Made by a program: the position numbers and the translations under genes. From Tubulanus polymorphus (Eukaryota > Nemertea > Palaeonemertea > Tubulaniformes > Tubulanidae): a stretch of 64,000 nt of DNA. Where the stretch lies: the NCBI RefSeq assembly GCF_964204645.1, contig NC_134035.1, positions 248,001 through 312,000 of the forward strand. The letters run 5' to 3'. The first letter of the stretch is position 1. The number at the start of each line of letters is the position of its first letter. This document shows, piece by piece, positions 1 to 64,000 of the stretch. Below the pieces are notes generated by a model. It ran no database searches. It had not been told where the DNA came from and saw only the letters and a program-made list of their open reading frames with translations.

Positions 1-1660
1 TAACAGAAAATACGGTTTTCGTTATCAGCCGTTTGTTCCCGGGTTCCTGATAGAAACAGTCAGCGAAAACCGCCGTGAATCCGTTGTATATATACGAGAT
101 ATTACTACTGCACGCAGGTATTTTTCTATGAAGATTACAAAATAACCACTATTCTTACTGGTTGGATTCAATATAGCTTAGAGGGGTCGGGGTTCAGTTG
201 TTTAGTCGAACTGTTTCCGCAGTTGGTATTAACCGAGGTTTTGTAACTAATGGTAAACAGTTATGCGCAACTATCAGAAAACAACCCTTGAACAACTGAC
301 CAGTCATTTATGATAATTTGTTATATCGTATCGTTCTATTGTCATCGGTCGGCAATTTATATTTGAGTGGAGTATTCAGATACTAATGAGAAAAAAAAAA
401 CGTTATTGTTGATTCTTAAGTGTTAATGGTAACTATTAATATTTAATAGTAAACAAACTTATTTATAATTAAACTATTTCTGTATGGTGTAAATGATATA
501 TTTGTGTTAAATGAATGATGAATTGAAGAACAAACACTTGATGGAGAATAAAACCCGGCTGGGCACCATGTTGTTTAAGAGTTGTGCATGGAGTACGTAT
601 AATGGCCAGGAGTTACACTTCGAGCCAACGACTTCTAAATGCATTCGACTCCTTTAGATGTGTGAAATTGTATCAAATAAAAAAAGGAATTTTAAATCAC
701 CACATTTTACGTTATTTTTCTTTAATCAGTGATGACAGGAACAGAAATCATTTTGAAAAATGTCGATATGAAGTCCACCTCATCAATAGTTACTAAATAA
801 TTAACCATTTATGACTTGTAATTTGAACTTGGATAAAATTCAAAAATTCTTGAAGCTTCTCAAATTATTTTTTATCCATTGAAAAACAATTTCTATTAGC
901 AATATCAGGAAATATGTATTTTTAGGGGGAGAAGTGTTTATTGATATTGCCCGGTTTGCAGGATACCTTTTTTGTTCCAGAATCATCTGTTCTACTTCCA
1001 TCAAAGAGAGATGATTAGTGCAGTAAAATCAGTTCTAAAATAGTCAGGGACCAGCGATCGAAGACGCAGTTTGCAACCTGCTAGGTTCAAGTATTTTAGT
1101 ATGGTCATGGACTAGTTTATACGTCCATGGTATGGTGAAGCATCCGGTCCTCCACAGATCAATACCAGTTTTTTTCTCATCGAAATTACCTGGCATGCGC
1201 AGCACAAAATGAACAACCCTAATTGTGTATGGTAGTTGTCTAAATTTAGTCTGAATACAAGTTGTTGTTACAGGTTCCCTACAACCCGGTTTGTAGAACG
1301 ACGGCTAGGTACTAGACTAGTCTAAATTATACCTGGCCCCAGTTTGCCGCGAACGAATCTACTTCCTCGAAAGATAGGACATTCATAGAACTAATTAGAA
1401 CAAATTATTGAACATATATCTAAACATTCTTAGCGCCACTTTCATTTAGAAAAATTCGGAATATTTTCGAACCGTAACCAGTCTGCATAAAGACAATAAA
1501 GAAAATTTGGCTTGATTTTGTAAGCGGTAACCAGTCTCTATATTTGCCTGTGGTCAGTTTTACTAGGGTAATTCACCGTATTAAACCTGAGGCCTAATGA
1601 ACTGAGATTCGACTGATTAATCATACAGATTTAGAGAATCTCGCTAACCAAACGAGGATC
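1..1660. other. 5' flank of NCKAP1
   Basis: No supported gene is seen here. The stretch is AT-rich with short open frames that look random. It should hold the NCKAP1 promoter and 5' leader, but I see no convincing TATA box or initiator that fixes the start site. The ATG at 1661 has an A at -3. Confidence 0.5.
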
Positions 1661-4600
1661 ATGTCGAGAGCGATGAATCCTAGTCAGCAGAAGCTGGCAG
1701 AGCGTCTAACTATACTGAATACCCGCGGTAAAGGTATGCTGACCAGGATTTATAATATTAAAAAGGTAAGTATTTTTCTTTTCCCCCACCCACGGCCACA
1801 CCACCGCAGCGCAGTCTCAGTCAGTGTCAATCCAGTCTCTTGTTGATAGAGAGTCTTGTTCAGAATTGAGTGTTTTTTACGATTGTTTCAGATGCTCGGG
1901 GGTCCAGATTCTAAACCTGGTTTTATGACCGATAAATCATTAGACGCCGCGATGAAAACAATAACCAGAAAATTTCCGACATTTGACAGTCGAGGGGTAA
2001 GTGTAATGAGTTCACTCTAGAAATGAATAGTGTTCTGAAGTGTTTGTTCTGAATATGTTTTTTTCTCCTTTACAGAAAGAATCGAATCACGTGAACGTGA
2101 TTAAAACTGATATAGTTAAAGCGTTGGCGTTGTATTACGATACGTTCGTAGATATTCTATCATTTAAGGTGAGTTTTTTGAGTTCAAATCAATGTAGTGC
2201 AGTTTAAACACTTCCTTATAGGGTTAAGCAGCCTGTCTGTGTTTGTGTTAAGTGATTGGAATGACAGTGAGCAAAAATGATACATTTTTGAGAAAGTATT
2301 GAAAAATTCTAAAAGTCAAAATGAAAGTAAAAAAAAGTCTTTCATGAAAGTTGCAGGGGAAGGGCATACTGTCTACACCGGTTTAATATGGTAGTTTCTT
2401 AAATTGTTTTATTGATTGTTATTTTAGGATCACGTCAGTAATTTATTGACTACATTTGACGCCTGTCAAGTTCACTTGGATATTGTAAGTAGTTTCTATA
2501 AAGTGTTCGTGATAAACTCATCATTTGCCTAGTTTTCACAGTCTGGACCGGGATCTACTTACTCATAGGCCTAGTACTTTTGTTTAAATCAATCAGAGAC
2601 TTTAAGAGTTAAAGTATTGGAAATTTAATTCTATAAGAACTGAGAGGACTGGGGTGTTGGAGAATGTTTCTATTTATTTGTTTGTTTAAATGATGGCTAT
2701 TTATTTTTCAGTCTTTGAATTTCAATTTAACGATGGGATATTTGGAGCTGATATCGATGTATGTTTCGATCATGTTGTTATTATATCGTATTGAAGATCG
2801 TAAAGCTGTTATTGGATTGTATAATTGTGCTCATGAACTCCTGCACGCTAAATGGTGAGCACAGTTCGCTTTGATATTGCGCATCCTCAAGTTCAATAAT
2901 TTTTTAGTGAGGATTCAGTTAAGATGTGATTAGTTAATTAGCGTGTTAGTTAATTAACGTATTTGTTAATTTATAGCGCTGAAAATTTTCCACGATTGGG
3001 TCAGATGATCATCGAATATGATCCACCTTTGAAAAAAATGTGCGAAGAATTTGTTCCACACAATCGGGTACGTAGAGATCTTACGTGTTTCCAATCTATA
3101 AATCAGGACCTAGTTCCACAGTTCTGAGTCAAATTTGACTCTACAGTTAAAACAATGAAAATCAACTAACTTTAACTCGGAGTTAACTCAAACTCACAAC
3201 TGTGGAACCGGGACCAGAGTATTGTTTGTACGTGATGATCAGAGTTCAAGATCTCACATGTTTCGGATCAATAAATCAGTGTATTGTTTGGACTCGTCCG
3301 ACATCCGATATTCATTTCAATATTTCTGAATTATCATGAAGTAAATCGGTATGTTTGTGTTATTGTGTTTTAGTTGGTAACTCAAGCGTTGCTGTCTCTG
3401 GAACAAGTTTACACGAGACGTAACCTGACCGCGGAATATTGGCGTAAAAACCAAATACTCAGCTTACTCTCCGAACCAAACAAATTAATCTCCTATGTTG
3501 AAACGGTAATTTCAAAAGAATTCTTTATTTTCCAATCTATTTTTATATCAGACACTTAAGGAGACTCTGTGATGAAAATGTATTCGCTTTCGGAAGTAAA
3601 AGTTTGTTCAAGTTAACCAAAGAATGAATACTAAATCGAACAATGCAGTTTTAAGTGTTTTGTTGTCAATTAACGTATCATTAGCTTTAACTCTCATTCC
3701 TGATCGGAACTTTCATTAATCCGCGTTGTTTATATTTCAGAACCCTTGTGAATACGTTTCTATTGACGCGATGGAGAAATGGATTGTCTGTAAGTAAGAG
3801 TTGTAATCATGCATTTTACCGGAGCTCCTACTGTTATTTATGATGAGATATATTTTTGCGTATTTCAGTTGGATTTTTAGTGTGTAATTCACAACTGGTA
3901 AATAATCCACAGGCGAATGAATTATGGAAAGCTGCTTTACATAGTAGTTACATTCTACCTTTATGCCGCGATGAAGTTCTACACACTCACATGTTCATCA
4001 TGAACTATTTTGATAACACAAAGGGGTAACAATCATTTCACTTCTATTTATAAATGTCACCAGTAGAAAGTGCTTGCCGTGGAGCTGATTGTCTCGGATT
4101 ATTGCGTGACAAAATGTGTGACAAGCAATGAGTGTAATTACACCTTATCAAACAAACTGAAGAAAATGAAGCAGAGATGATCGTCACTTTGAATTCTTAT
4201 TTCTCAGACCGAAAAAAAACTTGAAATCCGCCCTCAGTGGTGAAATTTGCCCTCAGGCAATGGACCGACTACGACGGAGAGACGTGACTGCACTGGTGGT
4301 CGCTTGAGTTACCTTAGTTAGTTACCTAAACTTAACTAACTTACATATAATTTATATATATTATATTAATATACCGGTAATGATAATCCATAACTTGATT
4401 TTTAGGCAAAGTAGACGTGTGAATGAAATCAAAGAATATCACGCGATTGCTGTTCAGAACGCGTAAGTTTTTATATCATCAAATCTTGCTGTAAAACTAC
4501 AAACAATGTTAACTATTTCACCCAGTCCTGGTTGTTTCTGTCTGTGGTACATCAGACATTAAGGTTCTTGGTGAAAGTAACTATATGTTGATGTATATCT

Positions 4601-7600
4601 TTAACAGGCCGGCTATTCACAAAGACAGACGCAAGTATCTACGGACGAGTATCAAAGAGTTAGCGTTACTATTCACTGATCAGCCAGGTTTACTCGGCCC
4701 AAAGGTACAGTTACTATATATGTTTATTACATTTTGATAAAAGTTGAATATTCCCTCCATTGAGTTTAGTATTAATGTGGTTATAATGAAAAAGAACAGA
4801 TTTTGGATTAATTTATTGGGGGTAGTGTACGTATATAGTTTTGAATGAACTGCTAGGTCTATTGTTTTCGCTGAATTTTGACCAGATTTCTTATGATTTG
4901 TTTTCAGGCACTTTATATATTCATGGCATTGTCAATGTGTAAAGACGAAATTGAATGGTTGCTCAGACATTACGGAAATCCACCCCCTAAAAAACTAAAC
5001 TTGAGAGTGTCGGCTGAAGATTTTGTCGATCGTCAACTTCCTGAAATGCTGTTTCATATGGAAGAATTAAGAGGTAGGTTTACACAGATTGATGACGTAC
5101 CAAAGGGTTTGGTTCCGCGATATCCTGCATACTGTGTTTGCTTGGAGGATATCCTGCAGGATTTGGTTTCAGGATATCTCCACATGTTGTAGTTTCAGGA
5201 TATCCTGCTGCAGAGTGTAGGGTTCCCAGACTGCAAATTGTTCTTTGCTACATCATTGATATGTAATCAGCATTTAGTATTTTCTAATGTCTGTGATACT
5301 TTGCTCATTCTCTAGCGCTAGTGAAGAAATACAACCAGGTTATACAGAGATATTACATTCAAATGATGGCTGGTTATGACGCGCCGGCGTTAAATGAAAT
5401 CATACAAGTACGTCATGTTACGTTATTGGAATTTATCAATTATTAACGAAATTCTCGAATGTTATTTCATAGTGTTTTGGTATTTTCAGTCGTTGTCTGC
5501 CTGTCCAGAGGATGAATCAATGATTCTGTCTTCATTTTGTAATATAATGCAGTCACTGTCAGTGAAACAAGGTAATCACTTTCTCTCTCACTTCATAAAA
5601 TGAATTTCTATTTCATTTCACTCCGCTCAACTCAGATGTTTTGACTTGAGAGTGATATCTGAGTTGGACGGTACAGTAGACTCCGCTCAAGTCAGATGTT
5701 TTGACTTGAGAGTGATATCTGAGTTGGATGATACAGTAGACTCCGCTCAAGTCAGATGTTTTGACTTGAGAGTGATATCTGAGTTGGATGGTACAGTAGA
5801 CTCCGCTCAAGTCAGATGTTTTGACTTGAGAGTGATATCTGAGTTGGATGATACAGTAGACTCCGCTCAAGTCAGATCTTTTGACTTGAGAGTGATATCT
5901 GAGTTGGACGGTACAGTAGACTCCGCTCAAGTCAGATGTTTTGACTTGAGAGTGATATCTGAGTTGGATGATACAGTAGACTCCGCTCAAGTCAGATGTT
6001 TTGACTTGAGAGTGATATCTGAGTTGGACGGTACAGTAGACTCCGCTCAAGTCAGATGTTTTGACTTGAGAGTGATATCTGAGTTGGATGATACAGTAGA
6101 CTCCGCTCAAGTCAGATGTTTTGACTTGAGAGTGATATCTGAGTTGGATGATACAGTAGACTCCGCTCAAGTCAGATGTTTTGACTTGAGAGTGATATCT
6201 GAGTTGGATGATACAGTAGACTCCGCTCAAGTCAGATCTTTTGACTTGAGAGTGATATCTGAGTTGGATGATACAGTAGACTCCGCTCAAGTCAGATCTT
6301 TTGACTTGAGAGTGATATCTGAGTTGGATGATACAGTAGACTCCGCTCAAGTCGGATGTTTTGACTTGAGAGTGATATCTGTGTTGGATGATACAGTAGA
6401 CTCTGCTCAAGTCCAATCTATTGACTTGAGAGTGATATCTGAGTTGGATGGTACAGTAGACTCCGCTCAAGTCAGATCTTTTGACTGGAGAGTGATATCT
6501 GAGTTGGATGGTACAGTAGACTCTGCTCAAGTCCAATCTATTGACTTGAGAGTGATATCTGAGTTGGATGGTACAGTAGACTCCGCTCAAGTCCAATCTA
6601 TTGACTTGAGATTGATATCTGTAGTGGATGGTTCATACTATCATAAAAATATTTCTACAAATATCTGACAGACTACTAAATGTATGTTGATTGGATCTGG
6701 CTTGAGGATAGTCTACTGTTTTACTATCAATATCTTTCTAAACTGCCTCAGATTTTACATGATGTTTTTGTGTATTGTCGTTTCAGTTGAGATGAATGAG
6801 TTGTTTGATTTTCGCGGGATCCGTCTGGATTGGTTCCGACTGCAGGCGTATACCAGCGTTAGTAAAGCTGCGTTCAGTTTGTGCGATTATCGTAATCTCG
6901 CCGTTCACATGAATATGGTTTCATTTCACACTAAAATGGTCGACAGTCTCGATGAAATGTTGCTGGAAACATCAGATCTATCGATTTATTGGTAAGATTT
7001 CAGTAGATTGAGCTCCTCCTCACAGGTATCAGCCTGTCTAGTCCGAGCTCCTCCTCACTGGTATCAGCCTGTCTAGTCCGAGCTCCTCCTCACTGGTATC
7101 AGCCTGTCTAGTCCGAGCTCCTCCTCACTGGTATCAGCCTGTCTAGTCCGAGCTCTTCCTCACTGGTATCAGCCTGTCTAGTCCGAGCTCCTCCTCACAG
7201 GTATCAGCCTGTCTAGTCCGAGCTCCTCCTCACTGGTATCAGCCTGTCTAGTCCGAGCTCCTCCTCACTGGTATCAGCCTGTCTAGTCCGAGCTCCTCCT
7301 CACTGGTATCAGCCTGTCTAGTCCGAGCTCCTCCTCACTGGTATCAGCCTGTCTAGTCCGAGCTCCTCCTCACAGGTATCAGCCTGTCTAGTCCGAGCTC
7401 CTCCTCACAGGTATCAGCTGTCTACCGGTATCTTTCTTTCACATACTGGCTTCTCGTTAATCTAGGGTTCATGGTTTAAATCCTGATGGGGGCAGATTTT
7501 CTCACTTATCTCTGGTCTGTCTCCCTTTCAATGAAAGAAAGAAAAAAGCTTCAATAAATCCTTGAATGGCACTCGGCGGGGGTGGGAAGAAACCTCAAAC

Positions 7601-10600
7601 CTGATTGATGCTCAGTGAGTCCCTGAGTTAAGTTCAGCGGGTTGAGGCTAATATTGCAGATTTTTCATTTATGTTTACAGTTTCTATACGAATATATTTG
7701 AACACCAGTTTAAACAGTGTATGGAATTCCCTGCACAACATCGTTACAGCATCGCATTTCCGATGATCTGTTCGCATTTCATGAATGCTACGCATCCTCT
7801 CTGCCCGGAGGAACGACATTCGATCGGTACGACCAGCGTGCAGTACGCTCATTGGTTTATTAAAGAGATGACTGAAGAGGTTAATCAGGTCATCACAGCC
7901 GTTTGTGAGGAACAGTGCAATATGGCAGATAAGGTAATATAACAACCTTTAAAACACTTCTATTGATGACTACCCAAAAGTGCTGGTGATAATTCGAAAA
8001 TTTTAGAATATTCTACCCCAGTTTGTTGAATAACGTCCATACCCCTATAGTGCGTCTAAACCACAGCACGGTGTATGTTTGTATGTGCTGCCATCATTCA
8101 ATAGAGATAAGAACTAATTGCAAATAACATCGATATACCGCAATGCGGTTTACTAGCAAAGTCCATCTCCAATTTATACACCACATTGAAAGGGTAGATT
8201 TAAGAAAATTTACATCCAAAATTAGAAAGGAAATTCTATAAATTGCTTTTGGGTTTTTTATTCATAGAATGAACAGTGTTTTTCACATGTGTCTCATGTA
8301 TATTTGTAGTTGTTGCCGAAGAACTGCGCGGCTCACATCGCCAACGCCGTCAGTCGTAAGAAAAACAAAGATCGACGAAAACTACTTCCCGAACCTGAAA
8401 AACCCGGCACGGAAAGTTACCGCAAACATCGCGAAGAATTCAAAAAGTACGATTTCAGATTTCAATGTCTACAATCTACAGTTAGATCCTGTGCAACTGG
8501 ACCCAGTTCCACAGTTGTGAGTTAAGATTTAACTCTTGAGTTAACTAATTGAAAATTAACTAATGTTAACTCAGAGTTAACTCGAACTCACAACTGTGGA
8601 ACTGGGTCCTGGATCTTACAGGGTAATTGTCATTTTGATTTTAATCTTCAAAATCTTTTTTTCATATTTCATTTCATAAAGAATTGATAAGTTGCATATG
8701 GCGTTGACGGAACTGTGTTATGCGTTGAACTACTGTAGCGTTATCACAGTGTGGGAACATGGTTTCGTACCCAGGGAATTCTTTGTCCAACATTTAGAAG
8801 CCAGATTCAATAAGTAAGACAAATTGTTTTTAAATTCTACTCGCGAAGTAACGAAGAAGAATGAATGCACTTTTTATTTGTTTCTGATTTTAGGGCGTTA
8901 GTCGGTTTGATGATGTACAATCCTGAATCGAGTGAAATCGCTAAACCTTCGGAACTGTTAAACAGTGTACAGGCTATCATGAGTGTATTGCAGAGTCTGG
9001 AAAATTACAGTTAGTATCAAACCTAAATCTTAGAAAATCGAACATATAATTTTAAGAATTTAAAAGTATTTTACAGTAGACTCATCCTTAGTCGGTAGGT
9101 AAACTACTGAATTTGATGAATTTAACTAAAAATCTTTTAGGAAAACCTTTTTGCCTTATTTTTACTTGAGTCAGGGGCGGATCCAGAATTTTAAAGGCTG
9201 GGTGCTCTAGCACTCGGAGCACCCCTTCCTCTGGATCCTCTCCGGTCAGTTTCCCATCAACTGAAAACTACTGGTCCCAAAACTACCGGTACTGAATAAG
9301 CTTTAGTCTACTGTTAATAGTAAGGCATACCATATCAATTTATGTGATTTCTTGACTTCTAGCCCACTAGATCACATAGACCCTGTGAGTTCTATTGTCT
9401 ATCTTATCATTATATTGAGTTTTGATGTTGTATTATTTTCTAGTTCACGTTGATATTACTCGCGTATTCAATAACGTTTTACCGCAACAAACTCAACCGA
9501 CAGATAGCATCAGCGGAGAGAAAACCATCACTTCAACTTATACTACGTGGTACGTTAAACAATAATTACTGTAGGAACTAGCAATTCAAACAAGGGCTTT
9601 ATATCATTAAGGCAATTATTAATTCGATAATTCACAGGTATTTAGAAGTATTGTTACGGCGAGTGAGTAGCGGTCACATCGTTTATTCACCCAATCAGAA
9701 AGCATTTGTGAGTCTAACGGCTGAAGGACAATTACCGTTTAATGCAGAAGAATATGCTGATATTATGGGTAAGTTGAATAATAAAGAGTGAGTTGATCAT
9801 TCGTGCACAGATCACCGGTCAGTCTCGTAATTTTTTGAATAACAATTTGGTTAATTATCTACGTAGAAATGCGAGCGATGGCAGAATTAGTCGGTCCGTA
9901 CGGTATGAAATATTTAAATGAAAGATTGATGTGGCATACCGCTAGTCAAGTCGAAGAGCTGAAGGTCAGTGCTACTGAGTTCTCTGTTCAACTTTAACCC
10001 ATACACCGAGAATATAAGAATTTAAACTGCATATTTGAGTTTTATATTTATGGTTAACTTGGGGACTAATACAATCAACGATGGCTGACTGATGGCCATT
10101 TTAAGTTGAGAGATCTTTTGACTTAAGAGTGATATCTGAGTTGGATGATACAGTAGACTCCACTCAAGTCGGATCTTTTGACTTGAGTGGGATATCTGAG
10201 TTGGATGATACAGTAGACTCCGCTCAAGTCAGATATTTTGACTTGATGAGTGATACCTGAATTGGGCGATATTTCTAGTTGTGTTTATTTCAATCATAAC
10301 CAATTGTTGATGTTTATTGCAGAAATTGGTGATATTAAATAAGGATATACTGTCTAGTTTACGCAGTAGTTACGACAAACCTGATCAAATGAGAAATCTT
10401 TATCGTATGCTGCAGAGTAAGTTTCATCGCGGCCTCCACAAGTCGTCCTCCACTTAAGGTTTAGATACATGTAAAATGATTGAAATATTTTATATATTGC
10501 TATTTTTAGATGTTGATAACGTTTTACAAAGGATGACAATAATCGGAGTTCTTCTTTGTTTCCGAGATATTGCGCAGGAAGCATTGAATGATGTACGTTC

Positions 10601-12526
10601 ACTTAGATACTACCGATATCATCTTGAAAAAAACGCAATTATTGAAATTCTTAATTCATGATTTTCATTTTAGGTTTTAGAAAATCGAATACCGTTTTTA
10701 CTGAACTCGATTCATGACTTTCAACAGCACGTTCCAACTGGACAAGATTCAATGGTACATAATTAAACCACGTAACAATAAAACTGAGCGTTATTTAATC
10801 TAAAATACTATTCTATCTAAATACATTACTCAGTTTCTCCATGTAATCCAATAACAATCAACATTTCATCTTTCCATTTCATAAATAGCTGTCATCTATA
10901 AGGAATCAGGTAAATGTATTATTGAATGCAATGAGACTTCACGTGTATATGATTCGTATGCTTGTATTTACCTATATCTATTCACTTACCCGCAATGTTC
11001 TTATTTGGTTGTTTAGATTGTCAATGAAATGGCGTCAGCTGCTGGGTTGAAATGTGATACCGATCCTGTACTTTGCGCTGCTCTTAGATCGCAGAAAACT
11101 GCAGGTAAGTTTGGATCCCGGGTAGTTTGCAGTATTTTAAGACTTTAGGAGATGAGAGTTACACAATTATCCCCGAGGCCAATATTGGCTGTTCTTTTTA
11201 GCCCACTTAGGACTTTAGACCCGGTGTGAATATTGAAATTACTGGCATCATCAGATTGAAAAGTATTTCTCTACAAAATGGGCATGGTGTCCCTGGGCGC
11301 AATGCCAGTGCTCACTTAACGCAAAGTTTATTGCAAGAATATGTCACCCGAACCTAACTCAAATTCAGACATACCCATTCTTTACGTTGTCATGTTTTCT
11401 TAGTGCTAACAGTGATGTTATAATGAGTTTTAACTGTATATTATATCACATCTTGGTGTATGTCATGTATTTACAGAAGTTGGATCTGAAGATGAACACA
11501 ATATTGCCTGTCTGTTAATGGTGTTCGTAGCGGTTTCGTTACCAAGACTCGCAGCCAATCCTGAATCCCGTTACAAACCAGCTCTCGAAGGTCATCTCAA
11601 TAATATGCATTGTATTTCTAAAGCTGTGAACACGTTAGCGGCGGCATTGTTTACCATTTACGGTAGAAACGATGTTGAAGAAAGACTCAAAGAATTTTTG
11701 GCGGTAAGTTTCAGACTTTTACTTGATGGTTTTGAAAATTTGAGAAAATTCATACAGCTTTAGTTGGTCTACACAGACCGAGTTAGTTAACGGTATTTCA
11801 ACATGTTTGACAGGCGCTGCCATCTTTCAATATAGATAAAACTAATTACAGTGAACTCGCCCGATATACCGCCCTCCCATATACCACGACCCCCACCTAC
11901 CGCCATGTTTTCTCAATGTACATCTCTATACAAATACATAGTAAAACACTCCCGATATACCGCCAGAATTGTTCTGCACCTATGTGGGCGGTATATCGGG
12001 GGTTTACTGTCGTTCTGCACCGATGTGGGCGGTATATCGGGGGTTTACTGTCGTTCTGCACCGATGTGGGCGGTATATCGGAGGTTGACTGTACTAATTA
12101 AATCAATACATCGCACTGCGGTGTAGATGCACAGCACTGAAAGGGTTAATTTCACTGATCTATAATTGTGTATTGTTTCAGTTGGCCTCGTCTAGTTTAC
12201 TTCGACTCGGGCAGGAGCCCGACAAGGAAGCGGTGAAAAACCGAGAATCAGTTTATCTGTTATTAGATCAAGTGAGTTGAAAATCTCATCATCTCGGCGC
12301 AATGGCAGATCCAGCCTAGCGATACTCAGATTTGACCCCCGGATCCGCTACTGCAGCATATTCTTTGAATGTTCGTATATTTATGTAATCTAACATGTAC
12401 ATGATTTTATATTTCTAGATTGTACAGGAGTCTCCGTTTCTTACAATGGATCTTCTTGAATCGTGTTTCCCGTATTGTTTGTTGAGGAATTCGTACCACG
12501 CTGTTTACAAAGGTTCAGAGAATTGA
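1661..12526 (+). CDS. NCKAP1: NCK-associated protein 1 (Nap1/Hem/Kette), WAVE complex subunit, complete
   Basis: The product is a scaffold subunit of the WAVE regulatory complex, which pairs with CYFIP/Sra1 and relays Rac1 signals to Arp2/3 actin nucleation at the membrane. Coding exons read: 1661-1765, 1892-1996, 2076-2168, 2428-2484, 2712-2854, 2977-3067, 3374-3505, 3741-3789, 3869-4025, 4406-4462, 4608-4704, 4908-5073, 5316-5407, 5490-5571, 6787-6991, 7681-7933, 8310-8446, 8682-8813, 8894-9009, 9444-9549, 9638-9768, 9867-9964, 10323-10416, 10510-10592, 10674-10754, (10889-10909), 11017-11104, 11477-11703, 12182-12271, 12419-12526. All junction phases agree and the sum divides by three: 1124 aa, or 1131 with the microexon. 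Human is about 1128. The start reads [20 protein letters not shown], close to vertebrate NCKAP1. Other landmarks are [21 protein letters not shown], split here as [10 protein letters not shown] and AYTSVSK, then [20 protein letters not shown] and [16 protein letters not shown] near the C-terminus. The stop is TGA at 12524. Vertebrate proteins end similarly in HAVYK plus a short tail. Confidence 0.97.
3106..3215. mobile_element. MITE family 1, copy in NCKAP1 intron 6
   Basis: A ~110-bp foldback sequence. The left end reads GGACCTAGTTCCACAG and the right end is its inverted match ACTGTGGAACCGGGACC, with GAGTTAACTC-type internal palindromes. Further copies lie at 8499, 60092 and 63086. No coding capacity, so a non-autonomous DNA element is likely. 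Confidence 0.7.
5621..6640. repeat. 60-bp hairpin minisatellite, ~17 copies, NCKAP1 intron 14
   Basis: The sequence repeats with an exact 60-bp period for about 17 units. Each unit contains CTCAAGTCA, seven bases, then TGACTTGAG: a perfect 9-bp stem. Because 60 is a multiple of three, both strands stay open for over 320 codons, but this is an intron and the frames are artefacts. Related units occur at 10104-10262, 53821-54060 and (degenerate, inverted) near 62590-62630. Confidence 0.95.
7010..7428. repeat. 35-bp minisatellite, 12 copies, NCKAP1 intron 15
   Basis: Tandem units beginning GAGCTCCTCCTCACTGGTAT, period 35 bp, with a single recurrent T/A variant (CACTGG versus CACAGG). The array sits directly after the donor of the exon ending at 6991. 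Confidence 0.95.
8040..8215. repeat. Dispersed repeat, copy 1 (intron 16 of NCKAP1)
   Basis: Shares the blocks GCTGCCATC-TTCAATA-AGATAA, ACTAATT, a CGATATACCGC-like core and CA-ATTGAAAGGGT with 11795-12155 in the same order. Both lie in NCKAP1 introns. Function unknown; probably an old interspersed element. Confidence 0.5.
8499..8609. mobile_element. MITE family 1, best-preserved copy
   Basis: Perfect terminal inverted repeats of about 25 bp, starting GGACCCAGTTCCACAGTTGT and ending in its reverse complement. It fills nearly half of a 235-bp intron between the exons ending 8446 and starting 8682. Confidence 0.8.
10104..10262. repeat. 60-bp hairpin repeat family, ~2.5 copies (NCKAP1 intron 22)
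   Basis: Same 60-bp unit and same orientation as 5621-6640, with a few substitutions. This second locus inside the same gene shows the unit is dispersed as well as tandem. Confidence 0.85.
10889..10909 (+). other. NCKAP1: Candidate 21-nt in-frame microexon of NCKAP1
   Basis: Flanked by AAATAG and GTAAAT. Reads LSSIRNQ in phase 0 between an exon ending in phase 0 (10754) and one starting in phase 0 (11017), so inclusion or skipping both keep the frame. It falls where vertebrate NCKAP1 has a few extra residues before ELSSAAGL. A candidate only: 21 nt is short evidence. Confidence 0.5.
11795..12155. repeat. Dispersed repeat copy 2 with nested inverted-repeat element
   Basis: Outer blocks match 8040-8215. 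Inside, an element with inverted ends (CAGTGAACTCGCCCGATATA versus the complement of TATATCGGAGGTTGACTG) is inserted. Its right half is amplified about three times with a 41-bp period (from 11971, 12012 and 12053). Lies in NCKAP1 intron 27. Confidence 0.55.
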
Positions 12527-13039
12527 ACAGTATAAACCTACTGACAGTATACACTGTCCTGTGTGCAGCGAAAACTGATCGTAATTACTTATGAATTATA
12601 CGCAAGTGCTTCTTCTTACTATCAGGCAAACTTTATTTCATATTCGAATAATGTATTTAGAAATTACTTTTATATATTTGTGCATGATTTTTATGCTATT
12701 TCCATTATTGTATTCGTTTATATTATTTATTTACACCGAAGAAATTGAACATTGTATATTAGGAGCAATGAAAAAAACATTCTGTCGCATCAGGACCAAA
12801 TTGTTTATAAAATTGGAAGATTAAGAATAGACTATAGCAGTCCATAGTGTACAAGAATTATAATCTACAATATTCTAAAAACAAAGTTGTCAACAAAATA
12901 ATGAATTGATTTTATGAGTTTGTATTAGTGATAAACCAATCGATCGATTCATGTGTGTGTATTCTTCAATTGAATATATGTTTGTAAACTTTATAATCAT
13001 GTAATTGTGGACAGAATGTTTGATTCTTGTTAATATCTG

Positions 13040-13045
13040 AATAAA
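13040..13045 (+). promoter_or_regulatory. NCKAP1: NCKAP1 poly(A) signal
   Basis: AATAAA 514 bp after the TGA stop, followed by a T/G-rich stretch (TGTGCTTGTT). 12527-13039 would be the 3' UTR. Confidence 0.7.
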
Positions 13046-13060
13046 AACAAGATTTAACAA

Positions 13061-14885
13061 ATGTGCTTGTTAATGAGTGCCTTGTTTTTGGCATGAGGAT
13101 CTACTAGTCACCATCGACAGGGGATGTGTATGGAGTAGCTGTAGGACCTGCCTTCCTGATATCAGGATCATCATCATTTATGAAGGATCTGTGGCAATAC
13201 TTTTTGGAGAAAGACCAGAGACTCCTTTCTCAGGTTATAAGACACGCGGAGAGCATATGAGATATTTGATAACCATTGATGAACACCAAATCCGTCGTGT
13301 TGAGCTCAATGATACCGGGTAGTGAACAATTATTGAACTTTTGGACTTTATATTATTTTTTTCATTATTTGTGGGTTTTTCTAGTGATTATGAGATGATT
13401 TTCATTCTGGGAATTGGGCACCCTCATTTGCCAGGGCTTGTCTATTAATTCCATGCGGTGGTAATGTACTGGTACGGTATTTGTATACGGTACCGGTACA
13501 TGCATGATTTTACTCAATTTGACAACTACTATAAATTAATTTGGTTGATTGCCTGCCCTGGAAAGCGAGGAAGTGAAATCTCAGAGGGATGCGAACGTAA
13601 CAGCTAGGCAAAGCGAGTGACACAGCGGAGGGGATGTGCCGCGACCGGATCGACCAATCACGTCACTCGTTACAAATAGACCACGTTTGGAATCTATTGA
13701 TTGTTTATGCTTTAAATAACACCCGATATTTACTTTGTTTTACGTTCAAATAAAGCATCGTTCGTAATGAAATAATCCCAAATATTTAAAATATAGAACA
13801 ATAAGACCCTGATATGCGTCCTGAAATGAGTATGAAGTCGTTTTTGAAGCTGAATCTATGATGTTTACCGCCAATTTGTCTAATAAACGGAACATCCAAT
13901 CAGCGCCTCTACTATGAGAGTGAACCATCATGGTGGATCATATTCTACTCACATATTACTGATCACTGATATTACCCTGTATTTTAACTATTACTCGGAT
14001 ATAGTGCGCTTTATTCACGTATCTAGCGGTAAGTTAAGTTGTATTTATTAACTATATTTATCATCGCGTTGTTGAAATCGATTGTGAGTCGCTGTCATTC
14101 AGTGTTTCTAAATACTTCAAACAACCATTTCACTTTCTTCTCTTTCAACAAAATCAATCCAATCCAATGCAATGCTTGGAATGATATAAAACGATTCAAT
14201 GAAATCATTACTGAGGTTCTGTTATAATGTCATTTTCAATGATTACAATTTATACAACATTTTGTGCCGTTTAACTTGAATTTAAGGCCGCAGTCGTTTT
14301 GAGTCTGGGAGAATTTAAATAAAGTACCCAGAAGGATCTCGACTCGAGTCTAAGACATTCTCTAAGATATGTTTTGAAATTCTTGGTTATTTGAGAAGCC
14401 TAAAGGTTAAGGCCTATATTGAGACATAACGCTGATTAGTTAACCCTGAACTAATGTTGTTAGTAGGCCTAGATAATTCTTCCTGTACTGTGTAGGCTAG
14501 GCCTGCCTGGTAGGCCTAGTTTGGGGGACAGGCCCCATATGTCTGGGCCTAATCTGATTATCTTAGGAAAATTGAAAAGAGTTCAGAATCTGTTCAGGCT
14601 ACCAACCCCTACTAGACAGCAACAGCTCCACCTTTGTTGTTGATGGCTATTGTAGGGGTTTTAGTATGTAAGGCTTATGTAAGGGTTTTAGGGCCACTAC
14701 AGATAGTCCTAGAGAGGGTATGGGTAGCGTATAAGCCTATTACCTTTTAGGGTTTCTAAGGAGGCAGTTCAAATTGACAATTTCTTGCCCCCCTCAAATG
14801 CATTTAATCAAAGAATTGATGGGTTGATAATCAGCACGTAGGCCTACTTTATGAACTTAGTCATTTTTGTCTCACTGCAATAAGA
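13061..14885. other. Intergenic DNA after NCKAP1
   Basis: No recognised gene. An 81-codon open frame at 13077-13322 has no homology I recognise. A CpG-bearing patch at 13560-13680 includes CCAATCACGTCA (CCAAT box plus CRE-like core). A GTAAGT donor-like site follows at 14029, so a promoter and leader exon for the downstream gene are possible but unproved. Confidence 0.35.
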
Positions 14886-15352
14886 GAAATGAGTATCAGG
14901 CGTGATACTAGAAATGAGTATCAGGCGTTATACTAGAAATGAGTATCAGGCGCGATACTAGAAATGAGTATCAGGCGTGATACTAGAAATGAGTATCAGG
15001 CGTCGTGATACTAGAAATGAGTATCAGGCGTGATACTAGAAATGAGTATCAGGCGTCGTGATACTAGAAATGAGTATCAGGCGTTATACTAGAAATGAGT
15101 ATCAGGCGCGATACTAGAAATGAGCATCAGGCGTGATACTAGAAATGAGTATCAGGCGTCGTGATACTAGAAATGAGTATCAGGCGTGATACTAGAAATG
15201 AGTATCAGGCGTCGTGATACTAGAAATGAGTATCAGGCGTGATACTAGAAATGAGTATCAGGCGCGATACTAGAAATGAGTATCAGGCGTCGTGATACTA
15301 GAAATGAGTATCAGGCGTGATACTAGAAATGAGTATCAGGCGTGATACTAGA
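14886..15352. repeat. 25/28-bp hairpin minisatellite, 18 copies
   Basis: Units read ATGAGTATCAGGCGTGATAC plus TAGAA. GTATCA/TGATAC form a 6-bp stem around GGCG; longer units add CGT to the loop. Two consecutive six-unit blocks show the same variant order, a higher-order duplication. Confidence 0.9.
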
Positions 15353-15428
15353 AAGTTCAGGTTTTGTATTATGAATGTTGTTAATGTGGTGTAGGGGTAT
15401 TTATATCACCCACGTACTGTACTGCAAG

Positions 15429-15429
<1 letters not shown>

Positions 15430-15500
<71 letters not shown>
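15430..15500. repeat. (CTG)23 microsatellite
   Basis: About 70 bp of uninterrupted CTG, a pure trinucleotide tract in non-coding DNA. Its purity suggests length instability. Confidence 0.95.
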
Positions 15501-15744
15501 TTGACTCAGTGATTGACCAGAACAGGTGGAACTTTCTTCTACTACGTCTTATTAATAAACAACACTCCTTTTTAATATAAGTAAGAGCGTTCAGTCTGGG
15601 TTCGTGTCAATTTATACCTATAGTCAATTGACTGATTTCATTGAAAGCTACTGACTTTTGAACAGTCATGCGTAGGCTAGGCTAGATCTGCTGATTAGCT
15701 TGTCCGGAATCTATTTTTAGCAGTCCTCTCTAAACACTTCTGTA

Positions 15745-15888
15745 CCCCTGGGGCTGGTTGTGTTGTCACAGTTAGACTTAAAACCGTTCTAAGACCAACT
15801 TAGTTCGATAGCCATCTAACAACTATAGAAAGTGCTTTAAGATTTAAGACCACTTTTGGACTTAATCCACAACTGTGCCACTGGGTGC
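15745..15888. mobile_element. MITE family 2, copy 1
   Basis: A ~140-bp foldback with GGCTGGTTGTGTTGTCACAG-type left end and an inverted right end (CACAACTGTGCCACTGGG). Interior carries the TTAAGAC / GTCTTAA motifs seen at 17758, 49075 and 57168. Confidence 0.6.
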
Positions 15889-16176
15889 AGAGTTTTTGTA
15901 AGTTTTACTAGTTTTGAGATCTATCTCAGGATATCTCTCAACTATAGTATGTTCATAAGGGTTTGTGTTGAATCTTGGGTGATTAGGCCTAATACAATAC
16001 ACTACTGAATGCACCTGGCTTAACCTCTTATAAGCTAGTGATAAGTTTGGATACAAGTGTATTTTTTTGCCCAGTTGTGACAATTGAATTTGGCACATGT
16101 AACAATCAGTATTGATATATCGATGGTATAGATAGAATTGATCTCTGACTTAACTGTGGAGATTGAATGGAGTACT

Positions 16177-16500
16177 GTGTACCATCACCTCAGTACAGGT
16201 GCTAGTATTCAACCAACCGACGACCAGACCACCACAGCGCTGGTGTGTACCGTCACCTCAGTACAGGTGCTAGTATTCAACCAACTGACGACCACGACAG
16301 CACTGGTGTGTACCATCACCTCCGTACAGGTGCTAGTATTCAGTCAACCGACGACCACCACAGCGCTGGTGTGTACTGTCACCTCAGTACAGGTGCTAGT
16401 ATTCAGTCAACTGACGACCACGACAGCACTGGTGTGTACCGTCACCTCAGTAAAGGTGCTAGTATTCAGTCAACCAACGACACCACAGCGCTGGTGTATA
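16177..16500. repeat. ~64-bp minisatellite, 5 copies
   Basis: Five units starting GTGTACC(A/G)TCACCTCAGT at 16177 and then roughly every 63-65 bp. Several open frames across it are by-products of the repeat. Confidence 0.9.
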
Positions 16501-16864
16501 TATATGTCGTAGTGTTATGAATTTTGATGTAGAACGTGATGTGTTTTATCAATCAGTAGTAAGTGCACGGTGACCGTTACAGCAGCTCTGATGAGCGAGC
16601 GGTAAAAACTGAGAGAGAGAGAGATCATTAACTCAAGTCGTTTCTTAGTCCATTTACCAGAGTGAGGGAGTCACTAGTCAGTTGCTAGTCAGTCCAGTCT
16701 GCGGCGGTGGCTGCTGCTGCTGTGCTATTAGTAATGAATACCTAATCGGTACAAACCAGTCATCCATCCATCGCAATGGAAATTGTCTATTGTAGCTAAC
16801 AAACATCTTACACTCGGTGGACAAGAGGCATGTGTTAGATTCGACCCAGAACTGACACATCACC

Positions 16865-17400
16865 CGGTACTGGTACTGTTGTAACCCGGTACTGGTACTG
16901 CTGTAAACCTGGTACTGGTACCGTTGTAAACCCGGTATTGGTACTGTTGTAAACCCGGTACTGGTACTGCTGTAAACCCGGTACTGGTACTGCTGTAAAC
17001 CCGGTACTGGTACTGTTGTAAACCCGGTACTGGTACTGCTGTAAACCCGGTACTGGTACTGTTGTAAACCCGGTACTGGTACTGTTGTAAACCCGGTACT
17101 GGTACTGTTGTAAACCCGGTACTGGTACTGTTGTGAACCCGGTATTGGTACTGTTGTAAACCCGGTACTGGTACTGCTGTAAACCTGGTACTGGTACTGT
17201 TGTAAACCCGGTATTGGTACTGTTGTAAACCCGGTACTGGTACTGCTGTAAACCCGGTACTGGTACTGTTGTAAACCCGGTACTGGTACTGTTGTAAACC
17301 CGGTACTGGTACTGTTGTAAACCCGGTATTGGTACTGTTGTAAACCCGGTACTGGTACTGCTGTAAACCCGGAACTGGTGCCGTTGTAAACCCGGTATTT
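16865..17400. repeat. 23-bp minisatellite, ~23 copies
   Basis: Unit CCCGGTACTGGTACTGTTGT plus AAA; main variants are GTTGTAAA versus GCTGTAAA and TACTGG versus TATTGG. GGTAC motifs are paired within each unit. No variable spacers, so not CRISPR-like. Confidence 0.95.
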
Positions 17401-17757
17401 TATGTAATGCTTATGGCACTGTATGATTAGTTAAAGTACTGATGGTGACTACATTTCGTTCTACAATTGCTGTGACACTTTACCCACCGCTGCCGCAGCA
17501 GCAGTGAAGACATTTATATCACCGTTGACAACTGACACTCACTGTTACCGATGTATGTGGTGGTCGTCGTTGTCGCAGTGGTGTATGTCGATTGTTTTCA
17601 TTGATGTAATCAGTGATAGTGGATATTACACAGTATCAGAATCAGAAACTGCACCGTTTGTTCCATCAGTGTCCAGATTCCACAAAGTTTGGAAGTTATC
17701 GCGCAGTGAATTTAAATTTTGATTGAAAGTACTTTTACTCGCGGTCTCTTAGAAATC

Positions 17758-17899
17758 AGGGGCCAGTTGCACAGTCGTGACTTAATTCAAAAAGTGGTCT
17801 TAAATCTTATGACTGGTCTTAAGTTGATAGATTGGCTATAGAACTAAGTTGGTCTTAGACTGGTCTTAAGTCTAAGCCATGACTATGCAACCGGCCCCT
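17758..17899. mobile_element. MITE family 2, best-preserved copy
   Basis: Left end AGGGGCCAGTTGCACAGTCG; right end is the near-perfect inverted form ending GCAACCGGCCCCT. Interior has GGTCTTAA repeats. A degenerate related copy follows at about 17900-18015. Confidence 0.75.
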
Positions 17900-18224
17900 C
17901 AGGAATCAGTTGCACAAACTAGAACTAGGACCATCTTAGTTCTACTACTTGAGACCAGTCGTAAGATTAAAGACACCATTTTTCGAACTTAAATCATGAC
18001 TACACGATTACTAGGTCCTGATGAGAAGAATGTTAGTCACAGTTGGTGGTGTAATGAATAGATGGCCTCGAGACCGGTTTCTAGAGAAACACTGTGCGCT
18101 GTTTCACAATGAACATATATATGGAATAATGCAGTTGAAGTAGCGTGCTTATCACCGCAAAATACTGAATATAAAATCATGAATATTCAATGATTTATGA
18201 AAGTAGTATTATGTGGTAGTTGAC

Positions 18225-18360
18225 TGCTGCGGTTCATGTACGGCTGACTGCCGTGTCGACTGCTGCCGCGGCGCTGCGCGATTGTCTCATCACACGGGCG
18301 CCGACGACAACCAGATAGATTGTTGCGAATATCGTCACTAACGACCGACAAACTTAGAGC
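18225..18360. promoter_or_regulatory. CpG-dense patch, possible promoter of the CECR2/BCL9 gene
   Basis: Locally rich in CG dinucleotides (GCCGCGGCGCTGCGCG, GGGCGCCGACGACAACC) within AT-rich surroundings. It sits about 1 kb upstream of a candidate leader exon. No TATA box or initiator was pinned down, so this is an inference from composition only. Confidence 0.25.
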
Positions 18361-18524
18361 AGATGATTAAGAGACTTTGTCGCTGAGAGGCTGTGATGTG
18401 CGGGAGAGCTGTGTGACCCTCTCTCTCTCTCTCAACTCGTCTCTGTAAAACCACTGTTATAAATGACTGTACTGCAGCACTTGTAGCCAGTGATCAATTA
18501 ACTGTCAGCCCTGAAGCAGTTAGA

Positions 18525-18885
18525 TTATTGTCACCTCTTCCAGTCTTATCTGTACAGATACTGCCCGAGTCCTCTCACTCTCCCCTCTCTCCTCTCTTTC
18601 TCCTCTCACTCTCCCCTCTCTCCTCTCTTTCTCCTCTCACTCTCCCCTCTCTCCTCTCTTTCTCCTCTCACTCTCCCCTCTCTTCCTCCCTCTCCCTCTC
18701 ACTTCCCTCTTATCTCACTTTCTCCCCTTACTCTCCTCTCCCTACCCTCGCTCTCTCCTCCCTCTTTCCCTTGTCTACTCTCCCTTTTCCTCTCCCCTCT
18801 CCCTCTTTCTCTCCCCCTCTCCCTCTTTCCCCCTCTTCCTCTCTCCCTCTCCCTCTCCCTCTCTCCTCTCTCTCACTCTCTACGG
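18525..18885. repeat. Polypyrimidine (CT-rich) tract
   Basis: About 360 bp almost entirely C and T on the + strand, built on CTCTCACTCTCCCCTCTCTC-like units (~31-bp period at first, then degenerate). Mirror-symmetric segments could form triplex DNA. The open frame through it is low-complexity and not credible. Confidence 0.9.
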
Positions 18886-19296
18886 ATTAAACATCATATT
18901 TTACGACACGCTCAGTTTTACTGTGAATAATGTTCATCGTACAGAAATCATTTCCAGTGATTTTTTACTCGTTTTATCGCGAACAATTCTTCGATTATTT
19001 TTCGTTCGGATTTCGTTATTTAAAACAAGTTTTATTCGATAGATACTGTTTCCATGGTGATGTAGAACCCGTTTCTTGCACCATTTTAAGTCGAACCTTT
19101 CAAATGTCTTCATCGATAATATAAAAATAATCGTCGAATCAATTGAATTGAATTGAATTGTCTGATTGTTAGTGGTCGCTGTGAACCGCTAAACCTGTTT
19201 CAACCGTTATTCGTTTAGATTGAGTTCAAACCAGTTGATTTTCTAACATGCCCCATCCAACAATTCATGATGATTTTCAATTGTTTTTTTTTTCAG

Positions 19297-19378
19297 GCTG
19301 TTGTTGTCATGATGTGTTGTTTTTGTTGGTTAACGTTTTCCTGACTTGGGATTATTTTATTTTACAATAATTAAAGAG
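19297..19378 (+). other. Candidate 5' leader exon of the CECR2/BCL9 gene
   Basis: Bounded by a T-rich acceptor (TTTTTTTTTCAG) and a good donor (GAG|GTGAGT). If joined to the acceptor at 24275, an in-frame TAA falls two codons before the junction, which would make ATG 24298 the first usable start. It contains only a short upstream reading frame. Unproved without transcript data. Confidence 0.35.
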
Positions 19379-19423
19379 GTGAGTTCTGTGTGATCTATAT
19401 ATCTGCTGTTAGGTCCTAGATGC

Positions 19424-19710
19424 GTTCACTGTGTCCAGCCCTGTGTGTAGTTCACTGTGTCCAGCCCTGTGTGTAGTTCACCGTGTCCAGCCCTGTGTGT
19501 AGTTCACCGTGTCCAGCCCTGTGTGTAGTTGACTGTGTCCAGCCCTGTGTGTAGTTCACCGTGTCCAGCCCTGTGTGTAGTTCACCGTGTCCAGCCCTGT
19601 GTGTAGTTCACCGTGTCCAGCCCTGTGTGTAGTTCACCGTGTCCAGCCCTGTGTGTAGTTCACTGTGTCCAGCCCTGTGTGTAGTTCACTGTGTCCAGCC
19701 CTGTGTGTAG
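19424..19710. repeat. 26-bp minisatellite, 11 copies
   Basis: Units GTTCACTGTGTCCAGCCCTG plus TGTGTA, differing mainly at one C/T position (CACTG versus CACCG). Confidence 0.95.
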
Positions 19711-19821
19711 ATGTAATGGAAATTTTGACACTTACATTTGATTACATTGTAATTAAAGGAGACACTGTTAGAACTATAGATAGATAAGTGTAACAGTATT
19801 ATAGATAGATAGAATAGCTGA

Positions 19822-19988
19822 AGGGCATTCATTCATTCATTCCTTCATTCATTCATTCATTCATTATACAGGGAAATAGCAGGTTCTATGTTAAATTCCT
19901 TGACAGTTAGAAAACACCCCAATAGTCAGAGCACGGTGTATACACTAGATCAGTTCAGTTATTCATACCTCATGATCCGGTTCAAACA

Positions 19989-20037
<49 letters not shown>

Positions 20038-20046
20038 CTTTCATTC
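19822..20046. repeat. (ATTC)n and (TC)n microsatellites
   Basis: An ATTC tract at about 19827-19865 and a CT dinucleotide tract at about 19991-20030 running into a CTTT tail. Simple sequence repeats with no gene between. Confidence 0.9.
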
Positions 20047-20801
20047 TTTGACGAGGTGAATTCAAACAGATTGCTGCATGTTTATTTGTCTAGTACAATG
20101 ACTACGATGTTCTGTATTACCGGGTCAAGGGACTAACGACTACAACCGGGTGGTTACCGCTTTCACCCACCTGCCAACTGGGCAACCACATCGTGACTTA
20201 TGCGATGGATTGTTTTCATAGACATTCCATGAAATCTTGAGAAACTGATTATTGAAGTCTTCATAGTACCCAAGGTGGCTGCCTGTAAATTCATGTTCAT
20301 TTTGGGGCTAGACCTGGTAGGAGCCCCTATGGTCTTCACCTTTCTGTTTTGGCCAGGCTGATGATGGTCGGCCATAAACCAGGTCGATGTTGCCCTGTAC
20401 GACAAGAGTCAGAGATGAAAACCTGGTTGAGTTAGTTATCAGTATTATACGTGAGTTAGGCCACTTGGTCCGCGATGCTGAGCTCATCTCGTAGGCCTAG
20501 CGTGCTTACATTTTATAATACAGATAGTTATAGGTAGTTATAGTTATAGGTAGTTGTAGATAGTTGTGAGTGATGTCAGTGGATTGTGGTATTTGATGAA
20601 TGTTTAATTCTAATGTAACCCTCTCCTCAGTTAAAGAGAGATAGAGAGAGATAGAGAGAATGAACGGCCTTCAACCAGATCATCTACAGTCTATGTGTAC
20701 AAAACAGTTTTCTATGGTTTTCATCTATTACACCACATTTTATATCGTTTCCACAGTCACGTAAATAGTTTACTTCCCTCCTCACGCAAATACTCCAGTA
20801 C
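20047..20801. other. Non-coding spacer
   Basis: Contains a short TAGTTATAGG-type repeat at 20520-20570 and GAGA tracts at 20634-20660. The minus-strand frame at 20163-20405 shows no recognisable domain. No gene seen. Confidence 0.4.
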
Positions 20802-21118
20802 AGTCTGCTAGCTCCTCCGGTCTGCTAACTCCTCCAGTCTGCTAGCTCCTCCAGTCTGCTAACTCCTCCAGTCTGCTAACTCCTCCAGTCTGCTAACTCC
20901 TCCAGTCTGCTAACTCCTGCAGTCTCTGCTAATTCCTGTAATCTGCTAGCTCCTGTAGTCTTCTAATTCCTGCAGTCTCTGCTAACTCCTGTAGTCTGCT
21001 AATTCCTGCAGTCTCTGCTAACTCCTGCAGTCTGCTAATTCCTGCAGTCTCTGCTAACTCCTGCAGTCTGCTAACTCCTGTAGTCTGCTAATTCCTGCAG
21101 TCTCTGCTAATTCCTGCT
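20802..21118. repeat. ~17-20-bp minisatellite, ~18 copies
   Basis: Units CAGTCTGCTAACTCCTC(C/T)AG drifting to CAGTCTCTGCTAATTCCTG. The change from 17-bp to mixed 17/19-bp units runs left to right, a visible expansion gradient. Confidence 0.9.
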
Positions 21119-21752
21119 TGTTTAAACACCAACAATTCATCAAACATTCAACCGGTTTGATTAATAGTATATTTATTCGCTATATTTTGCTTTGATCTAT
21201 CAAAGTTGTGAAGTTTGATCTCGATGTGATAATCTGTATTGAGCTAATAATAAAGTATTAATTTAGTTTTGTTTGATATTTGCGCGGATCGTGATAGTTC
21301 TACTATCCAGTTAGTGTGATGTACTGTGAGAACACAACCTCCTCTTTATTCTCTCTCTCTTCTTTCTCTATAGATCTTCAAATAATTACAATTTATGGCA
21401 TTTTTGTCATGAATGAATCATGTTTTACACCAGATTATCGCGAGCATCGTCGAGTCATTTAGAACCATCTTTTTTGGGCAAAGTTTGGGTTTGGTTCCTT
21501 TGAAACGAGATGATTCATTGGACCAGTCGCTGGGGTATAGTTACTGAGATACACGCCGCTGTATAATAAAAACTGACCGTCTCAATTTCACTAAATTAAA
21601 CTAAAATTTAAGGTTAACTAAATTATAGAAGAGATGAAAAAGATTTAAAAGTAAGGCTTTCTCGCGAAACTGGCTGCGGAAGAAATAGAAAATAATTTTG
21701 TTTTTGACCGATACGGTGAACAGTGCGATATAGACTATGATCAGTTACTCAC

Positions 21753-21957
21753 AGTTTTACCCGGTTTCTACCCTCGCTCTTTGATCGAACTAAAGCTTTT
21801 TGTTTTTCACTGGCGGTTAGTTTTTGATTCTTAGAAAAATCGGCTCGCGGTCCGGGATCAAAGTGTCGATAATTCCATATCTGACCTAGATAACGGATCA
21901 ATTCAACAGAAACCGTCAAAGAGAACACCAACTTCCGTCCCCGACGTTCGTCTCTTG
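21753..21957 (-). other. Exon-like open segment on the minus strand, unrecognised
   Basis: On the minus strand, 205 nt lie between a CAG acceptor-like site (ATATTCCAG) and a good GTGAGT donor. They read 67 codons without a stop, including ERRGRKLVFSLTVS and HFDPGPRADFSK. After a 70-bp gap a second acceptor (TTCTTCCGCAG) leads in phase to QFREKALLLNL and a stop. No in-frame ATG is present and I recognise no family. It could be a gene fragment or chance. Confidence 0.25.
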
Positions 21958-22218
21958 CTGGAATATTTATAGTAAACGTATATATATAACATTAATTTAT
22001 CGGGGTCATTTAAGTAAGACTATTCACTGACTATATAACTGTGTGTGTGTTGTACTTGGTTATTTATTATCTATAAAGTGTATATGAACAGTAATATCAC
22101 AGTACAATATAAGTAAAAGTTCAGGTTTTTTCCTCTCACCGCACACAACACAACACAACTAACTCTCACTGCTCTTACTCTTCCTCAATATCTCCATCTT
22201 TCTTATGGATCCCGCATC

Positions 22219-22782
22219 ACCTCAACCCCTAACCGGCTACTGTGGACACACTTCTCTCTAGGATTATCTCAAACTCTAACCTGCTTGGGATGCCGCAATG
22301 TAGACCAATGTGATACACTTCTCTAGGATTTATATCTGAACCCCTAACGGCTGCTGGGGCACTAGTGTAAACCGATGTGACACACTTCCCTAGGATTTAT
22401 ATCTCAACCCCTAACGGCTGCTGGGGCACCAGTGTAAACCGATGTGACACACTTCCCTAGGATTTATATCTCAACCCCTAACGGCTGCTGGGGCACCAGT
22501 GTAAACCGATGTGACACACTTCCCTAGGATTTATATCTCAACCCCTAACGGCTGCTGGGGCACCAGTGTAAACCGATGTGACACACTTCCCTAGGATTTA
22601 TATCTCAACCCCTAACGGCTGCTGGGGTACCAGTGTAAACCGATGTGACACACTTCCCTAGGATTTATATCTCAACCCCTAACGGCTGCTGGGGCACCAG
22701 TGTAAACCGATGTGACACACTTCTCTCTAGGATTTATATCTCAACCCCTAACGGCTGCTGGGGTACCAGTGTAAACCGATGC
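22219..22782. repeat. 67-bp minisatellite, ~8 copies
   Basis: Units containing TCAACCCCTAACGGCTGCTG and GTAAACCGATGTGACACAC. The central six are nearly identical; the first two and last are divergent. Confidence 0.95.
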
Positions 22783-22991
22783 ACCAGTAAAAATGCAATG
22801 TTGCTTTATCAACATGTAGACGCATCTGATACTGAGCAACAAACCGTGCAGTTTGTCGCTCAGAAAGGTATGAATTTTATCTCAGTTCATCAGATTTTGA
22901 GTTTACCAGTTTAGATGCATCTGGAGTGGATATCACGGATGGATGGAGTGTCATCGATCCCGGGTTCATTGGCTCAAATCCTAACAGGTCC

Positions 22992-23110
22992 GGGCCCGAG
23001 TCGCTGAAAAGTTGGTTAGAGTTAATCAGTGGATAGTTGACATAGTGACGATTACAACTTCACTGTTACGACGGTATTTATCCGTTGGTTTTCTTTAACT
23101 GACATTTTGA
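22992..23110. mobile_element. MITE family 4, divergent copy
   Basis: Contains CGCTGAAAAGTTGGTTAGAG and the core ATAGTTGACATAGTGACGAT. The same layout occurs at 61221-61342 and 63201-63327. Confidence 0.5.
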
Positions 23111-23361
23111 CCACCACCGGGCCTCTGACGACGCCGTCAACAAACAGCAGCCGTCACGGTTACTGTTATTACAACATCAAACAATTCACCGAATTCTAAA
23201 CATCAAACACACAAAAAACAAGACACGTTTTTATCGTTTGAAGTTTGTTTTTTACGAGGAAGAAAATTTTATGAAGAATTTGACCTCGTGAAATTTTTGA
23301 AATGAAGTGAAACTGCAGACATCGTCGATCTGGTTTAACCTACTGATTCATAGATATTGTA

Positions 23362-23592
23362 GTCTGCTATTAGAGAGGTTGTCCGCTATTAGAGAGGTCG
23401 TCCGCTATTAGAGAGGTTGTCCGCTATTAGAGAGGTCGTCCGCTATTAGAGAGGTCGTCCGCTATTAGAGAGGTTGTCCGCTATTAGAGAGGTTGTCCGC
23501 TATTAGAGAGGTTGTCCGCTATTAGAGAGGTTGTCCGCTATTAGAGAGGTCGTCCGCTATTAGAGAGGTCGTCCGCTATTAGAGAGGTCGCT
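23362..23592. repeat. 19-bp minisatellite, 12 copies
   Basis: Perfect 19-bp period, unit TCCGCTATTAGAGAGGT(C/T)G. The only variable site is the C/T. Confidence 0.95.
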
Positions 23593-24274
23593 TCTGTTGT
23601 TGATATCGACAGATGGACAGATGGAGAGCAGCTTCTCGCGATAATATCATCATTCGAGGAGTCGATGACTCAAACGACTCAACGACTGACGACTCAAAAT
23701 GACTCCGTCTCTCCGAGTAATTGTTGTTTATACGGATTATGATCCCGACGTTTTGATATTTATCAATAATCTGATAATATCCGTCAAAATCTCATCTCAT
23801 CTCGCTCAGTTTCTCGCTGATGATAGGTTGTGTATAAAGATTCGAGAATTGTTGTTGTCGTTGGAGACAATACCTGGCCATGTGTTGCTAGCCTACGGCA
23901 GTCGTCGTGACGATGATTCTATTGTTGGTTGTAAATCGGTTGTTTTACGCAGTTTTGAGTGGGCTGACTGATGAAACCGGTGCACGCGCTGTTCGAATAA
24001 ACTAATGAACCATGAGTGTAAAAAATGGCTCGAAAATTATCTTTGAAATCGTTTGTCCGGAAAGCGTTGTAATATTACAGTCCTGTATCATCCAGAAACC
24101 CGAGGGGCTCTAATACTAAACTTACGCATTTGCGTCTAGAAGATTCTTCAGTAAATTCTTATAGATTTGTGTATGATTCTCTGATTACAGCTCACCTCGA
24201 GGTCCCGTTACATCCAAAACCTCCTGCACCCTATTCTTCAATAACTACAATAGATAGTTTTCTACTCATTTCAG
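23593..24274. other. Spacer before first recognised CECR2-like exon
   Basis: No supported coding exon. A 90-codon frame at 23699-23971 has no recognisable similarity and no matching splice signals. The branch and pyrimidine region of the 24275 acceptor is at the right end. Confidence 0.35.
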
Positions 24275-24297
24275 GTGCTGGCCAACAACTTGATGCA

Positions 24298-27200
24298 ATG
24301 TTGGACCTTCCATATTTGATGCACTTTTTGCACATTCATCGGCCAAAGTTCAAGTTTATCAAGTTGACGATAAGGGTAAGTTTATACAGAGAAACTAGAC
24401 AGATAGAGTAGAGAGAGGAGAGAGAGGTGTTTATCAGTTTGTGACCCACACATCACACACTCATCAGCTGTTAGTACTGATCATATAGAAAAAAACAACT
24501 CTAGAAAACTGTAGTTTATCATTTACCAATGAGAGGTGTCTGACTGTATACAGCGAGAGGCCTCTGTGGGCAGCTGAACCGATGATCACTAACCGTGTAG
24601 AATAGATTGGATTAGCACCTGTAAAACTGGTTATTGTTGATTCATCGATGGATTATTGAGAGAGATTGAGATTCGATCAGAATCTGGATACATATCCATC
24701 GACTATTAGACTATATCAGTGTATCTCTGGATGAATCGGTTAGTGTTGTTAGGATTCATGGATTATTCACTATGAGCATCTTAATCAGCAGCAGTAGCAG
24801 CAGCAGCAGCAGCCGCAGTGTGTAAACTAGAGTTTTCTCTGCCATTATTCTGTGAGTTAGAGTAACTGTGTAAAAGTTTTACAACTCCAGATGTTACTTG
24901 CACTCACCTTATGAGAGATATAAAAATTCTATCTTTGATTTCTCATATTCTGGGGTCAGTTGCTGCTCAATGCCGTAGTAAATACTCTACAGGACTATAG
25001 ATTTAGAACATTGAAAATGAATCTCGCAACTGCGGTACCGGGCCCTGGGCCCAGTTTCACAAAATAGTTTAACTCTAATTTTTGGTGTAATTGCCATTGG
25101 TTACGTCATGTTTTCAATGAGGACAACAATTCAAACTTAACCGTTTTAGGCTTAAACTTTTTCGTGAAACTGGGCCCTGGTATTAGTCTGGCTGTTAAGT
25201 CTTTTGAGCAACTAACCCAGGCCCCAGTTCCATAGTTCTGGGTTGAGTTAAGATAGGTTTGTTGTTTAACCGATGTACTGATGAACTGAGTCCAGTAGAA
25301 CTAACGCAGACTGCTGCTCCATTCTCATAGTACACTAACAGGATGTATCACTCGGTTTATAGGTCGCAGTTTTATAACATTGAAACTTTTCTGGAAAAAA
25401 ATCAAAGAACTATTCTGAAACCACTTGAACATTCGTTAAAAACTCTAGGTCTGGTTCATCGTGTCAGACTCTTAGATAGATAAGACTAAACCGAGCTTAT
25501 TTTCATCCAGTTGTACAGATAAGATGAAACCGGACCCAGTAGAGTTGGCTATTTACACATGTCATTGGTTTCTTTGTAGAAATATGAGTCAGTTTGATGG
25601 ATTTGAAATATATCCGTAAAATTGACTCACAGCAGCGTGGTGCTGTCGCTGTCTGATTGACCTACTCACTGAATACAGGGACAGCGTGGTGCTGTCGCTG
25701 TCTGATTGACCTACTCACTGAATACAGGGACAGCGTGGTGCTGTCGCTGTCTGATTGACCAACTCACTGAATACAGGGACAGCGTGGTGCTGTCGCTGTC
25801 TGATTGATCAACTCACTGAATACAGGGACAGCGTGGTGCTGTCGCTGTCTGATTGACCAACTCACTGAATACAGGGACAGCGTGGTGCTGTCGCTGTCTG
25901 ATTGATCAACTCACTGAATACAGGGACAGCGTGGTGCTGTCGCTGTCTGATTGACCAACTCATTGAATACAGGGACAGCGTGGTGCTGTCGCTGTCTGAT
26001 TGACCAACTCACTGAATACAGGGACAGCGTGGTGCTGTCGCTGTCTGATTGACCAACTCACTGAAAACTAGCCTTTTTAATTCTTCTTTTCTTTTGTCTT
26101 GTTATTTTTATAGGAACTTGAACAGTGTATTCGTGATAAAGACAGTTTAGTGACACCAGATATTTGCGCACGTATTTTACGTTATGTAATTCCCGATTCC
26201 AATATTCAGTAAGTAACAACCTCGAGTTCTCAGTAACAGTCTAAGAGTTCCTCGGAGGATCGCACCAGTTCTCATATCTATTTGACTTGGTTTGAGAGGT
26301 CATCGGGTGACCTCGTTAAGTCAGTTTTGCCTGATAGATGTTTTTAAACTTTAAATTAAAGGACCAGAATGAACTAGCTCAGTTGAATTAAAACATTGAT
26401 TTTTAATCCATTTTACATCGATACAGCGTAAAATGGATTAATAATCAGTCCTTTCTGGTTCGTAAAAGACATCAGGTATATACAACTACTGGAACTGACT
26501 GAGCTGGGTTACACGATGTTATCTGAAGCTTAGTTGAAATAGACATAAATGAATCTGTTGTAATCTGTGTATTAGATAAAATATAACAGTAATTCAATTA
26601 ATAGTATTATATATTCGAATGTAATACCGAACTGATTCAATATGAATTTCAATTTTTCCAGACATTAATTATATCTCTGAGTATCAGATCTTCGGTGTCA
26701 TTATTTATTCAACTGTTAATATAAACTGAATTAGTTCCGTATTCGCTGAGCAATTACAGCTGTATACAGAGGTCCGTCCGTAGAAATCTCATCAAAGATA
26801 ATCATTTCATATTTTGTTGTTGTTGCAGAATAACGAATTTCGAGTCGCATCTGACAAAGTTATTGAGCGAGAAACGTAAAGATTTGAATCCCCTAGCAAC
26901 GAAATCTTTTATTGAACTAACTGCTGAAGAGAAGGTGAGGTTGCTAATGGTTATGATACCCGCGGGATCCATCCCGGGGCTCTTTAACTAGTCCTATCAG
27001 ATCCCGGGGCTCTTTAACTAGTCCTATCGGAGCCCGGGGCTCTTTAACTAGTCCTATCGGAGCCCGCGGGTTCTTTAACTAGTCCTATCGGATCCCGGGG
27101 CTCTTTAACTAGTCCTATCAGATCCCGGGGCTCTTTAACTAGTCCTATCAGATCCCGGGGCTCTTTAACTAGTCCTATCGGAGCCCGGGGCTCTTTAACT

Positions 27201-30200
27201 AGTCCTATCGGAGCCCGCGGGTTCTTTAACTAGCCCTATCGGATCCCGGGCCTCTTTAACTAGTCCTATCGGATCCCGGGCCTCTTTAACTAGTCCTATC
27301 GGATCCCGGGCCTCTTTAACTAGTCCTATCGGATCCCGGGCCTCTTTAACTAGTCCTATCGGATCCCGGGCCTCTTTAACTAGTCCTGGGTCCCGCGGGT
27401 TCTTCCCTGATGATATTGTTCAATGTGAGCTGAGAGACACTGTCAACAGCCTCTTCCTACACTGTCAACAGCCTCTTCAACTGTGATTTAACTCCAGTGT
27501 ATTGTGTAGAGATACACCTGTGCCTAGTTCCACAATGAGATACTGGCACTGCTACTGTGGCAAGTGAGGATTCCAGTTTGTGATTAGTAAATCAATGTTC
27601 AGTGAAATCTATACCATACACTGAGTGTGAAAGTCAATCTTATATCTATTCGATGATTTGTTTGATAATATTTCGGATTCAGCAGCCTAAAAATCAAGTT
27701 CAAATTTCATCGAAAATTAACTAATTTTCATTACATTAATGCAGTGAATGATTGCGCCATCTGGTGAGTGCCGTTACCCGACTGGACGGAGGCGGCATTT
27801 GTCTGGATGAAGTTTATATGTTAGTTTGTGTTTTATTATAGGTTGATATATTGAAATGGTTAATAGAGTATACTTACGATGAGAAAGATGAAGATTTGGT
27901 TGATTCCGTTAATGACACGTGTCCCGCCACTGATGACATGGTTTGTATATACAAAATCCCCTCTCAAAAAACTTCTCCATTCCGCTAGATACCACTGATT
28001 TCGGACACATACTTAAAAGCCTATGATGAAAGGCGAGGATGGAGTCTCGATGATCTGATATTATTCATGCTGTGTATTTATATTTTTCAGCGAGCGATCA
28101 ATGCCGGACAGGACGCTGCAGGAAATACTTACTGGTATTTTGATGGTAAGAGTTACTGTGAATTTGTGCAAATCGACTGGAAATTTTCCATTTCTTCACA
28201 AGCTTGAACTAATGCAGGCCATGGAACTGGAAATGTACAAACACGGGGCTGAGGCGAAGGGTCGAGATAGTACCCAATTCTCCATATGCATATAATGTTT
28301 GTGAACATTGGATGGAGATGATTGAAAAATGCCACATTCATCACTATAAACTGGTTGTCTAGATATAAATTCTGACTGCAACAAATCCTTGGTTTGATCA
28401 CCATTAACAAACACTCGCATGTCTATATTATAAAATAATATAGAACTCCAAAATTGTCAGAATTGTTTCCCTTCCTTCAGCTAATATTTGATTCGACGTT
28501 TTGGTTATATCCTAAAAGTCATCATCATCATAAATACTTTTTACCCATCATCCAGCAGATTGGAGGGATATTATCGTCACCTTCGTCCATCCGGGCGAGC
28601 GGGCGGGCGGGCGGGCCAGTGGTAGGACGTCTAAGAGAATACTGCTCCTATCAAACAGTATTGTATCCATATCTAGTTTTACATCGAGCCTTGGTTTAGT
28701 AAATCTGGTTCGAGTACTCAGTAATGTAGGGATATTTTATCTTGCACAGATTTGAGATTATACAAAGAGATCGCCAGTAAGAAACTGATCACTCGTAAGG
28801 AATGGGAATGTTGTTGCGTAACGTTGAAAGATTGGATCGATTTGTTGGGTAAATATCGCGCGGTGACGAACGCCCAGGAACGAGAACTATTCGAATTCTT
28901 AAACAACGAAATTTTCCCCATCATTCAAGTGCAATTGCAGGTAAGTTCAGTATCGGGCTGAGCAGAGTTTAGATTAAAAAATCAACTCCTGAATTGAAGT
29001 GATGAATAAGTTTAATAAAACTCGTGAATCCGTTTAGGAGGAAATCAAAGCTGCCAACTGTTCCTGATTCCTGAAGTCTTACTGTTGATTACTGATTAAT
29101 TTGAACAGAAATATGAAAGATGTTACTGAGGGTCTTAGTGTTGATTACTGATTAATTTGAACAGAAATATGAAAGATGTTACTGAGGGTCTTAGTGTTGA
29201 TTACTGATTAATGTGAACATTTTCTTTCTTTTTTCAATGAAATGTAAGTGAAAAAATTCAATTAGTTACTAACGTTGGCAGCCCTGGTTTATCCTTTTTT
29301 GAAACAGGACCCTGAGTTTTAGAGGTTAACCCTTCTCTGGATCTGGTGTTTCTCAACTTGCAATTATTTTCTATTTTACAGAAAATCGAGAAAGGTGAAT
29401 TTCTGTCACCTGTGAATCAGGATTTAGACAATGCTGTGATTTTACAAAAAGAACTCTCCGATTCAAACAATACCGGATTATCATTGTTATTATCGGATAA
29501 AGTTGCCACGACGACATCGACAACCGGAGCGACAGCGGGGAGTGATATGGTGCTGAAATCGGAACCGGGACTCGAGACAGTTAACGGTGGTTCAAAGGAG
29601 AATGATACAGGTGGCGCTAGTGGTATTCTGAATGACGAAATTGGTGCTAATATTATCAATATTAAACATGAAGGTAAAATGACTAAAACACTTTTTGTAG
29701 TTTTACATTTATAAGATATTTTGCAGTTTTGGGTTTGTAGGTTTCAGTGTGGGGTTTGTAGTGGGGAGAGGGAGACCAAGAGTGGGAGGAAAGTAAGGGA
29801 GAGACTGGCAGGGTACGGAGTGGAGTGGAAGGAAAAGGGATTTGTATCTAATAGTGATTATTTCTGGTTTTGTTTTTAAGGTGATATCAAACAAGAGATA
29901 AAGTCTGAGTTAGACGGTCAGCAGACGGATATGACTGGTTTTAATGGAACTATGAGCGGTGAGTTTTAGGAACTGATTTGTCTCCTCGTTGAGGAAATCA
30001 CAGTGGACCCTCCTTTATACAAAGGAACATCGTTGATACAGTGGAACCTCAATAATACAAACCTCGTGGGCATACGTGAAATTTTAATTTGTGTAACTTT
30101 TCAGGTGATAAAGATAAAACACATATAAGCGGACAGATAGGAATAGGGACGACCCCTAATCAACGTTGTTCTCAGCAGGCGGAGAATTCAAGCCATTTCA

Positions 30201-33200
30201 TGCAGCAGCACAGTCAGATATTCGTATTCTCGACTGCGTTAGCGAATAAAGCGGCTGATTCTATACTGAGACGTCAGTGTAAATCTCTCATACAATATCA
30301 CCTCGATCAACCGCAAACAAAGGCTTTCTTACAGGTAAATAAATATTGCCATTTCATCAATGTTTGAAATTTGTAAATATGGGCGTACTCTTTTATGACC
30401 TCCGAAGTCTCCATCCGAAATCTCCGGTTGGCTCCACACAAAATCCGAATCACACCACCTCAACAGAAAGGAGGTTTCGGAGACTCCACAATGCCACGTG
30501 ACCAATTAGAGAGTACGATTGGAGGCAGACGGATTCTCCAATCTGATAAAAGAGTTCGCCCTATGAATTTAATCACGCTCACTGTCATCGCCTAAGTTTG
30601 ACTCTTAAGTTACTTCATTTCAACGGATATTTACTGAGAAGTTGGCCTTGTGAAAACTTTAAACTTAAAAATTTTGTGTTTCAATGAATACATGATGCCA
30701 CAGCCACTCAGAGACTATTCCTGCAATATTTCACGCGATTGATGGCATTACAATGTTGTACAGAATACTGTACATTGGGTCTCAGCAGTGTTAGATGTGC
30801 TTCCTGTGAATGTGAACTCATTTCTAGAATTGTACCGAGGGCCGTAGAGGCTATAGCCAATCTCTTAGACTTTTCGACTGAAGTAACGTCTGTAGAACTG
30901 GATCCTGGTGCTTGTATTACCTGCCTAAATGTAGTACATTCTAATTACTCAAACTTTATACCAATTGTCACAAAGTGTGAACTATTTCTATCTTTCTCTC
31001 GAGATGACAGAAAAAATATTCATTTCATTACAGAAAAACCCGATGAATGTGAAAATGAACCAATTTAACCAACACCAACAGAGATCTCAGGGTTTCGCGA
31101 CGATGTACAGCGGTAACATGCAGAAACCAACCGGTCCTCCGGGTCAGGGACAATTTAGACCCAGTATGGATTCAAACAATACGGTCGCGCAGTGGGTCGA
31201 TCAACAAAACATGAACTTACAACAAGCGGGAATAAACCCGATGGGCGGAGGAGGTCCCGGACCTTATAACGGCCCGCCGACACAGCATAATCAAGGATTT
31301 CCGCAACAAAGTCCGAACGTTAATATGGGAACCTGGCAACAGCAACAGAACGCGATGATGCATCCGATGATGCAACACGGGAATCCCGGGTTTAATCCGA
31401 ATAACGCTTGCCTACCGATGGGTGTTAGTCCGCATAATCTATCTCATACTAAAGTTCCTAATGAGAATCTTACGCCGGAACAATTACAACGAAGAGAAGA
31501 ACACCTAGCGAGTCTACGCAAAATACAACAGATGTTGTTTCCCGAACAGGCCGGAGGTGACGGTCAGCCGATGAATGTACCGATGGGTAGCCCCGGAGGA
31601 GGTATGCCCGGTATGCCTCCCGGCGCTATGCAACACAATCCCAACATGCAGATGCACATGCTGCAGCATAAAATGATGGGTCAACGCGGTATGAGTCCGA
31701 ACTATATGGGCCCCGGTGGTCCGCAAGGTCCGCCTGGTCCGCGAATGATGGGTCCATCCCCTCACGGTATGATGTCCCCTCAGCCGATATCTCAAGCCGA
31801 TTTACAGAATATGACGCCGAATCAACGCGAGTGGTACCGGTTACAGTGCGAGTACTACGACGAAAAACGCCGTCAACAGCATCAACAAATGAACGCGATG
31901 CGCATGCAAGGACCGGGTCCGGGCCCGACGGGGCAGGGTCCGGGGCACGGCCCGCCGCCCTCGTACTCGTATTCGTTAGCCCAGAAACGTCACGTGATGC
32001 CCGGTCAGTTGCCATCGCCGACGTCACCGGGTTTTAACGGTCCGATTCCTTCTCCACATTTACAGCCATCACCGAATCCACCTGAACTGATGCAGCAGTA
32101 TCCCGCACCTCCAACATCTGGCGGCCAGAAACGACCTGCTGAGAACTATATCGGTCCTGGTGGTGGTCCGGGTGGTGGTGGTGCTAATGTAGGGGGCAAT
32201 GGTTACGATCCTATGATGAACCTTAACAATATGGGTCAATTTGGCAGCAATGATCCAAATTTAATGCAACAGCAGCAACGTGGTCAGCCTGGATTACAAG
32301 GGCCAGGAGGTCAGCCTGGATTACACGGTCCGAGTGGTCAACTAGGATTACATGGTCCAGGTGGTCAGCCAGGAATACACGGGCCAGGTGGTCAGCCGGG
32401 AATACACGGGCCAGGCGGTCAACCAGGAATACACGGGCCAGGCGGTCAGCAAGGACTTCATGGCCCAGGTGGTCAGTCTGGTTTACATGGTCCAGGTGGC
32501 CAGCCAGGATTGCCAGGCCCAGGTGGTCAGCCAGGATTACCGGGCCCAGGTGGTCAACCAGGATTACAGGGCCCAGGTGGTCAACCTGGTTTACATGGTC
32601 CAGGCGTCCAGCCAGGATTACCGGGCCCAGGTGGTCAGCCAGGATTACCGGGTCCAGGTGGTCAGCCAGGATTACCTGGCCCAGGCAGTCAGCCAGGGTT
32701 CCATGGCCCAGGTGGTCAGCCAGGGTTCCATGGCCCAGATGGTCAGCCAGGATTACACGGCCCAGGTGGACAACCAGGATTACATGGCCCAGGTGGACAA
32801 CCAGGATTACAAGGCCCAGGTGGACAACCAGGATTACACGGCCCAGGTGGTCAGCCAGGATTACACGGCTCAGGTGGTCAGCCAGGATTACACGGCCCAG
32901 GGGGTGATGTTTTTATTCAGAAAGCGCAAAGTCCAGAACAATTTCTCGATTCGTCGTCAGGTGGGGCCGCTAAACCTCCGCCTAGTTACGGGCAGGCGAC
33001 AAAACGACGAAAAGTGGATAACGGACAAATGGACGATATTTATAAACAATTACAACCGACACCTTCCCCTCAACAGATAAACTATTTAACTCAGTTCGAG
33101 GGCCAGGAATTAACGATTACTAAACAAGCAAATTTAGCATATCATGACAACCAGGGGGCGCTGGGGGCGGCTAATGATTCGAGTCTTCCATCACAGAAAA

Positions 33201-35593
33201 CTACATCGTCGCAACCGGGCACCCCGGCAACGCCTCAACAACACAACAATAACAACAACAATACCGTTACCACGCCGACTTCAACGATCAATCAGAGTCC
33301 GATAGGACAGCAATCGACCAATCAGATGCCGCCGAGTCCGTTCTCACCGGGTATCGTACAACAGAGAGGACTGTCAACCGTGGCAACCGGCGCTAACGCT
33401 TCGAATAATAGTAAAAACACGGGCGCAGCGAGACCGCAGCCGAGTCCGATGTCTCACAGCGGCCAGATGGCGTCACCTCACACGCCGAACCCGGTACCTT
33501 CTCGTACTACGCAGCAACCCGGTACTCCGCTTACAACAATACCCGTTAAATCACCGTTATCGACTCATAGTCAAAAATCAATATCGAGTCCGTTACCGAT
33601 CAGTCAGAAACGACTGAGTACCGACTCTAACGCGACTACGACGAGTCAATCAAATCAGATCATCGTTAATTCTCCTTCCGTCGGCGCCACTCAACGATTA
33701 ACTCACTTCGATCCGCCGTCGTTAACAACGACGACCAGTTCGACTAACGCGTGTGTGTCCAACAGTAAACCGGCTACTCCGACTACGGGCAAGAGCGCCA
33801 CCATGTCGAATATAACATCGGCGAGTCTCGCTAATCTCGCGAAGGGCGTCGAACATCTGTCGAATCAGATGCAACAGAACATGCTACAAGGCGGTCCGTT
33901 TCATAACATACAAATACAGAGTCAAGTGTCCGATTCTAAAAATAACGGTTCACCGCAAACATCGTCGCAACATAGCATCCATCAACAATCACCGCAAGCA
34001 GCGCCGACTAGTGTCGCTCCGCATAGTAATAATAGTAATAATTCGAATCAACCTCCGAGTGTTAATAATACGTTCGTTAACGCGACAATGTCGATTCAAC
34101 AACTCAACATTCAAAGTGTCAATAACCCGGCAATGGGCGGGGCTAATATGCAAATACAACAGGCGAGTATGGAACAACAACAACAACAGCAACAACAGAC
34201 AGGTGGCGCTGTGAATATACCGGGTGGTATGTCCGGACAGATGATGAATCAGTCCATGAGCGGACAGACGATGCAACAGCACAGTCTGCAGAACTGTAAT
34301 ATACCACCACCAGGTGGCGCTCCTCGGATACATAATCAATCGCATCCTAACATGCCTCCCGGTATGCAAAATATGAATATACCTCCGGGAATGCACAGCC
34401 AACCGGGCATGGGTCCCGGTGGTGCGGGAATCAGTCCCGCCATGTCGATGAATCAACCCGGAATGAACCATTCGATGTCGATGTCCCAGAGTCAAACAAT
34501 GGGTAATAATTCGGCTGCAATGTTTCAAAATCAACAGCAGCAACAGCAAGCAGCTGCAGCTGCGCAGTTTCAGCACCAGCAACAACAACAGCAACACGGA
34601 CCGCTTCCATCGATGGCGTCAATGGCTTCGAGTATGCAGCAGCAGCAGCAGCAGCAGCAGACGACAGTATCGAGTTCTAGTTCTAATTCAGCCGCTGCAT
34701 CAACCTCTCGTACGTCTGGTAGTGTTAAACCTATCACTAACGCTAACGTTCAAATACAAGCTAAAGCACCGAATACGATACAATATTTACCGGCGAATCC
34801 ACCAGTTTCACAACCAACGCGATTCCCGCCTAAATTACCCGATTTCGCCGACATCAATCGATATCCGGCTCCGTTAGAAGGTAAAATGGCCGCTGCGCGC
34901 ATGCAGTACTTCCCGCCGAATAACGACATGCCCCAAGGCCCCGGTCCAGGTATGGGTAATATGGGCCCGCACATGTCCATGTCTTCGCCCGATCAAGTGA
35001 TGAGTCCTCAACAGCAGATGATGATGAGTCAAGGACACCAGCCTCGTTCTCAAATGTATCCCGGTAACATGCAGCCGGGGATTCCCCCGCACGGGATGTA
35101 CGACAACATGCATAATATGCCGACGCAACATTACGGTAACCATGGTAATGCGGGAATGATGCCGCAAGGTCCGTGCGGACATCCTCACGGGCAACATATG
35201 ATGGGCGGCCCGGGGGATTACCCCCCGCACGGTGGACAAATGGACGCTTTAATGAATTCTCAATCGCCGACCATGATGGGTGGGCCGGGACACGGGCCTC
35301 CTATGGGGCACAGTCAAAATCCTCATGGGCACATGATGCACGGACAGCATATGCAGCAGATGCAGGCCCAACAGATGTCGATGCAGGGCCCGGGTATGGG
35401 TATGCACCACGGTCACGGCGGTATGGGCGCACCGGTTGACGGTCAGGGCTATCTACGACCACCGCCTCAGCAGAATTACAGCATGCAGTATCAACAGTTT
35501 CAACAACAGCTTTACTCGCAGGGCCGACCGAGACATCCGGGTATGGGTAACATGGGCATGAATCAGAATCCTCAATTCCCGGGTATGATGTAG
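24298..35593 (+). CDS. BCL9: Candidate CECR2-like N-domain / BCL9 (Legless) chimeric Wnt co-activator, complete
   Basis: BCL9/Legless bridges beta-catenin and Pygopus in nuclear Wnt transcription complexes. Coding exons: 24298-24375 (acceptor at 24275), 26114-26208, 26829-26934, 27842-27940, 28091-28145, 28750-28940, 29382-29673, 29881-29958, 30105-30334, 31034-35593. They sum to 5784 nt (1927 aa plus stop) and every junction phase matches. Residues 1-210 match the CECR2 N-terminus (LPYLMHF, RELEQCI, VDILKWLIEYTYDE, AGNTYWYFDDLRLYKE, NAQERELFEFLNNEIFP). Residues ~369-400 are HD1 (QIFVFSTALANKAADSILRR). Residues ~554-579 are HD2 (LTPEQLQRREEHLASLRKIQ). MTPNQREWYRLQCEYYDEKR at ~668 and LPDFADINRYP with MQYFPP at ~1676-1707 are further BCL9-family blocks. 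NLS-like KRRKV lies at ~1065. The rest is Pro/Gly/Met/Gln-rich with poly-Q runs. BCL9 identity is firm; joining the CECR2 part rests on splice phase only, and two adjacent genes remain possible. Confidence 0.85.
24376..25630. other. Intron with foldback elements
   Basis: No exon seen. It holds a CAG-rich run (24787-24818), a divergent foldback at about 24952-25048, a family 3 MITE at 25046-25178 and a half-copy of family 1/2 near 25217-25290. Confidence 0.5.
25046..25178. mobile_element. MITE family 3
   Basis: Inverted ends TGGGCCCAGTTTCACAAAA and the complement (TTCGTGAAACTGGGCCC) enclose a ~90-bp interior with GTTTAAC / TTAAAC motifs. A related, decayed element lies at about 52141-52230. 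Confidence 0.65.
25633..26066. repeat. 49-bp minisatellite, 9 copies
   Basis: Units ACAGCGTGGTGCTGTCGCTG and on to AATACAGGG; CAGCG-tgg-tgctg pairing gives each unit hairpin potential. It ends 47 bp before the acceptor of the exon at 26114. Confidence 0.95.
26970..27400. repeat. 30-bp minisatellite, ~14 copies
   Basis: Units GATCCCGGGGCTCTTTAACT plus AGTCCTATCG; the left half has GGGGCTC, the right half GGGCCTC, so two subfamilies meet in the middle. Starts 35 bp after the donor at 26935. Confidence 0.95.
28146..28749. other. Intron between exons 5 and 6 of the CECR2-BCL9 gene
   Basis: No exon seen. The only notable feature is a short (GGGC)n run at about 28593-28615. Overlapping frames on both strands are not credible. 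Confidence 0.5.
29076..29218. repeat. 56-bp direct repeat, 2.5 copies
   Basis: Near-identical units starting GTCTTA(C/G)TGTTGATTACTG within the intron 28941-29381; nothing else stands out in that intron. Confidence 0.9.
30215..30310 (+). other. BCL9: BCL9 homology domain 1 (Pygopus PHD-binding)
   Basis: Reads QIFVFSTALANKAADSILRR followed by QCKSLIQYHLDQ. Vertebrate BCL9 has a very similar FSTEMANKAAEAVLKGQ helix. This 32-residue helical hairpin binds the PHD finger of Pygopus. The Phe-Ser-Thr and Ala-Asn-Lys-Ala core is intact. Confidence 0.92.
30381..30562. mobile_element. MITE in BCL9 intron
   Basis: Inverted ends GGGCGTACTCTTTTAT and the complement of ATAAAAGAGTTCGCCC, interior with paired CTCCGAAGTCTCC / GGAGACTCC and CTCCAATC motifs. 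The 66-codon frame across it is not a gene. Confidence 0.65.
31469..31546 (+). other. BCL9: BCL9 homology domain 2 (beta-catenin-binding helix)
   Basis: Encodes LTPEQLQRREEHLASLRKIQ then QMLFPE, matching the vertebrate helix LSQEQLEHRERSLQTLRDIQ. This amphipathic helix docks on the first armadillo repeats of beta-catenin; the R, L and I contact positions are conserved. Confidence 0.93.
32282..32902 (+). repeat. BCL9: Coding 27-bp minisatellite: collagen-like Gly-X-Y tract in BCL9
   Basis: Twenty-three units of nine residues, consensus GQPGLHGPG, residues ~825-1031. Glycine is at every third position through 69 triplets except two breaks (V in unit 13, S in unit 16). Leu/Ile/Phe and His/Pro/Gln vary at fixed sites. 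The +1 frame is also open across it, as expected for a period divisible by three. Confidence 0.95.
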
Positions 35594-38008
35594 AAACAGC
35601 AGAATATTCATATCAACCACTTAAAAGAACCACCTGATATTTTGGGTAGGTGTCACTGGTCTGTTGCTCAATTTCTATTGAATTTTTTTGATGAAATGGT
35701 AAAAAAGGTAAAAATATTGTCAAAATAATTGAACACCATTTGTGTGAAATACGAATGGATATTTGTACGTATATGTGCTAAAAATCCTGTGCTCTGATTG
35801 GTTTAGTCAATCAGTACAGAACACTTTGCCATTACTCGGTTAGAATTAGAACCGAGTTGAATAAGAAACTGAACCCGATTCGACGGTTCTATTTTAAGTT
35901 CGACTTTGGAAGTGAAATAAGTTTGTTTCAAATGTTTTAACCCTAGAGTCAAACTGTATCGGAGAACTGTTTAATCGAGTCCTCAGTTTCACATTCACAG
36001 GCAACAGAAAATGTGAACGAATAGTTTTACCGTTTTGGGATGAGTTTAGTTTTTAACGGAAAGAAAACTTCATATCAACGCTACCGACTCGGTCGGTTCT
36101 GGATCGGAGTCTATTCTTATCAACTGAAACGTGTTTGATCTTGTGAATTTTTGGGAAGTGTTCACTGTGTAAATAGATCTACATAGAGATTTAGAATTTA
36201 GAATACGAAGGGCTTTAATTAAATAGTGCGTATTTCTATAAAGATAACTTTGTTACGTAAAAGCCCAGGGGGTCAGTTTCTATACGGAAACCAGTTTTAA
36301 GTAAATACCACTGAAGTGAACCGTGAAATTGTATTTTTGTTGTAATATTACTGGTTTCATGAATAACGCCTTGATTGAGATTGACACAGTTTTTTCTAGC
36401 GCCTCAGGTTTGACTGGTTAGTCTGTATTATATAGACTGCTAGAATTCTCATTTAAAACATGACAAGTAGTACGTGAGTGACTGAGAGAGTGTGTGTGAA
36501 TAAGCGTGTATAATGTAGAGTGATTGCTGGACAATGATGCTCTTTACAAACTGTTTAAATTACAATGATATGAGTAGAATTATGACACTGATTGTGACGG
36601 TCACAATATTTGAATCATGTATGACATTTATGTAAAGTTTTTGTCATTGTTTATTTCTGTGTAGTAAATGTAGTCTTAAGTTTGTCGCGACAGATCAGTT
36701 TCGTTTGTTTCGAAGTTTCATATCAATCGTATCTTCGCAAATTCAGTATGAATTATTTAGTTCATATTCGTAACTTCAGTTATTTTCAAAGACCAGTTTT
36801 GAATTTCAAGTTAACTGATATCGACGCGAAAATGAAATCGATTTCATGAGTTACGATTTTGATCTTTCTTGCTTGTAGAATTGAACAAAAAAATATCGAA
36901 TAATTGATAAGAATTCAGTGTTCTCCATATGCTGGGATTTTAAAGGTGCTTTCAATCCACCCAAAAAATACAAACAATTTAAGCTTAATTTTGGTGTGAT
37001 CTTCTATTTTTCACATTAGCTCAATATATTTCGAAGCAATTATCAGCATAAGTAGAATATTAAAATCCACTCTGGTAGTGGCAGAAGATATTTTATAAGG
37101 AGTGGCTTATTTTCAGAGGGGTGGATGTGAAAATGAAATGGTTGGTCGCCCCTCTAAAACATGTTGTGGAGAACACTGGATTTTGTCGTGTGTACATCTT
37201 CAGTTAGGCAGTCGTTCACTGTTCTTTTGTTTATGCACAAATATCAATGATTAAACCTCAATTATTAATCATTATTATTGATATTATTACTATTAGTTAC
37301 TTAATTATTGTATGCGAATTTGTGATTTATTTGGGCTTCCATTTCACTTGATTCAGAACCACGCGTAAAATGTTTAACAGTCGTCGTCGTTATTTTTAAG
37401 AATGACTAAATCATCAGTGATTGGAAGACAAGTTTTTGAATGGTCACTGAATTTTTAAAACTTGTTGTTGAAGTATTATTTGAACCATTGAAGTTCTGAT
37501 TCTATGGTTGTAGTGAAGTGTTTTTTTACACATTCAGTTGATTTTACTCAAAGCTGAAGGAATGTCTAATCCAGGGGTGTTTTCTGGAAAAGGGTATTTA
37601 ATTTTTCCTGTCTAAAAGCTACCACTGCATGACCCTGGGATCATGCTCCTGTTGTGATAGGTTCCACAGGTGCGACTTAAATTTTACTCTTTGAATTTTT
37701 GAAAAATTGGAAGAAAATTCTGGCCCCAACTATGCATATCACAGTTCCTCCATTTTGTGCGGCTACTACGGATTTCGTCAAAAAGTAAAAAATTTGTAAT
37801 ATTTCTGAAACATTTTGTTCATTCGTTTTCAATGATTTTGTAATATTTTTTTTTTTTACTCGTTTCACTCTGTGCTGATGTCTGAACTTTTTCACAATGA
37901 TTGTATAAATAGAATGTAGCCACACGAGGTTGTATTATAAATGATAAACACGTAGTTAAAGCTTATATTAAACATATAACCTCCTTCTCATCCTCGTCCT
38001 TCTCTTGT

Positions 38009-38052
<44 letters not shown>

Positions 38053-38130
38053 AATATTAATCACTTATTGGGCCGGCACTTTGTTATAACTACATGCTGT
38101 AATATAGTATAAAATAAAAACCCTAAAAAC
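35594..38130 (+). other. BCL9: Probable BCL9 3' UTR
   Basis: About 2.5 kb of AT-rich sequence without coding signal. A possible AATAAA is at 38113-38118. Pumilio-type TGTAAATA motifs occur at 36168 and, just past the AATAAA, at 38139. An ATG/GAT trinucleotide tract lies at 38009-38052. The exact end is not known. Confidence 0.5.
38009..38052. repeat. (GAT)n microsatellite
   Basis: About 14 uninterrupted GAT/ATG units near the putative end of the BCL9 transcript. Confidence 0.95.
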
Positions 38131-38659
38131 TGTTGTTTTGTAAATAGAAAAATGACCGGCATATTTGACAGCTATTTTTTATAAAGTCAAGACTTTACAT
38201 TAAAAGTGTAAAATGTAATTAATTATATTTTCTGTTTTTGTTTCTCATTTTTACTCAATGGAAAAGGTTTTGCTTTAATCTCAGTAGTTTCAATATAGTA
38301 ATCTCTAGAATTCGGTTACAAAGGATTTTGACGGGCCAAAGTACAGCCATTTCAATTCACATTTGACAAGTCTATGATGTTAGTTCATTAGGGTCAATCA
38401 CCCTTATATCTAAGTAAGTATCAGTAGTTTTATTTGCCAATTTATCTGTTGCTTTCTGACAGAAATTTAAGACATTTTTTCAAATTCCATGATCAAAATT
38501 GAATTTTTTTCTGCTAATTGCATGTAAAAAAATTGCCAGTTGCGTAAATAGGTAGTGTTTCAAGAATTCAACTATTTCTCGACTCCGACCCGCGATACTA
38601 CATGGCCGTGAGACCAGCACTTGCATGCGAGTCAATACTCGCCATCAGACCAGTGATAG

Positions 38660-39535
38660 TGGTAGTTTTAATACAAGAATAAAATTTAATTTGCTTGAAA
38701 TTCTTCCTTTGGCATGTGAGCCTCCCGCTTTACCGGATGCTAAAACATTCCGCAGAGAAAAGAGTTCTATCAAAAATAGTTTAAAATTCGTATTAAAAAG
38801 ATGATCCCCTTCAAAAAACCTTATACGATAGTAGAATTATTTATATACAATGGAATCGTATTAGATAATCAACGAAATTCTGCTAAGAAAAATATCTGTT
38901 TTACTCGCATGCCACAGTATGATAGCGAGGCTGGGAAAGATATCTACCGTACAGTGCTGTCCCTATGAATAACGATAGCGGAATTTCTGTGAACTAAAAT
39001 AATAGCGCATATTTACCGCCGGAATTTAAATGTCCTTATTACGTACAAAACGGACCAGTGTGTCGTCTAATTCTGTTTAAATATGATACTATGAATACGT
39101 TCTGAATTTTGTATGATATTTCCTTATTTTTTAGGTAACATATTTAATTCTTTTTAGCTAAAATTCACTTACTTATCAATGAATATAGTACTTACATACA
39201 GAATATATTATTCATTTACATTTTGAATGATGATTTATTATCTGAATTGACAAAATTTCCGTATTTCTTCTTCGATATATTCTATTTGCGCGCAAATAAA
39301 CAGGGAACATACAAACACCTGTCGCTCTCTCTTAAACCATACTAGAAATACCCCGATTCAAATTTACTTTTTAAGGCTCATTCTTTTATAGAACAATTGT
39401 TTGGTTCGAACGTTTCAGAGCAGTTTTCAGAGTTTGAGAATTTTCCTCGGAATCCGGCCCGCAAATCGATAATTAGTTCGTCCACTCCTGCCGTTCGAAG
39501 ACTCTGGCAAGCGAGTATTATGTTAGTTCAGGTTT
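38660..39535 (-). mobile_element. ~0.9-kb interspersed repeat X, copy A (inverted)
   Basis: The reverse complement of this segment matches 44100-44962 and 47570-48452 over its whole length. Shared blocks include CGGGCCGGATTCCGAGGA (as complement here), GAGCGACAGGTGTTTGTATG, and CCGTTTTGTACGTAATAAGG. No open frame of note. Likely a non-autonomous DNA transposon or part of one. Confidence 0.8.
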
Positions 39536-39765
39536 TTCACACCAGGTCCGCCATTTTGTTTCTACTTTGCTTGTGACATGCTATCACGTGATCTCGACAT
39601 GTAAACACAATAACTACCGGTATACATAAAACATGTGTTCCTTATAAAACTGGAATATGTCGAATAACGAAACCCACTAAGTAACAAAACGAAAATTGCA
39701 GTCGAATAGAATAGAATCCTTAATTAATTATAATGTTAATAAAATTTGGGGAATTATATGCTCGA
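39536..39765 (+). mobile_element. Repeat Y, copy A
   Basis: Starts TTTTTCACACC and shares CCGCCATTTTGTTTCT, GTGTTCCTTATAAAAC and AACGAAACCCACTAAGTAAC with 43381-43838. Orientation is the same at both sites although the adjoining X copies are inverted. Confidence 0.7.
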
Positions 39766-39949
39766 TTTTATTAATTATAATTTATACTGAAGTAGACACC
39801 GCGTCCTCATCAATTATGCCAGATCCCAAAGAGTCCGAAGTCTAGACTTTTGTGTCCTTGTAAATAAAGAATTATACGGGGGAATATCCTCTTAGCCTCT
39901 GCAAGGAATCAAGTCTACGCCCTTGAGTTCCTTCTGAAGGGCCAAACAG

Positions 39950-40258
39950 GCCTATCCAGGCGTCGCCAGGACTTTTTTATGGGGGTCCGAATATCGGCAA
40001 TTAGTGAATCTAATTAGTAAGGCGGCGAAGCTGCCTTTGACGTCGACGAAGACCGAAGGTCCGAAGTCCCCATGAGGGGTTTGGGGGTCCTCCCCCAAGA
40101 AAATTTTGAAAATTAGGAGCGATTTAAAGCGTTTTCCCGCCACCTTGAGTGATTACCTTGTGGAAAAACACGAGTTTTTACACAGTGAAAACTGAAGAAA
40201 CCTAGCCGAAAAGGGGGGTTCGTTCGCACCCCCCGAACCCCCCTGACGGCGCCTATGC
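39950..40258. mobile_element. MITE with GGCG(T/C)CG-type inverted ends
   Basis: Left end CCAGGCGTCGCCAGGA and right end CCTGACGGCGCCTATG are imperfect inverted repeats; G/C homopolymer runs sit just inside each. The minus-strand 63-codon frame across it looks accidental. Confidence 0.55.
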
Positions 40259-41940
40259 TCTCTGCTGCCACCAGACTTCAGCACCACACTCAAGTCAGAT
40301 ATTTATCACAATTCAAACATTTATTTGCTAAACAAACAACAAGCCCAATCCTGGGCTTCCATACAATTTGTCAAAGAAAATATATTCATGAAAATGTAAT
40401 ACAAAATTAATAATTTTTTTACAAATACTGGTAGGGGTCAGCAGTATGACAGCCTCAGATTGTCACGAAGAGAGACAAATTATTATATTGAAATCTTTAC
40501 ATAATACTAATACATAAGAAACTATTTTATATATGTTGATAGTACAGCAGTTATGAAGAGTGAGACTTAAATGCAGTATCTATATACGGGGTGCAGCAGT
40601 TTAGTTACTAAAACTAACAGAATTGTCATAATTTGTCTGAATTTGGCGTGCATATTTTTAACCGATCATGCGCTCCGCTCATGAGGCTTGCGTGAGGGTG
40701 AAAGTATTAATATTCTGACACTCAATACACTTTTTCCCTTACACTTTCTAAACATCCAGCCGCGAAGCGACGCCTAAGGCTGGCTTTTTCTAACTTACAA
40801 GCATTTTCAAACCTCAAAAGAAAAGATACCAAAAGTTGACCGCAATTCAAGAATGGCCAGTGACCTACCTGCAATACCTTTTGAAATCATTCGGCCCGAA
40901 GCTTTTGTTATTTGTGATGCAACCAATCACCGGCTACGAATTTTAAGGGGGTCAGTTAAAAACTGGTGGGCGCTCCTACAAGTTGTCATTACACTTGGAA
41001 ATTCTACACGGTGACGAAGTCTCTGTCGCTGGTTATTGCTCAGATAGGACACGTTTTAGAAAAAGAGAATTTTCATTAAATTGTAACAAACGCAGCTGAG
41101 CTGATAAACTATTTATTATTAATACAACTGGATTTTGGCAACAGGACACGGAATTTAAAAATGACTTTAAGATTGACTCTTAAATAAAAGGATTACATTT
41201 TCAAATTGCTGCTTCATCCGCGTTACAAGGTTGCTGTAAGGTAGGTGGAACATTTATTTAACATTAGCGGTCGAAATTATGTTTTATAGGTTTAGATTTA
41301 GAAAAAATAGTTGCACTTTAGGTTAGGGTTAGGTTAGGTTTAATTAACAGGTACCGGTACCCAGTGTTACAGCTTCATGGAAGACTCGCCTACTGATGAA
41401 AAAAAGAATTGAATAAGGTAGGACATATTTCAGCGTGGACTTATCAACTAGAGTTGATACGTCCATGATTTCAGTGAGAAGAAAAAGACCCCCCGGGCCA
41501 CAGAAGATCGAACCCGAAGTTGAATGATGATGACAGAGTGGCTTGAAAAAATTCAGGTGCGACTTGTATGACATGTCTTATAGTTCTTGTAGAGAAATAG
41601 AATTTATGTTAGTTCTAACTAGTTATTTTACCCCCAATTAAAACATAATTTCAACCGTTAATTCTTAGGTATTTTGAATATATTTCACAATTATCCAACG
41701 CCCCTCCCCCCCACCCTCACCTCTCCCCTTAAAACGAAGCCTCCGCGATTTTGTGGGTTAAGCGTGACTTTGGTAGGATGAGGAATTGACGATTTGGACT
41801 TTTTTCTACATAATAGAAATAACATAAACGTTAACACATGTAGAGCTAGGGGGTTGGACTATTAACCCCCCAAAACACATACAGATAACAGTGATACAAA
41901 TATAAAACAATAGACAAATATACACTTATACAATATTACA
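40259..41940. other. Non-coding desert
   Basis: AT-rich, no recognised gene. Minor foldback-like patches occur near 40660-40800 (CCGCGAAGCGACGCC). The minus frame at 41344-41574 has no recognisable domain. Confidence 0.4.
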
Positions 41941-41959
41941 CATTAAAATGATAGAATTA

Positions 41960-42132
41960 AATTTTTCACGCGCCATTTTATTTTGAAGTAATCTCACGCC
42001 ATTTAATTTTTCATCTCGCGCCATTTTATTTGAAGGTAATCTCGCGCCATTTTATTTACAGGTAATCTCGCGCCATTTTATTTTTCATCTCGCGCCATTT
42101 TATTTTGAAGTAATTTCGCGCCATTTTATTTG
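41960..42132. repeat. Array of seven CGCGCCATTTTATTT motifs
   Basis: CGCGCCATTT or CACGCCATTT recurs seven times at 19-28 bp spacing with TTTTGAAGTAATCTC / ATTTTTCATCTC linkers. The core resembles E2F sites (TTTCGCGC occurs exactly once, at the last unit) and, reversed, YY1 (AAAATGGCG). It is in a gene desert, so it may be part of a mobile element. Confidence 0.8.
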
Positions 42133-42211
42133 TCTTTTTGCGCATCCCAGATACATCACTTATTTTGTTGTTCTGTAATTAATCATATATCAACTCACTC
42201 AGTTTTGTATT

Positions 42212-42213
42212 GT

Positions 42214-42245
<32 letters not shown>

Positions 42246-42380
42246 AATATGTATTGTATTATGTATTGTACCATGTACTATATTATGTATTGTATTGTAT
42301 TGTACCATATATTGTAATATGATATGTATTGTACCATATATTGTAATATGATGTGTATTGTAATATGTATTGTATTATGT
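42212..42380. repeat. (TA)n tract and TGTATTGTA-type simple repeat
   Basis: About 15 TA dinucleotides followed by degenerate TGTATTGTAATATG repeats. No gene. Confidence 0.9.
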
Positions 42381-42399
42381 ATTTGTAATTACTCTTCTC

Positions 42400-43380
42400 A
42401 CTCGGTTCTCTCTAATTAGTGTCAGTCTGCCTATAAATACTGATTAGTAGCGAAAGCTTGTGCGTCAAATAAACCTATATTGTATACTTATACTTGTCTC
42501 GTTATAATTATTCTAAACCCGGTTTATACCCCAAGCTCTTCTACGGAATAAGGGATCATCATGTTTTAATTCCTGATTCGGACCCACTGTCGCAGCCTTC
42601 GTCAGTGGACACAGGACAACTCGGGCTGGATTCGAACCCTTGAAAGCAGCAGGCCCATTTTTCTTGGACATTGAGGAAAACTTCTAAGACTAAGATTCGA
42701 TTTTCAGCCTTCTTTGACGAAGAGAACTTCAGTGGGACAATACTCAGAATTCGAACTTGTGGAATGAACCTGTTTTGGAATTTTCTGCGAAAGCTTCATT
42801 TTTCTAGAGGAAAATAAATCAATTTCATATCGGTAACTATTACGACGAAAATAGGAAAAATTGTGTCGAAATTGAGAGTATTGAAACAAACAGCTAACCT
42901 ACACGGCTGTCTGGAATCAGTTGTTTCGGGATTTCGGAAAATTTGCAGAAAATTCCGAAACATTTTCATTCCATCACGAGGAGACTGAAATTGACTGGTG
43001 ACCCACGTTTACTGGGCGAACTTTGGTTATCGGAGCTAGTCGCGACTAAAGTTGAACTAAGTGAAACCGAATGTCAGTTAGTCGGAACCATCGTCCGGAA
43101 ATAGTTCGGAAATAAAGCGCATTCGGTTATTAGTTCCGACCACTAGTCGACTAGATACGAGAACTGAATTTGGCCCTTACTGAGGAACTAGGATTCTGAC
43201 CCGGCGGACACGACCATCAGCCAGAAACAAGATAGTCCCGACCAGTCTGACCAGTGTGTGGTCGGCGGATGAGAGGATTTAAGTACAAGGCAAGCAACAT
43301 CGGAGCCTCGCTTGGAAGGTCTCCACTGAAGGCGCTGCGATGCAATAATCTCGGTAAGTGGACTTTATTAGAATAACATG
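42400..43380. other. Possible retroelement remnant, otherwise non-coding
   Basis: CTATAAATAC at 42431 followed by AAATAAACC at about 42468 gives a TATA-plus-poly(A)-signal spacing as in an LTR, and GGATTCGAACCC at 42628 resembles a reversed Pol III B box. Neither is enough to name an element. No open frame of interest. Confidence 0.3.
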
Positions 43381-43838
43381 ACACTAAACGCAGACGCGAA
43401 TTTCTTTTTCACACCGTTCCGCCATTTTGTTTCTCAACATGTAAACGCAATATCTACCGGCGGTATACATAAAACACGTGTTCCTTATAAAACAGGAATA
43501 AATGGAATAACGAAACCCACTAAGTAACAAAACGAAAATTGGAGTCGAATAGAATATAATCCTTAATTAATGTTAATAAAATTGGGGAATTATTTATTTT
43601 TTACATTCTGTTACATAAATTTGCAGCATTTTTGGTTACTCTGTCTCTACTACGTACGACTACCTACGTACGACTCTTACTCTAGGCCATTTAGACCGAA
43701 GAGCATTCGAGATAAATCGTCACACGTTTGCACGACTGCTCTGTTGAACTGATTCATCATTCATGAACATGTAGACCGGAAATAAATCGGTGTTGCGCAA
43801 TAAAGCACTGATGGTGTGAAAAAAAATTCGCTTTCGCG
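43381..43838 (+). mobile_element. Repeat Y, copy B, with terminal inverted repeats
   Basis: Ends CGCGAATTTCTTTTTCACACC (19-20 bp used) and the inverted GGTGTGAAAAAAAATTCG. The body matches 39536-39765. Probably a small DNA transposon inserted next to repeat X. Confidence 0.6.
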
Positions 43839-44098
43839 GTATCGTTATACATAGCGGCAGCACTAGACGGTCGAGATTGAATTGATCGCGCTATTTTTAC
43901 TGTGGAGCGGGCTCAATTCAATCGCTAAATCTTTATATACAGTGAACTATTCCCTTCAATTGATAAAGACTTTAAAGCCGCGATGATTCTAAATGTACGA
44001 ATTTTGATATTGGTTAAAAATATAAGAATTCATAGTAAAAATAGCGCGATCAGTTCAATCTCAACCGTCTAGTGCTGCCGCTATGTATAACGATAGCG
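43838..44098. repeat. Foldback with ~60-bp arms, inner segment inverted relative to copy C
   Basis: Left arm (TATCGTTATACATAGCGGC...) and right arm (GCCGCTATGTATAACGATA) are inverted repeats around a ~140-bp centre. The same centre at 47395-47520 is in the opposite orientation, as expected from recombination between the arms. Confidence 0.75.
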
Positions 44099-44099
44099 T

Positions 44100-44962
44100 G
44101 GAAAACGTGAACTAACATAATACTCGCTTGCCAGAGTCTTCGAACGGCAGAATTGTGGACGAACTAATTACCGATTTGCGGGCCGGATTCCGAGGAAAAT
44201 TCTCAAACTCTGAAAACTACTCTGAAACGTTCGGACCAAACAATTTTTCAATAAAAAATGAGCCCTCAAAGAGTAGATTTCAATCGGGGTATTTCTAGTA
44301 TGGTCTGGGAGAGAGCGACAGGTGTTTGTATGTTCCCTGTTTATTTGCGCGCAATTAGAATATATCGAAGAAAAAACATAGACATTTTGTCAGTTCAGAT
44401 GATAAACTATCATTCAACAATGTAAAAGAATACTTTATTATGTATATAAATACTATATTAATTGATAAGTAAGTGATTTTTAGCTAAAAAGAATTAAATG
44501 TTACCTAACAATAAGGAAATATCATACAAAATTCAGAACGTATTCATGGTATCATATTTAATCAGAATTAGACGACACACTGGTCCGTTTTGTACGTAAT
44601 AAGGACATTTAAATTCCGGCGGTAAATATGCACTATTTTAGTTCACAGAAATTCCGCTATCGTTATTCATAGGGGCAGCACTGTACGGTAAATATCTAAC
44701 TCAGCCTCGCAATCTTACTGTGGCATGCGAGTAATACAGATATTTTTCTTAGCCGAATTTCGATGATTATCTAATACGATTACATTGTATATGAATAATT
44801 CTACTATCGTTAAGGTTTTTTGAAGGGGATCATCTTTTTAAAACGAATTTCAAACCATTTTTGATAGAACTCTTTTGTCAGCGGAATGTTTTAGCATCCG
44901 GTAAAGCGGGAGGCTCACATGCCAAAGGAAGAATTTCAAGCAAATTAAATTTTATTTTCTAA
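44100..44962 (+). mobile_element. ~0.9-kb interspersed repeat X, copy B
   Basis: Direct match to 47570-48452 and inverted match to 38660-39535. With copy A it forms an inverted pair flanking about 4.6 kb. Confidence 0.8.
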
Positions 44963-45339
44963 AATAGTACCACTAACACTGTAACCAGAAAAAATGCTCT
45001 GAAACTATTAAAGAAACAATTTTCTATGATAGAATAAGGCTTAAGAGTAAATTTGAAGTCAAGTTCTCCCAATATTTGTTCGTTTGTTTGTTTATCCGCC
45101 CGGTGAGTTCTAACACTGCCAACACATATTTATCCAGTTCATCTGATGTAGTCTTGATCATCGAACACAAAAGTCAATAATTCCATCCGATGACAAACAT
45201 CCTAAAAGATATAAATGAAACTCAATAGATTGAGGCCACCAATCAGTTATACAGAGTTAGAGTTAAGTCTAGTTACCGGTGTATCAGAGAAATGGCAATC
45301 TAAGGTAGGCTACTCCCCCAAATGAGTGTCAGGGGTCAA

Positions 45340-45960
45340 ATATTTTTTTGCCTCCGATTTCGATAAAATTTAGTATAGACATGTATTATGGGGTGCTGAT
45401 CACTAATCTGAAAGAATTTTTCGGATCCGATGCCCAGAAAATGAGAAATTCGAATTTTTGGGGGGACCCCCTAAATTTTCAAAAGGCATTGGACCCCAGA
45501 GTTTTCGAGATATTCAAAATCTGATTGCAGATTTGGAATCAGCACCCCTGACAATATAAATGACTGAAATTTCAAGCTAATCGAAGAGATTCGATTTTTT
45601 TGCCAAAAATGGCAAAAATCTAAGGTGTTAGTCAAGGAGTTTTTTTTCGGCGAAAAATTTTTTTTCTCTGATTCCTTCTAAAATTGGTAGGAATATGTAT
45701 TCTGAGGTGTAGATTCCGGATCCGCAATCAGATTTTGAATCGGAATTCATCTTCATGGGCAAATAAGGGTTTTAATGCCCAAAATATGCACCCCAAAAAT
45801 GGGGTACAAAGTCAAAATATTTTTTTGGCCCAATTTTAATAAAATTTAGTGCAGACATGTTTTTCGGGGTGCTGATTACGAATATGAGGTTAGATTTTGG
45901 ATCCGAGGCACCTTAAATGAGATATTCAGGATTTCGTGTTTTGACCCCCTTAATTTCGTC
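45340..45960. repeat. Diverged ~460-bp direct duplication
   Basis: AAAATTTAGT(A/G)(T/C)AGACATGT, then GGGGTGCTGAT and GGATCCGA recur in order at about 45367 and 45838. A reversed-looking AATCAGCACCCC lies between. An old interspersed repeat; no convincing ORF. Confidence 0.55.
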
Positions 45961-46335
45961 ACAAATTTTGATGAAATTTACCTGGGAAATTCAGTCCAAA
46001 AATTATTTTTATTCAATGATGTCAAATATTCAATTAATTTTTAAGGTAGAAATTGATGCTTTTACTAAAACCCTGAATTATAATTCCTGCAACACAATTA
46101 CAGGCTGCTATAAATAACCCCATTGACAATTCTTATGAAATGCAGTAAACAGTGTTTACAGATAAACTGCTTTCTCATAATTGTTTTGGAAACTTATTAG
46201 AAATTCTACTCGCACACTCACTAGCCCTTGTCTAGCAGTAATGGTAGTCCACCGAGTTCCACAAATCCACATACAGAGTTCAACACCTCCTGGAGTCCAC
46301 CACTGACTGTATTTTTATGAGTATCAATCCACTTA

Positions 46336-46470
46336 TAGTCCGGTTAGTTGACTAAATAGTCCAGTTAGTTCACATATAGTCTGGTTAGTTCACTAGTAGT
46401 CCAGTTAGTTCACTTATAGTCCGGTTAGTTGACTAGAAGTCCAGTTAGTTCACTAGTAGTCCGGAAGAAG
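46336..46470. repeat. ~18-bp minisatellite
   Basis: About seven units of TAGTCC(G/A)GTTAGTT(G/C)AC. Confidence 0.85.
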
Positions 46471-46600
46471 TTCACTGAAGAAGTAAAACTGTGATGAATT
46501 TCAGTTGAAGTCAACATCCAGTTTCGTGATGAAGTTTACACGACAGCCCGAAGAAAACCTGAAATATAAAATTGAAATCACATTAACAGGAAGACTGACT

Positions 46601-46908
46601 GAGAGGTTGAGGGAGGATGGGATGAGAGGTTGGGGAGGATGGGGTGAGAGGTTGAGGGAGGATGGGGTGAGAGGTTGGGGAGGATAGGGTGAGAGGTTGG
46701 GGGAGGATTGGGTGAGAGGTTGAGGGAGGATGGGGTGAGAGGTTTAAGGAGGATGGGGTGAGAGGTTGAGGGAGGATGGGGTGAGAGGTTTGGGGAGGAT
46801 GGGGTGACAGATTGGGGGAGGATGGGGTGAGAGGTTGGGGTGAGGTTGAGGGAGGATGGGGTGAGAAGTTGAGGGTGGATGGGGTGAGAGGTTGAGGGAG
46901 GATGGGTG
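46601..46908. repeat. ~22-bp G-rich minisatellite, ~14 copies
   Basis: Units GAGGATGGGGTGAGAGGTTG with GGG/GGGG runs throughout; the + strand could form G-quadruplexes. Pro/Ser/His-rich open frames on the other strand are repeat artefacts. Confidence 0.9.
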
Positions 46909-46990
46909 AAAAGAGAGCAAAACAGCCAATTACTCTGACATAGTAAAGGCTTAAGCAAAAGTTTTCAGCAGTTTTCAGTACGGCACTGGA

Positions 46991-47392
46991 TTAACAGATT
47001 CTCGTTTTACACAAGAGCCCAGCCTGTGACGTGGGAGAAAGCTGGTGTAACCTGCTAAACAAGATGTGGTGCTGGAGGAAGTTGAAGAACAGTTCATCAA
47101 GATTTGTGAAACTATCCCCTGCACCATGTGCAATGCAAGCAGCTAGGGTAGTGCGGCCCGTGTAGGTTAGAAAGTGGTTTTTGACACCGAGTGAGGTCCC
47201 TGTTAGCCTAGCACCTAGCCGTCGTTCCCCAATTAACCCGGAACCCGTAGTAACAATGACTGACTGATTCAGACTAAATTTAAGTAGGTCCCGACCTCCA
47301 CTGACTGTCGTGAAGTGTCTGCGAAGTCGCTGGAGTGAGGTCCCCCTTAGTGTGTGTACCTGAGGACATGAAAATGAAATATCATGCATCAA
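46991..47392 (-). other. Unassigned open frame, possibly decayed repeat-protein fragment
   Basis: 133 codons open on the minus strand between a minisatellite and repeat X. A stretch TGRTTLAACIAHGAGDSF faintly recalls an ankyrin repeat, but no second repeat is clear and no splice context supports it. Could be chance. Confidence 0.15.
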
Positions 47393-47394
47393 TT

Positions 47395-48452
47395 CTTATC
47401 TTTTTAACCAATATCAAAATTCGTACATTTAAAATCATCGCGGCTTTAAAGTCTTTATCAATTGAGGGAATAGTTCACTGTAAATAAAGAATTAGCGATT
47501 GAATTGAGCCCGCTCCACAGTAAAAATAGCGCGATCAATTCAATCTCGACCGTCTAGTGCTGCCGCTATGTATAACGATAGCGTGGAAAACGTGAACTAA
47601 CATAATACTCGCTTGCCAGAGTCTTCGAACGGCAGGAGTGGACGAACTAATTACCGATTTGCGGGCCGGATTCCGAGGAAAATTCTCAAACTCTGAAAAC
47701 TGCTCAGAAACGTTTGAACCAAACATTTGTTCTATAAAAGAATGAGTCTTAAAAAGTAAATTTGGATCGGGGTATTTCTAGTATGGTCTGGGAGAGAGCG
47801 ACAGGTGTTTGTATGTTCCCTGTTTATTTGTGCGCAAATAGACTATATCGAAGACGAAATACGGAAATTTTGTCAATTCTGATAATAAATTATCATTCAA
47901 AAATGTAAATGGATAATTTATTCTGTATGTAAGTACTATATTAATTGATAAGTAAGTGAATTTCTAGCTAAAAAGAATTAAATATGATACCTAAAAAATA
48001 ATGAAATATCATACAAAATTCAGAACGTATTCATGGTATCATATTTAATCAGAATTAGACGACACACTGGTCCGTTTTGTACGTAATAAGGACATTTAAA
48101 TTCCGGCGGTAAATATGCGCTACTATCTTAGTTCACTGAAATTCCGCTATCGTTATTCATAGGGGCAGCACTGTATGGTAGATATCTAACTCAGCCTCGC
48201 AATCTTACTGTGGCATGCGAGTAATACACATATTTTTTGGCAGAATTTCGTTGATTATCTAATACAATTCTATTGTATATAATAAATTCTACTATCGTTT
48301 AAGGTTTTTTGAAGGGGATCATCCTTGTAAAACGAATTTAAAACCATTTTTGATAGAACTCTTTTGTCTGCGGAATGTATTAACATCCGGTAAAGCGGTA
48401 GGCTCACATGCCAAAGAAAGAATTTCAAGCAAATTAAATTTTATTCGCTATT
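47395..48452 (+). mobile_element. Repeat X, copy C, with single foldback centre
   Basis: 47570-48452 matches copy B directly. 47395-47570 matches the foldback centre of copy B in inverted orientation with one arm. Right end coincides with copy B (CAAATTAAATTTTATT), which defines a shared outer boundary. Confidence 0.8.
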
Positions 48453-48637
48453 ATACACCTCACCCTTTAGTTTAATATTAGAGATATATGTTTCAAACGC
48501 GTTTAAGCCTAAAAAGAGTCAAATCTGCGTTAATGCAGAGTATTCAACAACTAAATAATTGAAATTATCCTCAATTCCATTCATCCGTTCAAACTTCTGC
48601 GTCGACCGTAAAGTGCTGCCATCTTTCTTCAATATTT

Positions 48638-48664
48638 CTTTTCCGGGTTAGCTGGGTCGCCGAG
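48638..48664 (+). promoter_or_regulatory. RPL15: RPL15 TCT initiator / 5' TOP start and non-coding exon 1
   Basis: TTTCTTTTCC fits the polypyrimidine initiator of ribosomal-protein genes, with the C at 48638 as likely +1, giving a 5' TOP mRNA start. The short non-coding exon ends GAG|GTACGT at 48664. Confidence 0.7.
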
Positions 48665-48874
48665 GTACGTGTAATTTCTTCATCGTTTGAAAATCCGCTT
48701 TAATCTTTACTTTTGTTCGTCCATCAAACGAATTTTACCAAGTATATCAATTTCAGAGTAATAAAGAATCATAAATTGTCAAAATATTTGTTGCCAAGGG
48801 ACTGAAATGGCCGAATTTAGGATTAAGAAATCGACCGGCTCTGAAAATGTTATCGCTTATCGTTTATATTTCAG

Positions 48875-50477
48875 ATGGGTGCGTATAAATACATTCAAGA
48901 GTTGTACCGTAAGAAGCAGACAGATGTCATGCGATTTTTGTTGCGCGTGAGATGTTGGCAATATCGTCAACTCTCCGTGATTCATCGGGTTACGAAACCG
49001 ACCCGACCGGACAAGGCTCGTCGTCTCGGCTACAGAGCTAAACAAGGTTCGTAAAATGAATCATCATCATCAGCGCGTTCCATAGTAAAGGCTTAAGACC
49101 AAAAGTGGTCTTAAATCTGATGACTGGTCTTATATTGTTAGATAGGCTCTAGAACTAAGTTGGTCTTCGAACGTCTCTAGTCTAAGTCCCGACTATGGAA
49201 CCGGCCTCAGGAATTTAGAGGTGCATTTAAACATGAGTGGCTTAGAATGGGACCACAAAATGCTTAGGTTGGGCTGACTGATTGACGAAATGTCTCTGCT
49301 TTTCAATTAGTGAACTCAGAATATTCGGAGAGTGGTATATAATCGGCTCAGAGTCAGAGCGCTGGTTCAGTCAGTCGGACCGGTCCGGTTAATTTAATTC
49401 AGTCATCCCATCAACCCATGCGTTCTTGTGCTTGAATTTTGTCAACAAAGAATAAAATTCTTTGCCTTAAGAATTAACCATAGATTGCTGATCTCATCGG
49501 TTATGTGAATTCACCACCTGTTTGTTTTTTTATATGTTGTAGGATTCTGTATTTATCGAGTTCGTGTTCGTCGCGGTGGACGTAAGAGACCTGTACCTAA
49601 AGGTGCTACATACGGTAAACCAGTAAACCAGGGAGTTAATGAGCTGAAATTTGCCCGTAGTCATCAGTCAGTCGCTGAGGTAATTATCATTAGTTATGTT
49701 TCCACATACATTAGGTCTAGCCTTGGTATCCCTGGTTAGAATCCCCCCTTAAACTATCTACCTATCCTCAGAATCCCCCTCTAACTATCTACCTATCCTC
49801 AGAATCATCCAAACGATCTTATCCACCCATCTTCCTATGATTCGCTCTTGATCACCAGTCATCGACAACCAGTCACTCAGTCAGCTGCTGTCTACCCTCA
49901 GAAACCCCCTTAAACAATACCTCTAATCCCATCCTCCTCCTCAGCTGCCTACCCTTCCATTCTCAAAAGCTTTCATTCCTGGGTGGTCTGAGGAGTGTGA
50001 ACATAGTTCATTTTCACAACAGTGACATAATAATCCAAGGCAGGACAATCGGTGTACTATAAGCACTGATACCTTTCCCTTCGTAATCTGAATTATAAAC
50101 CCAAGAAACTCTGGATATGAATAGGATGGTTTTCCCGAAATAAAAATATTTTATTAATTTGTATTTTGTAGGAGCGTGTTGGCAGGAAGTGTGGTGGTCT
50201 TCGAGTATTAAACTCGTACTGGGTCGCTCAGGATTCAACCTATAAATTCTACGAAGTGATCCTCGTTGATCCGTTCCATAAAGCTATTCGTCGTAACGCG
50301 GATACCAACTGGATCTGTAACCCGGTTCACAAACACCGTGAACTACGCGGCCTCACGTCGGCCGGCAAGAAATCACGCGGCCTCGGAAAGGGACACAAGT
50401 TCCACAAGACGAAGGGTGGTTCGCGTCGCGCTGCCTGGAAACGTTACAATACCGTTCAAATGCGCAGGAAGCGTTAA
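48875..50477 (+). CDS. RPL15: 60S ribosomal protein L15 (eL15), complete
   Basis: Structural protein of the large cytosolic ribosomal subunit. Coding exons 48875-49046, 49543-49679 and 50172-50477 sum to 615 nt, 204 residues plus stop, the same length as human RPL15. It begins [20 protein letters not shown] and contains [58 protein letters not shown] and the basic tail [21 protein letters not shown] non-coding first exon sits at 48638-48664. A family 2 MITE lies in intron 2. I looked for C/D-box snoRNA motifs in the introns and saw none that convinced me. All family landmarks are intact. Confidence 0.98.
49075..49207. mobile_element. MITE family 2, copy in RPL15 intron 2
   Basis: GTTCCATAGTAAAGGCTTAA at the left and GACTATGGAACCGGCC at the right, interior GGTCTTAA repeats as at 17758. 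Confidence 0.65.
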
Positions 50478-50556
50478 TAATTTCTCGCCAAATTATTTTC
50501 GTTGTATTATTTTTTTTTTCGCAAGGTCATCTGTTTGTCATTCTTTCTTGAGTCTC

Positions 50557-50562
50557 AATAAA
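50557..50562 (+). promoter_or_regulatory. RPL15: RPL15 poly(A) signal
   Basis: AATAAA 80 bp after the TAA stop, followed by TTGTTGTGG, typical of a compact ribosomal-protein gene. Confidence 0.85.
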
Positions 50563-50599
50563 TGAACTTGTTGTGGCTGAATAAATAATTAACTTGTTT

Positions 50600-51633
50600 G
50601 TTGTTTTATTTGATGTTTATGGCGACCATGGTTTCTGTTAGTATTAACCTTGTGGATCTCTTGTAATTCATATTTATCCTTGTATAACCCTACATAAGTG
50701 ATCGATTTCTCTGTTGCTGCTGCTGCTGCTGCTGCTTCCCAGGACTATGACTTAACTATGGACCAATGAAGTGGAATTTCGCCCTTTTGTTGTACATGTA
50801 TAACCCTACACAAGTGATCTCTGCTGCTGCCCTTCCCAGGACACTTGACTGGACTTGAGGAACAACCTGCGTGGTAATTCAATTTATTGATCGTATAATC
50901 TGTTCATACAAAGATTGTCAATGAACATAAAAAAGGAAAAGCAGTCAAAAATACATGATATACACAAAAATGAGACATAATGACAATGGAGCACCAAGTT
51001 GAGACTGTTGAAGATGCAACTGTGAGCGTGATAATGCCAATGAATCGGATAATCCAGAATTAACTCCTAATATGGGCTTCAGACATCAGAGGCATGCATA
51101 ATCACTCTACCCGTATTCCCTTCAATCCCTATTAGTATTTGTTTTGACATTACGTCGCTTCAGGCATACTGTTTGGTTTTTAGTATGTCATGGTGCCACG
51201 CGAGCTTACGCTCACAGGTGCATAGGTATAAAAGTCAAATCCACTCGTTCAGTGTAGGTGAAGCATCGCATGTCCATTCTACTTTCATATCTAAACCATT
51301 TTTTCATTAGATATTCTATAAAATTTTCACTATTTTTTGCTCGAGGAGTCAATAGGAGCATAGTTTACAATAATCAGCTCGCTAGTTATTAACTTACTAT
51401 GGTCGTCCCATTTCTATACATAAAAAAGTTTTGGTTTTTCTCCAGAGCACTAATGCCGTGATAGCGCATCTAGGGTGAAGGGTTACGTGTGGTTAGAGCT
51501 AGAGGCGATCGTGAGTCATTTGACGCCACTCCGATTCGGTACGCTCAATAGCGGACACACTGACAAGTTGAGGTGGATTACCTCAGATTAATGTGATTAT
51601 ATCTGGATTAAAGAGGATCAAAACGCAGTCAAA
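50600..51633. other. RPL15-vinculin spacer with a diverged direct duplication
   Basis: TGTATAACCCTACA(T/C)AAGTGATC and CTTCCCAGGAC recur at about 50682 and 50801, a ~120-bp duplication with a CTG run. The right part must hold the vinculin promoter and leader; no clear TATA or CArG box was seen. Confidence 0.5.
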
Positions 51634-54600
51634 ATGCCGGTGTTTCGCACTAAGATGATGGCATCGATTCTGGACCCTGTTGCCCAGCAGGTAATTCTTT
51701 AAATAAATAGCACAGGCCTATCCGCATCCGTCAATCGCGAAAACCTGATGATAGATTTGTTTCGAATTGATGCATTTTGTGTGTAAAAAACTTCAGCCGA
51801 TTGAAGCATCACCAGAAGTTGTGTAACTTTGAAGCAAAATGTATTCATATCTATAAAAGTGTGGGCAGTATTTTAGATAGAGTTGTGACTCTTGTGTTGA
51901 CTTGTGTATGTTTGTTGTTCCCTCAACTGTCACTGGTATTTGTATTAAACAAAACAGCTTTTGAATTGTAGTTTGACTTTAGTCGTTAGGCTAAGTCAGA
52001 TTTTACCAACGAACCATGAAACTGTTTTATTCGACTCACTCTAAATATGCTTCCCTGTTGTTTGTAAACTATCCTGCACTTTAGGCTATAATACATTTGT
52101 ATTATTGTAGGGGCCTGAAACATAATAAGCCTCGGTCCATCAGACCCAGTTTCATGAAACTGTTTAACTCCTACTACTTGGTCTGGGGTCGATCTTAATT
52201 TAATTTTACGAAATTGGACCTGCTCTAGGTCTGGTTGGATAGATAGGGTTGTTTAAGATAGTAACCTGCCTCAGGTAGTCATATTCACTGTCTATATATA
52301 TCTGGTCAATTGATTGATATATAATGAAGTTTGTGGAGTTTTAAGAGATGAATCACAGAGTTTATATACAACCCTCCACACACATACAGTAGGCCTAACA
52401 GTGTTGAGCTGTTGCTCTATGTATAACAGGCTTTATGTGTGGAGGTAGAGCTGTTCCAAGAGTCTGAGTTATATAAACAACCAATAGAAACAGGTTTTAC
52501 ATTACAACTAATCAGGAGTTGGGGGTTCGATTGAATTGGAATTTAAAATTTATGAATTTAGAATTGGATCTATTTGAGTTTGTCTAATCTGAACAGATGC
52601 TAGGATTCCACTCCTCTGGAGAAGGAGAAGTGCCCTTTGAAAATTCTCTGCACCCCTTGCAACGCAGCAAATGTTAATTCATACATGAACCCTTTCATTA
52701 TTAGATCTAGAAAGCAGTTTAAAGGGTGAGATTTGAGGGGGGAGGGTGAGATTTGAGGGGGGAGGGTGAGATTTGAGGGGGGAGAATCGCTTAGAATCAT
52801 AATTCATTGATTGACTATTGGGAATTTTTTCATCAGTTCAGTCTCTGCTGCTGCTGTCGCTGCTGCTGCTGCTGCTGCCGCCGCCGTCACTGCTGCTGCT
52901 GCTGTTGTTGTGGCTGCCTCTCAATCTTATGAAGTATTTTCTTTTGACGACAAAATTCCGATTTGAATTATATAGATATCATATAGAGAGATGTCATGTG
53001 TGTGTGTTAATGCAATCTGTGTGTAGTGGTTTAATGTGTATCAAGTAGCAAGAGATGACAGTCTCGTCATCTGAAATAGATGAGAGAGAGGAGAGAGAGA
53101 TGAGGAGGATAGAGATTAGAATGAGTAAAGAGTGGGGAGGCAAGGAGAGAGACGAGGAGAGGGAAAGATGAGGACAGAGATGAGGAGTAGAGAGATGAGG
53201 ATGGGTGAGGAAAGAGTAGGAGAGGTGATGACAGAGAAGAGGAGAGGGGGAATGAGGAGTGAAATGAGGAGAAAGATGAAGTGCAATGAGAAGGAGAGAC
53301 AAGAAGAGGAGAAAGATGATGAGAGATAAGGAGAGATGATGATAGAGCATGTTGGGTAAATAGACTGCGTGGTATTCATACAGACAGTAGTCTGTATTAC
53401 TGTTTGTATGAATACAGTTATCTCTTCAGAAGTTTTTGTTGTGGAAACGAAACGTTCACAAACAACTCTTTAATAGAGTTCATCATATAGTTCAAACAGT
53501 TGGTAGATATTGAGAGAGCTCACTCTATAGGATAGTTTACTGGTACTCAGCTTTAGCAGTGCCCTAAAGGGGCTAAATGCTGTTTGCTTATGGCTCTGGT
53601 GTCACTAGACGCCCCATTCAGTTCCAGGGTGACCGAAATATGGCTCATCTATGAATGGCAGCTTCAGTAAACGATCGCTGAAAGTTGAGAGTGAGAGTTT
53701 AATGGTAGTGTATGAATGATGTAATACTAGAAGTGGATGAGTCAGTAATAAATGATTGATGCTGACAATATTTAATGCTTGATCAATGCATTCAATAACT
53801 CTTCATCAAATCATGATCAACTACGTTCCACTCAAGTCAAATCTTAATCTCAAAATTTGTCCATGAGTGATATCTGAGTTAGATGTTACAAAGTAGACTC
53901 CGCTCAAGTCTGATCTTTTGACTTGAGAGTGATATCTGAGTTGGATGATACAGTAGACTCCGCTCAAGTCTGATCTTTTGACTTGAGAGTGATATCTGAG
54001 TTGGATGATACAGTAGACTCCGCTCAAGTAAGACCCGTTTGACTTGAGAGTGATAGGCCTATCTGAAGTCAGGTTAATTTGCTGACTATTGCACAGACTG
54101 TAGCATGTAACATAAATCGCTTATAGTCTAATTGAAAGTGCCATCTGGTGGCAGTACAGTGATCAATAATTAGGCTAATAACGAGATGAATACAGTTTTA
54201 AGTAATTTTCAGTAATTAGTTGTGCATACGTTGTGTTTATGTGTGGTTGAGTATGAGAAGGGTGCAGCATACACAGTCAATGACTGTAGCCATATCTGAT
54301 ACTGCAAACCTGATTAATAAAGACAAAAGAATTCCAGGGATTTAAGCTCAATATCTTTATTGCCCTTGTTATATCTAACTTGAAAGTAAACTCGTCCTCC
54401 GCTATAGGACCTAATGTCGACGGTGATTTATGTTTGAGCGAGTTCCGACAATGGAAAATTAAATCGATATTTCTATTGCTACGGTTATAGGGCTCGGCGT
54501 TGACTGATCTTGAAACGATTCAAACCCTAGAAGAGTATCTACCGTAGTCGCCGCGACTACACTCGACCCATTGACGCCGCGACTAAACTCGACCCGTTGA

Positions 54601-57600
54601 CTTTCTACCGCAGTTCTGTCCTTATATCATCGAGCTCTTTGTTAAACGAATAATTACTGATTATTGGCCTCGATTTAGACGCGATGGATGAGAGAACGTA
54701 ACAAATCCGACAAATCCCTCGGATCAAACGCAACATCGTATTAATACATGTATTATAGTTGTCATCGGCGACGCACGTCTGCCGTTAGAGCTGCTTAACT
54801 ACAACCGTTAGAAAACAGCTAGAATGATCATTTGTATTCTCCGATGATTTGGACCGGCGAGAGTCGCGTCACTTGTGCGAATAATTCGTTGTGTTTTTTG
54901 TCAATGTAGTTTATACTGTGTTAGCATCGACAATTAGATTTCACTCAATATGTCTGCGATGATATAGGCCTAAATATGACAATATTCATTAGTCAAGGGC
55001 CGTGATGGGCAAACTTTGTCTGGATAGCAAACACATGAAAAGGGCGTATGTACTGAGAAAGACCTAGTATCCAGTGTGACTGGATGAATCGCAATTTCAC
55101 GGGATTTGAGTGACCTCATTTTAAAAAGAATATAAGCGTCTTAGGTAACAGACTGCTACTAAGGATGGAAAATTGGCTTTGTTTTTTTCAGACAGGCAAA
55201 GTGTGAGGGTACCCGATGCTCCCTGTGCTCCTATCCTATGATGTAATCTGGTGGGAGAGTGATGGTGGGGGTGAAAGATTGGTATACACTGTTTAGTATT
55301 GCGTAACACGTAGTTCCACCCTGCTGTCTGTGTTTAGAATGGCGTTACACGTAATTCCACCCCCCTGCTACTGGTAACTCTCATAAAACTGATTGGATAT
55401 TTTTAAGAGACAGGAGACAGAGGGAATGAGAGATGTATTAAGTTGATTGGACTGGGTCTTTTAGCTATACCTCTAGATACGGTGTAGTGATGCTGTTCAG
55501 TAGATTGGACCGGGTGTTTTACCTCTGGATACAGTGTAGTGATGCTGTTCAGTAGATCGGACCTGGTGTTTTACCTCTGGATACAGTGTAGTGATGCTGT
55601 TCAGTAGATTGGACCTGGTATTTTACCTCGAGATACGGCGTAGTGATGCTGTTCAGTAGATTGGACCGGGTGTTTTACCTCGAGATACGGCGTAGTGATA
55701 CTGTTGAATGATTTATATACAGTATGTCATCGTTTAGGGTTTCGTTGATGGTTTTTCTTGGTTGCGATTGTCTTGATGACGTTGTGCGTGTGTTATAACG
55801 ATTGAGGCTGGTATCATTAACAGTGTGCTGCTAGTGCACCGTTATTACCTAAATGTCACTGGCAATTCTCTCTCTCTCAGTGTCCGGCTACTTGTGTTCT
55901 ATACAGTCTCTACAGGGAACGGTTCATAAAAACGCTACAATTATGATTAGACCCTTCTTTCTAATGATGGGCTTTGTATATTGCGATCGTTTGTGTGAAA
56001 GTCTGAAGTTTATTTCGTGATATTTCGGAGAGCGATAGTTCAACCATTTGTCAACGACGTGGATTTTTAAATAAAATTAGTGAAATGTTGTCGAGCTCAA
56101 TAATTTCAGTAATAAGTAGGTAGTTAGTGGATTGTAAACATTAGATAACGATTAGTGAAATATTTCCTCTCTCTCGCTCGCTCATTAAACATATAAAAGC
56201 TGCTGCTGACAATGTTTCGACTCTAATTGGATTTAATAATTCTACTGTCGCCGTGTCAGTCGTATATATATAATACATCCCTCTACGGGACGAGAAGAGT
56301 GAGGATGAGAGAGGAGGAGACTGATGAGTGAAATTGATCTGTAGGTCCAAGAGGGAGAGAATGAGCCCGACGACGCGACGCGCCGCGCTCGCGCTCAGTG
56401 TAGTGATTATGATATGTTTAATTAGTATTTGTCGTTAGTTAGTCGTATTGATGATGAACGGATCTGTTGCAGCCGGGATTCTGCTGTAGAGATAAACGTT
56501 GGATCGGGTGCAGGATCGTTCGCCGGATCGTTCACTGGACATGTCGGGAATCGCGATAAGCAACAGTTGTTAGGGTTGTATTATTATTGAAATGTGATGG
56601 ACCCGGCGACGCAGGAATCGTAGTTTCACCGATATCGTGTTGTTCTCACCTATATTTATTCGTGTAGATAGAAAATGTCAGTGAAAGTTTTTTTCTGATC
56701 GGAGGAAAATGCGTGAATTAATTCAATCACAATTTATTCTTGAGAGAATTTTACTTATTGATAGTAAGGTAAGGGTGACAATCTGCGAGTCTCATTCTAC
56801 TGTTCAGTTGCAGTCAATTGCTGATTTTTTAAAGATTTTCGTTCTATGCCAAAAGCTTAACACCATAATTTGAGACGCTCATTTTGGTTCTATAACCAAT
56901 CTGACTTAACTTTAGAAGATCAAAAGTTATTAGGGTTGAGACCATTTTGTGACTTCATTTTTTATGAATGATTTATTTACTTATATCGAATGCAGCCTCT
57001 ATAATCTATGTATCTGTTTTTATCTATTGTAGGTTTCACAATTGGTGATTCTTCACGAAGAAGCTGAAGATGGAAACGCTATTCCAGATTTATCTAGTCC
57101 TGTCGCGCTGGTCGCTACAGCAGTTGATAATCTTATCAAGGTACGAACAACAGTCAGTCGCGACATCCAGGGGCCAGTTTCACAGTTGTGACTTAAGTCC
57201 AATAGTGGTCTTAAATCTTAAGACTGCTCTTAAGTTGATAGATTGGATATAGAACCAAGTTGGTCTTAGACTGGTTTTAAGTCTAAGCCATGACTATGCA
57301 ACCGGCCCCTGGTATCTCCAGTCAGATGCTGGTACTTTAACTCTACTAGGGTTTGGGTGTCGTAATGATTTAAGTTATTGAGTATTGATCTCGAACCTGA
57401 TGCAGATCGGGACCTGTATTTGTTTTAAACCGAATGTTGGAAACTCTGTGGGTATGTGTCAGCTGAGATGAGAATTAGAATTGATTGCAAATATAGTTTG
57501 AGTAAGAATCAGTAGATATGGAGGTGGTATTTGAAAGATGCAATAAAACATTGATTTTATGCTGAAAATTCCAGTTGGTCGGAGAGGGTGGTGGGGAGGA

Positions 57601-60600
57601 GGGGGGAGAGGGGGGTTTCTCCTCGCAGGAATTTCTTATCGGTAAATGATATATGTGTTTTACTGTAGCTATGCTCTACGAGGGGTATCGGCGTGTGAGG
57701 GGAATAATTATCCGCTTTTCTACGACTGGGATTCATAAATATTTCAATATATTACCATATTTTACGCTGGCGTCAGTTTGCGATAATCTGCTGCAGTCAG
57801 TTCCACAAAAAGTGAATTAGTGAAGAAATTAGATCCATTTCAGATTTACCACAACTGCACCTTCTCAAATATTGTGAGGAACTTGTCTTACCCCTTGCCT
57901 GTCAACGTCTTACCCGCTGCCCGTCAACGTCTTACCCGCTGCCCGTCAATGTCTTATTCATCGGGGTCTAGTTGTGTAGTGCAAAGAATCGGCCCAGTGC
58001 GATACCTAGCCGCGGAACTAGGCACTTAAGATTTTGTTTCAGCGACATGACATTGAAGATGACCTCATAACTGAGAAATGGGCTCAAAATTTAAAAAGTT
58101 GCCTAAACAAAATCTACCTATTGGCCCTAAGTAAAACTCTAAAATGCAATGGGCGATTAATGGATGGTAATTTCAGAGTCTGATCCTGTGAATTGTTGTC
58201 ATCTGTTGTTTATAGGTTGTTAAAGAAACGACGATTCAAAGTAAAGATGAGATTCTCAAACAGGATATGCCTCCAGCGATGATACGTGTCGAACAATCCA
58301 CTACGCTATTAATCGAGGCTACAAACATGTTGAAAGCCGATCCTATCTCGGTTCCAGCTCGGAAAAAACTCATCGATGGTTCAAGGGGTAAGTTGTGTCA
58401 GTTCGGGGGTCAAGGTGGGTCAGGGGTAGGGTATAGGCTACAAGGGGTAAGTTGTGAGAGTTTAGGGGGTTAAGATTGGTGAGGGGTAGGGTATACAAGG
58501 GGTAAGTTGTGAGAGTTAAGGGGGTTAAGATGGGTCAGGGGTAGGGTATAGGCTACAAGGGGTAAGTTGTGAGAGTTAAGGGGGTTAAGATGGGTGAGGG
58601 GTAGGGTATACAAGGGGTAAGTTGTGTCAGTTCGGAGGGTCATGGTGGATGAGGGGTAGGGTATACAAGGGGTAAGTTGTGAGAGTTAAGGGGGTTAAGA
58701 TGGGTCAGGGGTAGGGTATAGGCTACAAGGGGTAAGTTGTGAGAGTTAAGGGGGTTAAGATGGGTGAGGGGTAGGGTATACGAGGGATAAGTTGTGTCAG
58801 TTCGGAGGGTCATGGTGGATGAGGGGTAGGGTATACAAGGGGTAAGTTGTGAGTAAGAGTTCAGGGAGGTCAAGTCAGTTTGTTTATTAGTAGGTTAGTA
58901 TGGTATACAGTTAGGGGGATTGTAAGTAATTGCTGCATTGTTTTACTTTTCCCAACACAATCACTTATTATTTATTGCCTTAATCTAATACAAATGATCC
59001 ACCCGACCCGTGCATCCTCCTTATTTGTTTCTGTTTATGTATTTTTTGTTTATTGTACTATTAATACGTATATAGGTAGGTAACCTCCACCTGATACGTA
59101 TCTGAACCCATTTCATAGCCAACAATGTTTAAACTGACTGATATTATAGTCTATGGAGCTAGTCGACTGTGGGACCCACTCTTACCCACAGTGATATAAC
59201 ACCGGGGATCGAACCCCGGTCTCGTACGTAGAAAACAACCATGCTTAACCAGTAGACCAATAGAACTAGTCCGTGGTCACTGGTTTTATAGTTACATCGA
59301 GTAACTTCAATACAGTTACAGTGTGTATTTTCTGTATAGGATAAACACTGCTGAGTAATGCGTAGAGTTTAGTTTGAAGATGTTCTCTCTCTCCTGATCT
59401 TCCTTCTGTAGTCTACGCTAAATATAACTCATCACAACAAAACAACAAAACTAAATGAACTAAATGTTTTAACAAAAAGAACGACGGGTCTGAGATAATG
59501 TCAGGGGGTGATTATTATGATCGCTGATAGGGATAGGTAGAGGGGTAAGGGAAGGGTGTAGGGTGGAGGGGGTTATGATTAGAGAGGTCTGGTTATACTG
59601 GATGATGTGTTACCATGGTAGCGACATCGGTATCTCCACTCACACATTATAAACATATATTCCTGCGTCTGCCATGTCTGAGATCGGGGTCCGCGTCAAT
59701 CCTAGAAAAGCCTCATTAATTAAAAACAGAAATAACCGTTTGGCCTCAAAAACCTCTTGAAAACAAACCACCTATCTATTCCTGCACGGTTAGATGTAAT
59801 TTGTCCGAATATTATTTCAGGTATTTTACAAGGAACATCAGCTTTACTGTTAGCTTACGACGAATCGGAAGTTCGTAAGATTATTAAAGTTTGTAAAGGA
59901 GTTCTGGAATATTTAGCGGTAAATGAAGTAATCGATTCTATGGAGGATCTACTCACTTACGTAAAGGTATGTTGTAACAGTAGATCACGATGTGAACTAT
60001 GTCCCAGAAAAACAAGGCCCAAACATTGTTTGTAGCGAGTCTACTATCTGTTATGTAGTGCTACTTTTTGGAAAACATTTGTTAAGGCCTTGGACCCAGA
60101 GCCACAGTTGTAAGTTAAGATTTGACTCCGAGTTAACTCATCGAAAACAAACTAATCTTAACTCAAGAGTTAAATCTAACTCACAACTGTGGAACCGGAT
60201 CGTGATGATGTACTTACTTACTGCCAGGCACACGTCACTTCTGGGCACTAATGATGTTCTAGTTCTAATAAGTAATTTGCTCATAGGTTATTTTTATCGT
60301 TTAATAAATTATAATGAGCAGTTAGAATATCCTTCATGGGTGCAATTCACTTGAATTTTAAAAAGTGCTACTTTTACCGCACCAAAAGTGCTCACTTTTG
60401 CTTACTGCCTGTGAACCGTGCCACACAGCCCATTGAAAGTCTCCATGAACTGCAGCTATAAAGAAATTACTGTTTGCTTTATTTTTTGTTTTGTAGAATT
60501 TGACTCCAGGGTTGACGGCTATGGCTCGTCAAATTGACGCCAGACAGAATGAATTGACGCATCAGGTTCACAGAGATATGTTGATACGATCTCTAGAAAT

Positions 60601-63600
60601 AGTTAAACAAACAACACCAACTTTAATCAGTAGTATTAAAATATACATCTCTACAAAACAACAAGGTACGTGTCTCTGGTTTGGGGTGGGGGGGGGAGTG
60701 CACTCAGACCTAACTCTTTGAGTTCTAAACTCACTGTTCTATGGCTGGGAAAACCCTGACCCATCTTCGTGAGTTCTTAACTCGCTGGCTGGGGGAGTCG
60801 CTCACCGATCTTCGTGAATTTGAAGCTCACTGCTGGGGGAGATTTGGATCCATCTACGATATGAGTTGTAACGTGTATGTTATAGGTGGAAGTGGATTGT
60901 ATGATTGTATCTAATTTGTTTAAGTGGATTGTATGTTACAGGTGGAAGAGGATTGGCCGACAGTCAAGAGAATCGTAATTATCTCGCTAGTAAAATGTCT
61001 AGTGAGATTCAGGAGATAATTAGGGTTTTACAGTTAACGACGTATGATGAAGAAGAATGGGACGGAGATGATGTATTAGTGATGACTAAAGCTAAGGTAA
61101 ATAATGCCGTCCTAATTTACTCCTGGTACTCCCACGATACTACTTCCAGCGCTTTGGTCCCTCAAAACGTTCAAATTCCAAAATCCCTTTTTCAGGGTAC
61201 AAAAATCCTCAAATTTTGGGGCCAATTGCCTAAAAGTTGGAGTTAACAAGTGAATAGTTGACATAGTGACAATTAAAAGTTCATGGTTAATATGGTATTT
61301 ATCAGCCGGTTATCTTTAACCAACTTTTAAGCAACTGCAGCCTGAATTTTAGCACTTTGGCTCCTCAAATTCTGAAGAATGTGCCTTTGAAAGTTTAATG
61401 TCACACATTAGAAGATGATAATGTATTTTATTAACAGGTACCTATTGAAATACAAATCACAGACTTTTCTCAGCAATGAAATGTAATAATTGTAATTAGT
61501 AATATTAAGAGTTGTTTAATTACAGTACAGCATCGATTATAAATTCCCGGCCGCGATGAACTGGTTGCAGGATCCGGAAGCGGTCGCCGGGTCGAGCGCC
61601 GAGAAATCGTTACGACAAATCGTAGCTGAAGCTCGACGTATCGCGGATATCTGCGTTTTACCCGAGGATCGAGACGTTTTAATGAAAGCATGCGGTGATA
61701 TAACGACGATGGCGAATACGCTGGCTGAACTCAGATATCAAGGAAAGGTAACTGTTTAACTGCATGTTCAGGAAAAAAAACAATTCATTGAATCGATGTG
61801 GGATTGTTATATGCACCAATAATGTTTTCTCTGACCAAACATGCTACAGTATATTACACATTGTATCTACAGGAATCATAACCAAATTCTATTAATCACC
61901 CCCCGATGTAAAACACCCCTAATGTAAAACACCCCTAATATAAACACCCCTAATGTTAGCCCACTGAAACTTAGGAGGAATTCTTTGATCAACGCAAGTT
62001 TGCTTTCCTTAATTCATTTTCACTTCAGCAATCCTAAATAATTCTACATTTTCAGAGGCATCAAATAATGTATACATAGGAAGTTTTCTTATCAATTGCA
62101 TTGATTGTTGTTTTATTTAGGGAAGCAGTCCTCAGGCGATGGCGGTAGCGAAATCAATCAGTGAAAAACTGAAAGAATTACAAGCGGCGTCTGCCCGAGC
62201 CGTTTCCAATACGGAGAAGACCGGTATCGCTCGACCGGCCAATACCGTATCGGGAAAAATCGAACAAGCGCAACGTTGGTTAACGAATCCACACATGGAT
62301 GACGGAGGTGTCGGTAGGTACCATAGTAACAACACATTGTTACATTATTGTAGATTTTAGGTGTCTTTCGTTCAGTTGTAAATCTCGATTTGACGATTTC
62401 ATCATATTTCAGTTGTAAATTTCTTCTCGAATTTTTGCACCTTTTACGACGTTTTTCATTTAAATGAAACCGTAGAAAACTTTTAGAACGCGGTCGACTC
62501 TGCTCAGAACTAATAAAATAACCATTTAACTCGGAGATCACTATTGAACTTGAAATGTTTTTGGTGCAAATCAGAAATCGCTCCCAACTCTGACAATAAA
62601 GATTTCCAATTTGAGCGGAGTCTACTGTTATGAAATTTGTTTCCATAGATTTTACTTTTGAAACTGGTTAAATAATTTTCAGCGGCCACAGAACGTGTCG
62701 ACTATGTCACCACTATACTTCCCGCTCAGAAGTATCATCTGATTGGTCTAGAAGGTTGGTCACCTGTTCAGCGGCAGCCAATCACTAACAGTTATTCTCA
62801 GTTTGAGACTGGGGGGGATTATTATCTATGAATGTTACTTTCAGGTTCGCCTCAGTTCAGTCCCCTCTCTTTATTCTTTCAGCATGTTTCCAGCCTATTC
62901 TGACATTGTTTGATATCGTTCACTGTTATTTCGCTGCTTTTTAAATCAGTTTTTAGTTTGTTGTTGTTTTTACTCGCGGTGAATGAAATGAATCTCGCAG
63001 CTTCTGTTCCTCTCCGCATGAAATATCATCAGTTTGATTTTGCCCGGTTCCGATAGCTGTCGGTCGAGTTTGACTCTAGACATCAGGACCCAGTTCCACA
63101 AATCCGAGTTAAGATTTGACTCTGAGTTAACTCATCGAAAATGAACTAACTTTAACTCAAAGTTAACTCAATCTCACAACTGTGGAACCGGAGCCAGGGG
63201 CTGCAGTTGCTGAAAAGTTGGTTAAAGATAACCGCCGGATAAATACCGTAGTAACAATAGAATTTTAATCGTCACTATGTCAACTATCCCCTGGGCAACT
63301 CTAACCAACTTTTGAGCAACTGCAGTCCTGATTAGTTCATTATTTTCCAATGCTTTTCAACTGCAGAGTCAAATTTGAATCGCGAACTATCGAACTCTGT
63401 GCTTCATGCGCAAGTTGGTAAAGAAAGAATTTTTCCCTTTGCGGCTTTGAAGTCGTGTGTATATGGGAGCGGGTTGCGGTTAGTTCAGGACGGTAGTTCT
63501 AAAACTAGAGGGGGTTCGTAAACTCCTTATTGATTTAACATTAACTGAATTGATGAAGATTTTACCTTATCGAATGAAAATTGAAGTGAAATTGGTGCAA

Positions 63601-64000
63601 TCCAAACATCTCGTGGTTAGAAAGATCTTTAAGTTATGAAGGACCCTAGGGTTTGGGGTTATGGGTAAAAATTTAAGCTACGCATCTGTAAATATGAAAA
63701 AATTTGAATTTGATATATAGGTGTATATTGTTGTATTGTTGCTAGGTGAACAAGCGGCGCGAATGGTCGTAATCGAAGGACGTAAATTAGCCGATCGTAT
63801 GCAGCACGGGGCGCAAAAACAAGCTTTATTAGAATACTGCGACGGAGTAGAGCGATTAACCAATCAGCTGTCGGAATTGTGTCGTCGCGGTCTCGCTAAC
63901 ACTCCCGACGCTCGTAATATCGCTATGGAATTATCGCAGAAACTACAGGGTTTAAAACTTAACATTCAAGACTCGTTGATTAATAAAGTCGGCGATGACT
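51634..64000 (+). CDS. VCL: Vinculin, 5' part (truncated by window end)
   Basis: Actin-binding adaptor of focal adhesions and cadherin junctions; the head binds talin and alpha-catenin. Exons: 51634-51690, 57033-57140, 58216-58387, 59821-59966, 60497-60665, 60942-61096, 61526-61747, 62121-62313, 63746-64000 (continues). These give 492 codons in matching phases. It begins [19 protein letters not shown], near-identical in layout to vertebrate MPVFHTRTIESILEPVAQQ. Then come [78 protein letters not shown] and [14 protein letters not shown]. From [16 protein letters not shown] the central helical repeats begin. Only two ~110-residue repeats fit where vertebrates have three, as I recall for nematode vinculin. 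The first intron is 5.3 kb. The proline-rich linker and actin-binding tail lie outside the window. Confidence 0.95.
52733..52792. repeat. 21-bp G-rich repeat, 3 copies
   Basis: GGGTGAGATTTGAGGGGGGA repeated three times in vinculin intron 1; G-quadruplex potential. Confidence 0.9.
52845..52912. repeat. Imperfect CTG/CCG trinucleotide tract
   Basis: CTGCTG interrupted by GTCGCTG, CCGCCG and TTGTTG in vinculin intron 1. Confidence 0.85.
53080..53340. repeat. Polypurine (GA-rich) tract
   Basis: About 260 bp dominated by GAGAGATGAGGA-like units; open frames on both strands here are low complexity. Confidence 0.85.
53821..54062. repeat. 60-bp hairpin repeat family, ~4 copies (vinculin intron 1)
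   Basis: Same unit as 5621-6640, including GTGATATCTGAGTTGGATGA and TACAGTAGACTCCGCTCAAG, 47 kb away in a different gene. Confidence 0.9.
54063..55440. other. Vinculin intron 1, unannotated part
   Basis: No exon supported. A ~30-bp duplication (GCCGCGACTA(C/A)ACTCGACCC) lies at 54545-54602. Confidence 0.45.
55444..55712. repeat. 52-bp minisatellite, ~5 copies
   Basis: Units include GATGCTGTTCAGTAGATTGG and TTTTACCTC(T/G)(G/A)GATAC in vinculin intron 1. Confidence 0.9.
56360..56708 (+). promoter_or_regulatory. VCL: CpG-dense region upstream of the candidate alternative vinculin exon
   Basis: Contains CCCGACGACGCGACGCGCCG followed by CGCTCGCGCTCAGTG, then a leader-like region with GATCG(T/G)TC repeats. 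Composition and position suggest an internal promoter; no initiator was fixed. Confidence 0.3.
56709..56768 (+). CDS. VCL: Candidate alternative first coding exon of vinculin
   Basis: ATG with A at -3 opens 20 codons, [20 protein letters not shown], ending exactly in phase 0 at a strong donor AAG|GTAAGG. The next vinculin exon (57033) also begins in phase 0, so splicing would replace the canonical 19-residue start. An in-frame TAG lies upstream and no in-frame ATG intervenes. It has no homology I know, so it remains a prediction from splice and frame signals. Confidence 0.35.
57169..57310. mobile_element. MITE family 2, copy in vinculin intron 2
   Basis: AGGGGCCAGTTTCACAGTTG left end and inverted CAACCGGCCCCT right end, interior GGTCTTAA motifs. 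It begins 28 bp after the exon donor. Confidence 0.75.
57888..57955. repeat. 21-bp repeat, 3 copies
   Basis: CTTACCCGCTGCCCGTCAAC plus G, three units in vinculin intron 2. Confidence 0.9.
58381..58860 (+). repeat. VCL: 55-59-bp minisatellite carrying duplicated 5' splice sites (vinculin intron 3)
   Basis: The authentic exon end AAGGG|GTAAGTTGTG at 58388 is followed by about eight units each repeating AAGGGGTAAGTTGTG (from about 58447, ~55-59 bp apart). One near 58783 is mutated to GGGATAAG. Body of the unit is G-rich (AAGGGGGTTAAGATGGGT). Confidence 0.9.
58861..59820. other. Rest of vinculin intron 3
   Basis: No exon. Holds the tRNA-derived element at 59190-59275 and AT-rich sequence with small frames of no support. 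Confidence 0.5.
59190..59275 (-). mobile_element. tRNA-derived SINE or tRNA pseudogene
   Basis: On the minus strand an A-box-like TGGTCTACTGGTTAAG precedes a perfect B box GGTTCGATCCCC within a full T arm (CCGGGGTTCGATCCCCGG). The acceptor stem does not pair well, so an active tRNA is unlikely. Confidence 0.6.
60092..60200. mobile_element. MITE family 1, copy in vinculin intron 4
   Basis: GGACCCAGAGCCACAGTTGT left end, ACAACTGTGGAACCGG right end, with GAGTTAACTC-type interior. Confidence 0.7.
61221..61342. mobile_element. MITE family 4, copy in vinculin intron 6
   Basis: AATTGCCTAAAAGTTGG at the left, inverted CCAACTTTTAAGCAACTG at the right, core GTTGACATAGTGAC. Confidence 0.7.
61895..61960. 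repeat. 18-bp repeat, 3-4 copies
   Basis: CACCCCTAATGTAAAA units in vinculin intron 7. Confidence 0.8.
62683..62754 (+). CDS. VCL: Candidate 72-nt cassette exon of vinculin
   Basis: Lies between TTTTCAG and a GTTGGT donor, 24 codons without a stop, entering and leaving in phase 1. Both neighbours (ending 62313 and starting 63746) are phase 1, so skipping or inclusion both keep frame. It would add [20 protein letters not shown] and four further residues at the GGVG|EQAAR junction. Skipping gives the better alignment to vertebrate vinculin; donor is weak. Confidence 0.35.
63086..63196. mobile_element. MITE family 1, copy in vinculin intron 8
   Basis: GGACCCAGTTCCACA left end, ACTGTGGAACCGGAGCC right end. 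A family 4 element follows within 5 bp. Confidence 0.7.
63201..63327. mobile_element. MITE family 4, best-preserved copy
   Basis: CTGCAGTTGCTGAAAAGTTG at the left and inverted CAACTTTTGAGCAACTGCAG at the right; interior TAACC / GGTTA inverted. Confidence 0.75.

Follow-up and report, generated by a model that had tools for sequence, protein, structure and literature searches.

A single gene on the forward strand of the window (the whole 64 kb stretch of Tubulanus polymorphus DNA analysed here) probably encodes one protein, in which a DDT/WHIM module related to CECR2 and KIAA2026 is followed by a linker and then by a full BCL9 that has HD1, HD2 and an HD3-like stretch. This reading was made from sequence comparison. 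The chain consists of ten exons spliced in frame from 24298 to 35593 on the + strand. As the first-pass annotation had it, six module exons (1-6, about 210 residues) precede the BCL9 exons, the phases match at all nine GT-AG junctions, and the chain counts 1927 codons plus stop. Its DDT/WHIM-type module in frame with BCL9 was also supported, by the splice sites and phases and by the homology seen in each half. Its end of the feature at 31546 was wrong, the chain extending to 35593.

Structure of the gene

Table 1. Features of the chain and their positions in the window.
Feature	Position	Strand	Remarks
Exon 1, start of DDT-like region	24275..24375	+	3' splice site before 24275
Exon 2, DDT-like region	26114..26208	+	ends at phase-2 intron common to CECR2-like paralogue
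Exon 3, DDT-like to WHIM1-like region	26829..26934	+	
Exon 4, WHIM1-like region	27842..27940	+	
Exon 5, GNTYWYF motif	28091..28145	+	
Exon 6, module C-terminal part	28750..28940	+	KEWECC..W..NNEIFP
Intron 6, module/BCL9 border	28941..29381	+	donor CAG/GTAAGT, acceptor TTTTCTATTTTACAG
Exon 7, linker	29382..29673	+	without likeness to corresponding CECR2-like exons
Exon 8, linker	29881..29958	+	
Exon 9, linker and HD1	30105..30334	+	
HD1 (Pygopus-binding element)	30215..30331	+	with adjoining DQPQTKAFL
Exon 10, BCL9 body up to stop codon	31034..35593	+	
HD2 (beta-catenin-binding helix)	31469..31549	+	
HD3-like stretch, W plus YY doublet	31811..31873	+	by description, not aligned to named HD3
27-base tandem repeat, in-frame	32280..32905	+	about 23 copies, GPGGQPGLH-like units

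The chain as counted begins at ATG 24298, inside exon 1 and just 3' of an out-of-frame ATG at 24293. This codon opens the counted chain as annotated but may not be the true start, given the acceptor before exon 1. We infer that exon 1 extends upstream of 24298, because of that acceptor and because the CECR2-like paralogue also has an acceptor, of phase 1, at a comparable position. A scan for a coding first exon (GT[AG]AG donors, 14.0 to 24.3 kb, exons below 400 bases) returned six ATG-to-donor candidates of the right phase, two of them with a common donor, and none was convincing. The CpG observed/expected ratio was 1.43 and 1.52 at 23001-24000, a putative promoter upstream of exon 1. The ratio is noisy in this region, with 1.16 in the 500 bases at 28501-29000 and 1.33 in exon 7, and it was higher than at the putative promoter at 33501-34000 (1.85) and 39001-39500 (1.71). 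No RNA families or tRNAs were found within the 64 kb window.

Kinship of the N-terminal module

A distinct CECR2-like gene in the genome carries a bromodomain of its own and two AT-hook-like motifs. The module is collinear with parts of the N-terminal DDT/WHIM module of this paralogue, with 59 of 222 columns identical (27%) and E 2e-12 for a database size fixed at 1e7. The alignment score of 166 compares with 32.3 ± 5.0 for shuffled sequences, none of 1000 shuffles reaching it. Intron places are also held in common: a phase-2 intron lies at the identical alignment column in both genes, and the terminal phase-0 introns, at columns 232 and 233, are one column apart. The two genes differ in that a long acidic, AT-hook-bearing stretch splits the module in the CECR2-like gene, whereas the AT-hook core [RK]GRP is absent from the chain's 1927 residues. 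Nor does the window have a bromodomain match, in agreement with the first-pass annotation, which had seen no such domain: none of the 38 matches listed for the genome falls there (at least 38 at E 0.01 or better, from 46 candidates scored, both counts being lower bounds).

The profile search proposed with the first-pass annotation left the module without a Pfam DDT match at E up to 10, and the matches obtained were all sub-threshold. These were WHIM1 (17.8 bits, cut-off 19.1), the KIAA2026 helical domain PF23450 (21.5 bits, below its cut-off of 27.8, and over the last 33 of its 142 positions only) and Cnd1. PF23450 scored similarly against the CECR2-like paralogue (21.8 bits), but at the other end. 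Scanned across the genome, WHIM1 gave six matches and the KIAA2026 helical domain two, none of them within the window, and no credible match to the module was seen among PDB chains. The module is presumably folded and is more hydrophobic, the residues ILVFMWYC making up 40% of it against 20-23% in the rest of the chain examined. A single 20-residue match to exon 6 in viral contigs (L012), from a collection without animal genomes, was taken as chance.

KIAA2026 is presumably the gene also called BRD10. Its WHIM-like stretch aligned with the module over about 83 columns with a score of 109 (z 15.9 against 500 shuffles). In 153 gap-free columns, the module had 22 residues in common with CECR2 alone and 23 with KIAA2026 alone, against 10 common to just CECR2 and KIAA2026 (sign tests gave p 0.035 and 0.050, on small numbers from one genome). 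This sharing suggests that the module is not simply a piece of CECR2 moved onto BCL9. A recent duplication of CECR2 was likewise rejected as a simple account, because over the shared part the module is equally near to CECR2 and KIAA2026, which have less in common with each other. Its roughly equal nearness to both in this part makes the module look like an old third branch beside them. The label 'CECR2-type' of the first-pass annotation holds in so far as CECR2 is the closest relative at full length (166 vs 109) and in intron places, but not over the shared part, where KIAA2026 is equally near.

KIAA2026 differs from the chain in that both of its internal introns within the aligned part lie off the chain's intron places. 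It is a gene of its own, at C11:6.08 Mb, and a bromodomain match lies nearby. The KIAA2026 sequence was cut at column 265, so its end there is an end effect; a counterpart of the C-terminal part of the module was not found within 9.5 kb of the locus.

The junction between exon 6 and exon 7

Eight of the nine junctions are uninformative on the fusion since they lie inside one half, as expected of any gene. The exon 6/exon 7 junction is the only relevant one, and there the phases alone would agree by chance in 1 of 3 cases. The border of the module and BCL9 falls on an intron place common to the CECR2-like gene: with both sequences kept uncut past the border, the local likeness ended at the terminal phase-0 intron. 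Exon 7 was rejected as a continuation of CECR2 (score 22.0 against 22.5 ± 3.8 for shuffles, 276 of 500 reaching it).

The first-pass annotation had seen no poly(A) signal between the halves, which is wrong, for intron 6 contains ATTAAA at 28973 and AATAAA at 29014. These hexamers would suit two abutting genes, a DDT/WHIM-only protein ending in intron 6 with a poly(A) site near 29014 and a separate BCL9 whose start is a Met of exon 7 or exon 8. The end of the likeness to CECR2 at exon 6, the reading frame past exon 6 (VSSVSG, then a stop, six codons into the intron) and the in-frame Met of exon 7 would fit the same arrangement. It is nevertheless unlikely, as the donor at the end of exon 6 is a perfect consensus, a 9-mer occurring twice on the window's + strand, and the acceptor of exon 7 has a pyrimidine fraction of 0.75, reached by 4.2% of the YAG sites in the window and needless for an independent first exon. 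Exon 7 is moreover open in the right frame from this acceptor to its Met. Intron 6 is CpG-poor (observed/expected 0.44 in 297 unmasked bases), its 441 bases leave little room for a gene end and a new start, and AATAAA is frequent, occurring 51 times in the 64 kb window (+ strand).

The identical splice and poly(A) signals would also serve one locus with two products, the full fusion and a short module-only isoform made by polyadenylation in intron 6 and competing for ISWI. The two hexamers are frequent in the window, at 0.80 and 0.64 per kb on the + strand, and this was considered less probable still than two genes. Hardly any weight was given to an artefact of the assembly or gene model, in which a contig error or over-read splice sites would have brought two unrelated pieces together. 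Tandem repeats, on which assemblies can slip, are abundant in the region, but the window lies inside one contig of 13.97 Mb and contains no N. It is hardly to be expected that a random join should land in an intron with good sites, a matching phase and a place shared with CECR2. In both halves, moreover, exons read in the predicted frame show homology to other proteins. We infer that transcription crosses intron 6 into one polypeptide, as the single-gene reading has it.

The BCL9 half and a possible Wnt connection

The assignment of the BCL9 half by homology is secure. HD1 found its best match in 3zpv (protein BCL9 homolog, E 4.6e-6), with 2vpe at E 2.7e-5, and would correspond to the Pygopus PHD finger-binding helix of BCL9/Legless. 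HD2 was best matched by 2gl7 (BCL9, E 2.6e-4) and belongs to Pfam BCL9 (PF11502; 50.2 bits against a cut-off of 25), as predicted for the beta-catenin-binding helix of BCL9/Legless. Both lie downstream of the module in the same frame, and a search of the genome gave one BCL9 HD2 match and one linker-exon match. In PMC5352222, BCL9 HD3 is described by an invariant W and an F/Y doublet; the stretch MTPNQREWYRLQCEYYDEKRR at 31811-31873 fits this by description, not by alignment. HD1, HD2 and the HD3-like stretch stand in the identical order as in BCL9, BCL9L and Legless, and residues 409-1927 consist to 60% of P, G, S, Q and N, like the BCL9 body. Collections without animal genomes held no HD2 in viral contigs and no HD1 in prokaryote genome contigs.

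The chain differs from BCL9, BCL9L and Legless by the presumably folded module of ~210 residues in front. BCL9/B9L is 'presumed to be an extended protein' (PMC5352222) and is portrayed as an extended adaptor linking Pygopus and beta-catenin (PMC5352222, PMC10287724); the available sections of these two papers make no mention of a DDT/WHIM module on BCL9. Binding of SNF2L by CECR2 requires the DDT domain, according to PMC7948406. By analogy, the module might dock an ISWI ATPase while HD1 would hold Pygopus and HD2 would capture beta-catenin, so that a nucleosome-sliding enzyme might be tethered to Wnt enhancers via the adaptor itself. An ISWI-type SLIDE domain was found in the genome.

If RNA confirms the chain, two gene-control machines would be tied in one protein. 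With a folded remodeller module in the BCL9 chain, Wnt input would be naturally connected to nucleosome sliding, and the identity of the remodeller recruited by the enhanceosome in that lineage would become apparent. Such linkage may hint at ISWI complexes working with BCL9 in other animals ('fused here, partners elsewhere'). More speculatively, in early animals, or in one large group of animals, BCL9 might have had its own third-branch DDT/WHIM module, since lost in vertebrates and flies, and the Wnt enhanceosome would then have recruited an ISWI remodeller directly via its beta-catenin adaptor. Today's disordered BCL9 would on this tentative account be a reduced form.

Among the titles listed from open-licence literature, none concerned a CECR2-BCL9 or 'DDT domain'-BCL9 fusion, which does not imply absence in print, and no co-mention of BCL9 with 'DDT domain' was found in open-licence PMC literature. 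The listed open-licence papers naming CECR2 with BCL9 bear titles on cancer, infection, disease genes or drugs.

Gene structure and the question of a single transcript

Splicing the ten exons from the ATG at 24298 gave 1927 codons and one terminal stop, with GT-AG borders at all nine introns and matching phases throughout; the first-pass annotation had the same codon count and phase match. Exons 1-6 of this chain encode a DDT/WHIM-type module (residues ~1-208) and exons 7-10 the BCL9 half, with intron 6 (441 bases) as the border. The donor of this intron at 28940 is a perfect CAG/GTAAGT, a 9-mer found twice on the plus strand of the window, the acceptor at 29382 is good and the phase is 0 on both sides; together with the shortness of the intron, these features speak for a single transcript. 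The gene structure is real and unusual. Judged from sequence, the product is most likely a fusion protein of the module and BCL9, an architecture that is new as far as a search of the open-licence literature reaches.

CpG observed/expected ratios were 1.43 and 1.52 at 23001-24000 (whole window 0.96) and 0.44 in intron 6 (297 unmasked bases). Introns 1, 3 and 7 were also low (0.51, 0.59 and 0.23), and introns 2, 5 and 9 gave 0.94, 0.76 and 0.75, introns 4 and 8 being too short for scoring. This pattern is weak support for a single transcript, since high values also occur in the 500-base window 28501-29000 (1.16), in exon 7 (1.33) and, above 1.5, in some windows within the BCL9 body or beyond it on the downstream side. 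The halves had been described as having no poly(A) signal between them, but an ATTAAA and an AATAAA lie within intron 6 and count against a single transcript.

Exons 1-6 are unlikely to be the tail of NCKAP1, which lies upstream on the same strand, since the NCKAP1 match already runs to profile position 1118 of 1119. Neighbours were sought among the 145 of 238 flanking ORFs (>=50 residues) that passed the repeat filter; three of the 145 matched ribosomal protein L15. The window (C11:248001-312000) starts 0.25 Mb into its contig, and minisatellites are numerous (71 Tandem Repeats Finder rows, some overlapping), several within introns of the ten-exon gene.

Positions of features in the window
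Feature	Position	Strand	Remark
NCKAP1 gene	1682-12511	+	nearest recognised upstream neighbour
Ten-exon chain	24298-35593	+	module and BCL9 half
Intron 6	28941-29381	+	border with BCL9 sequence
ATTAAA	28973		within intron 6
AATAAA	29014		within intron 6
HD3-like stretch	31811-31873	+	W and YY doublet, downstream of HD2; fits the description of HD3 in PMC5352222
27-base tandem repeat	32280-32905		~23 copies, in frame
Vinculin-family gene	57030-64000	+	downstream neighbour, continuing past the window

The module and its relation to CECR2 and KIAA2026

Against the genome (267.8 Mb, 77 contigs) the module gave seven matches, its own six exons and one at C11:3434112 on the minus strand (E 0.83; C11 is the contig of the window). 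The latter is a CECR2-like gene whose exons include EVPCVAHFCSLF and a further 41-letter protein stretch, with a bromodomain downstream. Among single-bromodomain chains its bromodomain was nearest CECR2 (69.2 bits; GCN5 61.9), and multi-bromodomain chains scored as wholes were higher (polybromo 107.3, BRD4 79.3 to 81.2 bits). The locus has two AT-hook-like motifs, and its N-terminus matched Pfam profiles below threshold throughout (KIAA2026-helical 21.8, DDT 19.7, WSD 18.1, WHIM1 15.2 bits). The name rests on these results and on what we take to be a likeness to mammalian CECR2.

In Pfam the module had three weak matches: WHIM1 was seen below its cut-off (17.8 bits against 19.1), as were the KIAA2026 helical domain (21.5 against 27.8) and Cnd1 (21.1 against 26.4). 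The alignment with the CECR2-like paralogue had 59 identities over 222 columns, after omission of the long stretch that separates the YWYF exon of the CECR2-like gene from its KKWE part. The Smith-Waterman score was 166, reached by none of 1000 shuffles (32.3 +/- 5.0). An exon-by-exon genome scan with WHIM1 listed six places, none within the window, and a PDB sequence search found no credible structure match for the module (best E 0.4).

The CECR2-like gene has a phase-2 intron at the identical alignment column to one in the chain. When both sequences are allowed to run on beyond the border, their terminal phase-0 introns fall one column apart (columns 232 and 233). The best local alignment then stops at residue 209 of the chain, whose intron comes after residue 208; on the CECR2-like side it stops at the final residue ahead of the intron. 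Exon 7 showed no likeness to the following CECR2-like exons (score 22.0 against 22.5 +/- 3.8, reached by 276 of 500 shuffles). The module thus ends, and BCL9 sequence starts, at an intron place common to the module and CECR2. On the 5′ side, by our reading, the module and its CECR2-like counterpart each open with a phase-1 acceptor, and the two positions differ by a few residues. The chain differs in extra introns at residues 26, 93 and 145, 12 columns separate its intron at residue 126 from the 'K/D' intron of the CECR2-like gene, and nothing in the chain corresponds to the phase-2 intron that follows KKR in the CECR2-like gene.

KIAA2026 is a gene of its own at C11:6.08 Mb; in this locus (C11:6082000-6091500) the helical domain is preceded by a bromodomain match, an order opposite to that of CECR2. 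Against the chain, CECR2 scored higher than KIAA2026 at full length (166, z 27.3, against 109, z 15.9) and over the common part (124 against 108), and CECR2 against KIAA2026 scored just 50 (z 3.8 to 4.6). Of 153 gap-free columns in a three-way alignment, 24 were common to all, 22 to chain and CECR2 only, 23 to chain and KIAA2026 only and 10 to CECR2 and KIAA2026 only; sign tests gave p 0.035 and 0.050, on small numbers from a single genome. A fast-changing recent copy of CECR2 would be expected to be no nearer KIAA2026 than CECR2 is. Since the chain is nearer, we read the module, within the limits of those numbers, as an old third branch whose gene structure and C-terminal part are common with CECR2.

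The BCL9 half and a possible ISWI link

HD2 matched Pfam BCL9 with 50.2 bits (cut-off 25), and its nearest structure chains in the PDB sequence search were BCL9 in 2gl7 and 3sl9. HD1 was nearest the BCL9 homolog in 3zpv (E 4.6e-6), then the BCL9 chains of 2vpe, 2vp7 and 2vpb; chains 2xb1 and 4up0 (Pygopus 2/BCL9-like) matched more weakly. The genome has one BCL9 HD2 match (the one candidate scored), and linker exon 7 matched only itself. Residues 266-315 (exons 7-8), between module and HD1, hold a cluster of four SUMO-site-like motifs (LKSE, IKHE, IKQE, IKSE), and the tandem repeat in the BCL9 body encodes collagen-like GPGGQPGLH units.

BCL9 binds Pygopus via HD1 and beta-catenin via HD2; when HD1 is deleted, the complex with Pygo2, LDB1 and SSBP2 is lost (PMC10287724). 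Proximity labelling placed BAF remodeller subunits near B9L, in a paper whose main text does not contain the term ISWI (PMC5352222). SNF2L binding by CECR2 requires its DDT domain (PMC7948406). By homology, at 27% identity to the CECR2-like N-terminus, the module may dock an ISWI ATPase, which would give BCL9 a second, direct remodeller link. An ISWI-type SLIDE domain has one match in the genome.
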